This document shows, one piece after another, positions 1 to 64,000 of a DNA stretch of 64,000 nt (within the stretch, counting starts at the first letter, position 1; each line of letters starts with the position of its first letter). A model generated the notes under the pieces. It did not search any database, was not told where the DNA came from, and saw nothing but the letters and a program-made list of their open reading frames with translations. This DNA is from Mycolicibacterium tusciae JS617 (GTDB lineage Bacteria > Actinomycetota > Actinomycetes > Mycobacteriales > Mycobacteriaceae). The DNA is taken from the NCBI RefSeq assembly GCF_000243415.2, contig NZ_KI912270.1, positions 744,001 through 808,000 on the forward strand. Reading direction: 5' to 3'. The position numbers and the translations under genes are program-made.

Positions 1-279
1 CTCGAACATGTGACGCGGTTGCGCGACGACCTTCGTCCCGACTGGCCGCAGCCGGCGCAGGAAGGCGGCTCCTACCGCATCGAGATCACCGGCGAACCCA
101 CGTACGCGTTGGACCTGTGCCTGAGCAGCCCGAACGGGGATCACAATCACGCCGGACTGGTTGCGACGGCCGCCCGTGTCGTCAACGCGATCCCCGCGGT
201 CGTCGCTGCCCCGGCAGGGATCAGGACCACACTCGACTTACCCCTGGTAACTGGGAAAGGGCTGTACGCTGTGCACTAG
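1..279 (+). CDS. Dihydrodipicolinate-reductase-like NAD(P)-dependent dehydrogenase, C-terminal end (5' cut by window)
   Basis: The frame is open from base 1 and stops at 279, so only the last 92 residues are visible. They match the C-terminal domain of the mycobacterial DHDPR-like / amine dehydrogenase family: a segment reading HNHAGLVATAARVVNAIP is followed by TTLDLPLVTGKG close to the end, the usual tail of these proteins. The N-terminal Rossmann domain would lie upstream of the window. The substrate cannot be told from this piece. The family assignment rests on recalled sequence patterns. Confidence 0.6.
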   Translation, partial: LEHVTRLRDDLRPDWPQPAQEGGSYRIEITGEPTYALDLCLSSPNGDHNHAGLVATAARVVNAIPAVVAAPAGIRTTLDLPLVTGKGLYAVH

Positions 280-309
280 CCGGGGATTTCCTTTGAGAAA
301 GGCGCGCCT

Positions 310-564
310 ATGCGGACCACACTTCGATACCTGATTCCGCTTTTTGCCGCTGCCGGAGCAGCCGCAATATTGGCCGCGCCCACGGCCGGCGCCCAGACGA
401 ACTCGACGCTCCCACAATGCGTCAATACCGGTGGCGGCGGAGCCTACTCCGGCTCATCGACCCTATGCGAATCGCCAGGCAATGCTCAGATCAACGCGAC
501 GCCTCCGGTGTACTCCGGCCCATGGGGCAACATGTGGGGCAACGAAGGCTATTACTTCCCCTGA
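310..564 (+). CDS. Small secreted protein, paralogue of the gene at 766
   Basis: 84 residues. Residues 1-28 form a signal peptide: Arg near the start, a hydrophobic Ala/Leu core, and an AGA cleavage-type site before QTNS. The mature part is short, Gly/Ser/Asn-rich, with two Cys and a Trp/Gly-rich end (GPWGNMWGN). A purine-rich stretch (gagaaagg) lies upstream of the ATG. It shares the pattern CVN-x-G, CE, NAQI and a Trp-Gly-rich tail with the 79-residue protein at 766-1005, so the two look like tandem duplicates. Its function is unknown and it is probably exported to the envelope. Confidence 0.75.
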   Translation: MRTTLRYLIPLFAAAGAAAILAAPTAGAQTNSTLPQCVNTGGGGAYSGSSTLCESPGNAQINATPPVYSGPWGNMWGNEGYYFP

Positions 565-596
565 TCGGGGTCTTCGTCACGGCCTAGGAGGCGCCG

Positions 597-635
597 ATGC
601 GGATCCAAATTCGGTGTCTCACAACGCTTTCGTAG
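597..635 (+). pseudogene. Possible remnant start of a third copy of the small secreted family
   Basis: A good ribosome-binding site (aggagg, 586-591) precedes an ATG whose first residues, MRIQIRCLTTL, resemble the starts MRTTLRYLIPL and MRSRIRYSAIL of the two neighbouring paralogues. The frame stops after 12 codons. It sits exactly between the two intact copies. It could be a decayed copy or a chance mini-ORF. Confidence 0.3.
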
Positions 636-765
636 GAATCTGCATAGCCGAGCGCGGCGCTGACCGCGCCGACGAATCGGTATCCGTCCGACGATAAGTT
701 CTGTGACCGGGCATTGGCCCTGTGTGGTGGCTACTACCACAACCGCTTCCCTAAGGAGGCCCACC

Positions 766-1005
766 ATGCGGTCAAGAATTCGTTATTCCGCAATACTTTT
801 CGCGACGGTGGGCGCATGCGCCTTCGTCGTCACGCCCGCCGCCTCGGCAGCGCCCAGATGCGTCAACATCGGTCCGACCACGACGCAGTGCGAGACCAAC
901 GGCAGCGCTCAGATCGTCACCTCACCGCAACCGGTAGACAACTGGGGCTGGATGCCGTGGGGAACCGGCGGCCTGGTCATCGGGCTCGGTGGCTTCGGCT
1001 GGTGA
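766..1005 (+). CDS. Small secreted protein, paralogue of the gene at 310
   Basis: 79 residues. The ATG at 766 follows a strong ribosome-binding site (aaggagg, 753-759), which decides the start over a longer in-frame extension. Residues 1-28 are a signal peptide ending ASA. The mature part has two Cys (RCVNIGP, QCETNGS) and a Gly/Trp-rich hydrophobic tail. It shares the CVN / CE / AQI pattern with the upstream paralogue. No enzymatic motif is visible. It is likely an exported mycobacterial small protein of unknown role. Confidence 0.75.
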   Translation: MRSRIRYSAILFATVGACAFVVTPAASAAPRCVNIGPTTTQCETNGSAQIVTSPQPVDNWGWMPWGTGGLVIGLGGFGW

Positions 1006-1029
1006 GACCCCGCTAGTTCACGTCGGCAG

Positions 1030-1048
1030 AGATTTCGGCTAACCTAAC
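1030..1048 (+). promoter_or_regulatory. Half iron-box-like operator upstream of mntH
   Basis: ctaacctaa (1039-1047), preceded by gg, equals the right half of the mycobacterial IdeR box (TTAGGTTAGSCTAACCTAA). The left half matches poorly. It lies about 30 bases before the transporter start, a fitting place for a DtxR-family (IdeR or MntR) repressor. Binding is an inference. Confidence 0.35.
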
Positions 1049-1074
1049 TTTTCTATTCGCTATTCCGATAGAAG

Positions 1075-2310
1075 GTGGGTTGGTTGTCCCAGGGCGCCGA
1101 CGTGAAGATGCGGCCGAGCTGGATGCTGCTCGGCCCCGCGTTCGTCGCCGCGATCGCCTACGTCGACCCCGGCAATGTCGCCGCCAATGTCAGCGCCGGA
1201 GCGCAGTTCGGCTTCCTGTTGGTGTGGGTCATCGTCGCGGCCAACACGATGGCCTGCCTGGTTCAGTACCTCTCGGCGAAGTTGGGTCTGGTGAGTGGGC
1301 TGTCGCTGCCTGAAGCCATCGGCAACAGGATGCGACGCCCGACTCGGCTGGCCTACTGGCTGCAAGCCGAATTGGTCGCGATGGCAACCGATCTCGCCGA
1401 GGTGATGGGCGGCGCGATCGCGCTATACCTACTCTTCGACCTGCCCTTGCTCGCCGGCGGCGTGATCACGGGAGCCGTGTCGCTACTGCTGCTGATGGTC
1501 AAGGATCGCCGGGGTCAGCAGATGTTCGAGCGCGTCATCACCGGCCTGCTTTTGGTGATCGCGATCGGATTTCTCACCAGCCTGTTCGTCTCACCACCAC
1601 CGGCGGACCAGGTGGCCGGCGGTCTGGTGCCGATGTTCGCAGGCACGGAGAGCGTGCTGATCGCGGCGGCGATGCTCGGCGCGACCGTGATGCCGCACGC
1701 GGTATATCTGCACTCCGGCCTCGCGCGTGACCGCCACGGCCACCCCGAACCGGGTCCGATGCGCCGCATGCTGCTTCGCGTTACCCGCTGGGATGTCGGA
1801 ATCGCGATGGTCGTCGCGGGTGCCGTCAACCTCTCAATGCTGCTTGTTGCTGCGACGAACCTGCAGGGTCGCGACAACACGGATTCGATCGAGGGTGCGC
1901 ACGCCGCGGTCGGCGACGCGTTGGGGCCGACGGTTGCGTTGCTGTTCGCGATCGGACTGCTCGCGTCGGGTCTCGCGTCATCGTCGGTGGGTGCGTATGC
2001 CGGCGCGATGATCATGGCTGGCCTGATGCACGTGTCGATTTCGATGGTGGCGCGACGACTGATCACCCTGGTGCCGGCGCTGGCGATCTTGGCAATCGGC
2101 GTAGACCCGAGTCGCGCACTGGTGTTGTCCCAGGTCGTACTGTCCTTCGGAATCCCGTTCGCGCTGATCCCGCTGGTGCGTCTGACCAGTGATCGCGAGA
2201 TGATGGGCGACGACGTCAACCACCGCGTGACCACCGCTCTCGGGTGGCTTGTCGCCGCTTTGATTACTGTGCTGAACGTGGTGCTGATCTATCTGACTGT
2301 GAAGGGCTGA
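1075..2310 (+). CDS. mntH: NRAMP-family divalent metal (Mn2+/Fe2+) transporter MntH
   Basis: 411 residues, normal for the family. The signature DPGN metal-binding motif of TM1 is in AIAYVDPGNVAAN, and the TM6 motif MPHAVYLHS is present. About 11 hydrophobic segments are visible. The protein imports Mn2+ or Fe2+ with protons across the cytoplasmic membrane. The GTG at 1075 gives a short cytosolic N-terminus before the conserved KMRPSWMLLGPAF; no clear ribosome-binding site is seen, so a slightly later start is possible. A half iron-box-like site lies just upstream. It is convergent with the small secreted gene at 2323-2565. Confidence 0.93.
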   Translation: MGWLSQGADVKMRPSWMLLGPAFVAAIAYVDPGNVAANVSAGAQFGFLLVWVIVAANTMACLVQYLSAKLGLVSGLSLPEAIGNRMRRPTRLAYWLQAELVAMATDLAEVMGGAIALYLLFDLPLLAGGVITGAVSLLLLMVKDRRGQQMFERVITGLLLVIAIGFLTSLFVSPPPADQVAGGLVPMFAGTESVLIAAAMLGATVMPHAVYLHSGLARDRHGHPEPGPMRRMLLRVTRWDVGIAMVVAGAVNLSMLLVAATNLQGRDNTDSIEGAHAAVGDALGPTVALLFAIGLLASGLASSSVGAYAGAMIMAGLMHVSISMVARRLITLVPALAILAIGVDPSRALVLSQVVLSFGIPFALIPLVRLTSDREMMGDDVNHRVTTALGWLVAALITVLNVVLIYLTVKG

Positions 2311-2322
2311 ATGCGGCACCAG

Positions 2323-2565
2323 TCAGCCGCCGACGAGCCACCTGCAGACCACCGGATTCTGGTTACATGCTGCGTTGATATCGGGCAGCGCTCCCGAACA
2401 CGGCATGCCGTTTTCGTGGACACATCCGGCCGGCATCGGCGGGCATGGAGTCCCGTCAGGCCTTACGCAGGCCTGCACGGGCTGAGCTTGGGCGGGTACA
2501 ACGTTCATGACCGACATTCCCAGAGCAACGGCCGCCGCACCGCAAAGTAGCCGTTTACATCTCAC
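2323..2565 (-). CDS. Small secreted Cys/Pro-rich protein
   Basis: 80 residues. MRCKRLLCGAAAVALGMSV followed by an Ala/Gln-rich AQAQP region is a typical signal peptide. The mature part contains paired CVRPDGTPCPPMP and CVHENGMPCSG modules, that is, repeated C-x6-C units, then a C-terminal pair of Cys; disulfides are likely after export. Convergent with mntH, 12 bases apart. No function can be assigned. Confidence 0.7.
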   Translation of the reverse strand: MRCKRLLCGAAAVALGMSVMNVVPAQAQPVQACVRPDGTPCPPMPAGCVHENGMPCSGALPDINAACNQNPVVCRWLVGG

Positions 2566-2755
2566 GCTGTTACCGCCCTTCTACGCGAAGTGTTTCGTCG
2601 CAGCGATTCACGCTCACACGCCGTTTCAGCAAATCTTGTCGAACGACCAAACGTTACCTGGTAGGCGCTCGACACAATCCGTATCTGCAGACAAATCCGC
2701 AAATGCCGTTACATCTGGTGAACGCACCCCGGCCGACGGCGCTAAGTTGGGCTGA

Positions 2756-3832
2756 ATGCGGCATACCTACTTCGCCTATGGGTCGAACCTGTGCGTTCGG
2801 CAGATGGCGCGGCGGTGCCCCGGCGCAGTCAACCCCCGGCCGGCGACGCTGGCCGACCATGACTGGCTGATCAACGAGCGCGGCGTGGCGACCGTCGAAC
2901 CGTTCGATGGCTCGCAGGTCCATGGCGTGGTGTGGCAGCTGACCGACCATGACCTCGCCACGCTGGACAGCGCGGAAGGCGTCCCGGTGCGGTATCGCCG
3001 CGACCAGCTCACTGTGCACACCGACGATGGGCCGTACCCGGCGTGGGTCTACATCGACCACCGGGTCGAACCCGGACCGCCACGGCCGGGCTATCTGGAG
3101 CGCATCATCGACGGGGCGCAGCACCACGGGCTTCCGCAACGATGGATCGACTTCCTGCGGCGTTGGGATCCCGCGCAGTGGCCGAGGAGCACGGCCAAGC
3201 CGAGTTCACCGGCTCCACAGTCACTTTCGGACCTCCTGGCCGCGCCAGGAGTAGCCGAAGAGGTCGTCCTGCGATCGCGGTTCGGGTTCATGGCCATCCA
3301 CGGCGGCGGCCTGGAGCAGATGACCGACGTGATCGCCGAGCGTGCCGCCGATGCCGCGGACGCCTCGCTGTACGTGGTTCGTCACCCCGACCACTATCCG
3401 CACCACCTGCCCTCGGCGCGCTATCACGCCGAGGAGTCCGAACGGCTCGCCGAGTTCCTCGAGCATGTCGACGTCGCAGTGTCGCTGCACGGGTACGGCC
3501 GGATCGGGCGCAGTACGCAGCTGCTCGCAGGCGGCCGCAACCGCGTACTGGCCGAGCACCTCGCGCGCCACGTCAGCGTGACGGGATATCAGGTCGTCAC
3601 CGAGCTCGGCGCGATCCCCCGTGAGCTGCGGGGTCTGCACCCGGACAACCCGGTGAACCGTGTGCGTGGGGGCGGCACCCAACTCGAACTCACTCCTCGG
3701 GTACGCGGCATCAGCCCGCGCAGCCAACTACCTGGCGACGACGGCATCTCCCCCGCAACCTCGGCGTTGGTACAGGGGCTGGCCGCAACCGCCCGCTCAT
3801 GGCAACTACCCTCGGATCAGTGCGCACCGTAG
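2756..3832 (+). CDS. Gamma-glutamylcyclotransferase / poly-gamma-glutamate hydrolase fusion
   Basis: 358 residues with two domains. Residues 1-130 are a GGCT/AIG2-like fold: FAYGSNL at 6-12 is the substrate-binding loop, and Glu74 in LDSAEGV is the expected catalytic acid. Residues 170-320 resemble the phage and Bacillus poly-gamma-glutamate hydrolase family (zinc peptidase-like): HGGGLE at 182-187, SLHGY at 243-247 and QLELTPRVR at 309-317 correspond to metal-binding and catalytic motifs. Both domains act on gamma-glutamyl bonds, so it may degrade poly-gamma-glutamate or gamma-glutamyl peptides in the cytosol; no signal peptide is seen. Its end overlaps the next gene by 34 bases. Confidence 0.8.
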   Translation: MRHTYFAYGSNLCVRQMARRCPGAVNPRPATLADHDWLINERGVATVEPFDGSQVHGVVWQLTDHDLATLDSAEGVPVRYRRDQLTVHTDDGPYPAWVYIDHRVEPGPPRPGYLERIIDGAQHHGLPQRWIDFLRRWDPAQWPRSTAKPSSPAPQSLSDLLAAPGVAEEVVLRSRFGFMAIHGGGLEQMTDVIAERAADAADASLYVVRHPDHYPHHLPSARYHAEESERLAEFLEHVDVAVSLHGYGRIGRSTQLLAGGRNRVLAEHLARHVSVTGYQVVTELGAIPRELRGLHPDNPVNRVRGGGTQLELTPRVRGISPRSQLPGDDGISPATSALVQGLAATARSWQLPSDQCAP

Positions 3833-4905
3833 TCATCGCGGCCCTGCTGTTTCTGAGCTTGACAGCCGCACCTGCCCACGCCCAAACCACCGCGGTCGAC
3901 GCAGCGTTGACCCACGCCGTCGTCGACGACGATCTCGCCGGCGGCCTTGCCGTGGTTCGCGATGGTCCCCACATCTCGCACTTCGCCGCCGGATACCCCG
4001 ACGTCGACACGTCGGCAGGGTTCGCTCCGAACACTCACGTCCGCGCCGCAAGCATCACGAAACCCTTTGTGGCAGCAGCGGTTCTACAGCTCGTCGGTGA
4101 AGGCAAGGTCGACCTCGACGCATCCGTTGAAACCTACCTGCCTGGCCGCGTTCGCGGCGAGGGCATCGACGCAGGTGCGATCACAGTGCGGCAGTTGCTG
4201 CGCCACCAGAGCGGGCTGCCGGAGTACTTCGACAACGACACCCCGCCACCGGTCGACCCCACCACCGGCGAACAGCTACTCAACATGGCGCTGACCCGGC
4301 CGGTTCAGTTCGCACCCGGGACCGCGATGAAGTACACCAACACCAACTACATACTGCTGGGACTGATCATCGAACGGGTGACGGGACGGCCGGCAGTCGA
4401 TGAGATCACTCGGCGCATCATCACTCCGCTCGGCCTGTTCGACACCTACTTCCCGCCGCCCGGCGACACCGGGCTGCGCACGCCCTTCGCGCACGGGTAC
4501 GAGTTGGATGACGGCCGCCGTAGGGATGTAACCGATTTCAACGCCTCCGCAGCAGGCACAGCCGGCGGAATGATCTCCACCAACGAGGACATGTCGGCCT
4601 TCATCACCGCGCTCCTCGACGGCCGGATCGTGGCGCGGCCGCTGCTGGACCAGATGATGGAAACCGTTCCGATACCCGACGGCGACGGCCTGTTGAGTTA
4701 TGGCCTCGGCCTGGGAAAGGTGTCGCTGCCGTGCGGCGTCACGGCCTGGGGGCACGGCGGCGACATCGACGGATTCCACAGCTTCGTGGTCAAGACGTTC
4801 GACGGACCGGCGATCTCGATGACGTTCACGCAAGAGCCGGACGCTTCCTCGCCTGCGACGGACCCGCGCGGCGACGTTTTGTCGGCCCTTTACTGTCCCG
4901 CCTGA
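3799..4905 (+). CDS. Secreted serine beta-lactamase / D,D-peptidase-family hydrolase
   Basis: 368 residues. A signal peptide (hydrophobic 11-25, APAHA cleavage site) is followed by a class C beta-lactamase-like domain. Catalytic motifs are visible in order: SITK at 85-88 (nucleophile Ser85, Lys88), Y179-T-N181 in YTNTNY, and HGG at 319-321. The family covers D-alanyl-D-alanine carboxypeptidases, esterases and beta-lactamases, so the substrate is open. It starts inside the end of the preceding fusion gene, which suggests translational coupling and perhaps a shared envelope-related role. Confidence 0.88.
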   Translation: MATTLGSVRTVVIAALLFLSLTAAPAHAQTTAVDAALTHAVVDDDLAGGLAVVRDGPHISHFAAGYPDVDTSAGFAPNTHVRAASITKPFVAAAVLQLVGEGKVDLDASVETYLPGRVRGEGIDAGAITVRQLLRHQSGLPEYFDNDTPPPVDPTTGEQLLNMALTRPVQFAPGTAMKYTNTNYILLGLIIERVTGRPAVDEITRRIITPLGLFDTYFPPPGDTGLRTPFAHGYELDDGRRRDVTDFNASAAGTAGGMISTNEDMSAFITALLDGRIVARPLLDQMMETVPIPDGDGLLSYGLGLGKVSLPCGVTAWGHGGDIDGFHSFVVKTFDGPAISMTFTQEPDASSPATDPRGDVLSALYCPA

Positions 4906-4941
4906 ACCCATCCGGGCCGACTCCCGCTCCGAATACCGGAT

Positions 4942-6252
4942 GTGGAAAGTCCCAACCCCCTCCAACGATCCGTCGCGGTCATCGGCAGCGGCGTGTCCGG
5001 CCTGGTCGCCGCATATGTCCTGGCCCAGCGCGACCGCGTGACCCTCTACGAGGCCGACACAAGGCTCGGCGGCCACGCCCATACCCACCAGATTCCGCTG
5101 CACCGCGACGAGGGCCCCACCGGCGACACCCTGGCCGTCGACTCGGCCTTCCTCGTACACAACGACCGCACGTATCCGACGCTGTGCCGACTGTTCGACG
5201 AACTCGGCATCGCCACCAGGGAAACCGACATGTCGATGTCGGTTCGCGACGACGCGAGTGGACTCGAGTACGCAGGCGCCCGGGGGATCGGCGGGCTGTT
5301 TCCGTCCCTGTCGTCGCTCACCCGTCCGCGCTACCTGTACATGCTGACCGAGGTCAAACGTTTCCACCGCAAAGCGCTGCGCCTCCTCGACAGTGACGCG
5401 GACAACGCGACGGTTCGCGAGTTCCTCGACCGCCACGGCTTCTCCCAGTACTTCATCGACCACTTCATGACACCGCTCATTGCGGCAGTGTGGTCGTCCC
5501 CGCCGGGCCAGTCGCTGCAGTATCCGGCGCGCTACCTGTTCGTGTTCCTGGAACACCACGGCATGCTGTCTGTCTTCGACTCCCCCACCTGGCGAACGGT
5601 GGTTGGCGGTTCGGTCACATACGTGGATGCGGTCGCGGCGTTCATCGATGAGGTGCGTCTCGGTGCCGCGGTGCGCTCGGTGCGACGGCTACCCGACGGC
5701 GTCGAGGTGTCGGACGGAACCTCCGGACCGCGGCGATTCGACGCCGCGGTCATCGCCACCCATCCGGACCAAGCATTGCTGATGCTCGCCGAACCGACTT
5801 CCGCCGAACGATCCGTGCTGGGCGCCATCGGGTACTGCACCAACCACGCGCAGCTGCACACCGACGAATCCGTGCTGCCCACCCGTCGCCGCGCGCGTGC
5901 GTCGTGGAACTACCTGGCGACCGCGGACGACGCACAGGTGATGGTCACCTACGACGTGACCCGGCTGATGCGGCTGGGCGGCGACTCCCGGTTCCTGGTG
6001 ACGCTCGGGGGCGAGCACCGCGTCGACCCTGCCAGCGTTCTCACCGAGATGACCTACAGCCACCCGATGTATACGCCGGACTCTGTTGCCGCCCAACAGC
6101 TTCTGCCAACCCTGGACGACGACCGCGTCGTGTTCGCCGGCGCCTATCACGGGTGGGGCTTCCACGAAGACGGCGCGGCATCTGGATTGCGGGCCGCGCA
6201 ACGCCTCGGCGTCGAATGGCCGGCTCTCGCCCGCGAGGCGGTGCCGTGCTGA
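4942..6252 (+). CDS. FAD-dependent amine-oxidase-fold protein of the ufaA/sigK operon
   Basis: 436 residues. The N-terminal dinucleotide-binding motif VIGSGVSGLVAAYVLAQ and the following LYEADTRLGGH mark an FAD-binding NAD(P)/FAD oxidoreductase of the COG2907 type; the C-terminal VVFAGAYHGWGFHEDG is the second FAD contact. The order FAD protein, DUF1365, CFA synthase, DUF1295, sigK, rskA matches Rv0449c to Rv0444c of M. tuberculosis. These genes are thought to modify unsaturated acyl chains. It overlaps the next gene by 7 bases. The GTG at 4942 is the likely start. Confidence 0.85.
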   Translation: MESPNPLQRSVAVIGSGVSGLVAAYVLAQRDRVTLYEADTRLGGHAHTHQIPLHRDEGPTGDTLAVDSAFLVHNDRTYPTLCRLFDELGIATRETDMSMSVRDDASGLEYAGARGIGGLFPSLSSLTRPRYLYMLTEVKRFHRKALRLLDSDADNATVREFLDRHGFSQYFIDHFMTPLIAAVWSSPPGQSLQYPARYLFVFLEHHGMLSVFDSPTWRTVVGGSVTYVDAVAAFIDEVRLGAAVRSVRRLPDGVEVSDGTSGPRRFDAAVIATHPDQALLMLAEPTSAERSVLGAIGYCTNHAQLHTDESVLPTRRRARASWNYLATADDAQVMVTYDVTRLMRLGGDSRFLVTLGGEHRVDPASVLTEMTYSHPMYTPDSVAAQQLLPTLDDDRVVFAGAYHGWGFHEDGAASGLRAAQRLGVEWPALAREAVPC

Positions 6253-7031
6253 CACCCGCTATCTACCGCACGCGGATCACCCATCTGCGCCGCGCCCCCG
6301 TGCATCACTACTTCGAGCATCGCGGGTACAGCTGGTACGTCGACGTCGACGAGTTGCCGAAGCTTCCCCGATGGCTGGGGCCGTTCGCCCGGTTCGACGC
6401 GCGCGATCACTTCAGTGAAACCGACGAGCCGAATGACACACTGCGGCAACGCATCGACGCATTTCTCGCCGACCGGGGCGTCGAATTGCGAGGCGGCCGG
6501 ATCACCGCATTGCTGCAGGCCCGGGTTCTCGGATACGTCTTCAACCCCATCAGCCTCTATTGGTGCCACGACACCGACGGGATACTGCGGCACGTCATCG
6601 CCGAGGTGCACAACACCTACGGCGGACGCCATGCGTACCTGTTGCCCCCCGACACCGATCACCCCACGATCGTGATGAAAAAGCTGTACGTCTCCCCGTT
6701 CAACGAGGTCGACGGCTATTACCTGGTTACCGCGCCTCGGCCCGACGAAAACCTCGACGTGCGAATCTCGTTGCACCGCGAAAATCACCCGGCGTTCATA
6801 GTCACCATGCGCGGGCAACGGCGGCCCGCAGGCATCGTCGAGGTCATCCGGATGCAACTGATCGCGCCACTCGCCCCGTTGATGGGCGCCATCGGGATCC
6901 GGATACAAGGCATCACGCTCTGGCTGCGACGCGTTCCCATCGTGCCCCGCACGAATTCCAGCGAAGTGCCCCGCACGAATTCCAGCGAAGTGCGGCGAAA
7001 GTCTAACGACAAAGAAAGAGTCGACCACTAG
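6246..7031 (+). CDS. DUF1365 family protein of the cyclopropane fatty acid operon
   Basis: 261 residues from the GTG at 6246, which overlaps the stop of the preceding gene; a longer upstream reading frame exists but shadows that gene. Features typical of DUF1365 are HHYFEHRGYSWYVDVDELP near the start and NPISLYWCHD. The family regularly accompanies CFA synthases and COG2907 flavoproteins, and its exact reaction is unknown. The last 30 residues are unusual: VPRTNSSE is present twice in a row because of a perfect 24-bp tandem duplication at 6942-6989, followed by a charged tail. Confidence 0.85.
   Translation: MLTPAIYRTRITHLRRAPVHHYFEHRGYSWYVDVDELPKLPRWLGPFARFDARDHFSETDEPNDTLRQRIDAFLADRGVELRGGRITALLQARVLGYVFNPISLYWCHDTDGILRHVIAEVHNTYGGRHAYLLPPDTDHPTIVMKKLYVSPFNEVDGYYLVTAPRPDENLDVRISLHRENHPAFIVTMRGQRRPAGIVEVIRMQLIAPLAPLMGAIGIRIQGITLWLRRVPIVPRTNSSEVPRTNSSEVRRKSNDKERVDH
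6942..6989 (+). repeat. Perfect 24-bp tandem duplication within the DUF1365 gene
   Basis: Two identical 24-bp units (6942-6965 and 6966-6989), each beginning gtgccccgcacgaattcc, lie in frame and encode VPRTNSSE twice. The partial start of a third unit (gtgcg) follows. Being a multiple of three, the expansion keeps the frame open. Confidence 0.95.
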
Positions 7032-8305
7032 TGACTACCGGTCTCACGCTAGCCCCCTCGGCCACAATCGATTCCGACAGATGGCCCGCCGTGGCGCGGG
7101 TACCCGACGGTCCTGTCAGCGGCCTAACGGGCGCCATTGCGGACCGGCTGTTCCGCCGCGCGGCGGCCCGGTTGCCGATCCGCGTCGTGTACCCCGACGG
7201 GACAGTGGTCGGTGCCGCCGACCCCACCCTGCCGACGATGGTCGTGCACCGGCCCGAGGCGATAATTCGCCGGGTCGGCCGCTACGGGCTCATCGGCTTC
7301 GGCGAATCCTTCATGGCCGGCGACTGGAGCTCCACTGATATCGCGGGCCTGCTGACCGAGTTCGGTAAGCGGCTGACGGAGCTGATTCCTCCTGTCCTGC
7401 AGCGATTCCGGCCTCTCGCGGTGGTTCGTCAGCCGCGGTCACAGCACAACAGCCGCCGACAGGCGCGGCGCAACATCGCCGAACACTATGATCTGTCTAA
7501 CGCCATGTTCGCCGAATTCCTCGACGAGACGATGACGTACTCCAGCGCGTTGTTCGGCGCACTGCCCGCCGACGAGTCGGCTCTCGCCGACGCACAGCGC
7601 CGAAAGATCGACCGGCTCCTCGATACCGCGAATGTTGGGCCGAGCAGTCGTGTGCTCGAAATCGGTACCGGCTGGGGTGAACTGTGCATCCGCGCCGCGT
7701 CGCGGGGTGCCCATGTCCGTTCGGTCACCTTGTCGGCCGAGCAGCAGCGACTGGCTCGGCAAAGGGTGGCCGAAGCGGGCTTGTCCGACCGAGTCGAAAT
7801 CGATCTTTGCGACTACCGCGACGTCGAAGGCCGCTATGACGCCGTCCTGTCGATCGAGATGGTCGAGGCGGTCGGATACCGGTTCTGGCCCACCTACTTT
7901 CAGACTCTGGATCGTCTGGTGACGCCTGGCGGGCGAGTGGCGATTCAGGCCATCACCATGCCGCACGACCGGATGCTGGCCAGTCGCAACACCCATACCT
8001 GGATCCAGAAGTACATCTTCCCCGGCGGTCTGTTGCCCTCCACCGAGGCGATCATCGGCATCACCGAGTCCAGTACCCGACTGCGCACGGTCGACGTGTT
8101 CTCCCTTCAACCGCACTACGCCGAGACGCTGCGGATGTGGCGGGAGCGTTTCGTCGATCGTCGGGATTCCTTGGCAAACCTAGGTTTCGACGATGTATTT
8201 CACCGGATGTGGGAGCTTTACCTGGCCTACTCCGAGGCCGGATTCCGGTCCGGATATCTCGACGTCTATCAGTGGACGTTCGCGCCGTCCGGACATCAGC
8301 AATGA
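7031..8305 (+). CDS. ufaA1: Cyclopropane-fatty-acyl-phospholipid synthase family methyltransferase (UfaA1-like)
   Basis: 424 residues. The SAM-binding motif VLEIGTGWGELCIRAASRG and the CFA-specific elements NIAEHYDLSN, MTYSSALF and SIEMVEAVGY are present. The enzyme adds a methyl or methylene group from SAM to the double bond of a phospholipid-bound acyl chain. By position and type it corresponds to ufaA1 (Rv0447c), implicated in tuberculostearic acid formation. The GTG start at 7031 overlaps the last base of the upstream stop codon, and the stop overlaps the next ATG (ATGA). Confidence 0.88.
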   Translation: MTTGLTLAPSATIDSDRWPAVARVPDGPVSGLTGAIADRLFRRAAARLPIRVVYPDGTVVGAADPTLPTMVVHRPEAIIRRVGRYGLIGFGESFMAGDWSSTDIAGLLTEFGKRLTELIPPVLQRFRPLAVVRQPRSQHNSRRQARRNIAEHYDLSNAMFAEFLDETMTYSSALFGALPADESALADAQRRKIDRLLDTANVGPSSRVLEIGTGWGELCIRAASRGAHVRSVTLSAEQQRLARQRVAEAGLSDRVEIDLCDYRDVEGRYDAVLSIEMVEAVGYRFWPTYFQTLDRLVTPGGRVAIQAITMPHDRMLASRNTHTWIQKYIFPGGLLPSTEAIIGITESSTRLRTVDVFSLQPHYAETLRMWRERFVDRRDSLANLGFDDVFHRMWELYLAYSEAGFRSGYLDVYQWTFAPSGHQQ

Positions 8306-9087
8306 ATTTCCTCGTCGTCTCCGCAGCGTCGCTGGCCATTGTCGTCGCGGTGCACACCGCCACGTTTCTCATCGGTCGCCGAATCGGCCGCTACAACATC
8401 GTCGACGTCGCCTGGGGTGTGGGTTTCGTCGCGGTAGCCGCCGTCGCCGCGGTAGTCGGCACCGGTGATCTGTTTCGACGAATCCTGTTGCTGATCCTCG
8501 TCGCAGTATGGGGGCTGCGCTTGGCGTGGCACATGATCGTCAAGTCGGCGGGCAAGGGCGAGGACCCGCGCTATCAGGACCTGCTACGCGGTGACTTCTC
8601 GGCGGATCATGTGATCCGCAAGATCTTCCTGATCCAGGGCGCCGCAACGTGGTTTGTCTCGCTGCCGCTGCAACTTTCGGCCGTTCTGGGCCCGACGCCG
8701 CCGATCGTGCGCCCGGTGCTGATCGCCGGCGTCGCCGTGTGGGCACTGGGCCTGCTGTTCGAAGCCGTCGGTGATCACCAGTTGCGCCAGTTCAAGGCCG
8801 ACCCCACCAACAAGGGTGCGATCATGGACCGAGGGCTGTGGGCGTGGACCCGGCACCCCAACTACTTCGGCGATGCATGCGTGTGGTGGGGACTGTGGCT
8901 GGTGAGCATCGCGGGCGCGATTTCACTCACCACCGTGTTGTCGCCGGTGGCCATGACGTATTTCCTGGTGTATGCCACCGGTGCCCGGCTGACGGAGAAG
9001 TATATGGCGAACCGCGATGGATTCGATGAATATCGTTCCCGTACTTCGTTTTTCGTACCGCTGCCGCCTAGATCGCGAATACCGTGA
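8302..9087 (+). CDS. DUF1295 membrane protein (steroid 5-alpha-reductase-like)
   Basis: 261 residues from the ATG at 8302, which overlaps the ufaA1 stop as ATGA. About seven hydrophobic segments are seen. The C-terminal block RGLWAWTRHPNYFGDACVWW and the late YMANRDGFDEYRSRTS are the DUF1295 / isoprenylcysteine methyltransferase-like signature. This is the counterpart of Rv0446c. It is probably an integral membrane reductase working on the lipid product of the operon. It overlaps sigK by 4 bases. Confidence 0.88.
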   Translation: MNFLVVSAASLAIVVAVHTATFLIGRRIGRYNIVDVAWGVGFVAVAAVAAVVGTGDLFRRILLLILVAVWGLRLAWHMIVKSAGKGEDPRYQDLLRGDFSADHVIRKIFLIQGAATWFVSLPLQLSAVLGPTPPIVRPVLIAGVAVWALGLLFEAVGDHQLRQFKADPTNKGAIMDRGLWAWTRHPNYFGDACVWWGLWLVSIAGAISLTTVLSPVAMTYFLVYATGARLTEKYMANRDGFDEYRSRTSFFVPLPPRSRIP

Positions 9088-9665
9088 CGCTGATTACGGC
9101 GGTCGATAGGCTACGGCTTGTGACAACGGACCTCGACCAGCTGTTGGGCCAGGTGGCCCGGCAGGACGTCGACGCGTTCGCGACCTTCCATGACCAGACC
9201 CGGGCGCGGGTATTCGGCCTGGTCAGCCGCGTGTTGCGCGATCCCGGCTATAGCGAGGAAACCACCCAGGACATCTATCTGCAGGTATGGCGCACCGCCG
9301 ACGCCTACAACGCCGCTGCGGGGTCGCCGCTGTCGTGGCTGATGACCCTTGCGCATCGCCGGGCGGTGGACCGCGTGCGCTCCGAGCAGGCGGCCAGCCA
9401 GCGCGAGTCTCGCTACGGCGCCGCCAACGTCGAGCCGCCGTCCGACCAGGTGGCCGAGTCGGTGATCCTGGGCGACGAGCGACGTCAGGTCGCCGATTGC
9501 CTCGGCTCTCTGACCGACACTCAGCGAGAGGCCATCCAACTCGCGTACTACGACGGCCTGACCTACGTCCAGGTGTCTGAGCGGTTGTCGGCCAACCTCG
9601 CGACGATCAAATCGCGGATGCGCGACGCTATCCGCGGCCTACGTCGATGCTTGGGGGTCGCATGA
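9084..9665 (+). CDS. sigK: ECF RNA polymerase sigma factor SigK
   Basis: 193 residues from the GTG at 9084; a GTG at 9120 ([12 protein letters not shown]) would give a start more like that of M. tuberculosis SigK. Region 2 contains [19 protein letters not shown], and region 4 contains [26 protein letters not shown] and [17 protein letters not shown]. SigK directs RNA polymerase to envelope and secreted-antigen genes and is held by RskA. The overlaps on both sides (GTGA, ATGA) indicate one transcription unit with the lipid genes and rskA. Confidence 0.93.
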
Positions 9666-10372
9666 CTCAACCAACAGATGACCTGACCGCCCTCGCAACG
9701 CCGTATGCGCTGCATGCGATACCCGAGGCCGAACGCACCGACATCGAGCGACGTCTCGCGGACGCGCCGCCCGAGGTCGCGCGGGCCTTCGACGACGAGG
9801 TCCGCGCCGTGCGCGAAACCATGGCGGTGGTCTCGGCCGCCACCGCTGCCGAGCCGCCTTACGAACTGCGCGACCGCGTTCTGGCCCAAATCAACGCGGC
9901 ACCAGTTGTCCCGCTGCGTCGGAAGCCCAGGCCGTGGCGGGCGACGATTTTGGCCGCCGCGGCCGCCGTCGTCATCGGACTCGGCGCGCTCGGTGTCGGA
10001 CTGGCACTGCGGCCCGCACCGACCGTGTCGACCGCGGAGCAGATCTTCGCCGCGCCGGACGTGCGCACAATTTCCGGTGACATTCCCGGCGGCGGAACCG
10101 CGACGGTGGTCTTCTCCCGGGAGAAGGACGCCGGCGTGCTCGTGATGAACAACGTGACGCCTCCGGAGGCCGGCACCGTCTATCAGATGTGGTTGATCAA
10201 CGACGCCGGGCCGCATTCCGCGGGCACCATGGATGCCAAGGCCGTTGCGCCGTCGACCACCGCGGTGCTCCCGGATCTGGACGGGTCGAGCACTCTCGCG
10301 TTCACCGTCGAACCGCCGGGCGGTTCAGCACAGCCGACCGGGGAGCCTTTCGCGGCACTGCCGCTGACCTAG
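9662..10372 (+). CDS. rskA: Anti-sigma-K factor RskA
   Basis: 236 residues from the ATG at 9662, overlapping the sigK stop. The N-terminal cytosolic sigma-binding domain ([14 protein letters not shown], typical of RskA) is followed by one transmembrane helix (about residues 98-118, [20 protein letters not shown]) and an extracytoplasmic RskA domain with VYQMWLIND. It holds SigK at the membrane until cleaved by regulated proteolysis. This is the last gene of the operon; an inverted repeat follows. Confidence 0.92.
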
Positions 10373-10413
10373 AAAACTTAGGTCCCTGCGGCCTGTTGCG
10401 GTGCTGCAGCGCT

Positions 10414-10456
10414 AGCGGGTTGATCGCATGTACCTGGTGCAAGTAATCAACCCGCT
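10414..10456 (+). terminator. Inverted repeat after rskA, possible terminator
   Basis: agcgggttgat (10414-10424) is perfectly complementary to atcaacccgct (10446-10456) across a 21-base loop. It lies between the convergent rskA and YbdK-type genes, so it could stop transcription from both sides. There is no T-tract. An 11-bp direct repeat, cttaggtccct, flanks it at 10377-10387 and 10497-10507. Confidence 0.5.
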
Positions 10457-10497
10457 AAGCGCGCTGGAGTGGCGCGCGACGCTAATTCAGCAGACTC

Positions 10498-11598
10498 TTA
10501 GGTCCCTTCGAGGGTGGCGTCGGCAGCCTCGGCGATCACATCGGCGACGTCATGGCGACGCTGCCACGCCCGTCGTTGTCGCATCGCGCCATTGCCCTGC
10601 TCAGCGATGCGGTCCAGTTCACCGGTGACCAGGTCGTAGTCGCCGACCGCCTCGAGCGCGGGCCGGACGTGGGTGATCATGTGACCCAACAACGTTCGTG
10701 CCGGGGCGCACTCGTGGCCTTCGGTCAGGTCCAGCGCGTCGCCGTCAAGGCCGTCGCGGGCCGACTTCCAGTACGCGGCGCGCAGCGCATGTGCTGAAAT
10801 CGCCGGCAGCGGTTGTCCCTGCCGCTCGTCGTCGAGCGCGGTCATCACTGCCGCGCGAATCAGGGCTGCCAGCAGCACCGTCTCGGCCACCGTCGCCGGC
10901 ACGTCGGCCACCCGAAACTCGATGGTCGGAAAGTTCGCCGAGGGCCGCACATCCCAATAGACCATCCCGTCGTCCAGCGCGGCGCCCGCACGGATCAGCA
11001 TCTCGACGACAGCGTCGTACTCGTCGACGGAGTCGAACGTCGGTGGCGGTCCGGCACTCGGCCACCGCGCCCACAGGACGCTGCGCCAGCTGGCATAGCC
11101 GGTGTCGGTGTTGCGGTAGATCGCCGAGTTCGCGGTCAGCGCGAGCAACAGCGGCAGCCACGGCCGCACCCGGTTGATGACGCGTATCGCGGCTTCACGG
11201 CTCGGCACGGCGACATGCACGTGGGCGCCGCAGATGCCCTGTTCGTGGGCGATCATGCCGAACCTGTCGGCGATCTCGCGGTAGCGCGGGGTGTCGGTGA
11301 TCGGGAACTCGTGCGGCACGGTGGGTGGCAGGCCGACGGCCAACAGCCGGGCGCCGCCGGCCTCAGCGGCTTCCGCCGCGATGCGACGCAACCGGTGGAG
11401 CTGGTCGGCGAGTTCACCGGTGCCGCCGACGACGTCGGTGGTCGTCTCGACCTGACAGCTGGTCAGCTCGAGCTGGAGTTCCACCCCACGCTCGGCCGCG
11501 TGACCGGCGACCGTCTTGTTGACGGCGACCGGTTCGCCCGACGCGGGATCGGCGAGCAGAAACTCCTCTTCAACACCGATCGTGGGATGAGTGGCCAT
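10498..11598 (-). CDS. YbdK-family carboxylate-amine ligase (glutamate-cysteine ligase type 2)
   Basis: 366 residues from the ATG at 11598 (MATHPTIGVEEEFLL); the family starts here, so the longer upstream frame is not used. GVEEEF is the nucleotide/metal-binding signature of GCS2 enzymes, and EQGICGAHVHVAV and PTIEFRVADVP are further family blocks. Members ligate glutamate to an amine such as cysteine, often weakly; mycobacteria use mycothiol, so the true substrate is uncertain. Convergent with rskA. Confidence 0.88.
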   Translation of the reverse strand: MATHPTIGVEEEFLLADPASGEPVAVNKTVAGHAAERGVELQLELTSCQVETTTDVVGGTGELADQLHRLRRIAAEAAEAGGARLLAVGLPPTVPHEFPITDTPRYREIADRFGMIAHEQGICGAHVHVAVPSREAAIRVINRVRPWLPLLLALTANSAIYRNTDTGYASWRSVLWARWPSAGPPPTFDSVDEYDAVVEMLIRAGAALDDGMVYWDVRPSANFPTIEFRVADVPATVAETVLLAALIRAAVMTALDDERQGQPLPAISAHALRAAYWKSARDGLDGDALDLTEGHECAPARTLLGHMITHVRPALEAVGDYDLVTGELDRIAEQGNGAMRQRRAWQRRHDVADVIAEAADATLEGT

Positions 11599-11788
11599 GG
11601 TCTGTTGAATATCCGGTCTGGAAAATTGATCCGGCCCGTCGGAGGCTTGCTCACGACGGACCGGATCGGGGTGACAAGTCGTTGGTTGGTGGCTCTCGGG
11701 GCTCTCCAAGAGTTGAAGTCAGCGGCAGAATGATGCCCACTGCCGAAACCTGCTAAACCTCGCCGAAAGAAACTTCTACGATCAGCGG

Positions 11789-12610
11789 ATGGTCAAAGAT
11801 TTCCGCTTCGGTGTCGGGTTGCAGGCTGCACGTCGTCAAAAGTCGGTCCAGGACTGGGCGCGCCGCGCGGAGGACATGGGATACGACGTCATCCACATGG
11901 CCGACCACCTCTATACGACGGCGCCGTTCCCGATGATGACGGCGATGGCGATGGCAACCGAGAAGCTGCGGGTCGGCACCTTCGTGCTCAACGCCGGCTT
12001 CTACCGGCCCGCGCTGCTGGCACGTGACGTCACGTCGCTGCGTGACCTCAGCGGCGGACGATTCGATCTCGGCCTCGGCGCGGGGTACGTCAAAGAGGAG
12101 TTCGAGCAGGCCGAGCTTCCGTACCCGACCGCGGGCGAACGCGTCGCGTGGTTGCGTCACATCACCGAGCACATGAACGAGCACGCAGCCGACGTGCCGA
12201 TCCTGATTGCAGGCAATGGTGACAAGCTGCTCACCCTCGCCGCGCAGCGGGCGAACATCATCGGGCTGACGGGCGGCTACCCGATCATCGGGGGTGCCGA
12301 TCCGCTCGCCGACCGCATCGCGTTCGTCCGCGAGGCCGCGGGCGACCGGTTCGAAGAGCTTGAACTCAATCTCTCCGTGATCGCGCTGCCCACCGACAAC
12401 TCGGGGGTTCCCGACCTCTCGCTCGTGCGACGGTTCCTGCCCGACCTGTCCGAGGAAGAGATGCTGGCCACGCCTGCGGTGTTCTCGGGCACGCCGAAGG
12501 ACATCGCTGACACGATTCGGGGTCTGCGCGACAAGTACGGCGTCACTTACATCACCGTGCAGCAGCAGCACGGCGAGGAGTTCGCGAAGGTGATCGCCGA
12601 ACTGCGCTAA
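11789..12610 (+). CDS. F420-type LLM-class (luciferase-like) oxidoreductase
   Basis: 273 residues. The TIM-barrel monooxygenase pattern is clear: FRFGVGLQ at the start, YDVIHMADH, TEKLRVGTFVLN, RDVTSLRDLSGGRFDLGLGAGYVKEEF, and ILIAGNGDKLL. In mycobacteria this subgroup (TIGR03621-like) normally uses cofactor F420. The substrate is unknown. It is transcribed away from the YbdK-type gene across a 190-base intergenic region and is convergent with the oxidase genes. Confidence 0.85.
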   Translation: MVKDFRFGVGLQAARRQKSVQDWARRAEDMGYDVIHMADHLYTTAPFPMMTAMAMATEKLRVGTFVLNAGFYRPALLARDVTSLRDLSGGRFDLGLGAGYVKEEFEQAELPYPTAGERVAWLRHITEHMNEHAADVPILIAGNGDKLLTLAAQRANIIGLTGGYPIIGGADPLADRIAFVREAAGDRFEELELNLSVIALPTDNSGVPDLSLVRRFLPDLSEEEMLATPAVFSGTPKDIADTIRGLRDKYGVTYITVQQQHGEEFAKVIAELR

Positions 12611-12889
12611 CTACAGCCAGAGATAGAGGCCGGAAAGCACCGCCCAGATGACGAAGCAGTAGGCCTCGAACATCGCGCGCAGCGGTACCGGCGCGTGGCG
12701 CAGTTCCATGAAGTCCAGGCCCACCAAGCGCACCTTCATGGCCGCGATGGCCAACACGACGATCGCCACCAGCGAACCGGTGCCGTGTTGGGCGCCGACG
12801 GCCCACGAGACGACCGTCGCCGCGACGAGGATCAACCAGGAGAGGCCCGCCCGGTTGCGAACCAGCTCCCACACCGAAGGTCCGATCAT
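12611..12889 (-). CDS. Cytochrome c oxidase subunit IV-like membrane protein
   Basis: 92 residues from the ATG at 12889. Three hydrophobic helices are visible, with the conserved KVRLVGLDFMELRHAP between helices 2 and 3, typical of the prokaryotic subunit IV family that accompanies subunit III-like proteins. It overlaps the stop of the upstream subunit III gene by one base (TGATG). It is last in a three-gene minus-strand operon. Confidence 0.8.
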   Translation of the reverse strand: MIGPSVWELVRNRAGLSWLILVAATVVSWAVGAQHGTGSLVAIVVLAIAAMKVRLVGLDFMELRHAPVPLRAMFEAYCFVIWAVLSGLYLWL

Positions 12890-13479
12890 CAGCTCACCAG
12901 ATACAGCAGTGCGAACAGGAAGATCCACAGCAGATCGACCAGGTGCCAGAAGCAGGCGCCGCCCTCGATAGCCGACATTCGAGTGGGGCTGAATTCGTCA
13001 CGTCGGGTCTGCGTCCGCAGGATCGCCAGCACGCCGATGCCGACGCACACGTGGAAGAGATGAAGTCCGGTCAGGATGAAGTAGTAGAGAAAGAACTCGT
13101 TGGCTCCGGGTCCGCGGCCGCCGGTGGCCAGCGCGACGTACTCGAACACCTTGAGGCCGATGAATACCAGACCGAACCCGATCGCCAGCGAAACTGCGTT
13201 GGTGGCAATGGATTTGGCGCCGCCGCGGATCGCGCCGAGGGCGACGACGATACACAGCGAACTGGTGAGCAGCACCAGGGTGTTGGTGACGCCGACGCCG
13301 ATGTGCAGCGACGTGCGGGCGACGTCGAACACCTCGGGCGCCTTCGCCCGTTCGACCATGAAGGTGACGAAGAAGACGCCGAACACCAGCATGTCGCCGA
13401 ACAGGAATACCCACGTGCCGGACTCGCCGGGGATCCGCCGGGCGGATGGTTCGCCCGGCACCGTCGACGCCGCCGTCAC
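12889..13479 (-). CDS. Heme-copper oxidase subunit III / NorE-like protein
   Basis: 196 residues from the GTG at 13479, which overlaps the upstream stop as GTGA; a longer frame upstream is a shadow. About five transmembrane segments, with GTWVFLFGDMLVFGVFF at the start, YFILTGLHLFHVCVGIG and CFWHLVDLLWIFLFALLYL at the end, match the subunit III family. No subunit I or II lies in the window, so this may support an oxidase or a nitric oxide reductase encoded elsewhere. Confidence 0.85.
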   Translation of the reverse strand: MTAASTVPGEPSARRIPGESGTWVFLFGDMLVFGVFFVTFMVERAKAPEVFDVARTSLHIGVGVTNTLVLLTSSLCIVVALGAIRGGAKSIATNAVSLAIGFGLVFIGLKVFEYVALATGGRGPGANEFFLYYFILTGLHLFHVCVGIGVLAILRTQTRRDEFSPTRMSAIEGGACFWHLVDLLWIFLFALLYLVS

Positions 13480-14192
13480 TGCGCTGGGGCCAGCTGACTC
13501 TCGGCGGCTTCCTGCGCACTGATTGACTTCAGCAGCACCACAGTGGTGCCGATCATCCAGGCGATGAGGGCGAAGCCCGGCAGGTAGTAGGAGAACACGC
13601 CATCCCATGCGAGCGGCCCGGTGTTCATGGCGATCACCACGCAGCCCGGGAGCGACAGCATCGCCACCCACAGGTTGAGGAAGCCGTACCAGCGCGGGAA
13701 TGTCGGTGGGTCGCCTTTGTCGGTGAAGGACGCGATCGCCAGCGTGATGTTCTGCATGACGATCGTGCCGACGATGCCGATGAACCACAGCCAGAAGAAA
13801 TCGCTGAATGCCTGCGTGATCTCGGGATCACGCTGTCCGGCTCGAAATGCCGCCGCCGCCAACGCCATCAACGAGAACATCATCGCCGGGGTGAAGATCG
13901 CCGCAGCGAGCACCTGGGTAAGTGTCAACATGCCCCATTGCCCCTCGGCACGCCGGAGGCGCAGCACGATCACAGCGTGGAAGGGGATCGCGAGAGCGGC
14001 CGCGAGCAGAGCGCCCGCGAGGCCGAAGCGCACCCATACGTTCTCGGTGGCGAGGAAGGCGTCGGTCTGCTCGGCCGTGTCCGTCGGGGACATCGGCGGA
14101 AAGAGTTTGGCGATGCCCGAAAAGCACACGCTGTAAAGGACGATCATCGCGGTTCCACACCATGCGCCGACGCGCTGCAACTTCAGCTCCAC
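13476..14192 (-). CDS. Six-to-seven-helix membrane protein of the oxidase operon
   Basis: 238 residues from the GTG at 14192 (VELKLQRVGAWCGTAMIV). An in-frame extension upstream runs into the tRNA gene and is not credible. It has about six to seven transmembrane helices and motifs such as CFSGIAKLFPPMSP and FFWLWFIGIVGTIVMQN. I recognise it only as a membrane protein found beside subunit III and IV genes in mycobacteria. Coupled to the next gene by a 4-base overlap. Confidence 0.7.
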   Translation of the reverse strand: MELKLQRVGAWCGTAMIVLYSVCFSGIAKLFPPMSPTDTAEQTDAFLATENVWVRFGLAGALLAAALAIPFHAVIVLRLRRAEGQWGMLTLTQVLAAAIFTPAMMFSLMALAAAAFRAGQRDPEITQAFSDFFWLWFIGIVGTIVMQNITLAIASFTDKGDPPTFPRWYGFLNLWVAMLSLPGCVVIAMNTGPLAWDGVFSYYLPGFALIAWMIGTTVVLLKSISAQEAAESQLAPAQ

Positions 14193-14309
14193 GGCTGGGA
14201 GGCTACGGTGCGACGGAGGATTCGGAAGAAGTTTTGTCAATATTGCCAAAACTGATGCCTGGGCGGCGCAGGAGAAGGCGGCTCGGACCGGTAAGCTCCC
14301 AGCGGTCAG

Positions 14310-14385
14310 GCCCCCGTAGCTCAGGGGATAGAGCACGGCTCTCCTAAAGCCGGTGTCGCAGGTTCGAATCCTGCCGGGGGCACCA
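14310..14385 (+). tRNA. tRNA-Arg (anticodon CCU)
   Basis: 76 bases including an encoded CCA. The acceptor arms gcccccg and cgggggc pair. The D arm is gctc/gagc, the anticodon arm cggct/agccg with loop ctcctaa (anticodon CCT), and the T arm gcagg/cctgc with loop ttcgaat. It reads the rare AGG codon. It lies 1.3 kb before the recombinase-rich island; no copy of its 3' end was noticed elsewhere in the window. Confidence 0.96.
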
Positions 14386-14425
14386 CTTGTTTTTGCAGGT
14401 CAGCGAGGGTTTCCGGGCGACTACC

Positions 14426-14674
14426 CTACTCCTCGTCGCTCCTCTCTGGTCGGTGTGTGGTCGGTGCTTCGTTGGTATCGGATGGTTCCGAATGGCTGGC
14501 ATTGAGGCGGGCGATGGCCTCCATCAGCCGACGCGCATTCTCTGGCGAGCGCAACAGGTACTCCGTTTCGGCCGACGATTCGTACTCGTCAGGCGAGTCG
14601 CCAAGCTCATCGAGATGGCTGAGCAGTGCGTCGCCGTCGGCGTGCACGGTGACCTCGCCCGATGATCGGTCCAC
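14426..14674 (-). CDS. YefM/Phd-like antitoxin-type small protein, orphan, possibly 5'-damaged
   Basis: 82 residues. The block EYESSAETEYLLRSPENARRLMEAIARL is the typical C-terminal half of Phd/YefM antitoxins. The N-terminal DNA-binding half is poor. The reading frame stays open upstream for about 60 codons (LDNAARQVIEKPVDR just before the GTG) but contains no ATG, GTG or TTG start, so the gene may have lost its beginning. No Doc, YoeB or PIN-type toxin lies next to it. Confidence 0.5.
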   Translation of the reverse strand: MDRSSGEVTVHADGDALLSHLDELGDSPDEYESSAETEYLLRSPENARRLMEAIARLNASHSEPSDTNEAPTTHRPERSDEE

Positions 14675-14854
14675 CGGCTTCTCAATGACCTGCCTCGCAG
14701 CATTGTCGAGCCGGACCGCAACATCATCGAGGTCGCTCGGGAAGAGAGCAAATGGTGACGTCGGATATTGAAACTGTCCGAATGCGTCGGGACCCCAGCA
14801 CGCCCCGCGGCAAGCTGAGGTCCATCGCCTCGCTGTACCTGTCGACGTGTAAGC

Positions 14855-15508
14855 ATGTCGGTCATGGGCCTATCGCCCTCACACGAGTTCATCGCGCGCC
14901 GCTATGACCGCCTGGCATGGGCATATCGGCTGATCGAGTTGCTGTTCTGGCTGCCACCGAGGTTCCGCCGTCGGGCGGTCGACCGCCTCGAGTTGAGACC
15001 CGGAGACCGGGTGCTGGAGATCGGATGCGGAAGCGGGCGAAACCTCGGACTGCTGCGAAGTGCGGTCGGCCCCACCGGCCTGGTCGAGGGCATCGACATC
15101 TCGCCGGGCATGCTCGCGCGCGCCACCCGCCTGATCACCCGCCGCGGCTGGGCGAATGTGAGCGTGGTCGCGAAGGACGCCGCGAAAGTGGAGAGCGCCG
15201 AGTGCTTCGAAGCGGTTCTGTTCAGCCTGTCGTACTCGGTGATCCCGAACCGTGACCTAGTGCTGGCGCGCGCGTGGGGTTCGCTGGTCAAAGGGGGACG
15301 CCTGGTGATCATGGACGCCTGCCTTCCCGAGGGTAGACGTGGTCGCTGGCTCCGCCCGCTCGCCGTGTCGATGAGCAGGGCGACGGTGCTCGGCGACCCG
15401 GAGATTCGAGCCTGGGAAGAGCTTGCAGGCCTGAGCCGACCAGTGAACACCGAGCGGAACCGGCTGGGCAACTACGTGATCACGAGCATCCGGAAACCGC
15501 TTGCGTGA
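14855..15508 (+). CDS. Class I SAM-dependent methyltransferase
   Basis: 217 residues. Motif I is VLEIGCGSGRNLGLL, followed by VEGIDISPGMLARA and the motif IV-like VLFSLSYSVIP. It resembles the UbiE-like / phosphatidylethanolamine N-methyltransferase group with a basic N-terminal region. The ATG at 14864 (MGLSPSHEF) is an alternative start. The substrate is not known. It is the last clearly chromosomal gene before the recombinase island. Confidence 0.8.
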   Translation: MSVMGLSPSHEFIARRYDRLAWAYRLIELLFWLPPRFRRRAVDRLELRPGDRVLEIGCGSGRNLGLLRSAVGPTGLVEGIDISPGMLARATRLITRRGWANVSVVAKDAAKVESAECFEAVLFSLSYSVIPNRDLVLARAWGSLVKGGRLVIMDACLPEGRRGRWLRPLAVSMSRATVLGDPEIRAWEELAGLSRPVNTERNRLGNYVITSIRKPLA

Positions 15509-15698
15509 AAACGTTTCACCACGTCGAGGCCGGCCAGCCCCGCACCGGCGGCAGGGCGTTCAGGTAACAAGTGGGACGGCTCTCGGAGGGGACCTGCGAA
15601 GGTTACTGAGATGTCAAGGCGGCTGGGAGGGATCGGGCTTTGCAACCCACCCAGTGCGAGCGCCCACTTATGGAGCCAATTCACACCGTCACCCCGGG
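15509..15698. other. Intergenic edge of the recombinase island
   Basis: 190 bases between the methyltransferase and the end of the zinc-ribbon recombinase gene. No convincing gene, tRNA fragment or inverted repeat matching the far side of the island (30.1-30.3 kb) was found, so the left end of the oldest element is not defined. Confidence 0.4.
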
Positions 15699-18119
15699 CT
15701 ATGCACGCGTCTTCGTGTTGCGGGTCAGAGAATTTGGCCGTCGGCTGATGTGGGCGGCGTAGTTCGTCCAGTCGCCGGCCGAGAGGCGTTGCCAGGAAAC
15801 AGCGACGTCGGTGTGAATGCCAAGCGTGCGGGCCAGGATTGCTGCCGGGATCTCGGTGGCGAGTTGAAACAGTGCGGTGCTGCGAGCAGCCCCGGGGCGG
15901 ATGCCGAGTCGGTTCAACCGCTGAGTGAGCTGGCCGGTGCTGATGGGCCGACCGGGTTGGCCGCCGGGAAAGAGCCAGATCGAGGGAGTTAACGCACCAA
16001 TGGTCGCGTGGCCCTTGCGATTTGACACAACCAATCGGGCCAGCTCGGCGACGGGTTCGGGCAGGTGTATGGGCGAGCTGCCCAGATGCAACCGGACCGG
16101 ATCAACCTCGGTTTCGACGTCGACGATCGTCATCCGGCAGATCGCAGCCGGTGTCTGGGCGTAAAGCAGAACGAGCAGACCGGCCAGCCGGTCATCGGGC
16201 TTGAGGCTGTCGTCGTGCAACAGGCGGCGCGCGATGTCCCAGCGGTGCTGGTCATCGAGGGGTCGGGTAGGGCCCATCCAGCGGTGGGCGCCGACGCGGA
16301 CACTGGTCAGCTTGTTCCGATGGGCCCATCGGATGAAGTGTCCCGCCGCCCCACGATGTGTCGCGGTGGCGTCGGTGAGCCATCGATCGAGGTCGCTGTG
16401 CTGACAGCTGCCCAGCGTGAGCTGGTGTTCGGTGAGCCAGTCCAGGAAGGCGACGGCCGCGTATATGCGTTGGCGCACTGAGTTGAACTGCTGGATGGTG
16501 GTGGGGTGGCCGTTGTTACGTTGCCGCAGGCGACGGGTCAGGTGCCAGACGGTGTAGCGGTGCAGCACCTTCTGTTGCTCGGGGTTTGTTTGCGCGGCCA
16601 GGGTCTGGTCGATGAGCCGCTCGATGCGGACCATATGTTCATCGCGTCGTGGTAGCGCGCCGACGCCGATCAGGACTTGGCGCAGGTGAGCGAGAGGCGG
16701 GCTGTGGGGCAGTTCATCGAGCGCTTCGTGTGTCAACGCCCGGCGCCCAGCAGCCAGATCGGCCAGCACAGGCGCGACGGACTTCTTCTTCAGCCATCGC
16801 ATGGCGGTGATGGGGTGTTCTGCGGTAGCGATGTTGTGCCGCAACGCCTGTAGTCCGGGATGGAGTGCTGCCGAGGGCGGGCCGAGGAGCTCGTTGAGGC
16901 GTTGATTGATTCGGCATCGAACGCATTGGCCGGGATGCGGATGGGACGGGTCGCTGCAGGTTGGGCAGTCGTGCCAGACCGCGCGGGTGGTGCAGTCCTG
17001 GCAGTGCGGATGGGTGAGGGTGCCCGAGATCACGGCGGCGTTCCGTCCGCAGGAACAGCATCGGGCCGTGCGGCTCTGGCAGGCAGGACACCACGGCCGA
17101 CCGGTGATTCGCGAGGTGCCGCAAGGCGTTTCCTCACCGCAGATCGAGCAGGTTGCGGTTGGCAAGGCCGGGCAGGTGCCGCAGATCGGCCCGTCCGGCG
17201 TCCGCAGGTTGACCGGGCGGCGGCGGCCGCAGTTGAGGCAGACTTCGAGGTTGTTGGGGTCGGTGATCAAACAGTTCGGGCAGAGTGGTCGGCCGTGCTC
17301 GTCCCGAGTGGCCGGTTCGCGGCGGGCGCCGCAGCGTGCGCATTCTTCGATGCGGGTGTGGGCGATGCAGGTGCGGCAGACACGCTGCCCGTCGAGAGGT
17401 TTGTCGATCCGGACGACACGACCGCAGAGAGGGCACGCCGGCCGGACGATGCCGGCAACGCCAGCGGCGTGCAGAGCATCGATCAGCGGGATGATCGCGC
17501 GGACAGGGGCGAGATGCCCGGCGCCGGTGAGCAATTCGGGTTGAGCCTCCAACGCCCACGCGATCCTGCGTTGATGCGCGGGCCGAGACGCAAGTCTGCC
17601 AACCGAGCCGGCAATGAGGTCGCGGTCCACAGCCGGATCCAGCCGGGCAACCACGTCGCAGATGACCGAGATCGGATCGCGGTCATCGCGATCCGGGCAG
17701 TGCGCGCAGCGGGGCCCTCCGGCGCGATCACGCGTCGAGACGTGCCGAAGCTGCCCGCAGGCCACACAAGGCGCCGGACGCAGGCTGCAGGCCCCGCAGT
17801 ACCAGTCCTGACCACGACGCTGCAGGGTCCGCATCGGCTTGCCGCACTCGCCGCAGACCGGCGGCGAAACCTCCGCGCCGGCTTTTCGCAGTGCTATCAG
17901 CAGGTCGCCGACCGCCCGCGGCGCCGGAGAGCGTCCATCGGTCAACACGGCCGGGCGCCCGGCGAGAAACGCTGCCAGACGCCGCGATTTCGCCCGCCCG
18001 CCCGCGACGCTGGTGACGACCGACCTGACCCGCTCAAGTGCAAGCCGGTCATCGACCGCCACCACCAGGTCCGCGATGAACCCGACCGGATCCAAAACCG
18101 AGCGGTCGCCGATGGTCAC
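15699..18119 (-). CDS. 806-residue zinc-ribbon protein with a degenerate tyrosine-recombinase-like C-terminus
   Basis: The N-terminal half (about residues 89-410) carries roughly eight successive CxxC zinc-knuckle pairs: CGECG, CVACG, CPLCG, CARCG, CLNCG, CSICG, CCSCG and CPTC, each followed by a second Cys pair. The C-terminal half has the layout of a phage-integrase protein: a core-binding-like helical part, then LLVLLYAQTPAAICRMTIVDV where GLRxxEL normally stands, and LARTLGIHTDVAVSWQRLS where LGHxxxxTTxxYxH stands. The first catalytic Arg and the nucleophilic Tyr position (Trp here) look lost, so it probably binds DNA or assists rather than cuts. It overlaps the XRE gene as GTGA. It is the last gene of the oldest, minus-strand element. 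Confidence 0.75.
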   Translation of the reverse strand: MTIGDRSVLDPVGFIADLVVAVDDRLALERVRSVVTSVAGGRAKSRRLAAFLAGRPAVLTDGRSPAPRAVGDLLIALRKAGAEVSPPVCGECGKPMRTLQRRGQDWYCGACSLRPAPCVACGQLRHVSTRDRAGGPRCAHCPDRDDRDPISVICDVVARLDPAVDRDLIAGSVGRLASRPAHQRRIAWALEAQPELLTGAGHLAPVRAIIPLIDALHAAGVAGIVRPACPLCGRVVRIDKPLDGQRVCRTCIAHTRIEECARCGARREPATRDEHGRPLCPNCLITDPNNLEVCLNCGRRRPVNLRTPDGPICGTCPALPTATCSICGEETPCGTSRITGRPWCPACQSRTARCCSCGRNAAVISGTLTHPHCQDCTTRAVWHDCPTCSDPSHPHPGQCVRCRINQRLNELLGPPSAALHPGLQALRHNIATAEHPITAMRWLKKKSVAPVLADLAAGRRALTHEALDELPHSPPLAHLRQVLIGVGALPRRDEHMVRIERLIDQTLAAQTNPEQQKVLHRYTVWHLTRRLRQRNNGHPTTIQQFNSVRQRIYAAVAFLDWLTEHQLTLGSCQHSDLDRWLTDATATHRGAAGHFIRWAHRNKLTSVRVGAHRWMGPTRPLDDQHRWDIARRLLHDDSLKPDDRLAGLLVLLYAQTPAAICRMTIVDVETEVDPVRLHLGSSPIHLPEPVAELARLVVSNRKGHATIGALTPSIWLFPGGQPGRPISTGQLTQRLNRLGIRPGAARSTALFQLATEIPAAILARTLGIHTDVAVSWQRLSAGDWTNYAAHISRRPNSLTRNTKTRA

Positions 18120-18454
18120 GGCCCCTTGGCGCCGCGGACGCGCGCCCGCTTGGGCCGCAGCTCGCCGATGCCGGCTTCAGCGCCGACCGCCTTCTTCGCG
18201 CGAGCGCTCGCCTGCGCCGAGACGGCGGGCTCGATCAAATCGTCGATCGTGCAGTCGAGGATGTCCAGCAGCGCCATCAGGACCTTCAGGCTCAGCCGTT
18301 CGGGTCGCTCGACGACCAGCCGGTAGACCTGGCTGGACGACAAGGTGATGCCGCGCTTGTCCAGCGGCTCGATCAGATCGGTGGTCGCGAACATGCCACG
18401 GTCGGCCATGACCTTCCGCAGATGCCAGTGGTAGTCGAGCTTGGCGGGCATCAT
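18116..18454 (-). CDS. XRE-family helix-turn-helix regulator of the minus-strand recombinase element
   Basis: 112 residues from the first of two tandem ATGs (18454). A Cro/C1-type helix-turn-helix spans about residues 5-70 (GITLSSSQVYRLV is the recognition-helix region), followed by LDILDCTIDDLIEP, the usual XRE ending, and a basic Lys/Arg tail. It overlaps the upstream integrase stop by one base and the downstream zinc-ribbon gene by four, so the three genes form one operon. It probably represses or tunes the recombinases. Confidence 0.85.
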   Translation of the reverse strand: MMPAKLDYHWHLRKVMADRGMFATTDLIEPLDKRGITLSSSQVYRLVVERPERLSLKVLMALLDILDCTIDDLIEPAVSAQASARAKKAVGAEAGIGELRPKRARVRGAKGP

Positions 18455-18984
18455 CAGTCCTTGTCTGCCGGAGGGATCGAAGCAAGCGCGGGCGCGAGCG
18501 CCTTCTGCAGCATGGTGTTCATGAAGTCTGAGCTGACATGGGTGTAGATGGCCGTGGAACTGTCGCACTCGTGCCCAACCTGGGATTGGATGAACCGCCG
18601 GTCAACACCGTCCTCGGTGAGGTGAGTGACGAACGAGTGACGGATTGAGTGGGGCACAAGGTCTTTCGACAACTTCAACGCATCCCGATAGGCGACGAAC
18701 CGAGCGTTGATCTCCGCAGGCTTGATCCGCCCGCCCCGCTCAGTCACCCACAGCGCTGGATGATCGGGGCACCCGAACTTCGGCCGCACGTTCTCGACAT
18801 AGTCAGCAACGGCATCTACTGCCCAATCCATCACCGACAACACATTCCGCCGCCGCGGCGGCTGCCCCCGTTTCGCCTTGCCGTAGCGCACGTTGAGCGT
18901 GCCGAACCCGCCGAACTGCGGCGCAGCCGCATTGCGGCCGAAGTCCACCAGGTCGAGCTTGGCGGTCTCGGTCCGACGCAACCC
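18454..18984 (-). pseudogene. Tyrosine recombinase, C-terminal half (gene split by the element at 18985-29561)
   Basis: About 175 codons remain. They hold the complete catalytic domain from the first Arg: GLRRTETAKLDLVDFG, HSIRHSF, VGHECDSSTAIYTH with nucleophile Tyr. Directly at GL|RR the frame runs into foreign DNA whose inverted repeat starts at 18985. The missing N-terminal half (ending IYGWGL) lies at 29562-30107 on the same strand. Joining the halves at the 6-bp spacer restores GWGLRRTE in frame and a protein of about 356 residues. It is followed by the XRE and zinc-ribbon genes. Confidence 0.9.
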
Positions 18985-18996
18985 TTCTCCGGGGTT
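18985..18996 (+). repeat. Left terminal inverted repeat of the middle element
   Basis: ttctccggggtt. It directly abuts the integrase codons GGG-TTG on the minus strand and pairs with 29550-29561. Confidence 0.85.
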
Positions 18997-19119
18997 GCCT
19001 GACCTGTTGCGCCATGTTGCTCGACCGGGAGGATCGGGCGGGTTGTTCGGCGTTTCTCCGGGGGTGTGGTGCTTGTGGCTGGTAGTCGTTTGAGACTGTC
19101 GACCAGAAAGCGAGAGATC

Positions 19120-20287
19120 ATGCGAGCATTCCCGGTGAGTTTGCCGTCGGGGCAACGGTATTGGACGGTGCTGGACGAGGACCTGCACGTGGTGGGTGTT
19201 GCCGACGAGTATCTGCGGCATCTGCGGTTCGGCCGCGACGCGGCCGAGTCCACGACCAAGGCGTACGCGCATTCGATCGCGTTGTTTCTGTCGCTGGTGC
19301 GCTCGATCGGGGCGCTCCTGGCAAGGCGGTGTCGAGGGTTTCGCACTGTTCATAAGGTGGTTGGCGCACGCCGGGGGACCGGTTGAGGACACCGCGAGCG
19401 GAGTGGTGGCCGGTCCCGGCGCTGCTACGCTGCGGTGCCCATCGCGGATCAACGGTGTGCTGACGGCGGTGCGGGGCATGGTGGTACACGCGGTCGCGAC
19501 CGGCACCGGGGCGGCGGGACTGGTGTCGATGCTCTACGAGGTCGCCGACGACCGGGACCTGCCGGCCGAGGCCCGCGGCGAGGACGGTCGGATGGCGTGG
19601 CGGATGCGGGCCCGGCATCGGCTGCGGGAACCGGAAACGACGATCGATCGGGCCAGCGATGAGCAGATCGTCGCGATACTGCGGGCCTGCCGTTCGGCGC
19701 GGGACCGGCTGATCGTGCTGTTGATGGCGCGGGGCGGGTTGCGCCGCGGGGAGCTGTGCGGACTGCGGCGCAGCGATATGCACCTGCTGGTGGATTCGCG
19801 CCGCCTGGGCTGCGAGGTGGCGCGGGCGCATCTGCATGTGGTGCGCCGCGAGGACAACTCGAACGAGGCGTGGGCCAAATCGCGCCGGCAGCGGGTGGTG
19901 CCGCTGGATTTCCTTGTGGTGCAAGTGTTCGACGTCTACGAGTTCGAGCGCATGCGCGTCGCCGATGCCGCCAATAACGATTTCGTGTTCGTCAACCTGT
20001 TCCGCGGCAAAATCGGTAAACCGATGCGCCCGGACGCGATCGGGGAGTTGATGGCCGCGGCGTCGCGGCGCGCCGGACTCGACGTCGTGGTGCGGCCCCA
20101 CCAGCTGCGACACGCGTACGGCAGCAACGTTGTTGATGCCGGAGCCGGGGTCGACGTGGTCGCCGATTTGCTTGGTCACGCGGCGGTGTCCTCGTCGCAG
20201 GTTTATCTGCATCCCGACTCCTCCCGGCTGCGGGCGGCCGTCGACGCCGTGCCCAGTCCTCGTGAACTCGGTGCGGTGACCCGGTGA
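19120..20287 (+). pseudogene. TnpA-like tyrosine recombinase of the middle element, one frameshift
   Basis: MRAFPVSLPSGQRYWTVLDE begins at the ATG 19120 and runs to SLVRSIG. The frame then shifts by +1 at a gggg run (19309-19312), and the other frame continues with RSWQGGVEGFALFIRWLAHAG. Removing one G gives a 388-residue protein. Catalytic residues are all present in the second frame: GGLRRGELCGL, HQLRHAYGS, LLGHAAVSSSQVYLH with Tyr. It would cut and rejoin DNA at the element ends together with TnpB. The shift is either real decay or a sequence error. Confidence 0.82.
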
Positions 20288-20305
20288 CCGCCGCAAGCTT
20301 GGCCC

Positions 20306-22122
20306 GTGTCGTGGGCGGTGACCGGGAAGGGGATCGAGTTCCCGCACGTGCTTATCGGTGCCGCTTTCGATGGTCCCGCTGCAGCGCTGGCGCGAGCGCT
20401 GGACAGGGCGCTGTTGGAGGAGGCCGGATGGGATCCGGTCGCTCGAATCCTGTTTCTGCCCGTCGGACACCGGCTCCTCGGCCGGAAAGTGTGTCGGGTC
20501 GAGCAGTGCACTGCGACCGCCCATTACAACTACCCCGACATCTGCCACCGCTGTTTTACCAGGCTGACCCGCATGGGCATGACCGTGGACGACATCGCCG
20601 CCCGCGAGAGCCTTCCCGCCGCGCCCGTCCCGGCACCGCACTGCGCGGTCCCGAAATGCCGATGCGTGCCGACGGTCCCGGGTGCAGTGTTGTGCGAACC
20701 GCACGCTTCCAACTTCCGAAACAGGCGGATTCCCGTGACCGTCGAGGAGTTCGTGCGGCATCCGCGGGTGCGGCCCCATCCACCGTCTCCGGCCTGCTCG
20801 GTTCCGGCGTGCACCCGCACCGCAGACGGGGCGATCGGTTACTGCGGCACGCACTATCAACGGTGGTCCGTAGCTCAACAGAACGGCCCCGGACTCGACG
20901 AACAATCGTGGCGGACACGCGAATCGGGAGTGGCCGAACCAGGGCAGGTGAACCTGCGGAAACTGCCCGAGCTGGTCGTGGTGGAAGTGCTGGTCGGCTT
21001 GCAGACCCGCGTTCGGGAGGGCCTGCGGCTCACCGACGTTGTGCTGCGGGCGGTCTGCGACACTTTGCGCCGCCACCAAGTCGCCTCGATCCACGACTGC
21101 GAGCCGGGCCTGGCCCCCTGGCTTGCGTGCACGCTCGGTGCTGGCCTCGTTCGCCCGCGACGCCCGCCGCGCGCTCGCCGACCCCGGGGGCGAACAAACC
21201 CAGGACATCTGGGATCTGGCCATTTTCGGTCACCCCGGGAGGCTGTCCTTCACCGCGATCACCCAACCATGGCTGGCCGATGCCGCCAAACGATGGGCGG
21301 CCGAGCAGCTTCCGCATCACCGGGGCAGCGGTGCCTCTCGTGTGCGCGGCAAGATCAACAATATCGGGTTGCTGTCCGAACACCTCGCCCGCCGACCCGA
21401 CCGCGGTCTCGACCCCGCCGCGCTTGGCCGGACGGACCTGGAGGAGTTCCTCAACCGGCTCGGCCATCTGGAGTTCACCGGTCGGATCGGTCGCTACCGG
21501 CGCAACATGATCTGCCGGGACGTGCGCCAAGTGCTGGCAGGCATCCGCTCTCTGGGATTGACCCGACCCCGGCAGCCGGCTGCAGGATTGCCCGGCGACT
21601 TCGCGATCGAACGCATCGACATCCCCGCCGATCCCGAACGCGGTGAGCCCGGACGCTGCCTGCCCGCCGAGATCATGAACGTCGTGTGCTCGAACCTCGA
21701 CACCCTCGAGCCCGCCGAAGTCAGGGTCGCCACCCAGATCGGCATCGACACCGGCCGCCGGCCCGAGGACATTCTCAACCTCACCCTGAACTGCCTGGAC
21801 CGAGACAAAGACGGCGGGGAGGTGCTCGTCTACGACAACATCAAAGCCAATAGGCTTCGCCGCCGATTGCCGATCAGCACGACAACCGCCGCGGTCATCA
21901 CAGCCCAACAACACCGCGTCCGACATCGTTTCCCCGACACGCCCATCGCGGAGCTGAGATTGCTGCCCACACGGGTACGAAATCCTGACGGGCGCAAGGC
22001 AATCAGCACAAATACCCTGGCGGCTCGTCACCGTGACTGGCTCGCCGCGCTGCCCACCTTGCGCACCGAAGACGGGACCGAATTCGACAAGACCCGGGTG
22101 GTGCCGTACGCCTACCGGCATT
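20306..22122 (+). pseudogene. TnpB-like tyrosine recombinase, N-terminal part (split by inner element, one frameshift)
   Basis: The 5' part encodes a Cys-rich N-terminal region (CRVEQCTATAHYNYPDICHRCF, CAVPKCRC, CSVPACTRT), consistent with small zinc-binding modules. Near 21120-21135 the frame shifts by +1; the continuing frame reads RARSVLASFARDARRALADP. The first catalytic Arg region, QIGIDTGRRPEDILNLTL, is present. The frame then reaches VVPYAYRH and enters the inner element at 22123. The rest of the protein is at 28233-28899. The rejoined, corrected protein has about 826 residues. The GTG at 20306 is a tentative start. Confidence 0.85.
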
Positions 22123-22132
22123 TTGTCCCCGC
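22123..22132 (+). repeat. Left terminal inverted repeat of the innermost element
   Basis: ttgtccccgc, paired with gcggagacaa at 28218-28227. It begins right after the spacer ggcatt. Confidence 0.85.
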
Positions 22133-22226
22133 TTAGTTCCCGTGTTGCGATAAGCCGGGAAGGGGCTGGTGGCCTTGGTGTTTGGCGGTTGCGTCGAGTC
22201 GTGTGGTGTTTCTAGCCTGTTCGCTT

Positions 22227-23696
22227 GTGATCCTGAGCTTCTTCTCGTCGCAAGGCTGGCGGTCCTGGGATGTCGAGCACCGGCCGGTGATTCCGGAGGG
22301 GATGCCGGTGCTAATCGATGACGACCTGCTGTTCGAGGACGGCCTCGGGGCGCCGCGATCGGTGTCGGCGGCGAACCGGTGGCTGCGGCTGCTTCCGGCC
22401 AGCGGGGCGCCGGCGCCGAGTTCGTGGGAGAACTACGCGCGGGCAGTCAAGGAGTGGACGGAGTTCCTCGCTGAGCACGGGATCGGGTTGTTCGACACCC
22501 GCGACCGGCTCAAGGCCGGGCTGAGCCGGTATGCCGAGCACCGCGCGGCCGGGCCAATTTCGGCGAGGTTCGCTGCGACCACGTGGTCGCAGCACATGAG
22601 CATCCTGTCGCTGTTCTACCGGTGGGCGATCGACGAAGGAGTTGCCGCTGCCGAGCCGTTCACCTACCGGTCGGCGCGGGCGGTCTTCGCCGGCACCGGC
22701 CGCGATGTCCGGGTGAATCTGGCGTCGCGCCGCACCCCGAAACCACACGTGACCATCAAGTATCTGGAGCCGGACTTCACCGACCTGTTCCGCAAAGGGT
22801 TACGCGGTTTGGCACCGGATGGCAACCGCGACAGCGGGTTCGCGGGCCGGGAGATGACCCGCAACGCCGCGATCGGGGATCTGGCGTTGGCGACCGGGTT
22901 GCGGTTGGGCGAGTTCACCCATCTGCTGCCGTGGGAGGTTCCGGCGCTGCCGCTGGCGCCGACGGCGATTCCGATCCCGTTTCCGGTGCCGGCGGGAATC
23001 ACCAAGGGCCGCAAGTTCCGCACTACCTGGATCTCTTACGACGCCCTGGCCGGGCTGCACGACTACCTGGAGCTTGACCGCGCGGCCGTCACCGAAGGGT
23101 CGGCCTGGCGACCGCCGCGACGGTGGGGTGAACCGCTGCTGGTGAGCGACCCGGATGCGCGGGGTGGCCGGGTCAACGGTGTTCGCCGGTCGTGGGAGTC
23201 GCTGACCCCGGCCGAGCGGCGTCGGCTGGTGGCACCGAAGGGCGGGTCGTGCCTGCTGGCGGTGAAAGCCGATGGTGGCCCGTTCACGGCGTGGGCGACG
23301 GTGTTCGAGCGCACCGCCGACCGGATCCGCGCGAGGTTCGAGCCACGGTTCCCGCATGTTCACCCGCACCGGCTGCGGCATTCGTTCTCGATGCAGACCT
23401 TGGAATATTTGGTGACCGGCTACTACCGGCAGGCGGCAAAGCTGGTGCGCGACACCGACGCCGACGCGGCGCTGGTGTTCTACCTGACCAAGGCCGATCC
23501 GCTGCTGGTGCTGCGGGACCTGTTGGGTCACTCGACGGTGTTGACCACGGAAAAGTATCTGAAACGCCTTGATACGACCCGGATTTACCGGCAAGCCTAC
23601 GAAACCGCCGGCGTGGAATCCGGACTCGTCGGCGAGGACGCCGCGCAGCGGGAATCCGACGCCGAATTCCACGACGACGCCGAGGAGGTGTTGTGA
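22227..23696 (+). CDS. Tyrosine recombinase 1 of the innermost element
   Basis: 489 residues from the GTG at 22227 (VILSFFSSQGWRSWDVEH); the frame is open back to a TTG at 22182. A SAM-like core-binding domain (residues about 60-150) precedes a catalytic domain with all expected residues: LATGLRLGEFTHL (Arg), HPHRLRHSFSMQ (His-x-x-Arg), LLGHSTVLTTEKYL (His and nucleophile Tyr). It ends with an acidic tail and overlaps the next gene as ATGA-type coupling. It is the one recombinase of the region that looks fully intact. Confidence 0.85.
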   Translation: MILSFFSSQGWRSWDVEHRPVIPEGMPVLIDDDLLFEDGLGAPRSVSAANRWLRLLPASGAPAPSSWENYARAVKEWTEFLAEHGIGLFDTRDRLKAGLSRYAEHRAAGPISARFAATTWSQHMSILSLFYRWAIDEGVAAAEPFTYRSARAVFAGTGRDVRVNLASRRTPKPHVTIKYLEPDFTDLFRKGLRGLAPDGNRDSGFAGREMTRNAAIGDLALATGLRLGEFTHLLPWEVPALPLAPTAIPIPFPVPAGITKGRKFRTTWISYDALAGLHDYLELDRAAVTEGSAWRPPRRWGEPLLVSDPDARGGRVNGVRRSWESLTPAERRRLVAPKGGSCLLAVKADGGPFTAWATVFERTADRIRARFEPRFPHVHPHRLRHSFSMQTLEYLVTGYYRQAAKLVRDTDADAALVFYLTKADPLLVLRDLLGHSTVLTTEKYLKRLDTTRIYRQAYETAGVESGLVGEDAAQRESDAEFHDDAEEVL

Positions 23697-25420
23697 TGCC
23701 GACGATGGTTGTTGACACTCCGCTCGGTCTGAGCTGCGTGTTCAGTGACGGCAGCAGAGCCGAATTCGACCTTACGGGGTCGCCGAACCCCAGGTTGGCG
23801 CGCGATCTGGCCGTCGGTTTGGTGGAGCTGATACACCCCCACGGCAGTGCCGATACCGCTGGCACGGTCGGCCACTACGTGCGTGGGTTGCACAGGATGG
23901 TGCGAGCGCTCGCCGATCAGGGGTTCACCGGCGGCATCGCCGATCTGCGGCGCGGGCAGTTGGCGCAGTTCTGGATGGCGGGCCCGAACTGGTTGGAGGC
24001 GCTGACTCGGTCCTTGGTGGAGGGTTACGCGCGATCCGGCGGCCGTGTCGGCGACGGCGTGGTGGAACTGGCCGCCGGGCGGCACTTCAACATTCAGCCG
24101 AATCGGCGGCCGTTGCCGCCCTACTCCGAGGCTGAATGGCAGCGACTTACCGCGGTCTGCCGACAGCAGGTCGATGACTCCTATGCCACGCATCGGCATG
24201 CGTTGGCGTCCGTTCCCGGAGGGCGGCATCCGGGCGCGGGCGCGTGGTCTCACCAGAACTTCTGCTGGTTGCTGGCGACGCACGGCCCTCTCGGCAGCTG
24301 CGAGGCCGCTGAGACGATTGGCATGTCTATCAACGTCTTCCGCCATCGAGGAGTCACCACTGTCTTCCACGAGGCTGCGCAAGCGATGTTCCCGCACCTC
24401 GAAGTCGTGGTCGCCTACCGGCTGCTGTTCGGGATCTACTCCGGCATCGTCCCGGACGGTATCGCCGACCTGGAGGTCGGAGACATCGACTGGGCCGGGG
24501 ATTCGACTGTTCTGCTGTCCTATGTCAAACGCCGCACCGCCGCCGAGAGCACCACCTTGCCGCGGCCAGCGGTGCGGTTGCTCGAGCAGTGGCTGGCGCA
24601 CTCGGCGCTGCTGCGCCGCTTCGTGCCACCGGACGAGCGCACCACGCTGTGGTTGGGGATGAGCCAGCCCGGTTACTCCCGCCGCCTCGGCGAGGTGAAC
24701 CGGTCGGCGACCGGGCGGTGGATGCAACGCCACAGCATCGTCGGCGACGACGGCGAGCCGCTGAAACTGCACCGGTCCCGCATCCGCACCACGCACCACG
24801 CGATGCGAGACAAGAAGTCCTGGACCGGGAATGCGCGCGCCACGATCGACCCGAACCACACCCCGGCGGTCGAGGGCGACCACTACCTGTCGGCAACGAC
24901 TCCCGGCCAACGCCACGCCGTCGAGACGATCATCGCCGACGCCCAGCACGACATCCTCCGCCGCGCACACCCACCGACCGTGATCACCGCGGAAGACGCC
25001 GCAGCACTCGTCGAGGGCTACCCGCAACTGCTGGCGGTGATGAAGCTCGACGAAGGCGTGCTCGCCGAGCTGGTCGGTGGCACGCGGGATGTATTCACCG
25101 CGGCCTGCGCCGATCAGCTTTCCGGGCTGCACGGACCGGCCGGGAAACCATGCCCGGCACGTCCGTGGGTCTGCCTGCTTTGCCCGCTGGCGGTGTTCGC
25201 TCCCCGGCACGCGGTGAACCTGTTGCGGCTCAAGGCATTCTTCTCCCGCCAGTGGCAGCAGATGCCCGCCGCCCACTTCATGACCGTCTTCGGCCGCTAC
25301 GCCGCCCGGATCGACCAGATCCTGGACCGCTTCGACCCCGCCGAACTCACCGCCGCAGCCACAAGAATCACCGACAGCGACAACGAAATCCCCTTGCGCC
25401 CGGAGGAACTCACCGCATGA
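23693..25420 (+). CDS. Recombinase 2 of the innermost element, divergent active site
   Basis: 575 residues. Its size, position and the pattern YRLLFGIYSGIVPDGIADLEVGDI, LKLHRSRIRTTHHAMRDKK and a later HTPAVEGDHYLSAT suggest a tyrosine-recombinase fold. The first catalytic Arg position reads IVPDG rather than GLRxxE. An HRSR box and a Tyr are present, so activity is uncertain. A CPARPWVCLLCPLAVF Cys cluster near the C-terminus is typical of large actinobacterial recombinase partners. It probably acts as the middle member of a three-recombinase complex. Overlaps both neighbours by 4 bases. Confidence 0.7.
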   Translation: MMPTMVVDTPLGLSCVFSDGSRAEFDLTGSPNPRLARDLAVGLVELIHPHGSADTAGTVGHYVRGLHRMVRALADQGFTGGIADLRRGQLAQFWMAGPNWLEALTRSLVEGYARSGGRVGDGVVELAAGRHFNIQPNRRPLPPYSEAEWQRLTAVCRQQVDDSYATHRHALASVPGGRHPGAGAWSHQNFCWLLATHGPLGSCEAAETIGMSINVFRHRGVTTVFHEAAQAMFPHLEVVVAYRLLFGIYSGIVPDGIADLEVGDIDWAGDSTVLLSYVKRRTAAESTTLPRPAVRLLEQWLAHSALLRRFVPPDERTTLWLGMSQPGYSRRLGEVNRSATGRWMQRHSIVGDDGEPLKLHRSRIRTTHHAMRDKKSWTGNARATIDPNHTPAVEGDHYLSATTPGQRHAVETIIADAQHDILRRAHPPTVITAEDAAALVEGYPQLLAVMKLDEGVLAELVGGTRDVFTAACADQLSGLHGPAGKPCPARPWVCLLCPLAVFAPRHAVNLLRLKAFFSRQWQQMPAAHFMTVFGRYAARIDQILDRFDPAELTAAATRITDSDNEIPLRPEELTA

Positions 25421-27622
25421 CAAGCACAATCGCGACCACGGCACCCGGCACACCCCCACGGTCCCCGTTCACCGGCGCCGACATCTGCCGCGAAGCCGGG
25501 CTCACGCTGCCAGACCGCACCTCACGACCGGTGTTCGACGACGACCTGTGGGATTTCACCGACGTCGTCGGGCTCCCGGTCCAGATGGCCCTCTACCGGC
25601 GGCGATTCGACTTCACCACCATCACCGACCCACGTTGGCGGCTGGTCGTCAAGGAGCTGATCCTGGCGCTGCTTGCCCCGAACCATGATGCCGTGGTTCG
25701 GCTGCCGCGCGCCTACCGCACCGCACTGCATCTGACCAGCTGCTACAGCCGACTCTACGAGGCCGGGACGTTCTTCGGCTGGCTCGACCGGCGGGGAATC
25801 ACTGCCCTCACCGAAGTCGATACCCGCCTCTGCGAGGACTACCTGGGATTCCGACGCTATGTCACCGACTCCGACGGCACCGTCGTGGGCGAGCAGAGCC
25901 CCGGCCTCCGGCGCGCTGCCGCGCAGATGATCGTCGACCTGGTCGACTACCGTGACCTGTTCACCACCGACCGGGTTCCGGCCGATCTGCGTCCTTGGGG
26001 CGGCGCGACAGCGTCAGCGGTCGCCGAAATGCCTTCTGGTCGTGAGGGAAACAAGACGCCGGCCGTCCCTGCCGAAGTGCTGCAGCCGATGCTCGCCGCG
26101 GCCTTGCACCTGGTGCAGACCCTCGGCCCACACGTTGTCGAGCTGCACGAGCAGATCCGCCACATCGACCGCATTTGGGCTACGAAGGCACCGGGCCTTC
26201 GTCATGGCTCGTCGGCGATGATCAGCGACATCAACAAACTGCTGGCCGACCACAGGGTGACCAACACGCCTCTGCCGATGCTCGAAGACCACGATGTCAG
26301 ACGCCGACTCACGGCTGGCTGGGACGCGAACAACCCGCTGCTGCCGGTCTCCACCGGAGCCCCTGGCCCGGCAGGCCGGATACGTCCAGTTTTGGGCGAA
26401 ATGGATGCCCGCGCTGCGCAAACCGCTGATCGACACCCTCCACACTGTCGGAGTCGAGAAGGTTTTCGCCCGCAACGCCGCACAGGCACCGACCGCCGAC
26501 GACTCAGCCCTGTTGCCCTGGACACTGCCACTGCACCGATCCGAAGCGGTCGCCCTGATCGGCATCACCCGCACCGCGGCCATCGTGGTCCTGGCCGCCG
26601 CGTCCGGAATGCGGGCCAGCGAGCTGATGGAACTGCGGGTCGGCTGCTGCCGCCCGGTCGAGGAACCGATACCCGGTCTGAAGCGCTACCGCGTCGCCAG
26701 CAAGATCATCAAAGGCCAGGGCCTGGGTGGCACCGACGACGAATGGGTCGTCATCGAACCGGTCCACCGCGCAATCGAGCTCATCGAACAGCTCCATGAC
26801 GACCCCCACGAGGGCGCTCTTCTGCTGTCCCGGTTCAGCTTCCGGGTCCGTTACCTATGGTTTCGCGCCTGGGTGAACTCCCCGGCCGGGGCCCGCCTCG
26901 GACTCGCCCCGATCCCCGACGAACCAGTAGCACTGCGGATGCTGAGGCGCACGGTTGCGTTGGAGATGGCTTACCGGCCCGGCGGTGTTCTCGCAGCAAA
27001 ACTGCACCTCAAACATATCGCTGCCGCCACTACAGAAGGCTATGCGGCTCGACCGGGCGGTGCTCAAGCGGAGTTGCTGGCCGAAGTCAACAAGCTCGAG
27101 GCCGACCACAAACTCCAGCTCGTGCTGGCCGAGTTCCGCAACTACCAGCAAGGAATCCTGCCCGCCGGGCCCGGTGCCCGCAACCTGACCGAATTCTTCG
27201 CCAGCATCGACACCGACCTCGACACCGAAGCGATTGCGGCGCCCAAGATCCAGCGCAACGACCGCGACATCCTCAACCTGCTGTCCAAACGCGCGAAGGC
27301 ACTGCATCTCGGCCCGGCGAACTATTGCTGGTTCACCGATCCCTCGCGCGCACTCTGCCTGAAACTCGCCGGCACCCCGACCTCGGACCGCCCGATGATC
27401 GGCATGTGTGACTCCGCGCGCTGTCCGCAGGCCACCCACCACCAGCACCACCGGCCCATCTGGGCCGAGCACGCCGAACTCACCAAGACCCTCCTCGGCC
27501 AACTCGGCAAAACCCGCACCACCGAACACACCCGACTACAGACCGACTACGACCGCGCCGTCCGGGTCATCACCAGCATCGACACAGCCACCGGGACCGG
27601 CGCAACCGAGGAGCAAGCATGA
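25417..27622 (+). pseudogene. Recombinase 3 of the innermost element, one frameshift
   Basis: MTSTIATTAPGTPPRSPF starts at the ATG 25417, overlapping the previous stop. The first frame runs to NPLLPVST; after one extra base near 26356-26357 the other frame goes on with EPLARQAGYVQFWAKW. The corrected length is about 734 residues. The catalytic part reads AASGMRASELMELRVG (Arg), RMLRRTVALEMAY and HLKHIAAATTEGYA with Tyr, the TnpB-like form common in actinobacteria. A late CDSARCPQATHHQHH looks zinc-binding. If the shift is a sequencing error, the gene is intact. Confidence 0.75.
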
Positions 27623-28086
27623 GAATCACTGCCGCCCAACGCATCCACAACGAGAACTGCATCCGCGCCGCCATGGACCGGCTGCTGCGCGGCGAGATCC
27701 CGCCCGGCGGCAGCTGCGATATCAAGACCCTCGCACTCGAGGCCGGGGTCGACCGCACGGCGTTCTACGGCACCCGGCCCTACGCGCACCTACGCACCGA
27801 ATTCGAGCACCGACTCCAGCAATTGCAAGAGGCGGGAGAAACCCCGGACCCGAAAGTCGCTCAGATCGAACGCCTCAAAGCAGAGGTTGACAAGCTCAAA
27901 ACCAACCTCGCCCAATCCAATTCCACAATCCAGGACCTCACCGACTTCCGGAGCCAGGCCCTGGCCCGCATCGCTGCCCAACACGACGAGATCCTTCGAC
28001 TCCGCGCCGCCGACAACCCGGCAGCAGCCGTCACCTGCCTCCAGAGTCGCCCGAAACCCCGGCAGAAAGTAATCGGACCATGCTGA
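27619..28086 (+). CDS. TnpC-like (DUF6262-type) helix-turn-helix/coiled-coil protein of the innermost element
   Basis: 155 residues. The N-terminal half contains a TetR-like helix-turn-helix (IKTLALEAGVDRTAFYGTRPYAHL). Residues about 65-120 form a coiled coil (IERLKAEVDKLKTNLAQSNSTIQDL). Small proteins of this shape follow paired recombinases in Tn554-like actinobacterial elements and are thought to help choose or orient integration. It overlaps recombinase 3 by 4 bases. About 130 bases of non-coding DNA separate it from the right end repeat. Confidence 0.75.
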   Translation: MRITAAQRIHNENCIRAAMDRLLRGEIPPGGSCDIKTLALEAGVDRTAFYGTRPYAHLRTEFEHRLQQLQEAGETPDPKVAQIERLKAEVDKLKTNLAQSNSTIQDLTDFRSQALARIAAQHDEILRLRAADNPAAAVTCLQSRPKPRQKVIGPC

Positions 28087-28217
28087 CCCCGTCGGCAGTG
28101 ACGTCCATCACAAACGATTTGGGTTTATCGCCACACGATCGGCAATCAGCGTCACGAACTACGCGCCGAGAATCGGCCACGTCAAACGCAACACGAACCC
28201 AACCGCACACGACCACT

Positions 28218-28227
28218 GCGGAGACAA
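28218..28227 (-). repeat. Right terminal inverted repeat of the innermost element
   Basis: gcggagacaa on the plus strand, inverted partner of 22123-22132, followed by the spacer ggcgct and then TnpB codons resuming at cgtatgcc. Confidence 0.85.
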
Positions 28228-28232
28228 GGCGC

Positions 28233-28899
28233 TCGTATGCCCAACGTCATGCGGACGCCGGAGTGCCGATCGACGTCCTGGCCGAACTGCTCGATCACCG
28301 AAGCTACTCCATGACTCGCCGCTACTACCGCATCGGCGAAGACCGTCGCCGCGCTGCCGTGGACACCGTCACCGCGCTGAGCTTCGACCGGCATGGCAAC
28401 AGGATCTGGCGCGATGCGCAGATGCTGTTGGACTCCGAACGCGCCCGACACGCCGTCGGGGACGGTTGCCGTCCCCTACGGCACCTGCACCGAGCCGACC
28501 AATGTCAAAGCCGGCGGCGGAGCCTGCCCGGTCCGGTACCGGTGCGTGGGCTGTGACCACTTCCGCACCACCGTGGCGTTCCCGCCCGAGTTGCAGGCAT
28601 ACCTCGATGATCTGCTGCGCACCCGAGAACGGCTGGCCGCCACCATTGATGGCATCGATGACTGGGCCCGTGCCGATGCCTCTCCGACCGAGGAAGAAAT
28701 CACCCGGGTCCGGCGACTGATCAACCGAATCAAGGGCGATATCACCGGCATCGACGACACCGAGCGAGCCCGCATCGATGACGCCGTCGCCATCGTGCGC
28801 CGTCACCGCGCAGCCCACACGGTGCCGCTCGGCATGCCCATACTCACCGTCACCCCGCCCGGACTACCCACCACACCTACGTCGGAGGCCAGTGCATGA
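28233..28899 (+). pseudogene. TnpB-like recombinase, C-terminal part (rest of the gene at 20306)
   Basis: The frame resumes with SYAQRHADAGVPIDVLAELL, directly continuing the VVPYAYRH at the other side of the inner element, then DHRSYSMTRRYYRI with the nucleophilic Tyr region. A +1 shift at the gggg run 28458-28461 moves the frame to VAVPYGTCTEPTNVKAGG, CPVRYRCVGCDHFRT (Cys cluster) and an acidic helical end. The corrected fragment has 221 codons before the stop. The stop overlaps the TnpC-like ATG. Confidence 0.88.
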
Positions 28900-29444
28900 C
28901 CCGCACCACGAACCCGCAAACCCAGCCGATGCTGGACGGCCGGCGCGACGACTCGGGGCGCCGCCGCAAACGGGTGCTGGCGGTGCTCGACCAAGCCGCC
29001 GCCGCGGGCGACCCGATCAGTGCGTCCGCAATCGCGCGCGCGGCCGGAGTCGACCGCACGTTCCTCTACCGTCACCGCGACCTGCTGGAGAAAATCCATG
29101 CGCTGCAAGCAGATCCAGTCCATTTGAACAGCGATCACGCGGTCACACATGCGTCGCTGCGGGCGGACCTGCTGGCCGCCCACGAACGAGCCGCCCGCCT
29201 CAACACCCGCAACCACCAACTGGAGAAACGGCTTTCCGAGGCGCTCGGCGAACATACCTGGCGTGAGTCCGGGCTCGGCAGCCCCGTCGACATCGACGCG
29301 CTCCACCAGCGCATCAGCCAGCTCGAACACGATAACCTCGACCTTCAACACCAGCTCGAGGAACGCGACGACGACCTGACCGCTGCCCGCGCCGCCAACC
29401 GAGAACCCATGGCCCGACTGAACACGCCGAGCCGGCCACAATGA
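28896..29444 (+). CDS. TnpC-like (DUF6262-type) protein of the middle element
   Basis: 182 residues. It has a basic N-terminus (GRRRKRVLAVLDQAA), a helix-turn-helix (ISASAIARAAGVDRTFLYRHRDLLEKI), then a long coiled coil (LNTRNHQLEKRLSEAL and ISQLEHDNLDLQHQLEERDDD). It shares the layout of the 155-residue protein at 27619 but is clearly diverged (AGVDRTFLYRHRDLL against AGVDRTAFYGTRPYA), so each nested element brought its own copy. Overlaps tnpB as ATGA. Confidence 0.78.
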   Translation: MTRTTNPQTQPMLDGRRDDSGRRRKRVLAVLDQAAAAGDPISASAIARAAGVDRTFLYRHRDLLEKIHALQADPVHLNSDHAVTHASLRADLLAAHERAARLNTRNHQLEKRLSEALGEHTWRESGLGSPVDIDALHQRISQLEHDNLDLQHQLEERDDDLTAARAANREPMARLNTPSRPQ

Positions 29445-29549
29445 CCCACCGCGAGCCCCCTTGCACCACACCTGTTGCAGCCGATAGCATCTCATCACCG
29501 GCCTCTAAGCTGCACAAACTCAGAGAACCGCGCTGCCGCACGGGGACTG

Positions 29550-29561
29550 AACCCTGGAGAA
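29550..29561 (-). repeat. Right terminal inverted repeat of the middle element
   Basis: aaccctggagaa on the plus strand, inverted partner of 18985-18996 with one mismatch, followed by spacer cagccc and the N-terminal half of the split integrase. Confidence 0.85.
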
Positions 29562-30107
29562 CAGCCCCCAGCCGTAGATCACCTTGAAGATCGTGGCATC
29601 ACGGTAAGCGGCAAGAGCCCCTTTACGTTTCGCCCGCACCGCGCGCTCGACCTGATCGTCGGCGTAATCCAGGAACCGCTGCAACTCCTCCCGCGTGAAC
29701 GGCCTAGCCTCCGGCCGACCCTCGTAATCGTTCAAATGAGCGATCGTGTTCCACTCGTGGCAGATCGCCACCGGATGGGTGCCGAACGCTTCCTCACATG
29801 CCACCGCCCACCCGTAGCGTCCGTCGATCAGGAACTCGCTGAACAGCCGCAACCCGCACTGGTAGCCGCGGATCGTCGACGGCGCAAGATGCTTCTCGCT
29901 GGTCAGCCAGAGCGACCACTCATCGATATGCGCCGGGGTCCACTGCCACGGGTAGTCGTTGACGAACTCCATGAACCGACGGACCAGGTTCTCCCGCGAC
30001 GTGATCGTCTCCTCACGAAGCCCGCGAGCAGCCTGCTGAGCACGCCAGCCACGAAACATCGCCTCCACCATCGCATCCTGCGGACGCAACGAAACCACAC
30101 CGGACAC
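29562..30107 (-). pseudogene. Tyrosine recombinase, N-terminal half (rest of the gene at 18454)
   Basis: The reading frame from about 30107 (GTG, VSGVVSLRPQDAM; an earlier GTG at 30167 is possible) encodes a core-binding domain: GLREETITSRENLVRRFMEFVNDYPW, HLAPSTIRGYQCGLRLFSEFL, and then ATIFKVIYGWGL. The last codon before the foreign inverted repeat is CTG of the spacer. The catalytic half, RRTETAKLDL onward, is 10.6 kb away at 18454-18978 on the same strand. This is strong evidence of insertion into one gene. Confidence 0.9.
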
Positions 30108-30271
30108 CAGCTCCAGATGAGCTGCCCCCGCCAGATCGACCCGCCGCAACCCGACCCCCCACGCCACCCAACAGTGAACGAATCATGCATCAAATGGGAT
30201 CACTTTGGCAAATGGCCAGGCCAGCAGCAGTTTTCACGGCATCAATCTGCTAGCCTGAAACCCCTACTCCA

Positions 30272-30962
30272 TCAGGCAACCGGGCGATTCTCGCCCATCA
30301 GATGCAATTCCCGAGCGTTGCCGTAGATGTCCCCAGTCACCGATATCGACGAATGCCCGAGCAGATCGGCCACGGCCTTGATGTGGACCTGGCCTTCGAG
30401 CCATGCCACGGCTGCCGAATGGCGCAGGGTGTGCACGCCAACGTCGGCCAAGCCCGCTTTCTGCGCGGCAATCTGAATCGTCCTCAGCGCATTTCGCGGA
30501 TCGACCGGCGTGCCAATCTTGGTGGCGAACACTAAGTCGTTGTCCTGCCACTGATCTCGCGCCGCATGACGTTCAGCCTCCTGGTTGGCGCGGTGGAGGC
30601 GCAGCATGGCGACGAGGGGAGTGGACAAGGGCACCGATCTGCGAGACCTGTCCGTCTTGGGTTCTGTGATGATCAGCTCGCCGTCGACGCGCCCGAGGGT
30701 GCCGCGGACCGTCACCGTCCTGGCCTCCAGGTCGACGTCGGACCAGTGCAACGCAAGCGCCTCTCCTCGGCGCACGCCGGTTCCCGCCGACGAGCACTAG
30801 GACATTGCGGTAGCGCAGGCCCTCGGCACACAGCAGGAGCTTGGAGACGTCGACCGTGTTGACGTGGCGGGCCTCCTTGCGGGCTACACCGGGATGCTTT
30901 ACCGCCGCCGCCGGGTTCTTCGCCAGCAGACCGTCTCGGACCGCACCATCGAGACTGGAGCG
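30272..30962 (-). pseudogene. Phage-type integrase remnant (5' truncated, one frameshift)
   Basis: The first part reads DGAVRDGLLAKNPAAAV, KEARHVNTVDVSKLLLCAEGLRYRNVLVLVG. Around 30780-30786 the frame shifts and continues GTGVRRGEALALHWSDVDL, HTLRHSAAVAWLEGQVHI and LLGHSSISVTGDIYGN, the full catalytic set. The N-terminal 150 or so residues are missing and an in-frame TGA (30963-30965) lies just upstream. After the catalytic Tyr the sequence departs from the family (ARELHLMGENRPVA), so the C-terminus also looks replaced. It lies directly downstream of the persulfide dioxygenase gene. Confidence 0.82.
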
Positions 30963-30983
30963 TCAGGCGACGGGCGGGACACT

Positions 30984-32330
30984 TCAGGCCGTCAGACCAA
31001 GCTTCTCAACCTTGTCGAAGGAATCGTCGACGAGCACGACATTGCGGTTGTCGCGGTCCAGCATGGAAGCCGCAATTGAGGCGCGGTAGCCAGATCCGCA
31101 ATGCACCCACACATCTCCGTAAGGCACCTCATCGATCTTGTCGGCGAGTTCGTGCAGCGGAATATTCACTGCTCCCTTCACGTGGCTCTTGTCGTGCTCG
31201 CCTTGCTGGCGGACGTCCAGCACTGTGAGTTGGGGTCGGTGGATGGACTCGGCGAGGTCGCTGAAGTCCGCAACGCGGTAGGACCGCAGTCGTGACCCGT
31301 TGGTGAGGCTGGAGATGTCGCCGACTGCTGCCCCGGTGAGGTTGTCGACGCCGATACGCACGAGTTCACGTCGCGCCTCGGCGATCTGCTCCTGGTCTTC
31401 GCCGATCAGTGTCAGTGGAGCGCCCCATGCGTAGAGCCAGCCGAGATAGGTCACGAACGATTTCGATAACTCGAAGGCGAGTGTGCCCTCGACATGTCCG
31501 GCGGCGAACGCGGTGCGGTTACGAAGGTCGACCACCCACTCGCCGAGATCGATCCTGCGCCGCAACTCGGTGGGGTCGACGGGTTGCGGCGTCGAGAGAT
31601 CGACGGGGGCGGGTCCCTGCTTGTTGATGACGCCCATGTGGGCGTAGTAGGCGGGGTGGGCCGACAGCCCGGAGATGAGTTCGTCAACGAAGCTCTGCTC
31701 GTCTTGGGTGAGCGCGGGGTTGTTCTGTCGTTCGTTGCCGATGGTGGACGAGTCGCCCTTGCTGGGCGTGGCCGAGCAGAAGCTGCCGAAGCCGTGGGTG
31801 GGGTAGACCTCGGCGGCGTCTGGGAGTTCGTCAGCCAGGCGTCGCACGGAGTGAAACTGTGCGTGGGTCAAATCCTGGGTGTCGTCGTCGCTGACCAGAT
31901 CGGTGCGTCCGGTTGTTCCGTACAGCATCGAACCGCCGGTGAAGACACCCACGGTGTCTCCGTCGCGGCCACGCAGGATGTAGCTGATGTGGTGGTGGGT
32001 GTGACCGGGCGTGTGTACTGCCTGGAACTCGAACTGCCCGGCGTCGATGATGTCGCCATCTTTGACGGCTCGGCGCTTGTATTGGACTTCGTCTCCATCG
32101 GGGACCACGTATTCGGCTCCTGCGACGCGGGCCAGCTCAAGACCACCGGTGACGTAGTCGTTGTGGATGTGGGTCTCCAGCACATGGGTGATCCGCACGT
32201 CATGCTCGTGGGCCAGCTTGAAGATCCTGTCGATGTCGCGTTGTGGGTCGATGACGACGGCGATGTTGCCGTCGCTGACCATGTAGCTGCGGTCACCGAG
32301 TCCCGAAGTTTCGATGATGGACACCTTCAT
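30984..32330 (-). CDS. Persulfide dioxygenase-rhodanese fusion (CstB-like)
   Basis: 448 residues. The N-terminal metallo-beta-lactamase fold has THIHNDYVTGG and HTPGHTHHHISYIL metal ligands, as in ETHE1-type persulfide dioxygenases. Two rhodanese-like domains follow: the first (VVDLRNRTAFAAGHVEG) lacks an active Cys loop; the second has HCGSGYRAS with the catalytic Cys. The enzyme oxidises glutathione-, mycothiol- or coenzyme-type persulfides to sulfite and moves sulfane sulfur. ATG with ggagg upstream (taken at about 32330). It lies downstream of TauE/SafE, DUF302 and the CstR-like repressor in one operon. Confidence 0.88.
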   Translation of the reverse strand: MKVSIIETSGLGDRSYMVSDGNIAVVIDPQRDIDRIFKLAHEHDVRITHVLETHIHNDYVTGGLELARVAGAEYVVPDGDEVQYKRRAVKDGDIIDAGQFEFQAVHTPGHTHHHISYILRGRDGDTVGVFTGGSMLYGTTGRTDLVSDDDTQDLTHAQFHSVRRLADELPDAAEVYPTHGFGSFCSATPSKGDSSTIGNERQNNPALTQDEQSFVDELISGLSAHPAYYAHMGVINKQGPAPVDLSTPQPVDPTELRRRIDLGEWVVDLRNRTAFAAGHVEGTLAFELSKSFVTYLGWLYAWGAPLTLIGEDQEQIAEARRELVRIGVDNLTGAAVGDISSLTNGSRLRSYRVADFSDLAESIHRPQLTVLDVRQQGEHDKSHVKGAVNIPLHELADKIDEVPYGDVWVHCGSGYRASIAASMLDRDNRNVVLVDDSFDKVEKLGLTA

Positions 32331-32353
32331 GAGGTCCTCCTCCTGGGTTTTCG

Positions 32354-33139
32354 TTATTGGGCTGCGTGTTGCAGCAGTGTTGTGTCGATGACGACGTACG
32401 CAGCGACGATGAAGACGAGGTACGCGAACCAATGGCGCAGCCGGTCGGTGTTGAGCTTGGTGCCCAGTTGCCCGGCTATCAGCGACCCGACGATGGCGGT
32501 GCCGACGAACGCCGCCGTGATCGCCCAGTTGATCTCGGCGTCATGCAGGTGAGCCACAACACCGCCCGCCGCGTTCGCGGTGATGATGACCAAGGAGGTG
32601 CCGATGGCTAACGACATCTCTACCCCGAGCATCAGCACGAGGGCGGGGATGATCAAGAATCCACCGCCGACGCCGAATAGCCCAGTGAGCAGACCCACAC
32701 CGAAGCCGGTCGAGATGGATCTGGGTGCGCAGCGCCGCCAGTTGATCCCTTCATCGCCGACTTCGCATGCAGTGCCTGTGTCACCGGTGTCGCGCAGCAT
32801 CCGTATACCGGCTGCCACCATCACGGCGGCGAAGCCGATCATGATGGCCGCCTCGGGGAGGTGGTCGCCGATGACTGACCCAACGAATGTGGCTGGGATG
32901 CCGAATAGTGCGAAGATTCCGGCCAGTCGCCACTGCACCTGGCCTGCGCGCACTTTCGGCACGGCACCGAAGGCGGACGCCACGCCTACCACGATCAACG
33001 ACATCAGAATGGCTTGCGAGGTGCCAAGTCCCAGGGCGTAGACCAACGCTGGTACGGCCATGATCGACCCGCCGCCACCAAGGAGTCCAAGCAGGACGCC
33101 GATGACAGCGCCGACGACGAGCGCGAGGGCGATGGTCAT
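32354..33139 (-). CDS. TauE/SafE family sulfite exporter
   Basis: 261 residues, about eight transmembrane helices in two repeats. Both family repeats are visible: GVLLGLLGGGGSIMAVPALVY and GLLTGLFGVGGGFLIIPALVL. These proteins move sulfite or sulfonates across the membrane. Placed 23 bases before the persulfide dioxygenase, it would expel the sulfite made there. Same operon as the CstR-like repressor. Confidence 0.9.
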   Translation of the reverse strand: MTIALALVVGAVIGVLLGLLGGGGSIMAVPALVYALGLGTSQAILMSLIVVGVASAFGAVPKVRAGQVQWRLAGIFALFGIPATFVGSVIGDHLPEAAIMIGFAAVMVAAGIRMLRDTGDTGTACEVGDEGINWRRCAPRSISTGFGVGLLTGLFGVGGGFLIIPALVLMLGVEMSLAIGTSLVIITANAAGGVVAHLHDAEINWAITAAFVGTAIVGSLIAGQLGTKLNTDRLRHWFAYLVFIVAAYVVIDTTLLQHAAQ

Positions 33140-33174
33140 GATCGTGTGCCGTGAGAGTCCGCTGGATTCCTGGC

Positions 33175-33585
33175 CTACTCCGCAGCATCCTCGCTGAGGG
33201 ACTTGATTGCGGCCTGCAACTTGGTGGCGGCTTCGTCTGCGACTTCACGCAGGCCGGCTTGATCGGATAGCTGGACCATTACCTGCGGGTCCATCGCGTC
33301 AATGATCACTGTGTTGTCCGAGTCGACGTCGGTGCGGACGGCGACGTTGCAGGGCAGCAGCAGGCCGATTTGCCTATCGGCGTTGACCGCGCGGTGCGCT
33401 AGCGGCGGATTACACGCGCCGAGAATGAGGTAGTCCTCCATGTCTTCGCCGAGCTTGGCCTTCAACGTCGCTTTCATGTCGATTTCGGTGAGGACCCCGA
33501 AGCCCTGATCCGACAACGCCTTGCGGGTGCGCTCGACGGCGTCCTCGAACGAAGTGTGCAGTGTGGTCGACAGTGCGTAGGTCAT
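33175..33585 (-). CDS. DUF302 family protein of the sulfur-stress operon
   Basis: 136 residues from the ATG at 33585, which has a ggag box just upstream. DUF302 hallmarks are SFEDAVERTRKALSDQGFGVLTEIDMKATLKAKLG, YLILGACNPPLAHRA with a single Cys, and GLLLPCNVAVR. DUF302 proteins often accompany persulfide or sulfite handling genes; their biochemical role is unknown. It lies between the repressor and the exporter. Confidence 0.85.
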   Translation of the reverse strand: MTYALSTTLHTSFEDAVERTRKALSDQGFGVLTEIDMKATLKAKLGEDMEDYLILGACNPPLAHRAVNADRQIGLLLPCNVAVRTDVDSDNTVIIDAMDPQVMVQLSDQAGLREVADEAATKLQAAIKSLSEDAAE

Positions 33586-33620
33586 GTCACTCTCCTTAGG
33601 TTTGGTCGTGGTAATGGGCT

Positions 33621-33902
<282 letters not shown>

Positions 33903-33904
33903 TT

Positions 33905-33955
33905 ATACCCGTGGGGGTATTGTTACCCTCGTCCAAAACATACCCCCGTAGGTAT
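33905..33955 (+). promoter_or_regulatory. Two CsoR/CstR-type operators
   Basis: atacccgtgggggtat (33905-33920) and atacccccgtaggtat (33940-33955) are GC-cored palindromes with ATACC...GGTAT ends, the usual CsoR-family operator. They lie in the gap between the repressor gene and the divergent small Cys-rich gene, so one repressor could control both directions. Confidence 0.8.
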
Positions 33956-34019
33956 TTGTTGTCGAGTGCCGAGAGACGCATCCCACAATGGGGTGCCGCT
34001 CGAAAATGAAGGAGTAACG

Positions 34020-34181
34020 ATGTGCCGAGCAGTGAATTGCAGGGTGTGCGGCAAGCAGACATGGGCAGGATGTGGTGAGCATGTCGACGAGGTGATGCGA
34101 GGTGTGCCAGCGGCGCAGCGGTGCATGGGACATGAAATTCCTCCCAGCCGGTGGACCCGCATCTTCAGTCGAACGCGATGA
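34020..34181 (+). CDS. Small Cys-rich zinc-ribbon-like protein
   Basis: 53 residues. The ATG at 34020 follows a good ribosome-binding site (aaggag). Sequence MCRAVNCRVCGKQTWAGCG holds four Cys with C-x2-C and C-x7-C spacing, followed by a later Cys and GHE. Very similar small proteins with CKTCGKTTWAGCG-like cores are common in actinobacteria and are likely metal-binding. It is divergent from the CstR-like operon and shares its operator region, so it may respond to the same stress. Confidence 0.75.
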   Translation: MCRAVNCRVCGKQTWAGCGEHVDEVMRGVPAAQRCMGHEIPPSRWTRIFSRTR

Positions 34182-34260
34182 TCCGACCGACCCCCTGGGT
34201 CTCCGGGCTGCACACCACGCTGGTCGGGTATCCGCGCCAGCGCCTTTGGGGTCTCGAAAA

Positions 34261-34536
34261 CGATGGCGAGTGAGGACTACCACTGTCACCGGAGACTATG
34301 GAGTCGACCTGATCGCCAAGAAGGGCGACCAACGTATCGCTGTCCAATGCAAGCGTTATAGCAAGCCAATCGGCATAGCAGCAGTCCAGCAAGTCGTGTC
34401 GGGCGCGATGCATCACAACTGCACCGCCAGCTTGGTCGTCAGCAACCAGGAGTTCACTAAGGCGGCGAAGCAACTGGCGCAGACCCATAACTGTCGGCTC
34501 GTGGGTCGTTCCGAATTGCCAAAGTGGATCTTGTGA
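34261..34536 (+). pseudogene. Mrr-like restriction endonuclease domain, N-terminally truncated
   Basis: RWRVRTTTVTGDYGVDLIAKKGDQ and IAVQCKRYSKPIG give the D-x(n)-Q-x-K catalytic signature of the Mrr/RecB-like nuclease fold (Asp in GVDL, Gln-Cys-Lys), and VVSGAMHHNCTASLVVSNQEFT and LVGRSELPKWIL complete the C-terminal part. The usual start of the domain (a GREFE-like helix and membrane or HTH module) is absent. The open frame back to 34102 is out of phase with, and overlaps, the small Cys-rich gene. Probably a fragment. Confidence 0.7.
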
Positions 34537-34701
34537 CGGGAGGGCGGTCCAGGTAACGGACGCTTGGGGCGCAGCCGAAACGCCATCACATGCCGAGTTC
34601 GTGAATCCCGCCACCTGTACCGGGACCAGTTAAACGGCGGCATCGTCAATTAATTGTTTGGTGAGGGTTTGTCCAGCGGACATTACGGATACCTAACGGT
34701 C

Positions 34702-36129
34702 ATGAACGGCGCCGAGCTGCTTGTCGGACGCTACGAAGTTCGCGACGTGCTGGGTTTCGGTGCTACGGCCGAAGTGTGTGATGGCTGGGATACCCGCTTG
34801 AACCGGCCCGTGGCCATCAAACTGCTTCGCCGGGGTCTGACTTCGCAAGCCGACGTCCGGCAACGGTTCGAAATCGAGGCGCGCGCAGCGGCAGCTCTCA
34901 ACCATCCCAACATCGTCCGGGTGTATGACATCGGCAACCACAACGAGACTCCGTTCATCGTGATGGAGCGACTGCCGGGTGACACCCTGGGCGACCAGAT
35001 AGCGCTCGGACCGCTCCCCGAGGCGCAGGCTTGTGCGGCGCTGTGCAGCGTGCTCGCGGCTCTTGCCGTCGCGCACGATGCGGGAATGCTGCATCGTGAT
35101 ATCAAGCCCGGCAACCTGCTGCTCGCGCCATCGGGCACCGTCAAAGTTGCCGATTTCGGGATTGTGAAGACCGCGGGGTCTGTCCATACGACGACTGGTC
35201 ATGTCGTCGGCACGCTGGCGTACATGAGTCCCGCCAGGGTTAGCGGCAAGCCTGCCTCCGTTGATGACGACCTCTATGCCGTCGGCGTCGTTGGATATGA
35301 GGCGCTGACGGGCCGAAAGCCGTTCTGGCAAGAGGATATAATGCCACTGGCCCATGCGATCGTCGAGGGCAATCCACCGCCATTGCAGGAACTGCGTCCA
35401 GACATCGATCCGGTACTTGCCGACGTGATCGAACGTGCGATGTCACCAGATCCGCTTCGGCGATTCGGTAGCGCGAATGCTATGCGGAGGGCTCTGCTCG
35501 GAGAAAAGATTGCGCCCGTCCGTCCCGTTCGGACAATTGCTCATGGGCGGCCGCCGAGGGGTTTGAGGATTCGACGCAAGAGCGCACCAGTGGTGAACGC
35601 GGTGTCCGCGGCGTCGGTCAAACGCTCACCGGGGCGGGCGCTCAAAAGTGCCGGGGCCGGAGTCGTTTTAGGAGCGATGGCACTGGTGGTGCTTGCCTTC
35701 ACGTCGAATCCGTCACCGCCGACACCCACTACGGCGCCTGGCAGCTTCAGCGTCAGCACCCCGGTGCCTTCCCCGGTTGGGGTGACAGAAGTTCCTCGAT
35801 CGACCGCGCCGACTGTTACTCACTCGCCTGTGCCCGTCGTCGTGGTTGCTGAAGCGGAACAGCCGTCCCCAACACGCGTCGTCGAGCAAGCGGGGCTACC
35901 CGAACTACGCCGCACGGGTAGCAGCTTCCGCGGTGGCAGTGGCTCAGGCAACAGCGGCAGCGGGAATGGTTACGGCGATGTCAGCCGCGGTGACGAAAAC
36001 GGCAACGCCAACGGCGCGGGGCGCGCAGGCAATAGAAAGTCCAACAACGGAGACAACGGCAAGGGAGACAACGGAAACGGAAACAACGGCCGCGCGAACG
36101 GAAATAGGGGCGGCGGTAAGCCGAAATAG
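34702..36129 (+). CDS. Membrane Ser/Thr protein kinase with Asn/Gly-rich tail
   Basis: 475 residues. The kinase domain spans about residues 10-265: ATP-loop GFGATAEV, Lys40 in VAIK, catalytic HRDIKPGN (Asp133), DFG at 151-153. The segment where APE or SPEQ normally stands reads MSPARVSG, so the usual Glu is missing. A transmembrane helix at about 316-333 is followed by a Pro/Thr/Ser-rich linker and an extracellular low-complexity end of repeated GN, NGD and NGN units. A PknB-type signalling kinase without PASTA repeats. The ATG at 34702 is preceded by taacggtc, a weak ribosome site. Confidence 0.88.
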   Translation: MNGAELLVGRYEVRDVLGFGATAEVCDGWDTRLNRPVAIKLLRRGLTSQADVRQRFEIEARAAAALNHPNIVRVYDIGNHNETPFIVMERLPGDTLGDQIALGPLPEAQACAALCSVLAALAVAHDAGMLHRDIKPGNLLLAPSGTVKVADFGIVKTAGSVHTTTGHVVGTLAYMSPARVSGKPASVDDDLYAVGVVGYEALTGRKPFWQEDIMPLAHAIVEGNPPPLQELRPDIDPVLADVIERAMSPDPLRRFGSANAMRRALLGEKIAPVRPVRTIAHGRPPRGLRIRRKSAPVVNAVSAASVKRSPGRALKSAGAGVVLGAMALVVLAFTSNPSPPTPTTAPGSFSVSTPVPSPVGVTEVPRSTAPTVTHSPVPVVVVAEAEQPSPTRVVEQAGLPELRRTGSSFRGGSGSGNSGSGNGYGDVSRGDENGNANGAGRAGNRKSNNGDNGKGDNGNGNNGRANGNRGGGKPK

Positions 36130-36197
36130 TCGGCTTATCGGGTCATTTCCGCGCCGGGAGTCAAGTCGCGGCCGATGGCTGCCACCGGCGAACGCAC

Positions 36198-36985
36198 TCA
36201 TTCGGCGCCTTGCATCACGGCTTTCACTGTGAGGGCCAAAATTTTCAGATCAAGTGCGATTGACCAGTTTTCGATGTAGTAGTTGTCCCATTCGACCCGA
36301 TCGGCGATTGAGGTTTGGCCGCGCAGCCCGTGCACCTGTGCCCAGCCGGTGATTCCGGCCTTCACGCGGTGGCGTTCGCCGAAGCGGTGAATCTGTATTT
36401 CGAAGAACTCAACGAATTGCGGTCTTTCTGGTCGTGGACCGACCAGGCTCATCTCCCCCTTGAGCACGTTGATCAGTTGGGGTAGCTCATCCAGCGATGT
36501 TTTGCGCATGATTTTGCCGACGGGGGTCCGTCTGTCGCTGCCTTCGACGCCGCCAGGGGCCGAACGCGACTTCAATTCGAAGTCAGCATCGGAAGCTCCG
36601 GACGGCCGCATGGTGCGGAACTTGAGGCACTGGAAGACTCGTCCGTCGCGTCCGATCCGGTCCTGCCGGAAGAAGATCGGCCCCGGTGAGCTGAGCCGAA
36701 CCAACACGATCAGAGAGATGAGCAACGGGGAGATCGCGAGCAATCCGATGGCCGCCACGGTGCGGTCCATAAGGTGTTTGACGGTGAACTGCCAGCCGTG
36801 CGGGTCGGCGTTCGGTAGCGCCAGCAGCGGCAAGCCGCCGAGGTGTTCGATCCCTGCACGGTCACCGACTGCGTCGAACATGCGGGGAACAACCCACACG
36901 CGCACTTTGTGTCGGTGGGCCACCCGAACCACACGGATAAGAAGCTCGTCACGCAATTGCGAGAATGCAATGAGAACGGCGTCTG
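36198..36985 (-). pseudogene. Undecaprenyl-phosphate sugar transferase, N-terminally truncated
   Basis: The catalytic domain of the bacterial sugar transferase family (WbaP/CpsE type) is intact: DRTVAAIGLLAISPLL membrane helix, SPGPIFFRQDRIGRDGRVFQCLKFRTM, KTSLDELPQLINVLKGEMSLVGPRPE and WAQVHGLRG. Upstream only a short piece of the CoA-binding-like domain (ADAVLIAFSQLRDELLIRVVRVA) remains before a stop at about 36988; the normal four N-terminal helices are absent. A TTG at 36956 could still start a shortened protein. It normally starts exopolysaccharide repeat synthesis at the membrane. Confidence 0.78.
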
Positions 36986-37599
36986 CATGTCAGATTCGGC
37001 GCTGAGTCCGTCAGGCGGCATGGACACCGCCGACCAGTACCCGATCGTTCCGAACGAAAAGCACTGCGCCTCAACCATAGTCACATCAGGTCAATAGGGC
37101 ATCAGTAACTTCGCGTTGCTGAAGAAGAATTTGCCGCACGTTGTGCGTCAAACTCGCTTCAGCTGAGACGGTGGAGCGGGTGGCGCATACTTGTCGCCGT
37201 GGCCGGCTCGGAAAGGCCCGATGGCATGTCTAAGTAGCATGCGCCTTTTTTTGAAATAGATTGTGTCGATCCATGCGTAACCGCAAGAGTCCGACCAGCG
37301 CCGTACCGCTTGACCGCCGCTTGGCGATCTTCTTACTCACCGCGTTGAAAGCGGTCGCGGCTGGAGTTTCTATCAACCCGATATCCGACGCCCGCCAACC
37401 TTTGTCGTATTTTGTGGTCACGACGGTAAACCGCGATTCAGTCAGAAAACAGGACAACTGTGTGTTCTTGCACCAGCTCCTCTTCGACCCATTTGAACGC
37501 CGTTTGCCCGCTTTGCCTTGCCTACGACAGAAGAGGCGATGATCGGACCGATGGTATGCCCATCGATCTCGTCCATCCGAATTGATAGGTCATTATTTA
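36986..37599. other. 600-base region without a convincing gene
   Basis: Short open frames occur on both strands (for example 37230-37457 minus, with KYDKGWRASDIGLIETPAATAFN), but none has a ribosome site plus a recognisable family. Base composition is lower in GC than the neighbours. It separates the truncated sugar transferase from the sigma factor and may be remnant DNA. Confidence 0.4.
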
Positions 37600-38730
37600 G
37601 TGTCGGAGCTCGTTCCTGCGGTGATCGGTGTCCTCGTCCGGCGCGGAGCGGACTTCGCGTCGGCCGAGGATGCCGTGCAGGAGGCCCTGATTCGGGCGCT
37701 GGAAACGTGGCCCGACGATCCGCCGCGTGATCCGAAGGCGTGGCTCGTCGCCGTCGCATGGCGCAAGTTCGTCGACGCCGCTCGTGCCGAAACATCCCGG
37801 CGAGGACGAGAACTCGCGGTAGTCGTCGAGCCACCCGCTGGCGAGGCGTCTGGTGCGGACGACACGCTGGCGCTCTACTTCCTGTGCGCGCACCCCAGCC
37901 TGCCGGAGACCTCGGCGGTCGCACTCACGCTGCGCGCCGTCGGCGGCCTGACCACACGACAGATCGCGACGGCATATCTGGTCCCCGAGGCGACCATGGC
38001 CCAGCGCATCAGCCGGGCCAAGCGGCGCATCACCGGGCTGCCGCTCGACCAACCCGGCGACCTGGCGACGGTTCTGCGCGTGCTTTATCTCGTCTTCAAC
38101 GAGGGGTACAGCGGGGATGTCGACCTGGCGGCCGAGGCGATCCGCCTGACCCGTCAACTCGTTGCTCTCGCCGACGAGCCCGAGATTGCAGGCCTGCTCG
38201 CGCTGATGTTGTTGCATCATGCGCGCCGCGAATCTCGCACTGGTCCTGGCGGCCGCCTGGTGCCGCTCGCCGAGCAGGACCGATCACGCTGGGACACCGG
38301 CCTTATCGCCGAGGGGGTGACGATTCTGCAGGCCGCACTGTCCCGCGACCGGCTGGGCGAATATCAGGCGCAGGCAGCGATCGCCGCCCTGCACGCGGAC
38401 GCCAGGAGCACCGCCGAGACGGACTGGACTCAGATTGTCGAGTGGTACGACGAACTGCTGCGGCTCACGGGCAGCCCCGTGGTGCGGCTCAACCGTGCGG
38501 TGGCGGTCGGCGAGGCCGACGGACCGCAGGCCGGTCTGGCTGCGCTGGTCGACGTGAGCCCCGACCTGCCCCGCTACCTAGCGGTGACCGCGCACCTACG
38601 CGAGCGCGCCGGTGAACTGGAGCGCGCCGCCGAGCTGTATGCCGACGCCTCACGCGCCGCCTCGAGCGTGGCCGAGCGCGATCACCTCACCCGACAGGCC
38701 GCGCGGGTACGGCAACTGCTGCGGCCCTGA
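37600..38730 (+). CDS. ECF sigma factor of the long, TPR-tailed type (ECF42-like)
   Basis: 376 residues from the GTG at 37600; a TTG at 37582 is possible and the exact start is unsure. Region 2: RGADFASAEDAVQEALIRALETWP. Region 4: AVALTLRAVGGLTTRQIATAYLVPEATMAQRISRAKRRI. The C-terminal 200 residues (LYLVFNEGYSGDVDLAAEAIRLTR, LNRAVAVGEADGPQAGLAAL) form the helical extension typical of ECF42-type sigma factors, which usually sit beside YCII/DGPF proteins. No such partner or anti-sigma factor is seen here. Confidence 0.85.
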   Translation: MSELVPAVIGVLVRRGADFASAEDAVQEALIRALETWPDDPPRDPKAWLVAVAWRKFVDAARAETSRRGRELAVVVEPPAGEASGADDTLALYFLCAHPSLPETSAVALTLRAVGGLTTRQIATAYLVPEATMAQRISRAKRRITGLPLDQPGDLATVLRVLYLVFNEGYSGDVDLAAEAIRLTRQLVALADEPEIAGLLALMLLHHARRESRTGPGGRLVPLAEQDRSRWDTGLIAEGVTILQAALSRDRLGEYQAQAAIAALHADARSTAETDWTQIVEWYDELLRLTGSPVVRLNRAVAVGEADGPQAGLAALVDVSPDLPRYLAVTAHLRERAGELERAAELYADASRAASSVAERDHLTRQAARVRQLLRP

Positions 38731-38802
38731 CCGCCGCCTTCCGCGCACGTTGGTGTAAGTAGAGGGTGCGCTCACAAACCAATCAAGGAGTCCACACCCC
38801 CA

Positions 38803-39765
38803 ATGATCAGATTCGCACTCGGCGTCCTGCTAGCCGCCACACTCACGCTGACGGGCTGTCAGGAACCCGAGCGAACTCCAGAGGGGCAGGGCTATCCGGC
38901 CGGACCCGTCACGATGACGGCGGGAGCCAACCCGGGCAGTGGATTCGACATCACGATCCGTTCGGTCGTCGAGGCCTTGCAAGCCGAACACATCGTCGAT
39001 GTGCCTCTCCCCGTTGAGAATCGGCCGGGAAACAGTGGAGCGGATTTCCTCGCCACGATGGTGGAGCAATACAAAGGCGACGACAACCAAGTCTCGGTCA
39101 CGTCACTGTCGATGATGATGAACGAACTTCGCGGCAAGTCCAAGTACGGCTACGACGACGTCACGATGATTGCGCGCGTGATGACCGAGTACTTCGTCGT
39201 CGTCACCCGTGATGACTCTCCGTACAACAATCTCGGTGACGTCATGTCGGGGATCAAGGCGGACCCCAAAGGCGTTGTGGTCGGCGCCGCCAATGACGAT
39301 CAGGCTCCTTTCGACCTCTTGGTATCGGCGGCCGGGGGTGACGCGTCGACCATCAACTACGTTCCCTTCGAGGGTGGCGGTGATCAGATCAAGGCGCTGG
39401 AAACTGGTGAAATCGGCGTGGCGATCGGCGGTGTGAGTGAGTTTGTCGACCTGTTGACGTCGGGAACTCTCCAACCGCTGGGGGTGTTGTCCGAGGAACG
39501 GCTGCCCGGACTCGATGCGCCCACGGCCAGGGAGCAGGGGCTCGATGTCACCCTCTCGAACTGGCGAGGTCTCTACGGCCCGCCGGACATGCCGCAGAAT
39601 GCGGTCGAGTACTGGCAGGAGTCGCTCGGCAAGATGGTGGAATCACCCACCTGGAAGCGGATCGCGAAGGACCGGCAGTTCACCACGACCTTCATGATCG
39701 GCGACGAGTTCCATACCTTCCTGGTGGAGACGCAGGCGGACGTGAAGGCGGCGCTAGAGGCCTGA
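38803..39765 (+). CDS. TctC-family tripartite tricarboxylate transporter binding lipoprotein, orphan
   Basis: 320 residues. LLAATLTLTGC is a lipobox, so the protein is a membrane-anchored extracellular lipoprotein. The body has the Bug/TctC pattern: NPGSGFDITIRSVVEAL, VENRPGNSGADFLATMV, and TAREQGLDVTLSNWRGLYGPPDMP. It binds a carboxylate for import, yet the membrane components TctA and TctB are absent on both sides. A ribosome site aaggag precedes the ATG. Confidence 0.85.
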   Translation: MIRFALGVLLAATLTLTGCQEPERTPEGQGYPAGPVTMTAGANPGSGFDITIRSVVEALQAEHIVDVPLPVENRPGNSGADFLATMVEQYKGDDNQVSVTSLSMMMNELRGKSKYGYDDVTMIARVMTEYFVVVTRDDSPYNNLGDVMSGIKADPKGVVVGAANDDQAPFDLLVSAAGGDASTINYVPFEGGGDQIKALETGEIGVAIGGVSEFVDLLTSGTLQPLGVLSEERLPGLDAPTAREQGLDVTLSNWRGLYGPPDMPQNAVEYWQESLGKMVESPTWKRIAKDRQFTTTFMIGDEFHTFLVETQADVKAALEA

Positions 39766-40434
39766 TCAGTCGTTGGGCATCGGGCTCATGGAGCCGATGT
39801 AGTAGGTCTCGTCGCCGGTGGCATATCCGCCGCCCGCGGTGGCGATGTGCACATGGTCGAAGTGGTTGGCGGTCTCGTTGCCGTAGTCCGCGGTCCAACT
39901 CGGTGCGCCGATGCCGGGGTAGAAGCCCTGCCGCCAGATCACGTGCAGAATGCCCCACCGCTGGGCGTTCGCCAGAGCAAGTCCGGCGATCTGGTTGCCC
40001 AGGTCGATGCCCTCGTCGCTGGTGTGATTCGGGATCATCACGTCGATCGCCAACCCGTTGGGATGCCACCTCAACGGATCCTGTCGATACCCGCCAATGG
40101 TGGTGATCTCCGGGAACATCACGCTGATGGCGCGGGCGGCCCAAATGGTCCTGACCTGCAACCCGTTCTCGGGGGTGACGCCCTTCGGCAACTCGAAGGG
40201 GAGCTCGCGCGCAGCGGCTGGCGCACTTGCCGCCAGCAGCTCGGCCTCGGCGGGAATCGGGACCCTCGGTGCTGCGGGCGGTGCGGACTCGGGGGAGGAC
40301 GGTGCTACTGCCACGGGCGGCGCGCTGCGTGGAGTATCGGCGTTCTGGGCGTACAACATGGCACCCGACACGACCAGTGAAACCACGACCGCCAACCAGC
40401 GGCCTCGGCCGTTAGCTAACAGGTTTCTCGCCAC
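39766..40434 (-). CDS. Membrane-anchored or secreted mycobacterial protein with peptidase-like C-terminal domain
   Basis: 222 residues from the GTG at 40434 (VARNLLANGRGRW). A single hydrophobic segment (LAVVVSLVVSGAMLYA) is followed by a Pro/Ala-rich linker and a C-terminal domain with RWHPNGLAIDVMIPNH, LGNQIAGLALANAQRWGILHVIWRQGFY and ANHFDHVHIAT. The HPNGxAID and DHVH elements resemble zinc ligands of VanY/M15-like peptidases, and the domain is known from several mycobacterial secreted proteins. The catalytic role is an inference. Confidence 0.7.
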   Translation of the reverse strand: MARNLLANGRGRWLAVVVSLVVSGAMLYAQNADTPRSAPPVAVAPSSPESAPPAAPRVPIPAEAELLAASAPAAARELPFELPKGVTPENGLQVRTIWAARAISVMFPEITTIGGYRQDPLRWHPNGLAIDVMIPNHTSDEGIDLGNQIAGLALANAQRWGILHVIWRQGFYPGIGAPSWTADYGNETANHFDHVHIATAGGGYATGDETYYIGSMSPMPND

Positions 40435-40635
40435 GGAAGAGCACTTTACTGTCGTCGCCGACGCGGTATCGCCGTCTTGGTGGTCTCGTAATGTTCTCTT
40501 AGGCCCGACCACCTCGACGGCCAGCAATTTCTTCGCCGGCGAAAACCCTAAAACGGTCGCAGGCACTGCAGTGTCGCGTCGCGAGCGCGTAGTACTACTC
40601 ATCCACCCTCGCCCGCGACGCGGCATCCTGAACGC

Positions 40636-41955
40636 ATGACGCTCACCAAGCCCGTGTCCGGTGCAGGCAAGGTCGCTGCCGAGACTCCCCCCGACCGCGA
40701 CCGCGCTGTCGACGTCGCCCGCCTCGCCGCCCTTGTAGTCGTGATGTTCGGGCATTGCGCGCTGCTGCTGGCCACCATCGACACCACCGGACTGCGGATC
40801 GGCAACCTGCTGGGCGAGGTGCCCGCGATCGCCCCGCTGACCTGGATCGTCCAGGTCATGCCGTTGTTCTTCCTGGCCGGCGGTGCGGCAGGTGCCTACG
40901 GCTGGCATGCGGGCTCGTCGTGGGGCACCTGGCTGTTCAAGCGGGCGCAGCGACTGTGCCGGCCCGTGTTCTGGTACCTCGCGGCGTGGTCGATCGGCAT
41001 CGCGGTGACGTATGCGCTTCTCGGCGCCGACTCCGCCGCGAGCATCGGGCGAGAGTGCGTGGCGCTGCTGTGGTTCCTCGGTGTGTACCTCGTCGTGCTG
41101 GCCTTCGTCCCGGCGCTGACCCGCATGTCCACGGGCCGCGGCGTCGCCCTCGCGGTCGTCACGCTGATCGCCACCGCTGCGGGGTTCGACGCGATTCGAT
41201 TCGCCGTCGGCACACCGATGGCGGGAGTGGCGAACTTCGTCGTCGTCTGGTTGATCCCGATGGTGATCGGGGTGGCCTACGCGCGACATCTGATCGGCCC
41301 ACGCGCGGCACTCGTCGCCGCCGCGTCCGCATTCGCCGCGCAGCTTGTACTCGCGGCTGTCGGACCCTACGAGGTCTCTCTTGTTGTCACGGGAACTGAG
41401 CAGATCTCCAACGTGTCGCCGCCGACGGTGTTGCTCGCGCTGCACTGCACCTGGATGTCCTTTCTGTTTGTGGCCGCCGCAGCCGCGATTGGGCGATGGG
41501 CGCAGCGGCCGCGCGTCTGGTACGTCGTCGCGATGGGCAACGGGGGAGCGATGACGCTCTACCTCTGGCACATCCCGGCGATCGCGGTGGCCACCTTCAC
41601 CCTGCACGCCATCGGCATCGACGCCTATAACGTTGATGCGCCATACTTTTGGGCGATGCTTGCGCTACGGGCGGTGGTATTCGCGGTCGTGATGGCCGCC
41701 ATGTTCTGGATGCTCTCGCCCCTCGAGCATCGTCGACTGCCATGGTGGGATGCGCCCGTCGCGGCCACCCGAGCCCGGTCGACCGCGGCCGGCGTGCTCA
41801 TCGTCCTCGCCGGAGTGGCTCTGGTGCTGCTCGCCAAGAACGGTTTGGGCGACATCGGAGGACTGACGACGCTCGGGTGCTTCGTCGCTGCAGCCGCCGC
41901 CGCGCGCATCTGCGCCGGGGCGAAACAGCGATCGCCTCAACCGGTTACGGCCTAA
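40636..41955 (+). CDS. Acyltransferase-3 family membrane protein
   Basis: 439 residues with about ten to eleven transmembrane helices. [20 protein letters not shown] provides the catalytic-type His and the family start. [31 protein letters not shown] and [10 protein letters not shown] are further acyltransferase-3 blocks. Such proteins O-acylate sugars or lipids of the envelope. Its end overlaps the end of the convergent MmpL gene by 4 bases. It may decorate the lipid exported by the neighbouring MmpL. Confidence 0.82.
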
Positions 41956-44873
41956 CGGTCGACGAGCTCCGGCGGTTTGGGCTTCGGCCACGGCACCGGC
42001 ACCGGCCGGCTGCGCACCACCTGCGGCCACCAGAACCACTTGCCCATCAGCGCCGCGATGGCGGGGGTCATGAACGCGCGGATCACCAACGTGTCGAACA
42101 GCAGGCCCATTCCGATGGTGGAACCCATCTGGGCGACCACCGTCAGCTCACTGACCACCATCGAGATCATCGTGAAGGCGAACACCAGCCCGGCGGAGGT
42201 GACGACCGAGCCGCTGCCGCCCATCGCCCGGATGATCGCGGTGTTCACCCCCGCGTGCAGTTCTTCTTTCAACCGTGCGACCAGCAGCAGGTTGTAGTCG
42301 GCGCCGACCGCCAACAGAATGATCACCGCCATGGCCATCACCATGAACTGCAGCTCGATGCCCAGCACGTGCTGCCAGATCAGCACGGACAGACCGAACG
42401 ATGCGCCCAGCGACAGCACGACGGTGCCGACGATGACCGCGGCCGCGACGACACTGCGGGTGATGATCAACATGATGGTGAAGATCAGCGCCAGCGCGAG
42501 GATTGCCGCGATGAGCAGGTCGTAGTTGTTGCCGTCCTGCATGTCCTTGAAAGCCGCAGCAGTCCCGCCGAGGTAGATCGTCGAGCCCTCCAGCGGGGTG
42601 CCCTTGATGGCCTCCTTCGCCGCGTGCTTGATCGCCTCGATGCGATTGATTCCGTCGGCGCTGAGCGGATCTCCCTCGTGCTGGATGATCATCCGGACCG
42701 CATGACCGTTCGGCGAGATGAAGCTATCCATGCCCCGCTTGAATTCTTCGTTGTCGAAGATCTCCGGCGGCAGATAGAACGTGTCGTCGTTCCAGGAGTT
42801 GTTGAACGCATCGCCCATGGCGGACTGGTTCTCCGACATCGCGGCCTGCTGATCCTGCATCCCGCCCTGGGTGGCGTGCATCGTCAGCATCATGTTCTTC
42901 ATCGTCTTCATTGTCTCGATCTGTGGCGGCATGAGCTCCAGCAGTTGCGGCATCAGCGAATCGAGCCGCTCCAGATCCGGAAGCAAATCCTGAACGGCCT
43001 GAGTTGTCGTGTCGACGCCGTCGATCGTGTCGAACACTGACCGCATCGACCAGCAGAGGTTGATGTTGTAGCAGTGCGGTTCCCAGTAGAAGTAGTTGCG
43101 GATCGGGCGGAAGAAATCGTCGAAATTCGCTATGTAGTCCCGCAATTGGGCGACGTCGACGGTCATGTTGCGGGTTTTTTCAACCATGCTGTGCGTGGTC
43201 GCGCTCATCTCGCCCATCAAGTTCGACATGCGGGTCATCGTGTCGATGGTGACCTGCATTTCGTCGGCCTGCTTGACCATGTCGGCCATGCGGTCCTGCA
43301 AGTACTTTCGGTTCAAGTCCTGGCCGACGCCGCCCAGACTCATCTGTGCCGGAATCGTGCTGAACTTGACGGGTTTTCCGTCGGGGCGGGTGATCGCCTG
43401 CACCCGGCCGATGCCCGGCACCCGGAAGATGGCCTTGGCGATCTTGTCGATCACCAGGAAGTCGGCGGAGTTGCGAAGGTCGTGGTCACTCTCGATGAGC
43501 AGCAACTCGGGGTTCATCGTCGCGGGCGAGAAGTGGCGTTCGGCTGCTGCGAACCCCAGATTCGCGGGCAGGTCGGGCGGCAGGTACTTGCGGTCGTTGT
43601 AGTTGGGTTGGTACCCGGGCAGGGTGAGCAGCCCGATGAGGGACAGTGCGACGGTCGCGAGCAGGACCGGGCCCGGCCAGCGGACGATTGCGGCACCGAT
43701 CTTCCGCCAGCCGCGAATACGCATGGCGCGCTTGGGTTCCAGCAGGCCGAACCGGCTCGCCACGGTGATGATCGCCGGCCCCAACGTCAGCGCGACCAAT
43801 ACGCCGGTGGCCATACCCACGGCCAACGGCACGCCCAGCGTCTGGAAGTAGGGCAACCTCGTGAACGACAGGCAGAACGTCGCACCCGCGATCGTCATAC
43901 CCGAGCCCAGCACCACGTGCGCCGTGCCGTGGAACATCGTGTAGAAGGCTGCTTCTCGGTCCTCGCCGAGTGTGCGCGCCTCCTGGTACCGGCCTATGAG
44001 AAATATGGCGTAGTCCGTCGCCGCGGCTATCGCCAGCGTGACAAGGAGGTTCGTCGCGAACGTCGACAACCCGATCAGCTCGTGATAGCCGAGGAACGCG
44101 ACCACACCGCGGGTAGCCGACAGGGTCAGCACCACCATTACCAGCACGAGCAGGACAGTGCGTATCGATCGGTAGACGAGTAGCAGCATCGTGATGATCA
44201 CCGCGAAAGTGACCAACTCGATGATCCGGATGCTCCGGTCGCTCGCGATCTGCTGGTCGGCGATCAGCGCCGAGCCACCGGTCACGTATACCTTCACGCC
44301 CGGCGGGGGTTCGAGCCCGTCGACGAGCTTGATGACCTGTTCCACGGACTCGTTCGACAGCGCCTCACCCATGTTGCCGGCGAGATACACCTGCACGTAT
44401 GCGGCTTTGCCGTCCGCGCTTTGGGCGCCGGCCGCCGTGAGCGGATCGCCCCAGAAGTCTTGAACGTGCTCGACGTGTTCAGAGTCGGCTTCGAGTTTGG
44501 CAACGAGGTCGTCGTAGTACTTGTGCGCCTCCGCACCGAGCGGCGCGTCCCCCTCGAGCAGGATCATCACCGCGCTGTCGGACTTGTACTCCTCGAAGAC
44601 CTCGCCGACCTTCTTCATCGCGATCACCGACGGTGCTTCGGCCGGGCTCATCGACACCGATCGCATCTGGCCGACCGTTTCGAGTTGAGGGACGGTGACG
44701 TTCAGCAGGGCGACGATGACGACCCAACCGATGATGATCGGGACCGAGAAGAGGCGGATCCACCTCGCGATGCCCTTGCGCCGCTGCGGCTCGTGTGGCG
44801 CGACGGGGTCGCGGGTCGGAGCGCTCACTCGCGTGGCATCCGGCGTGACGGGGTTGTTCCGCTGATATTGCAC
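41952..44873 (-). CDS. MmpL-family lipid transporter (MmpL4/5-like), copy 1
   Basis: 973 residues, full length. Two sets of RND helices with the MmpL proton-relay Asp-Tyr pairs in [16 protein letters not shown] and [16 protein letters not shown]. Between them is a long periplasmic part with Met-rich heptads ([18 protein letters not shown]) forming the coiled-coil tip typical of MmpL4 and MmpL5, and a [12 protein letters not shown]ys pair. It exports lipids or siderophores across the inner membrane. Unlike copy 2 it has no MmpS gene upstream. The sequence is close to copy 2 along its whole length. Confidence 0.93.
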
Positions 44874-44966
44874 CCAGCCTGAGCACAGTTGGGCACCTCG
44901 CGGAGCTCCTCCCTAGATTGTTAAGCTTGCCTTAGTTCCTACCAGATCAGGGCTGCCAGCGGCCAC

Positions 44967-45617
44967 TCACAGCCGTCCCACAGCGAACGAAGCCGCCTGA
45001 TCGACCATTCCCGTCCGGACATAGGCGCCATGTGCGCCCCAGTCCCGTCCGCCTTCGAAACAGATCGGATCGTTGGGCACGCACATCTCGACGGTTTTGG
45101 CGGCGTAGAGGGGGCCAACGCCGGGGAGCGGGCCGGGTGACAGCGAATCGGCGAAGCTGCTTCTTGGACCTCCGAACAGGACGGCCGCGGCCACATGGTC
45201 GGCGACCGCGGACGGCATTGCGGCGGTAGCGAGATCGACCACCGCGGCGCCCTGGGAATAACCGCCGAGCACCATCCGGGTATTCGGGCAACTCGCAGCC
45301 ATCGACTGCACATGAGCGCTCACATCGTCGCGCCCGGCAGGTGTGCTGCTGCCGAAATCTCGGCTGGCGGGGTAGTTGACCGCATAGACCCCGACCGAAC
45401 GCTCGCCCAGTTGTGAACGCAGCGAGTCGACGAAGGCCCGACCGGTCCCACCGACGCCGGGCGGTTCGGTGGTGCCGCGCGCGAACACGACCTCCACGTC
45501 AGGACAGGGCGCCGCGGCGGCGGGCGAACCGGTGATCAGTGCGATTGGCAGAGCGGTGGCTGTCAGGCCAAGGAGCCCGAAAATGCGCGATATGTTCAAT
45601 AACCTCGTCATACTCAT
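44967..45617 (-). CDS. Secreted cutinase-family serine esterase
   Basis: 216 residues. A signal peptide (LTATALPIALITGSPAAAA) precedes a cutinase domain: CPDVEVVFARGTTEPPGVG at the start, nucleophile in GGYSQGAAV, Asp in VPNDPICFEGG, and His in AHGAYVRTG. Four Cys are in the usual places. It hydrolyses esters of lipids such as phospholipids or mycolates outside the cell. It lies between two MmpL genes, so it may act on the lipid they export. Confidence 0.9.
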   Translation of the reverse strand: MSMTRLLNISRIFGLLGLTATALPIALITGSPAAAAPCPDVEVVFARGTTEPPGVGGTGRAFVDSLRSQLGERSVGVYAVNYPASRDFGSSTPAGRDDVSAHVQSMAASCPNTRMVLGGYSQGAAVVDLATAAMPSAVADHVAAAVLFGGPRSSFADSLSPGPLPGVGPLYAAKTVEMCVPNDPICFEGGRDWGAHGAYVRTGMVDQAASFAVGRL

Positions 45618-46006
45618 ACGTCGCTGCGCGGCCCTGAGATGTCACATCGGCCGCGGACAGGTGCCCAAAAATACTGACGCATGCGTTGGGCATTCCTGTC
45701 TAGCAAACACGCTTCGGGTACGGGTGGGCACTTTGGTGACAGCCGGGACCATTGTGCTGGGTGATCCTGGGTGAACCTCAGGGGGCCAATGGGATGGCTG
45801 TTTCGGTCGCCAAGGCGGCTCCTCGGTGTCGCGACCTGGTAATACATCGCGCGGTACGGCGATATATGCCATAGCGTGTGAGTGGTCGCAGGCGGTCTCA
45901 GCTGCGTCAAGCAGTTGCCAGCAAATACTGTCCGATTAGCTTCGCACGGGGCTGCGGCGGGGGGTAGCGGCCGAATCAGTTCGCCGAAGAAGGTGGTGGG
46001 GAAGCG
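45618..46006. other. Divergent promoter region between the cutinase and DUF7159 genes
   Basis: 389 bases without a convincing gene. It must hold the promoters for the minus-strand cutinase and the plus-strand DUF7159 gene. No clear palindrome was recognised. Confidence 0.5.
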
Positions 46007-47250
46007 GTGGAGACGGTACTCGGACTGTCCATGACGTCCAACAGCGTCGGGTGGGTGCTGCTCGACGGACAGGGCCCCGACGCAGCCACACTGGATCACG
46101 ATGTCTTCGACGTCTCGGTCGGTTCGGTCGATGACGGTGTCGTCTCCAGGTACGTCACCGCCGTTCAGGGGGTGCAAGCGATCGCAGCTACGAGCGGCCA
46201 CGAATTGAAGTCGATCGGCCTCACGTGGACCGCCGATGCCGCCGTGGTGGCGAACCTGCTGCTGGCTTCGTTGCCCGACTTGGGTTTCGAAAAGGTGGTG
46301 TGCGGCTTTCCGAGGCCGCCACCAGGTGGGCGCAGGTATTCGGCCCTGTCCTCGGGTTCGAAAAGGCGGCGGTATGTGTCGTCGAGCCTTCGGCCGCGAC
46401 GCTGCTGTCATTCGGGTGCGGCGCGGTTCGCACCTTCGCCACCCCCACGCGGGAATGCGACGACGGCCTGGGGCGGTGGCTGAAAGAACTGTTCGAAATC
46501 AACCATTTGGTCCCCGAGCATCTGTTCCTCGTCGGGTCGCGCGGTGATGTCGAGCTGACCTCGGTACGTCTGAGCGAAGCGCTGGACATGTCGATTGTGA
46601 CATCGAACGAAGCACAGTTGATCCTTGCGCGGGGTACCGCACTGATGGTGAGATCGAACGCCGTGACGGTGGCCGTGCCGGTGTCCGTCGAGCAGCGGAC
46701 AGCCCTAAAGCAAAGTGCCGTAATAGCTTTGGGGCAGAAGATGGTGTGGATCAGCCCGCCTGTCCGCGCCGCCACCGCGCTTGTGGCCGGCGTCATTGCG
46801 CTATTCGTGGTGGGCCCCATGCTTCTCAGTCAGTCGGAGTCCCCGTCAACGCAGGATCAACCGGCATCCAATTCGTCGCACACCTCGGTGAGTATCCAAG
46901 CCGTTCCGGCTACCCCCGTGCCACCACCGGTGAAAAAAGTCAATCAGCGGATGGTGCAACCCGCACCGGCGCCGCTTCCTCCCAGCGCACCGGCGTCACC
47001 CGTCGTGCAGGCGAGCGCCCCGGAGGCGACGGTTGCCGTGGAAGTGTCGGCGCGAGAAGCACACCTGCCGACGCCGGCTGAGGTCCCACACTTGCCGGCC
47101 GAGACTTCTCACCTGCCTGCCGAAGGCACGCCGCACTTATCTGGGGCAACTCCGATACTCGCAGCAGAGGTACCTACAGTCGAGGCTGCTGCCGAACCAA
47201 CTACACCTATGCAGGCGGCGTCGAGCCCCCTGTGGAGCGCTCTCCCGTAA
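46007..47250 (+). pseudogene. DUF7159-type mycobacterial membrane protein, frameshifted
   Basis: The N-terminal part (METVLGLSMTSNSVGWVLLDG, DHDVFDVS, GLTWTADAAVVANLL) matches the actin-like N-terminal domain of DUF7159 proteins. At about 46296-46302 (ggtggtgtgcgg) the frame changes and continues RLSEAATRWAQVFGPVLGFE. The second part includes a transmembrane helix (ATALVAGVIALFVVGPML) and a Pro/Ala-rich exported tail with repeats around HLPAE. The corrected protein would have about 413 residues. A 2-base gain or 1-base loss explains it; a sequencing error is possible. Confidence 0.75.
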
Positions 47251-47265
47251 CCGGACCGCTAGCGG

Positions 47266-47706
47266 TTACCAGGTCCAGACGGATGGATCGTTCGGCGGGT
47301 AGTTCATGCAGACGTCCGTCGCGTGCGCGACGACGCCCTTGTTGTTGAAGAACAACTTGGCCCAGTTGCCCCACCGGGTTGCCATGAACTCGTAGTAGAC
47401 GTTGGTCGCGGTGTTCTCCGAGTACTGCCTGCGACCCGCGTAGTCCAGCGAGAAGAACCAGTAGATCCGGTTACGGGCACCCGTCTGAACATCCGCCGGA
47501 CGGTTCTTGTAGTCGATCATGTACCGCTCGTAGTACACCGGGTCGGTGTCGCGGGCGGCGGCCATGTACTGGTCGACGGTGCAGGTGGTCCTCATGATCC
47601 GATTCGGGATCGGGTACTCGTCGGTGGCATCCGCGGAAGCCGCGGCCGGGAAGATCATCGCCGCACAACTGAGGGCGGCTGCCGCCATGCTCGCTTTGCG
47701 TAACAT
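47266..47706 (-). CDS. Secreted DUF5078-type protein
   Basis: 146 residues from the ATG at 47706, with a ribosome-like aaggag just upstream. Signal peptide MLRKASMAAAALSCAAMIFPAAASA. The mature part reads YPIPNRIMRTTCTVDQYMAAARDTDPVYYERYMIDY, WFFSLDYAGRRQYSE and VCMNYPPNDPSVW, the DUF5078 pattern known only from mycobacteria and relatives. Two conserved Cys. It is last in the mmpS-mmpL-DUF732-DUF5078 operon and may assist export or anchoring. Confidence 0.82.
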   Translation of the reverse strand: MLRKASMAAAALSCAAMIFPAAASADATDEYPIPNRIMRTTCTVDQYMAAARDTDPVYYERYMIDYKNRPADVQTGARNRIYWFFSLDYAGRRQYSENTATNVYYEFMATRWGNWAKLFFNNKGVVAHATDVCMNYPPNDPSVWTW

Positions 47707-47716
47707 CTCGTTCTCC

Positions 47717-48049
47717 TTACTGCTGCGCCGGTTGGGCGAGAATCGGCAACTTGTCCGGGCAGTAGAGGCGCAGAGCACCACCGAGGAACTGGTATGCCTG
47801 CTGCGTGGTGCTGTCCAACACGAGCTGATCATGAATGAACTTGGCCGAATCTGCCGCAGTCACGTCAACGCCTTTGTTCAATCGCTTGCACGTGATCTTG
47901 GCGATCCAGGCGTTGAAATCCTTCTGCCCGTAAATCCCATATGTGTGCAGCTCGTTGGTGAAATCGGTATCAACATCGGCCTGCGCGGGCGCTGCCGACA
48001 GCAATGCTGCCGCGACAAGCGAGATCCCGACCCCCAATAGACGCTTCAC
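47717..48049 (-). CDS. Secreted DUF732 protein
   Basis: 110 residues. Signal peptide ([18 protein letters not shown]), then [31 protein letters not shown] and a C-terminal CPDKLP: the two-Cys DUF732 module, widespread among mycobacterial exported proteins of unknown role. Its ATG overlaps the stop of mmpL copy 2 (ATGA), so the two are made together. Confidence 0.88.
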
Positions 48050-50955
48050 TGCTGTCCTCCCTCATCCCCGACATGGGCCAACTGCTGCGGTGGTTGCGGC
48101 CACGGCGAGGGCACCGGCCGTGCCCGAACTCGCTGTGGCCACCAGAACCACTTGCCCATCAATGCTGCGATGGACGGTGTCATGAACGACCGGATCACAA
48201 GGGTATCGAACAACAGGCCGAGACCGATGGTGGTTCCGACTTGTCCGATGACTGTGAGTTCGCTGACTGCCATCGACATCATGGTGAAGGCAAACACCAG
48301 GCCCGCAGATGTAACCACCGATCCACTGCCGCCCATCGCCCGGATGATGCCGGTATTGATGCCCGCATGCAGCTCTTCTTTGAGCCTGGACACCAGCAGC
48401 AGGTTGTAGTCCGCGCCGACGGCCAACAGGATGATCACCGACATCGCCAGCACCATCCAGTGCAACTCGATCCCGAGTAAGTGCTGCCAGATCAGCACTG
48501 AGAGCCCGAACGAGGCGCCCAGCGAGATCACCACCGTGCCGACGATGACAGCAGCGGCCACCACGCTTCGCGTGATGATCAACATGATGACGAAGATCAG
48601 GCCTAGCGAGGCAATCGCCGCGATCATCAAGTCGAAGAGGCTGCCGTCGGACATGTCTTTGAACACCGCCGCCGTACCGGCCAGGTACACCGTAGAGCCT
48701 TCCAGCGGCGTGCCCTTGATGGCTTCCTTGGCGGCCTGCTTGATCGCATCGATCCTCTCGATGCCTTCCGGGGTCATCGGATCGCCGTCGTGGGCGATGA
48801 TGAATCGCACCGACTTACCGTCCGGCGAGATGAAGTTCTCCATCCCCTTCTTGAAGTCGGCGTTGTCGAAGACCTCCGGTGGGAGATAGAACGAGTCATC
48901 GTTCATCGACGCGTCGAATGCCTCGCCCATCGCCGACGAGTTGTCCTGCATCGCGGCCATCTGATCCTGCATGCCCTTTTGGGTGGCATACATCGTCAAC
49001 ATCATGGTCTTCATGGTCTTCATGGTCTCGATCATGGGCGGCATGAGCGTGACCATCTGAGGCATCAGCTGATCCAGACGCTCCATGTCGGGGATCAGCT
49101 TCTGGATGTCGTCGGTCATGATGTCGACGCCGTCGAGGGTGTCGAAAACCGACCGCAGCGCCCAGCAGACCGGGATGTTGTAGCAGTGCGGTTCCCAGTA
49201 GAGGTAGTTGCGGATGGGCCGGAAGAAGTCGTCGAAATTCGCGATGTTGTCCCGCAATTCGGCCACATCGACGGTCATGTCCTTCATCTTGGTGACCATC
49301 GAGTGCGTGGTCGCCGCCATCTCCTCGGTGAGCGCGGACATCTTCGTCATGGTCTCGATGGTGGTGTTCATCTCGTCGGCCTGAACGAGCATGTCCGCCA
49401 TGCGGTCCTGCAGATATTTCTGGTTCATCTGCTGGGTGGTGCCCTGCATGCTGATCTGGAACGGGATCGAGGTGTGTTCGATCGGCTTACCGTCGGGCCG
49501 GGTGATGGCCTGGACCCGCGAGATGCCCGGCACCCGGAACACGGCCTTGGCGATCTTGTCGATGACGAGGAAGTCCGCGGAGTTGCGCAGATCGTGGTCA
49601 CTCTCGATCATCAGCAGTTCGGGATTCATCCGCGCCTGGGAGAAGTGCCGATCGGCCGCGGCGTACCCCTCGTTGGCCGGCAGGTCCGCCGGCAGATAGT
49701 TGCGATCGTTGTAGTTGGTGCGATACCCCGGCAGGGTCAACAGCCCGATGAGCGACAGCGCGATCGTCGCGACCAGGATCGGGCCCGGCCATCGGACGAC
49801 GGCAGCGCCGATCTTGCGCCAGCCACGCACCCTCAACGCGCGCCTTGGCTCGAGCAGGTTGCCGAACCGGCCCGCCACGGTGATGATCGCGGCGCTGAGC
49901 GTCAGCGCGGCCAACACGCCGACCGCCATACCGATCGCCAGCGGCACACCGAGTGACTGGAAGTACGGCAGCCTGGTGAAGCTCAGACAGAAGGTGGCGC
50001 CGGCGATGGTGAGACCGGAGCCCAGCACGACATGGGCCGTCCCGCGGTACATCGTGTAGAAGGCCTGCTCGCGGTCCTCGCCCGCCGCGCGGGCTTCCTG
50101 ATATCGGCCGATGAGAAATATGGCGTAGTCAGTGCCTGCGGCGATGGCCAGTGTCACCAGAAGGTTCGTGGCGAACACCGAGAGACCGATGATCTCGTGA
50201 TATCCGAGGAATGCCACCACGCCGCGGGCTGCGGCCAACTGCAAGACCACCATGACGAGGGTCAGCAAGACGGTGACGATCGACCGATAGACGAGCAGCA
50301 GCATCACGATGATCACCGTGAAGGTGACGAGCTCGATCATCTGCATGCTGCGGTCGCTGGCGATGTGCTGGTCGGCGGCCAGCGCCGCCGGGCCGGTGAC
50401 GAACGCCTTGACACCCGGTGGCGGCTGCATGCCGTCGACGAGGGTCTGCACGGCCTCGACCGATTCGTTGGCCAGCGCCTCGCCCTGGTTACCTGCGAGG
50501 TAGACCTGGACGTAGGCGGCCATACCGTCGTTGCTCTGCGCGCCCGCAGCGGTCAGCGGGTCGCTCCAGAAGTCCTGAACGCTCTGGACGTGCTTCTTGT
50601 CGGCTTCGAGCTTGCCGATCATCTCGCCGTAGAACGCGCGCGTGTCATCGCCGAGCGGCTTGTCGCCTTCCAGCACGATCATGGCCGAGCTGTCGGAGTT
50701 GAACTCCTCGAACACCGACCCGATGCGCTTCATCGCGATCATCGACGGCGCGGATTCCGGACTCATCGAGACCGAACGCATCTGCCCGACCGTTTCCAGC
50801 TGGGGCACAGCCACATTCACCACGGCGATCAGCGCGATCCACACCAGGATGATCGGGATTGCGAAGGCGCGGATCATCCGCGGGATGAACGGCCTCGCAG
50901 CGTGCTTGGCTGGCGGGAATGCGTCGGTAGGTGTTTCGCTCGTCGGTGCGCTCAT
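48046..50955 (-). CDS. MmpL-family lipid transporter (MmpL4/5-like), copy 2
   Basis: 969 residues, with the same layout as copy 1: [16 protein letters not shown] and [16 protein letters not shown] carry the Asp-Tyr proton-relay pairs, with a long Met-rich coiled periplasmic segment and [12 protein letters not shown]. It overlaps the mmpS stop by 4 bases and the DUF732 start by 4. The MmpS-MmpL unit of this type exports glycopeptidolipid-like lipids or siderophores. The very high similarity to copy 1 points to local duplication. Confidence 0.94.
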
Positions 50956-51380
50956 GCGGACTTAACAAAGCAGAAGGTTTGTGCGTTCAAGCCGTCTGAA
51001 GTTCTCTCGTCTTTGATTTCGTCGTCGACGGTGATGCGGCAGGTGATTGAAGATCCGTCGCCCTGCGCGACGATATTCGGTGCGGCCGACGGCGCAGTGG
51101 TCTGCAGCGTCAGCGACCACGGAAGTCCGGCACCGTCGATACGCTGTGGTTTGGCATCCAGGTCCAGGTAGTTGATGTCCGCGTACGAGCCCGAACCGAA
51201 GATCTCGTACTTCACGACCTTGGGGTCGAAGGGCTCGGGGTCATCGGCGAAGACCTTCGGGGTGACGATGATGCCGTCGGCTCCGAAGAAGGTGCGGATG
51301 CGGTGGACCGTGAATCCCGCGACAGCCACCACGAGCACGATGACGAGCGGGATCCAGATCTTCTTGGCGAGGCCGATCAT
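50952..51380 (-). CDS. MmpS-family periplasmic accessory protein
   Basis: 142 residues. One N-terminal transmembrane helix ([21 protein letters not shown]) and then the MmpS beta-rich domain: [55 protein letters not shown] and C-terminal CFVKSA. It works with the MmpL encoded directly downstream (4-base overlap) in lipid or siderophore export. The promoter region upstream has palindromes. Confidence 0.93.
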
Positions 51381-51456
51381 GCCGATCGTCCCCGACCCAT
51401 GCCACCCATATATTCGCCCTCGAGTTTCGTTCAGTACCTGTGTTTCACCTGGGTAT

Positions 51457-51491
51457 AACTTAGCCCGTATAAGTTCTCACCTGGCACAGGT
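51457..51491 (-). promoter_or_regulatory. Palindromes in the mmpS promoter region
   Basis: aactta-N7-taagtt (51457-51475) and acctg-gca-caggt (51479-51491) lie about 80-110 bases upstream of the mmpS start. A second cacctgg stands at 51446. They may be operator sites for the TetR regulator encoded next door or for another repressor. Confidence 0.45.
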
Positions 51492-51543
51492 TATCTCAAG
51501 TTTTTGTGCTGCTGCCCACCACTGCCGCGCCGTGTGATCTGGG

Positions 51544-52140
51544 TCACGAGGAGGGTAGTTCGAAGCGCTCGAGGTGGTGCTTGATGAAGGCTTCGGCCTC
51601 GCTGTGACCACGGGTGATTCCGAGCCCACGTTCCAGCAGCACTATCCGTGCCAGGCTGGTCACGATCATAGCCATCACCACGGGCGGAAAGGCCGCCATG
51701 TCGACGCCGTGCGCCCGCATCGCTAACGTCACCGCGCTTTCCTCCACGTCACCGAAACGTTCCGCGTAGGCGGCGATCTCACTTCGGATTTCTTTGCGGT
51801 GATTGGCCAGCGCCATGAATTCCATGAATAGGCGCGCTCCGTGAGTGCTGTTGAGCTGCCACAGCGCGTGGAGAGGCTCGTCATCGGCGAGGGCCTGGCG
51901 CTGGCGCCGCAGGTTGGTCTCGGCTCCGTCGCGCAGCACGGCCAGGAACAGGTCGTCCATGCTCGGGAAGTAGTAGTGCACCAGCGCCGGCTTGACGCCG
52001 GCCTTGGCTGCCACCCGCCGGGACGTCGCCGCGGCGTACCCCTCTTCGAGCATTACTTGGGCAGTCGCCCTGATAAGCGCATCGCGTGTCGCCGAGGGGC
52101 GTCCACCTCTTGACCGTTCATCAGTGGTGCTGCTAGACAT
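51544..52140 (-). CDS. TetR-family transcriptional regulator
   Basis: 198 residues. The N-terminal helix-turn-helix is clear: RDALIRATAQVMLEEGYAAATSRRVAAKAGVKPALVHYYFPSMDDLF. The C-terminal ligand domain is variable. It is transcribed divergently from the SDR gene at 52205 and faces a perfect 9-bp-arm palindrome (52155-52174) in the 64-base gap, so it likely represses itself and the SDR/P450 genes. The mmpS gene lies downstream on the same strand. Confidence 0.9.
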   Translation of the reverse strand: MSSSTTDERSRGGRPSATRDALIRATAQVMLEEGYAAATSRRVAAKAGVKPALVHYYFPSMDDLFLAVLRDGAETNLRRQRQALADDEPLHALWQLNSTHGARLFMEFMALANHRKEIRSEIAAYAERFGDVEESAVTLAMRAHGVDMAAFPPVVMAMIVTSLARIVLLERGLGITRGHSEAEAFIKHHLERFELPSS

Positions 52141-52154
52141 GGCCGCAGTCTAGA

Positions 52155-52174
52155 TGTTGGGCGGTCGCCCAACA
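52155..52174 (+). promoter_or_regulatory. Perfect palindrome, likely TetR operator
   Basis: tgttgggcg-gt-cgcccaaca: 9-bp arms around a 2-bp centre, in the gap between the divergent tetR and SDR genes. caattg follows twice (within 52173-52193), adding a second possible contact. Confidence 0.75.
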
Positions 52175-52204
52175 ATTGCTTGCCAACAATTGAGGAGCGT
52201 CTGG

Positions 52205-53038
52205 ATGGCTGGTCGGGTAGCGGGCAAGGTCGCGTTCATCACCGGTGCGGCGCGCGGCCAGGGCCGCAGCCACGCGGTGCGGCTGGCCCAGGAGGGCGCC
52301 GACATCATCGCGATCGATATCTGCCGAGGGTTCGACGACTCAACGGCGCCGGCTGCCACACCCGAGGACCTCGCCGAGACCGCCGACCTGGTGAAGAACC
52401 TCGACCGTCGCATCGTGACCGCAGAAGTCGACGTCCGCGATTACAACGCACTGAAGGCCGCGCTCGACAGTGGAGTCGAACAACTCGGCGGACTCGACAT
52501 CGTCGTGGCCAATGCGGGCATCGGAACCACCGGCGTCAAGTTGCACAAGATGCGCGAGGACATCTGGGACGAGACCATCGACATCAACCTCGGGGGAGTG
52601 TGGAAGACGGTCAAAGCCGCGGTGCCGCACCTACTTGCCGGTGGCAGCGGCTCGATCATCATCACCAGTTCAGTCGGCGGCACCAAGGCCTACCCGCAGG
52701 TAGGCCACTACATCGCCGCCAAACACGGCGTCGTCGGCCTGATGCGGACCTTCGCAGTTGAACTCGGCGCCAAGAACATTCGCGTCAATACCGTGCACCC
52801 GACCCATGTGTGCACCCCGCTGCTGATGAACGAGTCCACCTATCGTCTGTTCCGGCCCGACCTTCAGAACCCGGGACCCGACGACCTGGCGCCGATCTGC
52901 CAGTCGTTCCACTACCTGCCGATCTCGTGGGTGGAACCTGTCGACATCAGCAATGCGGTCCTGTTCCTGGCCTCCGACGAAGCCCGCTACGTCACCGGAG
53001 TCACCCTGCCCGTCGACGCCGGCAGCCTACTGAAATAG
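52205..53038 (+). CDS. Mycofactocin-type short-chain dehydrogenase/reductase
   Basis: 277 residues from the ATG at 52205, preceded by gaggag. KVAFITGAARGQGRSHAVRLAQEGADIIAIDIC is the signature opening of mycofactocin-coupled SDRs, which keep NAD bound and pass electrons to mycofactocin. NAG is in VVANAGIG; the catalytic Ser, Tyr and Lys are in ITSSVGG and YIAAKHG. Oxidises an alcohol or sterol-like hydroxyl. It is followed after 10 bases by the P450 gene and is controlled by the divergent TetR. Confidence 0.9.
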   Translation: MAGRVAGKVAFITGAARGQGRSHAVRLAQEGADIIAIDICRGFDDSTAPAATPEDLAETADLVKNLDRRIVTAEVDVRDYNALKAALDSGVEQLGGLDIVVANAGIGTTGVKLHKMREDIWDETIDINLGGVWKTVKAAVPHLLAGGSGSIIITSSVGGTKAYPQVGHYIAAKHGVVGLMRTFAVELGAKNIRVNTVHPTHVCTPLLMNESTYRLFRPDLQNPGPDDLAPICQSFHYLPISWVEPVDISNAVLFLASDEARYVTGVTLPVDAGSLLK

Positions 53039-53048
53039 GGGATTTCAC

Positions 53049-54248
53049 GTGACGACCACCAGCGACACCGCTGTTTACTACGATCCCTACGACGTCGGCA
53101 TCGTGGCGAGCCCGTATCCGACGTATGCGCGGCTGCGCGAGGAGGCGCCGCTCTATTACAACGAGCGCTACGACTTCTGGGCCTTGTCGCGGTATGTCGA
53201 TGTCGAGAAGGCCCTGAACAACTGGGAGACCTTTTCCAATCAGCGCAGCGACATCCTCGAACTGGTCAAGTCCGACTTCGACATGCCCAAGGGCGTGATG
53301 ATGTTCGAGGATCCGCCGATCCACAGCATGCTGCGGGGTTTGATGGCGCGGGTGTTCACGCCGCGGCGAATGGCCGAGATCGAGGATCAGATTCGCCGCT
53401 ACTGCATCAATTGCCTTGACCCCCTTGTCGGTTCGGACAGCTTCGATATCGTCGCCGAACTCGCCGCGATGATGCCGATGCGGGTGATCGGCATGTTGTT
53501 GGGCATCCCCGAGTCCGACCAGGTCGGTTTCCGGGACCGCAACGACGCCAACCTGCGGACCAAGCCGGGCGCACCGATGAAGGTCGCCAAGGCCGACGCG
53601 ATCGCCGACGGCCGGATGTACGCCGACTACGTCGAGTGGCGCTCGAACAACCCGTCCGACGATCTGATGACCGCCCTGCTCAATGTCGAGTTCACGGACG
53701 AAGAGGGTGTGACACGCAAACTGCATCGAAAAGAGGTGCTGCACTACACGCAGGTGGTCGCGGGTGCGGGCAACGAGACCACCGGCCGGCTCATCGGCTG
53801 GCTTGCCAAAGTGCTGGCCGAACATCCGGATCAGCGCCGAGAAGTCGCACACGACCGATCGCTGCTGATCCCCGCCATCGACGAGACGCTGCGCTTCGAG
53901 CCGACCGGTCCGCACGTCGCCCGGTACATGGCACGGGATTTCGAGGCATACGGTCAAACCGTGCCCGCGGGGGCCGCGATGCTCCTGCTGTTCGGCGCCG
54001 CCAATCGCGATCCGGATCGCTACGAGGATCCCGATACCTTCAATATCCACCGCGGCGGCTCGCACCTGACCTTCGGTAAGGGTCTGCACTACTGTCTCGG
54101 CGCCAACCTGGCGCGGCTCGAGGGACGCGTTGCGCTCGACGAGTTGCTCAATCGGTGGCCGGAGTGGGAGATCGACTACGAAACCGCGCAGCTCGCACCG
54201 ACGTCGACCGTTCGCGGGTGGGAGAAGCTGCGAATCGTTGTCGGCTGA
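53049..54248 (+). CDS. Cytochrome P450
   Basis: 399 residues. The I-helix oxygen-activation motif VAGAGNETTGR, K-helix ExxR in DETLRFEP, and the heme-binding loop FGKGLHYCLGANLARLEG with the axial Cys are all present. A soluble bacterial P450 that hydroxylates a hydrophobic substrate using ferredoxin; no ferredoxin gene is adjacent. Operon with the mycofactocin-type SDR: hydroxylation followed by oxidation of the new alcohol is the likely logic. Confidence 0.93.
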   Translation: MTTTSDTAVYYDPYDVGIVASPYPTYARLREEAPLYYNERYDFWALSRYVDVEKALNNWETFSNQRSDILELVKSDFDMPKGVMMFEDPPIHSMLRGLMARVFTPRRMAEIEDQIRRYCINCLDPLVGSDSFDIVAELAAMMPMRVIGMLLGIPESDQVGFRDRNDANLRTKPGAPMKVAKADAIADGRMYADYVEWRSNNPSDDLMTALLNVEFTDEEGVTRKLHRKEVLHYTQVVAGAGNETTGRLIGWLAKVLAEHPDQRREVAHDRSLLIPAIDETLRFEPTGPHVARYMARDFEAYGQTVPAGAAMLLLFGAANRDPDRYEDPDTFNIHRGGSHLTFGKGLHYCLGANLARLEGRVALDELLNRWPEWEIDYETAQLAPTSTVRGWEKLRIVVG

Positions 54249-54298
54249 CCAGCGCGCCAGTCGGTTTGAAACGGTCCGATTTCGGGCAAGAAATAAGC

Positions 54299-54526
54299 AT
54301 GTCAAAGTTACTTCGTCCGGCAATCGTCGCGGCTGTCTGCGCTCCGATCTTCGCGGTAGCGACGGCAGCCGGCGGCGCGGCACAGCCCCAGCCCATCAAC
54401 TGCCCGCCCGGGCAGTACTGGGACCCCGGCTCGAATTCATGTAAGAACGCGGTACCGCTCGCCTGTGCGCCGGGGCAGTACTGGAATCCGATCACCAACC
54501 TCTGCCGGCCGCTGGGCCAGTACTAG
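54299..54526 (+). CDS. Small secreted protein with repeated CPPGQYW module
   Basis: 75 residues from the ATG at 54299. Signal peptide MSKLLRPAIVAAVCAPIFAV, then two copies of a C-x-PGQYW(D/N)P-x6-C module (CPPGQYWDPGSNSCK, CAPGQYWNPITNLCR). The disulfide-bonded repeat recalls small chitin- or wall-binding modules, but no function is known. A weak purine-rich ribosome site (gggcaagaa) stands before the ATG. Confidence 0.72.
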   Translation: MSKLLRPAIVAAVCAPIFAVATAAGGAAQPQPINCPPGQYWDPGSNSCKNAVPLACAPGQYWNPITNLCRPLGQY

Positions 54527-54591
54527 CCTCCGAGCGATTTGTGTGCGTGTTCGTGTGGTGACCGCACGCGATTGCACACAAATCGCTTGGG

Positions 54592-56169
54592 TTAGGCGCG
54601 CGAGTAGCGGGTGCCGCGCGGCTCGCGGACCCAGAGTTCACCGTCGCCGGGCGTCGGACCCTGCGCCGCGAGTTCGCGTTTGAGCACCTTATGCGTGGCG
54701 GTCGTCGGCAGGTCGGGCGCGATGCGGACAAACCTCGGCCACGCCTTGGGGGAGAGATCGGCCTGCGCTGCCAGGAATGATTCGAAACTCTCGGGTGTGA
54801 GCGCGGCGCCGTCGTTGAGCACGACCGCCGCCATGATCTGGTCGCCGACGTTCTCATCGGGCACCGCGTATACGGCGACGAGGTTGATGTCGGGCAACCG
54901 GATCAGAATGCGTTCGATCGGTGCGGCCGCCATGTTCTCGCCGTCGACGCGCAACCAGTCGCCGCTGCGTCCTGCGAGATAGATCCAGCCGTCCTCATCG
55001 CAGTATGCGAGATCGCCCGACCAGTACATGCCGTGTCGCATGCGCTCGGCGGTTGCGTCCTCGGCGTTGTAGTAGCCGGTGAAGAAGCCCTGACCATCGG
55101 TGTTGACGAGTTCGCCGATTGCCTCCTCCGCATTGATCAGTGCGCCGTCGGCGTCGAAGAGCGCACGGGGGCATTCGGTGACGGTGTCGGCGTTGTAGAT
55201 CGCGACCCCCGGAAACCCTTTGCCCAGTGAGCCTTTCGGCGTGCCTTCTTCGCGGGTGATGATGACCGCGTTCTCGGTGGAACCGAAGCCGTCCCACACC
55301 GTGCAGTCGAAACGCCGCTGGAACGCTTCGATATCCCGGTCGCTGGCCTCGTTGCCGAACGCGATGCGCAACGGCGTGAGTGCGTCGTCGGGGTGTTCTG
55401 GCGTGGCAAGGATGTAAGCCAAAGGCTTGCCGACGTAGTTCATGTACGTGGCGCCGTAGCGACGGATGTCGTCGATGAAGTTCGACGCCGAGAATTTCGC
55501 CGGCGCCATCGCCGCGCCCCGCGCGACCGCCACACCCCAGCCCGCCACCAGCGCGTTGGAGTGGAACAACGGCATCGACAGGTAGCACGTGTCGTCCTCG
55601 GCGACCTCGAACTTCTCGACGAGGGCCTGGCCCGACATCAGCACCATGAAGTGCGACACCCGAACCGGTTTGGGATTGCCGCTCGTTCCCGAGGTGAAGA
55701 TCAGCATGTAGGTGTCCATCGGATCGACCTCGCGCAACGGCGTCAGGTCACCGGCCGTTGCGACCATGCGCGCCCAGTCGTCGGTCGAGGTGTCGACTAC
55801 GTGCACCCCGTCGAGGTCGAGCCCGTCGAGTAGCGGCAGGTGCTCGGCATCGGTCACCACGATCTGACAATCGGCCCGCCGGATATCTGCGGCCAGCGCA
55901 TCTCCCCGTCGCGTGGAGTTGATGCCGCACAGCACGTAGCCCCCGAGGGCGGCGGCAGCCATCTGATTCAGGAATTCCGGGGTGTTACCCATCAGCACCC
56001 CGACGTGCACCGGGCGGTTGTGATCGATGAGCGAAAGCAGCGCCGCGGCGCGGGCTGACGCGTCGCGCAGGTGCTCACGCCACGTCCAGCTGCCCTCGGC
56101 GTACTTCACCGCGACGGTGTCTGACGTCAGGCGCTCGCGCAGCAATTGCTGAAGGGTGTCACTTCCCAT
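54592..56169 (-). CDS. Acyl-CoA synthetase (AMP-forming, FadD-type)
   Basis: 525 residues. AMP-binding motif LIFTSGTSGNPKP, then FGSTENAV, MYWSGDLAYCDEDGWIYLAGRSGDWLRVDGENM and the C-terminal TATHKVLKREL with the catalytic Lys. It activates a carboxylic acid, likely a fatty or steroid/terpenoid side-chain acid, to its CoA ester for the enoyl hydratase and dehydrogenases encoded nearby. Divergent from the Rieske gene across a 155-base gap that contains an AT-rich promoter-like stretch. Confidence 0.92.
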   Translation of the reverse strand: MGSDTLQQLLRERLTSDTVAVKYAEGSWTWREHLRDASARAAALLSLIDHNRPVHVGVLMGNTPEFLNQMAAAALGGYVLCGINSTRRGDALAADIRRADCQIVVTDAEHLPLLDGLDLDGVHVVDTSTDDWARMVATAGDLTPLREVDPMDTYMLIFTSGTSGNPKPVRVSHFMVLMSGQALVEKFEVAEDDTCYLSMPLFHSNALVAGWGVAVARGAAMAPAKFSASNFIDDIRRYGATYMNYVGKPLAYILATPEHPDDALTPLRIAFGNEASDRDIEAFQRRFDCTVWDGFGSTENAVIITREEGTPKGSLGKGFPGVAIYNADTVTECPRALFDADGALINAEEAIGELVNTDGQGFFTGYYNAEDATAERMRHGMYWSGDLAYCDEDGWIYLAGRSGDWLRVDGENMAAAPIERILIRLPDINLVAVYAVPDENVGDQIMAAVVLNDGAALTPESFESFLAAQADLSPKAWPRFVRIAPDLPTTATHKVLKRELAAQGPTPGDGELWVREPRGTRYSRA

Positions 56170-56324
56170 GCTGGTAGTTCTAGCACCCAGTGGATGCCGC
56201 GAGTATGCGGTGGCCCACTCGATGGCACCTCGGCGGTGCTGCTAATCACTCGAGCGCACCGGCCCGAATTGCTATTTTTGCTAAGATACGAAAACTGGCC
56301 GCCGCGGCGTGATGGGGTGAGCAC

Positions 56325-57686
56325 ATGACAGACGTGGAGTGGACGCCGCTCCCGGTGCCGTGGGCCGTGCGCAGCGTGGATCGCATCCCCAAACAGCGCT
56401 ATTACGACCAGGACTTCTATGCGCTGGAGACCGAGTTGTTCTGGCCGCGTGTCTGGCAGATGGCGTGCCGCCTCGAGGAGATCCCCAAACCGGGCGACTT
56501 CGTGGAGTACGAGATTCTGGACCAGTCGATCATCGTCGTACGCGTCGACGCGAGCACCGTCCGCGCCTACTACAACGCGTGCCGCCACCGCGGGATGAAA
56601 CTCGTCGAGGGCTGCGGATCACGCCGTACCTTCGTCTGCCCGTTCCACGGGTGGTGCTGGGGACTGGACGGCAAGAACACCTTCGTGCTGCGCTCCGAGC
56701 TGTTCGACGACGCCAATCTCGACGCCGCCGACCTCGAGTTGACGTCGGTGCGGTGTGAGCTGTGGGGCGGTTGCGCGTGGATCAACCTTGACGACGACGC
56801 ACCACCGCTGCGCGACTGCATCGAACCGTTCGCGTCCCGTCACGACGCATTCAAGGTGGAGGCGCTGCGTACCGAGTGGTGGAAGTCGTGCCTGCTGCCG
56901 GTGAACTGGAAGCTGGCCACGGCCGCCTTCTTGGAGGGCTACCACGTGCCGCAGACGCATCCGCAGCTGCTGCCGTCGGCGTACAGCCCGGATTCGTCGC
57001 ACACGCATCCGGTGGTGCAGGCGAACCTGTATTTCATGCGCACGCTCGGATCGGGGATGGGCGGTATGACGCACGAGAACGACATCCGGATAGCCGAAGG
57101 GCTGCAACATATGTCGCTCCCGGACGATCCCGCCGAGGCGATGGCCACTTGGCGCAGTGCGCTCAACGACGCAGTCACCACCTGGCACAGGGCGCGTGAC
57201 TGCGACTTCCCCGACCTCAACGATCTGGACCGTCGACGCGCGATCGATCCGATCGGGTTCTGCTTCCCGCACTACTTCATCCTGCCGCAGTACAGCAGCG
57301 CGGCGTCATACCGGATTCGCCCGCTGGGCCCTGAGGAGACGCTGTTCGAGGTGTGGTCGCTCACCCGCTACCCGAACGACCAGGCGCCATCCAAGCCGAC
57401 CGCACCCGAACCGTTGGCTCCTGACGATCCGAACTGGCCGATGATTCCGGCCCAGGATTTCTCCAACTTGCCCAAACAACAGAAAGGATTGCACGCCAAG
57501 GGGTTCCAGTACATGAGACTGTCGGACCAGATCGAAGGGTTGATCTCCAACTTCGAGCGGGTAATCGACGGCTTTCTCGCAGGTTTGCCGTACGAGAGCC
57601 TGGTGCCGGCGATTCAGAAGACGAACACGACGATTGACGTGCCCGTCGCCGACCTCGGGCTCTCGGAGAAAGTTCGGGCATGGTGA
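56325..57686 (+). CDS. Rieske non-heme iron ring-hydroxylating oxygenase, alpha subunit type
   Basis: 453 residues. The Rieske [2Fe-2S] site is CRHRGMKL...CPFHGW (C-x-H-x17-C-x2-H). The mononuclear iron site is EGYHVPQTH with two His. Its ring-dioxygenase-like C-terminal domain ends TIDVPVADLGLSEKVRAW. It hydroxylates an aromatic or polycyclic substrate with electrons from a reductase encoded elsewhere. It overlaps the next flavoprotein gene by 7 bases. Confidence 0.92.
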   Translation: MTDVEWTPLPVPWAVRSVDRIPKQRYYDQDFYALETELFWPRVWQMACRLEEIPKPGDFVEYEILDQSIIVVRVDASTVRAYYNACRHRGMKLVEGCGSRRTFVCPFHGWCWGLDGKNTFVLRSELFDDANLDAADLELTSVRCELWGGCAWINLDDDAPPLRDCIEPFASRHDAFKVEALRTEWWKSCLLPVNWKLATAAFLEGYHVPQTHPQLLPSAYSPDSSHTHPVVQANLYFMRTLGSGMGGMTHENDIRIAEGLQHMSLPDDPAEAMATWRSALNDAVTTWHRARDCDFPDLNDLDRRRAIDPIGFCFPHYFILPQYSSAASYRIRPLGPEETLFEVWSLTRYPNDQAPSKPTAPEPLAPDDPNWPMIPAQDFSNLPKQQKGLHAKGFQYMRLSDQIEGLISNFERVIDGFLAGLPYESLVPAIQKTNTTIDVPVADLGLSEKVRAW

Positions 57687-59365
57687 ATTGGGATGCGTCC
57701 GTCGACCTGCTGATAGCGGGGAGTGGCGGTGGCGGGATGGTCGCCGCCCTCGCCGCGCTCGATGCAGGCATCGAACCGCTAGTGGTCGAGAAGCAGGGAC
57801 TGGTCGGTGGGTCGACCGGAATGTCCGGCGGCATGGTGTGGCTGCCGAACAACCCATTGATGCGCGCCGACGGCGTACCCGATAGCCACGAGGACGGCCT
57901 GGCCTACTTCGACGACGTGGTCGGCGATATTGGCGACGCGTCCTCGCCCGCACGCCGCGAGACATTTCTGACTGCCGGCAACGAGATGATCGATCTGCTT
58001 GTCCGCAAGGGTGTTCGGCTTGTGCGATGTCCAGGCTGGAGCGACTACTACCCGAACCACAAAGGCGGCAACGCGGCCGGGCGATCGGTCGAAGGCGTTC
58101 CGTACGACGCCACGGCGCTCGGCGACTGGAGCGATAAGGTCCAGCCGTCGATGGCCAAGAACTACGGGTTCGTCGTCAAGACCAACGAGTTGCGCGCCGT
58201 GCAGTACTTCAACCGCTCACCCCGGGCCTTCGCCATCGCTGCGCGAGTATTCCTGCGCACCAACCTCGCCAAGCTACGACGCCGTGACCTGATGACCAAC
58301 GGCGCGTCGTTCATCGGACAAATCCTCAAGGCGCTCATGGATTTCGACGGCGAGCCGTCAGTGGGAGGAAGCGGCGAGCCTCCGATCTGGATCAACACCG
58401 CGATGGATGACCTCATCGTCGAGGACGATCGCGTCGCCGGCGCCCGGGTGACGCGCGATGGCACGACGCTGAACGTCGAAGCCCGCAAGGGCGTGCTGCT
58501 GGCGGCGGGCGGGTTCAGCCGCAACGCCGACATGCGCCGCCGCTACAGTGGCGACCAGCCCAACGAGGGCAAGTGGTCGATCGCCAACGCCGGCGATACT
58601 GGCGAGGTGTTGCAGACCGCGATGGCACTCGGCGCGAAAACCGATCTGCTCGATGAAGCCTGGTGGCTGCCAATGGTCTTCATTCAAGACCCAGGCGCAG
58701 CGTCACTGGGTTCCGGGCGCCAGCGGCCCGGCGCCATCTACGTCGATAACACAGGCAAGCGGTTCTGCAACGAGTCGAATTCGTACGTCGAGGTCGGCAA
58801 GGCGATGTATGCGAACAAGGCGGTGCCCTGTTGGCAGGTGTTCGACGAGGGCTATGTCCGGCGCTACGTCTCGGGTGCGAATCCGCTGAAGAAGCGCAGC
58901 CTGTCCGAGGCGTTGATTGAACAGGGTGTGGTCAAGCGCGCCGACACGATCGCCGATCTGGCTTCCCAGATCGAGGTGCCTGCCAACGCATTGGAATTCA
59001 CCATCAATCGTTTCAACGAGTTCGCCGCCGACGGCCTCGATCCCGACTTCGGGCGCGGCCAGTCGGCATACAACGTGTGCCTCGGTGACCCCGGATACAA
59101 ACCCAACGCCGCGTTGGGCCCGCTCGACACCGCCCCGTACTACGCGACCAGGGTGTTGCCTGCCGACGTCGGAACCTGCGGGGGAGTGATCACCAACGAG
59201 CACGCCCAGGTGCTCAACGAGCAGAACCAGGTCATCGAAGGCCTCTATGCGACAGGCAATATCACGGCAACGGTGATGGGTCGTAGCTATCTGGGTGCCG
59301 GCGGCAGCATCGCCAACACGATGGTCTTCGGCTACGTCGCCGCTCGCCACGCCGCCGGTCGCTGA
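57680..59365 (+). CDS. FAD-dependent 3-ketosteroid-delta1-dehydrogenase-like oxidoreductase
   Basis: 561 residues. FAD-binding DLLIAGSGGGGMVAALAALDAG and VEKQGLVGGSTGMSGGMVWLPNN at the N-terminus, GVLLAAGGFSRN in the middle, and GLYATGNITATVMGRSYLGAGGSIANTMVFGYVAARHA at the end define the KstD / fumarate-reductase FAD-binding-2 family. It likely introduces a double bond next to a ketone in a steroid- or terpenoid-like ring. Translationally coupled to the Rieske oxygenase. Confidence 0.9.
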   Translation: MVNWDASVDLLIAGSGGGGMVAALAALDAGIEPLVVEKQGLVGGSTGMSGGMVWLPNNPLMRADGVPDSHEDGLAYFDDVVGDIGDASSPARRETFLTAGNEMIDLLVRKGVRLVRCPGWSDYYPNHKGGNAAGRSVEGVPYDATALGDWSDKVQPSMAKNYGFVVKTNELRAVQYFNRSPRAFAIAARVFLRTNLAKLRRRDLMTNGASFIGQILKALMDFDGEPSVGGSGEPPIWINTAMDDLIVEDDRVAGARVTRDGTTLNVEARKGVLLAAGGFSRNADMRRRYSGDQPNEGKWSIANAGDTGEVLQTAMALGAKTDLLDEAWWLPMVFIQDPGAASLGSGRQRPGAIYVDNTGKRFCNESNSYVEVGKAMYANKAVPCWQVFDEGYVRRYVSGANPLKKRSLSEALIEQGVVKRADTIADLASQIEVPANALEFTINRFNEFAADGLDPDFGRGQSAYNVCLGDPGYKPNAALGPLDTAPYYATRVLPADVGTCGGVITNEHAQVLNEQNQVIEGLYATGNITATVMGRSYLGAGGSIANTMVFGYVAARHAAGR

Positions 59366-59376
59366 TTTCCACTCGG

Positions 59377-60198
59377 CTAAGAAGTGTCGTCGATGAAATC
59401 TCGTGGCTTCTTGCCGGATTCGATCAGTCGACGCCGACGCTCCTGAACGTCGGTGGCCGCCCCGACCATGTTCGTCAGGATATGACTGACCTGAAGATGC
59501 ACACGCATACCCATCAGTTCATAGGCCCGCTTGACGTTGTTCTTCACCGCCATCGACGTGGTCAACGGAATCTGGCCGATCTTGCGGGCCATTTCCTCGA
59601 CCGTGTCCTCGAGCTGATCGCGGGGCACCACCTTGTTGAGCAGACCCCACTCCAGGGCCTCCTGCGCGGAAAGCGTGGGCGCCAACAGAAGCCAGTCCAT
59701 AGTGCGATGCCAATTCATCAACAGCCACGGCTCGATCATGGTGTGGCCGCCGGGCTCGCCGAGGCTCTGCGCGAGCGGCATCTGGAAGTACGCGTCCTCC
59801 GACGCGACGCAGAAGTCCGTCAGGAGTCCGAGATAGATCCCGCCACCCATGCAGTAGCCGTGAATCTGGGAGATCGTCGGCTTCGGGAACTCCCACAGAT
59901 AGAGCGTCGGCCACAGGAACAGGTCGGCGGTGCCCTTGTAGAGGTCCTCGAACGTCTCGCCGAAGTCCGGGTAGGGATTCTCATCCGGACCCCACCGTGC
60001 GACATGCCCGCCGCAGAAGCCCTTGCCGTTGGCCTTCAGGATGACGACCTTGATCTCCTTGTCGCGGTCGGCCTCCCGCAGGCACGCGTCGACCTCTTGA
60101 ACGAGTTGGGCGTCCTTGGTGTTGGCCTTGTCGGGCCGGTTGAGGATGATCCGCGCGATGGGTGGCTCGCGCTCGTAGATGACCGCTTCAAGTGCCAT
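59377..60198 (-). CDS. Enoyl-CoA hydratase/isomerase family protein
   Basis: 273 residues. Crotonase-fold elements: PPIARIILNRPDKANTKDAQLVQE, ANGKGFCGGHVARWG (oxyanion-hole loop), ISQIHGYCMGGGIYLGLLTDFCVASEDAYFQMPLAQSLGEPGG and EALEWGLLNKVVP. It hydrates or isomerises an enoyl-CoA. It lies 9 bases after the CoA-transferase gene and is the last gene of a four-gene minus-strand beta-oxidation-like operon. Confidence 0.9.
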   Translation of the reverse strand: MALEAVIYEREPPIARIILNRPDKANTKDAQLVQEVDACLREADRDKEIKVVILKANGKGFCGGHVARWGPDENPYPDFGETFEDLYKGTADLFLWPTLYLWEFPKPTISQIHGYCMGGGIYLGLLTDFCVASEDAYFQMPLAQSLGEPGGHTMIEPWLLMNWHRTMDWLLLAPTLSAQEALEWGLLNKVVPRDQLEDTVEEMARKIGQIPLTTSMAVKNNVKRAYELMGMRVHLQVSHILTNMVGAATDVQERRRRLIESGKKPRDFIDDTS

Positions 60199-60207
60199 CG
60201 TGGCCTC

Positions 60208-61428
60208 CTAGAGAATCGCTCCGCTGTCCTTGGCCGCCGTAATGTCGTCCCAGTCGAGGTCGAGCTCCAGCAGGATCTCCTCGGTGTGCTGCCCGTGTTC
60301 GGGTGCGCGCGCAGCCGCCGGCGGTGTTTCGTTGAATTGCACCGGGGCGGCCACGATCTGGTACTCGTTTCCCTGGTCGTCCACATTGGGTACCACATAG
60401 CCGTTCGGCCTGACCTGGGGATCGTTGAGGGTCTCTTTCGGAGTGGCCAGCGCGGCCCACACACCCGGTTCATCCGCGAGCACCCTGCGCCAGTGGTCCA
60501 GATCCTCGCTGGCCAGCCGCTCCCCGACGAGCCCACACGCCTGCGTCGCGTTGGCGATCAGGTTGCTCGACGGGACGAACCGCTCGTCGGTGGCGAGTTC
60601 GGGCAGGCCGATCCGCTCACAGAAGCCCGCCCAGAATCGGTCCGGCTGCAGAAAAACCATTTGGATCCAGCGGCCGTCTCGCGTTCTGTAGCGGTTGACG
60701 AGCGGATTGATCGCCAGGCCCGGTGGTGCACCGGGGATGCCGTCGATGTCGAAGAGATCGGCGACCGAGATCGACGGGGCGATCGTCCACATCGCCTGCG
60801 CCAACAGCGATGAGTCCACGATGCTTGCCTCTCCGGTGCGCTCGCGGTGGAACAATGCGGCACATACGCCGCCCGCGAGCGTGATTCCCCCTTGCAGGTC
60901 ACCGAATCCGGGCCCCTGCACGGCGGGCGTCTCGGTGCCGAACGGTGTCATCGTGTAGGACACCCCGCCGCGAGACAGGTAGGTCGCGGCGTCGAATCCG
61001 CCCTTGTCGCGATCCGGCCCGCGCACGCCGGTTCCGGTACCGCGCGCGATGATGATGTTCGGATTGAACGAGCGGACGTCGTCGACGGTCAGCCGGGCCC
61101 GCTCCAACGGACCAGGCAGCCAATTGGTCAGGAACACATCCGCGGTGGCGAGTAGGCGTCCGAAGTACTCGCGGCCGGTCTCGGACTTGACGTCGACGGC
61201 AATGCTGCGCTTGCCCCGGTTGCCGATCTCGAGGATGAAGTCGATATGCGCCCGCGCATTCTCCTTCGTGAATCCACCGATGACCAGCGCCCGACCGGGA
61301 TCGCCCGCCTTGACGTCCTCCACCTTGATGACGTCGGCGCCCCAGTCGGCGAGCGCCGCACCGGCCGAGGGAACGTATGTCCACGAGGCCAACTCGACGA
61401 CGCGCACGCCACTGAGAACTCCGGTCAT
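60208..61428 (-). CDS. Class III CoA-transferase (CaiB/BaiF family)
   Basis: 406 residues from the ATG at 61428, overlapping the upstream acyl-CoA dehydrogenase stop; a longer frame exists but is a shadow. LSGVRVVELASWTYVPSAGAALADWGADVIKVED and GRLLATADVFLTNWLPGPLER are family blocks; the catalytic Asp is expected around SIVDSSLLAQAM. It moves CoA between carboxylic acids. Same operon as two acyl-CoA dehydrogenases and the hydratase. Confidence 0.9.
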   Translation of the reverse strand: MTGVLSGVRVVELASWTYVPSAGAALADWGADVIKVEDVKAGDPGRALVIGGFTKENARAHIDFILEIGNRGKRSIAVDVKSETGREYFGRLLATADVFLTNWLPGPLERARLTVDDVRSFNPNIIIARGTGTGVRGPDRDKGGFDAATYLSRGGVSYTMTPFGTETPAVQGPGFGDLQGGITLAGGVCAALFHRERTGEASIVDSSLLAQAMWTIAPSISVADLFDIDGIPGAPPGLAINPLVNRYRTRDGRWIQMVFLQPDRFWAGFCERIGLPELATDERFVPSSNLIANATQACGLVGERLASEDLDHWRRVLADEPGVWAALATPKETLNDPQVRPNGYVVPNVDDQGNEYQIVAAPVQFNETPPAAARAPEHGQHTEEILLELDLDWDDITAAKDSGAIL

Positions 61429-62498
61429 CGCAATCCCCTCCCGACTTCCTCGAGATAGCGGTCGGGCGAACCGAGGAATCCGCTCCAACCCAACAATCGC
61501 TTCAGGTACAGGTGTGCGTCGTGCTCCCACGTGAAGCCGATACCACCGAACACCTGGATCGCCGTATCGCCGACCTTGGTCAGCCGGCCCGCGAATGCCT
61601 TGGCACGCAACGCAGCCAGGTGGTGTTCTGCGGGTTCGGCCGCATCAGCGGCCCACAACGCGTGGATCACGCCGCTGCGTGCGAGTTCGGTCGCTTCATA
61701 CATGTCGACACACAGATGCTGGACAGCCTGGAAGCTCCCGATCGGCTGCTCGAATTGCTTCCGCACCTTGGCGTATTCGATGGCTAGGTTCATCACCGCG
61801 GTGGCCGCGCCGAGCGCGTCAGCGGCGTATGCGATCACGACGTCGTCGACCACCGCGCTGATCGCTTGTTCGGTTGCCGATCCGAGCCGCTGCGCGGGCA
61901 CATCGTCGAGTTCGAGATTCGTCAGCGTGCGCGTCGGGTCGACATGGGGACACGGCAGCATCGCCGCGCCCACCGACGACGTGTCGACGGAGTACAACCC
62001 GACGCCGTCGCTTTCCGCGGCGAACACCAGGACGACGTCGGCGCAGTCGGCGTCAGGAACTCCGGTGACGGTGCCGCGCAGGGTCGCACCGTCGATCGCC
62101 GTCGGCCGCGGACCGGCGAGCGGCCCGACCGTAGCGATAGCGGACCCCTCCGCGATTCCGGACAGCAGTCCGGCCGCATTCTTGTCAGCGCCCGTGCGCA
62201 CCAGCGCGCGCGTCGCCGCGACCGTGGTCGACAACCAGGGACCCGGGTACAGCGCGGCCCCGAGTTCTTCGGCGACCACCCCGGCCTCGACCATCGTCAT
62301 GCCTGCGCCATCGCAGCTCTCGGGTACCAGCAGGCCTGTGGCGCCCATCGCCGCCAGCCCGCGCCAGACCTCGTCGGCTCCGCTGGCCGCATTGTCGAGA
62401 AGGGGACGCACATATGTTGCCAGGCTCGCTTTTTCGGCCAGGTAACGCCGGACGGTGTCGCGCAGCGCGGCCTGCTCATCGGTGAGTTCGAGGTTCAT
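61425..62498 (-). CDS. Acyl-CoA dehydrogenase (smaller, partner type)
   Basis: 357 residues from the ATG at 62498. MNLELTDEQAALRDTVRRYLAEK starts the N-terminal helical domain; AADALGAATAVMNLAIEYAKVRKQFEQPIGSFQAVQH and GGIGFTWEHDAHLYLKR are C-terminal domain motifs. Together with the adjacent second dehydrogenase it resembles the FadE heteromer pairs of mycobacterial sterol degradation, where one subunit is divergent. It overlaps both neighbours by 4 bases. Confidence 0.9.
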   Translation of the reverse strand: MNLELTDEQAALRDTVRRYLAEKASLATYVRPLLDNAASGADEVWRGLAAMGATGLLVPESCDGAGMTMVEAGVVAEELGAALYPGPWLSTTVAATRALVRTGADKNAAGLLSGIAEGSAIATVGPLAGPRPTAIDGATLRGTVTGVPDADCADVVLVFAAESDGVGLYSVDTSSVGAAMLPCPHVDPTRTLTNLELDDVPAQRLGSATEQAISAVVDDVVIAYAADALGAATAVMNLAIEYAKVRKQFEQPIGSFQAVQHLCVDMYEATELARSGVIHALWAADAAEPAEHHLAALRAKAFAGRLTKVGDTAIQVFGGIGFTWEHDAHLYLKRLLGWSGFLGSPDRYLEEVGRGLR

Positions 62499-63649
62499 CG
62501 TCTCGGCAGACCTAACACTCGGGTCGCGGTGATGCCCTTGTTGATCTGGGTGGTCCCGCCCGCGATGGTCAATGACCGCGACGACAGCCGTCGGTCCGAC
62601 CAACGCCCACTGTCCAACGGTCCGAGCACATCGAAGGCCAGCTCGGCGAGGTCCTGACCCAGTTCGGCCCACACGCTCTTGGCCAGGCTGGCCGATCCGA
62701 GCGCATCGCCGCCCTGCAACATCGCCGATATCGACCGCTTGCACAACAACTCGAGGTACTTGATGCGCACGGCGACCTCGCCCAGCCGGCGCAACGTCGC
62801 ACCGTTCTCGAGTGCAGGCCTGCCGTCGACGACATGCTCCGCGAGGTCGGCGACGAGGTCTGAGAGTTGGACCTGCATCTGCGCGTACAGACGCGCCGCA
62901 CCCGCCCGTTCGTGGCTCAACGTCGTGGTCGCGACCTGCCAGCCCGAATTGAGCGGGCCGAGCAGGGCGTCGGCGGGGACCCGGACATCGGTGAAGAACA
63001 CCTCGGCAAAGTCAGCGGCCCCGTTGATGGTCACCAACGGCCGGACCTCGATGCCGGGCAATGTCATGTCAACGATGAGACAGGAGATGCCCTTGTGCTT
63101 GGAGACGTCTGGATCGGTACGCACGTACAACTGACACCAGTCCGCCCGATGACCGAGCGACGTCCAGATCTTCTGGCCGTTGACGAGGAAGTCGTCGCCG
63201 TCGCGGGTTGCCCGCGTCCGCAGGGAGGCGAGATCGGAACCGGCGTCAGGCTCAGACATGCCCTGACACCAGATGTCATCGGCCCGAATCATCCGGGGGA
63301 GAAGCCGCCGCATCTGCGCGTCGGTCCCGTACTGCATGATCGCGGGTGCGATGTTGTTCACGCCAATCACGTTGAGTGGCATGGGAGCTCGCGCCCGCGT
63401 CGTCTCCTCCGCATAGACCAACTGCTCGAGGACCGTCGCCCCGCGGCCGCCGTACTCCTGCGGCCAGGACACCGCGCCCCAGCCTGCGTCGGCCACTGTC
63501 GCATCCCAGGCCCGCATTATTTCGAACGCCTGTGCGTCGCGGCCGCGCTGCCGGTCAGCGGCCCGCACTTCATCCGTCAGGTTGGTTGACAACCAAGCCC
63601 GCAACTCCTTGCGGAAGGGTTCCACCTCCGCCGGATATGAGAAATCCAC
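62495..63649 (-). CDS. Acyl-CoA dehydrogenase (catalytic partner type)
   Basis: 384 residues. FSYPAEVEPFRKELRAWLSTNL, AGWGAVSWPQEYGGRGATVLEQLVYAEE, CQGMSEPDAGSDLASLRTRATRDGDDFLVNGQKIWTS and a C-terminal SRSLTIAGGTTQINKGITATRVLGLPR. The SEPDAGSDL FAD/substrate motif is intact, so this is probably the FAD-binding half of a FadE-FadE heterotetramer with the downstream subunit. First gene of the four-gene minus-strand operon. Confidence 0.92.
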   Translation of the reverse strand: MDFSYPAEVEPFRKELRAWLSTNLTDEVRAADRQRGRDAQAFEIMRAWDATVADAGWGAVSWPQEYGGRGATVLEQLVYAEETTRARAPMPLNVIGVNNIAPAIMQYGTDAQMRRLLPRMIRADDIWCQGMSEPDAGSDLASLRTRATRDGDDFLVNGQKIWTSLGHRADWCQLYVRTDPDVSKHKGISCLIVDMTLPGIEVRPLVTINGAADFAEVFFTDVRVPADALLGPLNSGWQVATTTLSHERAGAARLYAQMQVQLSDLVADLAEHVVDGRPALENGATLRRLGEVAVRIKYLELLCKRSISAMLQGGDALGSASLAKSVWAELGQDLAELAFDVLGPLDSGRWSDRRLSSRSLTIAGGTTQINKGITATRVLGLPRR

Positions 63650-63684
63650 GGTTTCCTGTTCGGGATCGAACTGATTGGTTTCTT

Positions 63685-63690
63685 TATAAT
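63685..63690 (+). promoter_or_regulatory. Probable -10 promoter hexamer
   Basis: tataat within an AT-rich patch (63676-63712) between the divergent acyl-CoA dehydrogenase and SDR-remnant genes, unusual in this GC-rich DNA. It reads toward the SDR remnant and whatever follows it. Confidence 0.55.
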
Positions 63691-63737
63691 TTTAGGTAGT
63701 ATAGCCACCGCTGGCGCACAGGCAGAGAGGTTCGGTC

Positions 63738-63956
63738 ATGGGCAGGGTGACGGGAAAAGTCGCGCTGGTCAGCGGAGCTACTCGAGGCCAGGGCCCCCCG
63801 ATGATCCAGGGGATGCCGATTCCGTATGTGGAGCCCGAAGACATCAGTGAAGCCGTGCTGTTTCTGGCCAGCGACGCCGCCCGCTACGTCACCGGTCAGC
63901 AGTTGCGCGTCGACGCGGCTGGCTTCCTGAAAATCAGGCCGTGGTCGGGCCCATAG
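63738..63956 (+). pseudogene. Short-chain dehydrogenase with an internal deletion
   Basis: 72 residues. MGRVTGKVALVSGATRGQG is a normal SDR cofactor-binding start, and IPYVEPEDISEAVLFLASDAARYVTGQQLRVDAAGFLK is a normal SDR end, but the roughly 190-200 residues between, including NAG and the Ser-Tyr-Lys catalytic set, are missing. The joint lies around gggcccccc (about 63793-63801) and is in frame. It cannot be an active dehydrogenase. Confidence 0.85.
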
Positions 63957-63980
63957 GAAACATCAGAGGGAGTAACAACG

Positions 63981-64000
63981 GTGCCCAGAGGGATCATGTA
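63981..64000 (+). CDS. Start of a further gene (cut by window end)
   Basis: A GTG at 63981 follows a good ribosome site (gagggagt, about 63966-63973). Only six codons (VPRGIM) are visible, so the product cannot be named. It would be transcribed with the SDR remnant. Confidence 0.35.

What the first reader, a model, noticed from the sequence alone, without database searches (positions are those of the whole stretch)
15699..30167. Three recombinase systems nested inside one another
Seen directly: a minus-strand integrase is split into halves at 29562-30107 and 18454-18984; the plus-strand tnpA-tnpB-tnpC element between them has its own tnpB split at 22122 and 28233; the DNA inside that split is a third complete set with three recombinases and a TnpC-like protein. 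Removing both inserts rebuilds each host gene across its junction in frame (GWGL+RRTE, and YRH+SYAQ). A doubly nested set where every host gene is itself a recombinase is uncommon and gives a clear order of arrival.
Basis: partly seen in the sequence, partly recalled or inferred. Interest (0 to 1): 0.92.

Follow-up and report, generated by a model that had tools for sequence, protein, structure and literature searches.

The report
Mobile elements targeting recombinase active-site codons
A Russian doll of jumping genes in a mycobacterium turns out to be no accident: each of its three elements, like its close relatives in other bacteria, inserts at the DNA for a different catalytic residue of another element's recombinase.

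Summary
The nest is real and the hexamer junctions are exact. There are four levels, not three: the outer element (14750-30319) itself sits in a tyrosine integrase, one codon after the catalytic tyrosine. The nest occurs five times in this genome (one copy chimeric at a contig end). The insertion points are dedicated targets. L2 (tnpABC, Tn554-like) lies at the box I arginine codon of tyrosine recombinases (YRs): 19 of 19 scorable loci with TnpA at least 79% identical, 6 hosts. L3 (four-gene, SE/GInt-like) lies at the box II arginine codon: 40 of 46 scorable loci, 29 hosts. L1 (integrase-HTH-zinc ribbon) lies at the catalytic tyrosine: 18 of 23 tips, 2 weak, 3 in other genes. Pfam places most cuts at Phage_integrase positions 35, 134 and 165-167. 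Natural uninterrupted alleles and 6-bp footprints fit the rule published for SEs and suggest an order of arrival. Distant relatives use other or unidentified genes (DNA ligase, ISL3 transposase). In the listings and passages I saw, no paper says these targets are recombinase catalytic codons. The chassis are known; the targeting looks new. Caution: integrase tails beside copies A, B and D are exchanged, so the copies recombined or were misassembled.

The parts
14750..30319 (-). L1, the outer composite element (integrase-HTH-zinc ribbon operon plus cargo, carrying L2 and L3); five copies in the genome
14855..15508 (+). cargo gene of L1: class I SAM-dependent methyltransferase
15699..18119 (-). 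806-aa zinc-ribbon-rich protein of L1; its C-terminus looks like a degenerate YR by eye; no Pfam or NCBIfam hit
18116..18568 (-). ORF with Cro/C1-type HTH (HTH_26), second gene of the L1 operon
18454..18984 (-). C-terminal part of the L1 integrase, beginning at the Gly-Leu-Arg of box I
18979..18984 (-). L2 core hexamer at the tnpA side; equals the native hexamer of uninterrupted M. aubagnense L1
18985..29561 (+). L2, Tn554-like tnpA-tnpB-tnpC element with terminal inverted repeats
19118..20287 (+). tnpA of L2 (YR), start approximate; frame shifted in this copy
20284..22121 (+). tnpB of L2, N-terminal part (start approximate) up to the Arg-His of box II; frame shifted in this copy
22116..22121 (+). 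L3 core hexamer (box II Arg-His codons), native allele as in G415
22122..28226 (+). L3, four-gene SE/GInt-like element; nine copies in the genome
22182..23696 (+). L3 gene 1, YR (504 aa)
23693..25420 (+). L3 gene 2, 575 aa, no Pfam or NCBIfam hit
25417..27622 (+). L3 gene 3, large YR-like protein; open in two frames in this copy
27619..28086 (+). L3 gene 4, small protein in the place of TnpC/Srap
28227..28232 (+). foreign hexamer (footprint) at the L3 right end
28233..28899 (+). tnpB of L2, C-terminal part; frame shifted in this copy
28896..29444 (+). tnpC of L2 (DUF6262)
29562..29567 (-). foreign hexamer (footprint) at the L2 right end; equals the native box I hexamer of a second integrase in the genome
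29562..30167 (-). N-terminal part of the L1 integrase
30320..30775 (-). host tyrosine integrase (frame broken towards its N-terminus) with the catalytic-Tyr codon at 30323-30325; L1 replaces its tail
14426..14749 (-). tail of an integrase on L1's other side; it belongs to the family of the host of copy B, not to the integrase at 30320

Best explanation
Three families of YR-encoded transposons have, as their attachment sites, the DNA that encodes the three conserved catalytic boxes of tyrosine recombinases: box I Arg for L2, box II Arg for L3, catalytic Tyr for L1. Because such boxes sit in YR genes generally, including those of the elements themselves, the elements insert into one another and build nests. 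L2 and L3 probably move by the SE/Tn554 route (circle copied out, copied in): the native hexamer stays at the tnpA/intA end and the donor hexamer is left at the other end. They put the catalytic residues of the host recombinase on two separate fragments, so the host enzyme should be dead. L1 inserts after the Tyr codon and gives the host a short new tail. Shown: positions, frames, recurrence, hexamers, natural empty sites. Inferred: copy-out/copy-in, loss of host activity, and that the finished composite multiplied with integrase supplied from elsewhere.
For: L3: 40 of 46 scorable loci end in frame at the box II Arg-His/Arg/Lys codons; 29 hosts distinct by their last 12 residues; 10 of 10 tested host halves stop at position 134 of PF00589. 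L2: 19 of 19 scorable loci with TnpA at least 79% identical begin at Gly-Leu/Met-Arg, 6 distinct hosts; 6 of 6 tested hit PF00589, 4 of 6 from position 35; five N-side halves end at Gly-Leu/Met. L1: of 23 tips, 16 in-frame Tyr hosts plus 2 inserted a little beyond Tyr; 13 of 15 tested hosts hit PF00589, 12 of the 13 stopping at 165-167. Empty sites: M. aubagnense for L2, G415 for L3. The tail beyond copy C is identical to the end of intact homologue P0001, whose remainder is 92% identical to host C. Hexamer rule as described for SEs (PMC10214605). A profile of the 29 L3 targets, the tnpB site among them, ranks box II of tnpA, L3 gene 1 and tnpB first among all positions of the window.
Against: No movement was observed. 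Six of 46 L3 loci are not at box II. Of 23 L1 tips three are not in YR genes although these relatives are 75-79% identical, and two are weak (L161, L172, no Pfam hit). Distant relatives do not show the pattern: 11 L3 relatives at 28-62%, L2 relatives at 28-69%, and L1 relatives below about 60%, where mostly no tip was found. Many loci are one insertion in related genomes: 19 L2 loci give 6 hosts. The seven L1-type integrases that one search scored in this genome are all split, so how five composites arose is unexplained. Host tails of copies A, B and D are exchanged and copy E is chimeric at a contig end, so recombination or misassembly is involved.
Confidence: 0.85

Rival explanations
1. The sites are chance hits: elements with loose specificity accumulate in dispensable genes, and islands are rich in recombinase genes.
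For: YR genes are common on islands (general knowledge); a few insertions are elsewhere.
Against: Same codon and same frame in 29 distinct hosts (L3) and 6 (L2), and the same motif in 18 L1 loci, across genera including Mycobacterium, Mycolicibacter, Rhodococcus, Nocardia, Streptomyces, Nonomuraea and Kribbella; same Pfam profile position in most hosts tested.
Confidence: 0.03
2. Targeting is real but only convenience: catalytic boxes are simply the best conserved DNA in abundant, dispensable, mobile genes, as radC is for Tn554 (recalled) and ssb for some GInts. Disarming rivals is a by-product.
For: Other relatives lie in DNA ligase (PF01068) and ISL3 transposase genes; GInts use ssb or an ABC transporter gene (PMC5385486). 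L1 keeps the Tyr codon and may spare its host.
Against: Three different chassis settled on three boxes of one enzyme superfamily; L2 and L3 both separate catalytic residues.
Confidence: 0.5
3. The composite did not move as a unit: L1 spread first while intact, then L2 and L3 colonised each copy by homing or gene conversion.
For: Sites are specific, so re-colonisation is expected; the integrase is split in every composite copy.
Against: If L2 or L3 had hopped from copy to copy, right footprints should equal the native hexamers of L1 integrase or tnpB. For L3 none of five composites shows that, for L2 none of A to D (copy E's right side lies in another integrase); all carry the same foreign hexamers. 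The 22 substitutions between copies are all singletons and only two single-base indels are shared, by A and C, so the layers cannot be told apart by a tree.
Confidence: 0.35
4. Several composite copies are assembly artefacts of a 15.6-kb repeat.
For: Tails of three host integrases are permuted among copies A, B and D; the contig ends inside copy E.
Against: Four different right flanks and four left flanks each end exactly at L1's tips; nine L3 places; the same sites in other assemblies. Misjoining would change which flanks pair, not the sites.
Confidence: 0.35

Closest known systems
Tn554 and the Tn554-like actinobacterial class (PMC3414803, passages and section 10 read)
   Same: L2: short and long YR plus TnpC-type gene, imperfect inverted repeats, no target duplication, foreign hexamer at one end. 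That paper lists such elements in Mycobacterium, Rhodococcus and Streptomyces.
   Different: The target is the box I Arg codon of diverse YR genes instead of att554 in radC (gene recalled). The paper only suggests that multicopy carriers may have several similar attB sites.
[quoted passage not shown]
   Same: L3: gene order YR, protein without catalytic motif, large YR, small auxiliary protein; inverted repeats; 6-bp fingerprint/footprint rule.
   Different: SE synteny blocks were reported from Gammaproteobacteria and not other taxa, with a few selected integration sites; L3 is actinobacterial and hits box II of many YR genes.
GInts (PMC5385486, passages read)
   Same: Four-gene recombination operon, 6-nt staggered exchange, targets in coding sequence.
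   Different: GInt targets named in the passages are an ABC transporter gene and ssb.
RIT elements (Ricker 2013 seen only as a reference)
   Same: Three recombinase genes in a row.
   Different: In the archetype RIT all three have the catalytic tyrosine (note to Table 1 of PMC10214605); L3 gene 2 does not appear to, and L3 has a fourth gene.

Membership tests
Tn554-like (L2) | tnpA (about 350-400 aa YR), long tnpB, tnpC in one operon | tested here: met
   TnpA matches YR models, TnpC is DUF6262; unbroken tnpB between tnpA and tnpC in G415 and G726. In the window copy tnpA and tnpB are frame-shifted.
Tn554-like (L2) | no target duplication, hexamer footprint at one end | tested here: met
   Native hexamer at the tnpA end, foreign hexamer at the other, against uninterrupted M. 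aubagnense L1.
Tn554-like (L2) | unique site in radC (recalled) | tested here: not met
   19 of 19 scorable close relatives lie in YR genes. Hence Tn554-like, not Tn554.
SE/GInt-like (L3) | four-gene operon with two catalytic YRs, one non-catalytic partner, one small protein | tested here: inconclusive
   Order fits; gene 1 is a YR, gene 3 only weakly matches PF00589, gene 2 has no hit. No sequence comparison with SE or GInt proteins was made.
SE/GInt-like (L3) | 6-bp fingerprint at intA end, footprint at the other | tested here: met
   Native hexamer left, foreign hexamer right, against the empty site in G415.
SE/GInt-like (L3) | strand-biased circle, no empty donor site | not testable with these tools
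   Needs PCR or reads.
RIT (L3) | three YRs all with catalytic tyrosine | tested here: inconclusive
   Gene 2 has no Pfam or NCBIfam hit and no RHRY by eye.

The most novel reading that the evidence does not exclude
A guild of recombinase hunters: different transposon families have divided the active site of one enzyme superfamily among themselves, each homing to a different catalytic box of rival recombinases. They disarm their hosts, are themselves targets of the next family in a circular food chain (L2 into L1, L1 into TnpB, L3 into both), and the resulting nests spread as passengers on recombinases supplied in trans.
Probability: 0.35. Interest if true: 0.92.

Novelty: new variant of a known kind. 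Interest (0 to 1): 0.8.

Why it matters
It explains why these recombinase genes in actinobacteria are found broken and nested, and turns the breaks into a readable record, since each hexamer points to the previous host site. It shows that codons of highly conserved catalytic residues can serve as attachment sites, which gives many possible sites without a single fixed locus. It makes competition between mobile elements testable at base resolution, and it may supply recombinases that read short coding motifs shared by a whole gene family.

Tried and rejected
Distant relatives as support: 11 L3 relatives at 28-62%, L2 relatives at 28-59% and at 66-69% showed no recognisable box target; L2 relatives at about 54% and some L1 relatives lie in DNA ligase (PF01068) or ISL3 transposase genes. 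So the claim is limited to close relatives, and even there three L1 relatives at 75-79% are exceptions. Rows left out of the counts: those distant loci; and places not fetched: for L3 one of 21 plasmid records was examined (L040), for L2 none of 22, for L1 the places of 16 of 26 records (14 fetched, plus L038 and L041). Dating the five copies by SNPs failed. A distant M. gordonae TnpB was useless as a yardstick; G415 replaced it. The start of contig C4 does not continue copy E. Plasmids held no relative of host A. My pattern for the tails of host D homologues matched none of 120; the pairing rests on the ends of three homologues read by eye. Literature; PMC12169178 looked relevant but was not (passages). 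Most subscription papers are not in the library.
Full report
Setting. The window is C4:744001-808000 of a 7.3-Mb genome in four contigs. Among the five best plasmid matches four are Mycolicibacterium aubagnense (three) and Mycobacterium gordonae, the other a Streptomyces, so I treated the genome as a mycobacterium and mended nothing.

Observation. A minus-strand integrase is cut at its Gly-Leu|Arg, and between the halves lies L2 (18985-29561) with inverted ends and hexamers on both sides. The tnpB of L2 is cut at its box II, and between those halves lies L3 (22122-28226). The halves were searched apart. Integrase pieces map to residues 1-196 and 193-370 of the uninterrupted 370-aa M. aubagnense protein, 91% and 93% identical; at DNA level they overlap there by exactly the 6-bp core. 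A 4464-bp contig of genome G415 is L2 without L3 and has tnpB uninterrupted; a search with part of L3 found none in G415.

A fourth level. The unit shared between copies is 14750-30319. Its right end follows the catalytic-Tyr codon of an integrase by one codon. In the genome there are five copies: A (window), B, C, D, and E, which is chimeric and runs into a contig end. A to D lie beside four different integrases, each ending at Tyr plus one codon. For host C, the tail on the other side of the insert is identical to the end of the intact homologue P0001, and the remainder is 92% identical to it.

Targets of L3. Nine copies in this genome: five in tnpB of the composites and four elsewhere, all four at box II of other YRs, two of them in the same kind of integrase. 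Fifty relatives at 59-90% identity came from genome contigs. With seven further loci (five of them from this genome), 57 were examined: 7 had no recognisable tip, 4 contigs began at the tip, 46 could be scored, and 40 of the 46 end in frame at the box II codons, 32 by the pattern and 8 more of the Tyr-x-Tyr-Arg-His type counted. They make 29 hosts by their last 12 residues. One locus scored as tipless (L148) shows box II. The six exceptions are L125 (in a nucleoside hydrolase), L132, and four relatives at 59-64%. Ten host halves tested with Pfam all stop at position 134 of 172 of PF00589. Eleven more distant relatives (28-62%) showed no such host and were left out of the count.

Targets of L2. 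Thirty loci were given. Of those with TnpA at least 79% identical, 19 had tip and flank, and 19 of 19 host halves begin Gly-Leu/Met-Arg in frame; they are 6 distinct hosts because most are one insertion in related genomes. A further one (L175) starts at the tip. N-side halves in the window, copy E, G415, G420 and G726 end at Gly-Leu/Met. All six host types tested hit PF00589, four from position 35. Relatives at 66-69% could not be placed, and those at about 54% lie in DNA ligase genes; loci at 28-59% showed no box I host.

Targets of L1. Of 49 loci, 23 have a tip with at most one mismatch. Sixteen end in frame at the Tyr motif of a YR, two more insert slightly beyond it, two are weak (L161 and L172 have no Pfam hit) and three are not YRs: an ISL3 transposase, a DNA ligase and an unknown gene, although these three relatives are 75-79% identical. 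The remaining 26 loci are distant relatives, or have a doubtful tip or none. Pfam: 8 of 8 hosts are PF00589 and 7 of 8 stop at position 167; the four hosts in this genome and L165 stop at 165-166; with the two misses, 13 of 15 tested hosts hit.

How it works. For SEs, PMC10214605 (abstract and passages) describes that the native 6 bp stay at the intA-proximal end and the 6 bp carried by the circle go to the other end, and that no empty donor site is made. Both L2 and L3 obey the hexamer rule against natural empty sites. The foreign hexamer of L2 equals the native box I hexamer of a second integrase in this genome, and the foreign hexamer of L3 equals, apart from the base next to the end, the left core of L3 in that same second integrase. 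This suggests that both reached the composite from there. The composites share the same foreign hexamers, which speaks for one founding nest that then multiplied. Since every composite has a split integrase, unit movement would need help in trans; this is inference. L2 and L3 should inactivate their hosts; L1 keeps the Tyr codon and adds a short tail.

Circularity. L2 sits in L1; L1 relatives in two Streptomyces plasmids sit at the Tyr of genes that look like TnpB (L162, L173); L3 sits in tnpB and in L1-type integrases. A profile of L3 targets ranks box II of L2's own tnpA and of L3's own gene 1 above the occupied tnpB site, so some self-avoidance is expected but untested. A similar three-level nest on a different integrase family is 99.98-100% identical over 10-17 kb in loci from M. 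helveticum, M. parascrofulaceum, M. nebraskense, M. scrofulaceum, M. gordonae and Mycobacterium sp. WUMAC-067 (the layers were mapped in four of the six, one of which ends before the integrase N part). The layers of that nest differ from ours unequally (L3 about 90%, L2 TnpA 79%, integrase 47-52%), which fits separate assembly by the same targeting.

Results against a simple story. The tail beside A belongs to the integrase family of host B, the tail beside B to that of host D, and the tail beside D to that of host A, while C has its own (the D pairing rests on three homologues read by eye). So copies recombined or the assembly misjoined at the repeat. Differences between the five copies carry no tree: 22 singleton substitutions, and two indels shared by A and C. 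Nothing here measures activity.

Literature. Actinobacterial Tn554-like elements are known (PMC3414803, passages and section 10), GInts too (PMC5385486, passages), and YR families have been classified (PMC8138268, passages). None of the passages seen says that the targets are catalytic codons of recombinases, and no listing of searches showed such a paper; most listed papers were not opened. The main RIT paper was not available to me.

Verdict. Known chassis, new targeting; strongly supported as a pattern, mechanism inferred.

Noticed in passing
14426-14749 versus 30320-30775, and loci L029, L031: Host integrase tails beside copies A, B and D are exchanged in a three-way cycle: rearrangement through the nest or misassembly.
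   Followed up: partly
14310-14385 and 14426-14749: A tRNA-Arg gene lies next to an integrase tail whose reading frame runs on into a stretch resembling a Phd/YefM antitoxin (recalled motif), also seen at the end of homologue P0131.
   Followed up: no
L085 (L1 relative) and L190-L192, L194 (L2 relatives): Two element families both lie in an ATP-dependent DNA ligase gene, apparently at neighbouring points of the same conserved motif.
   Followed up: partly
L083 and L059: An L1 relative and an L2 relative lie in the catalytic domain of ISL3-type transposases.
   Followed up: partly
L111-L116: A similar nest, 99.98-100% identical over 10-17 kb in six Mycobacterium records, points to very recent spread between species.
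   Followed up: partly
window 30984-33896 (minus strand): MBL-fold hydrolase and TauE/SafE-type gene cluster next to the nest, shared at about 73-80% with actinobacterial plasmids.
   Followed up: no
   Followed up: no
L038 and L040: Different cargo in relatives: MerR regulator plus MFS transporter beside L1 of M. aubagnense, a methyltransferase beside L3 in Streptomyces.
   Followed up: no
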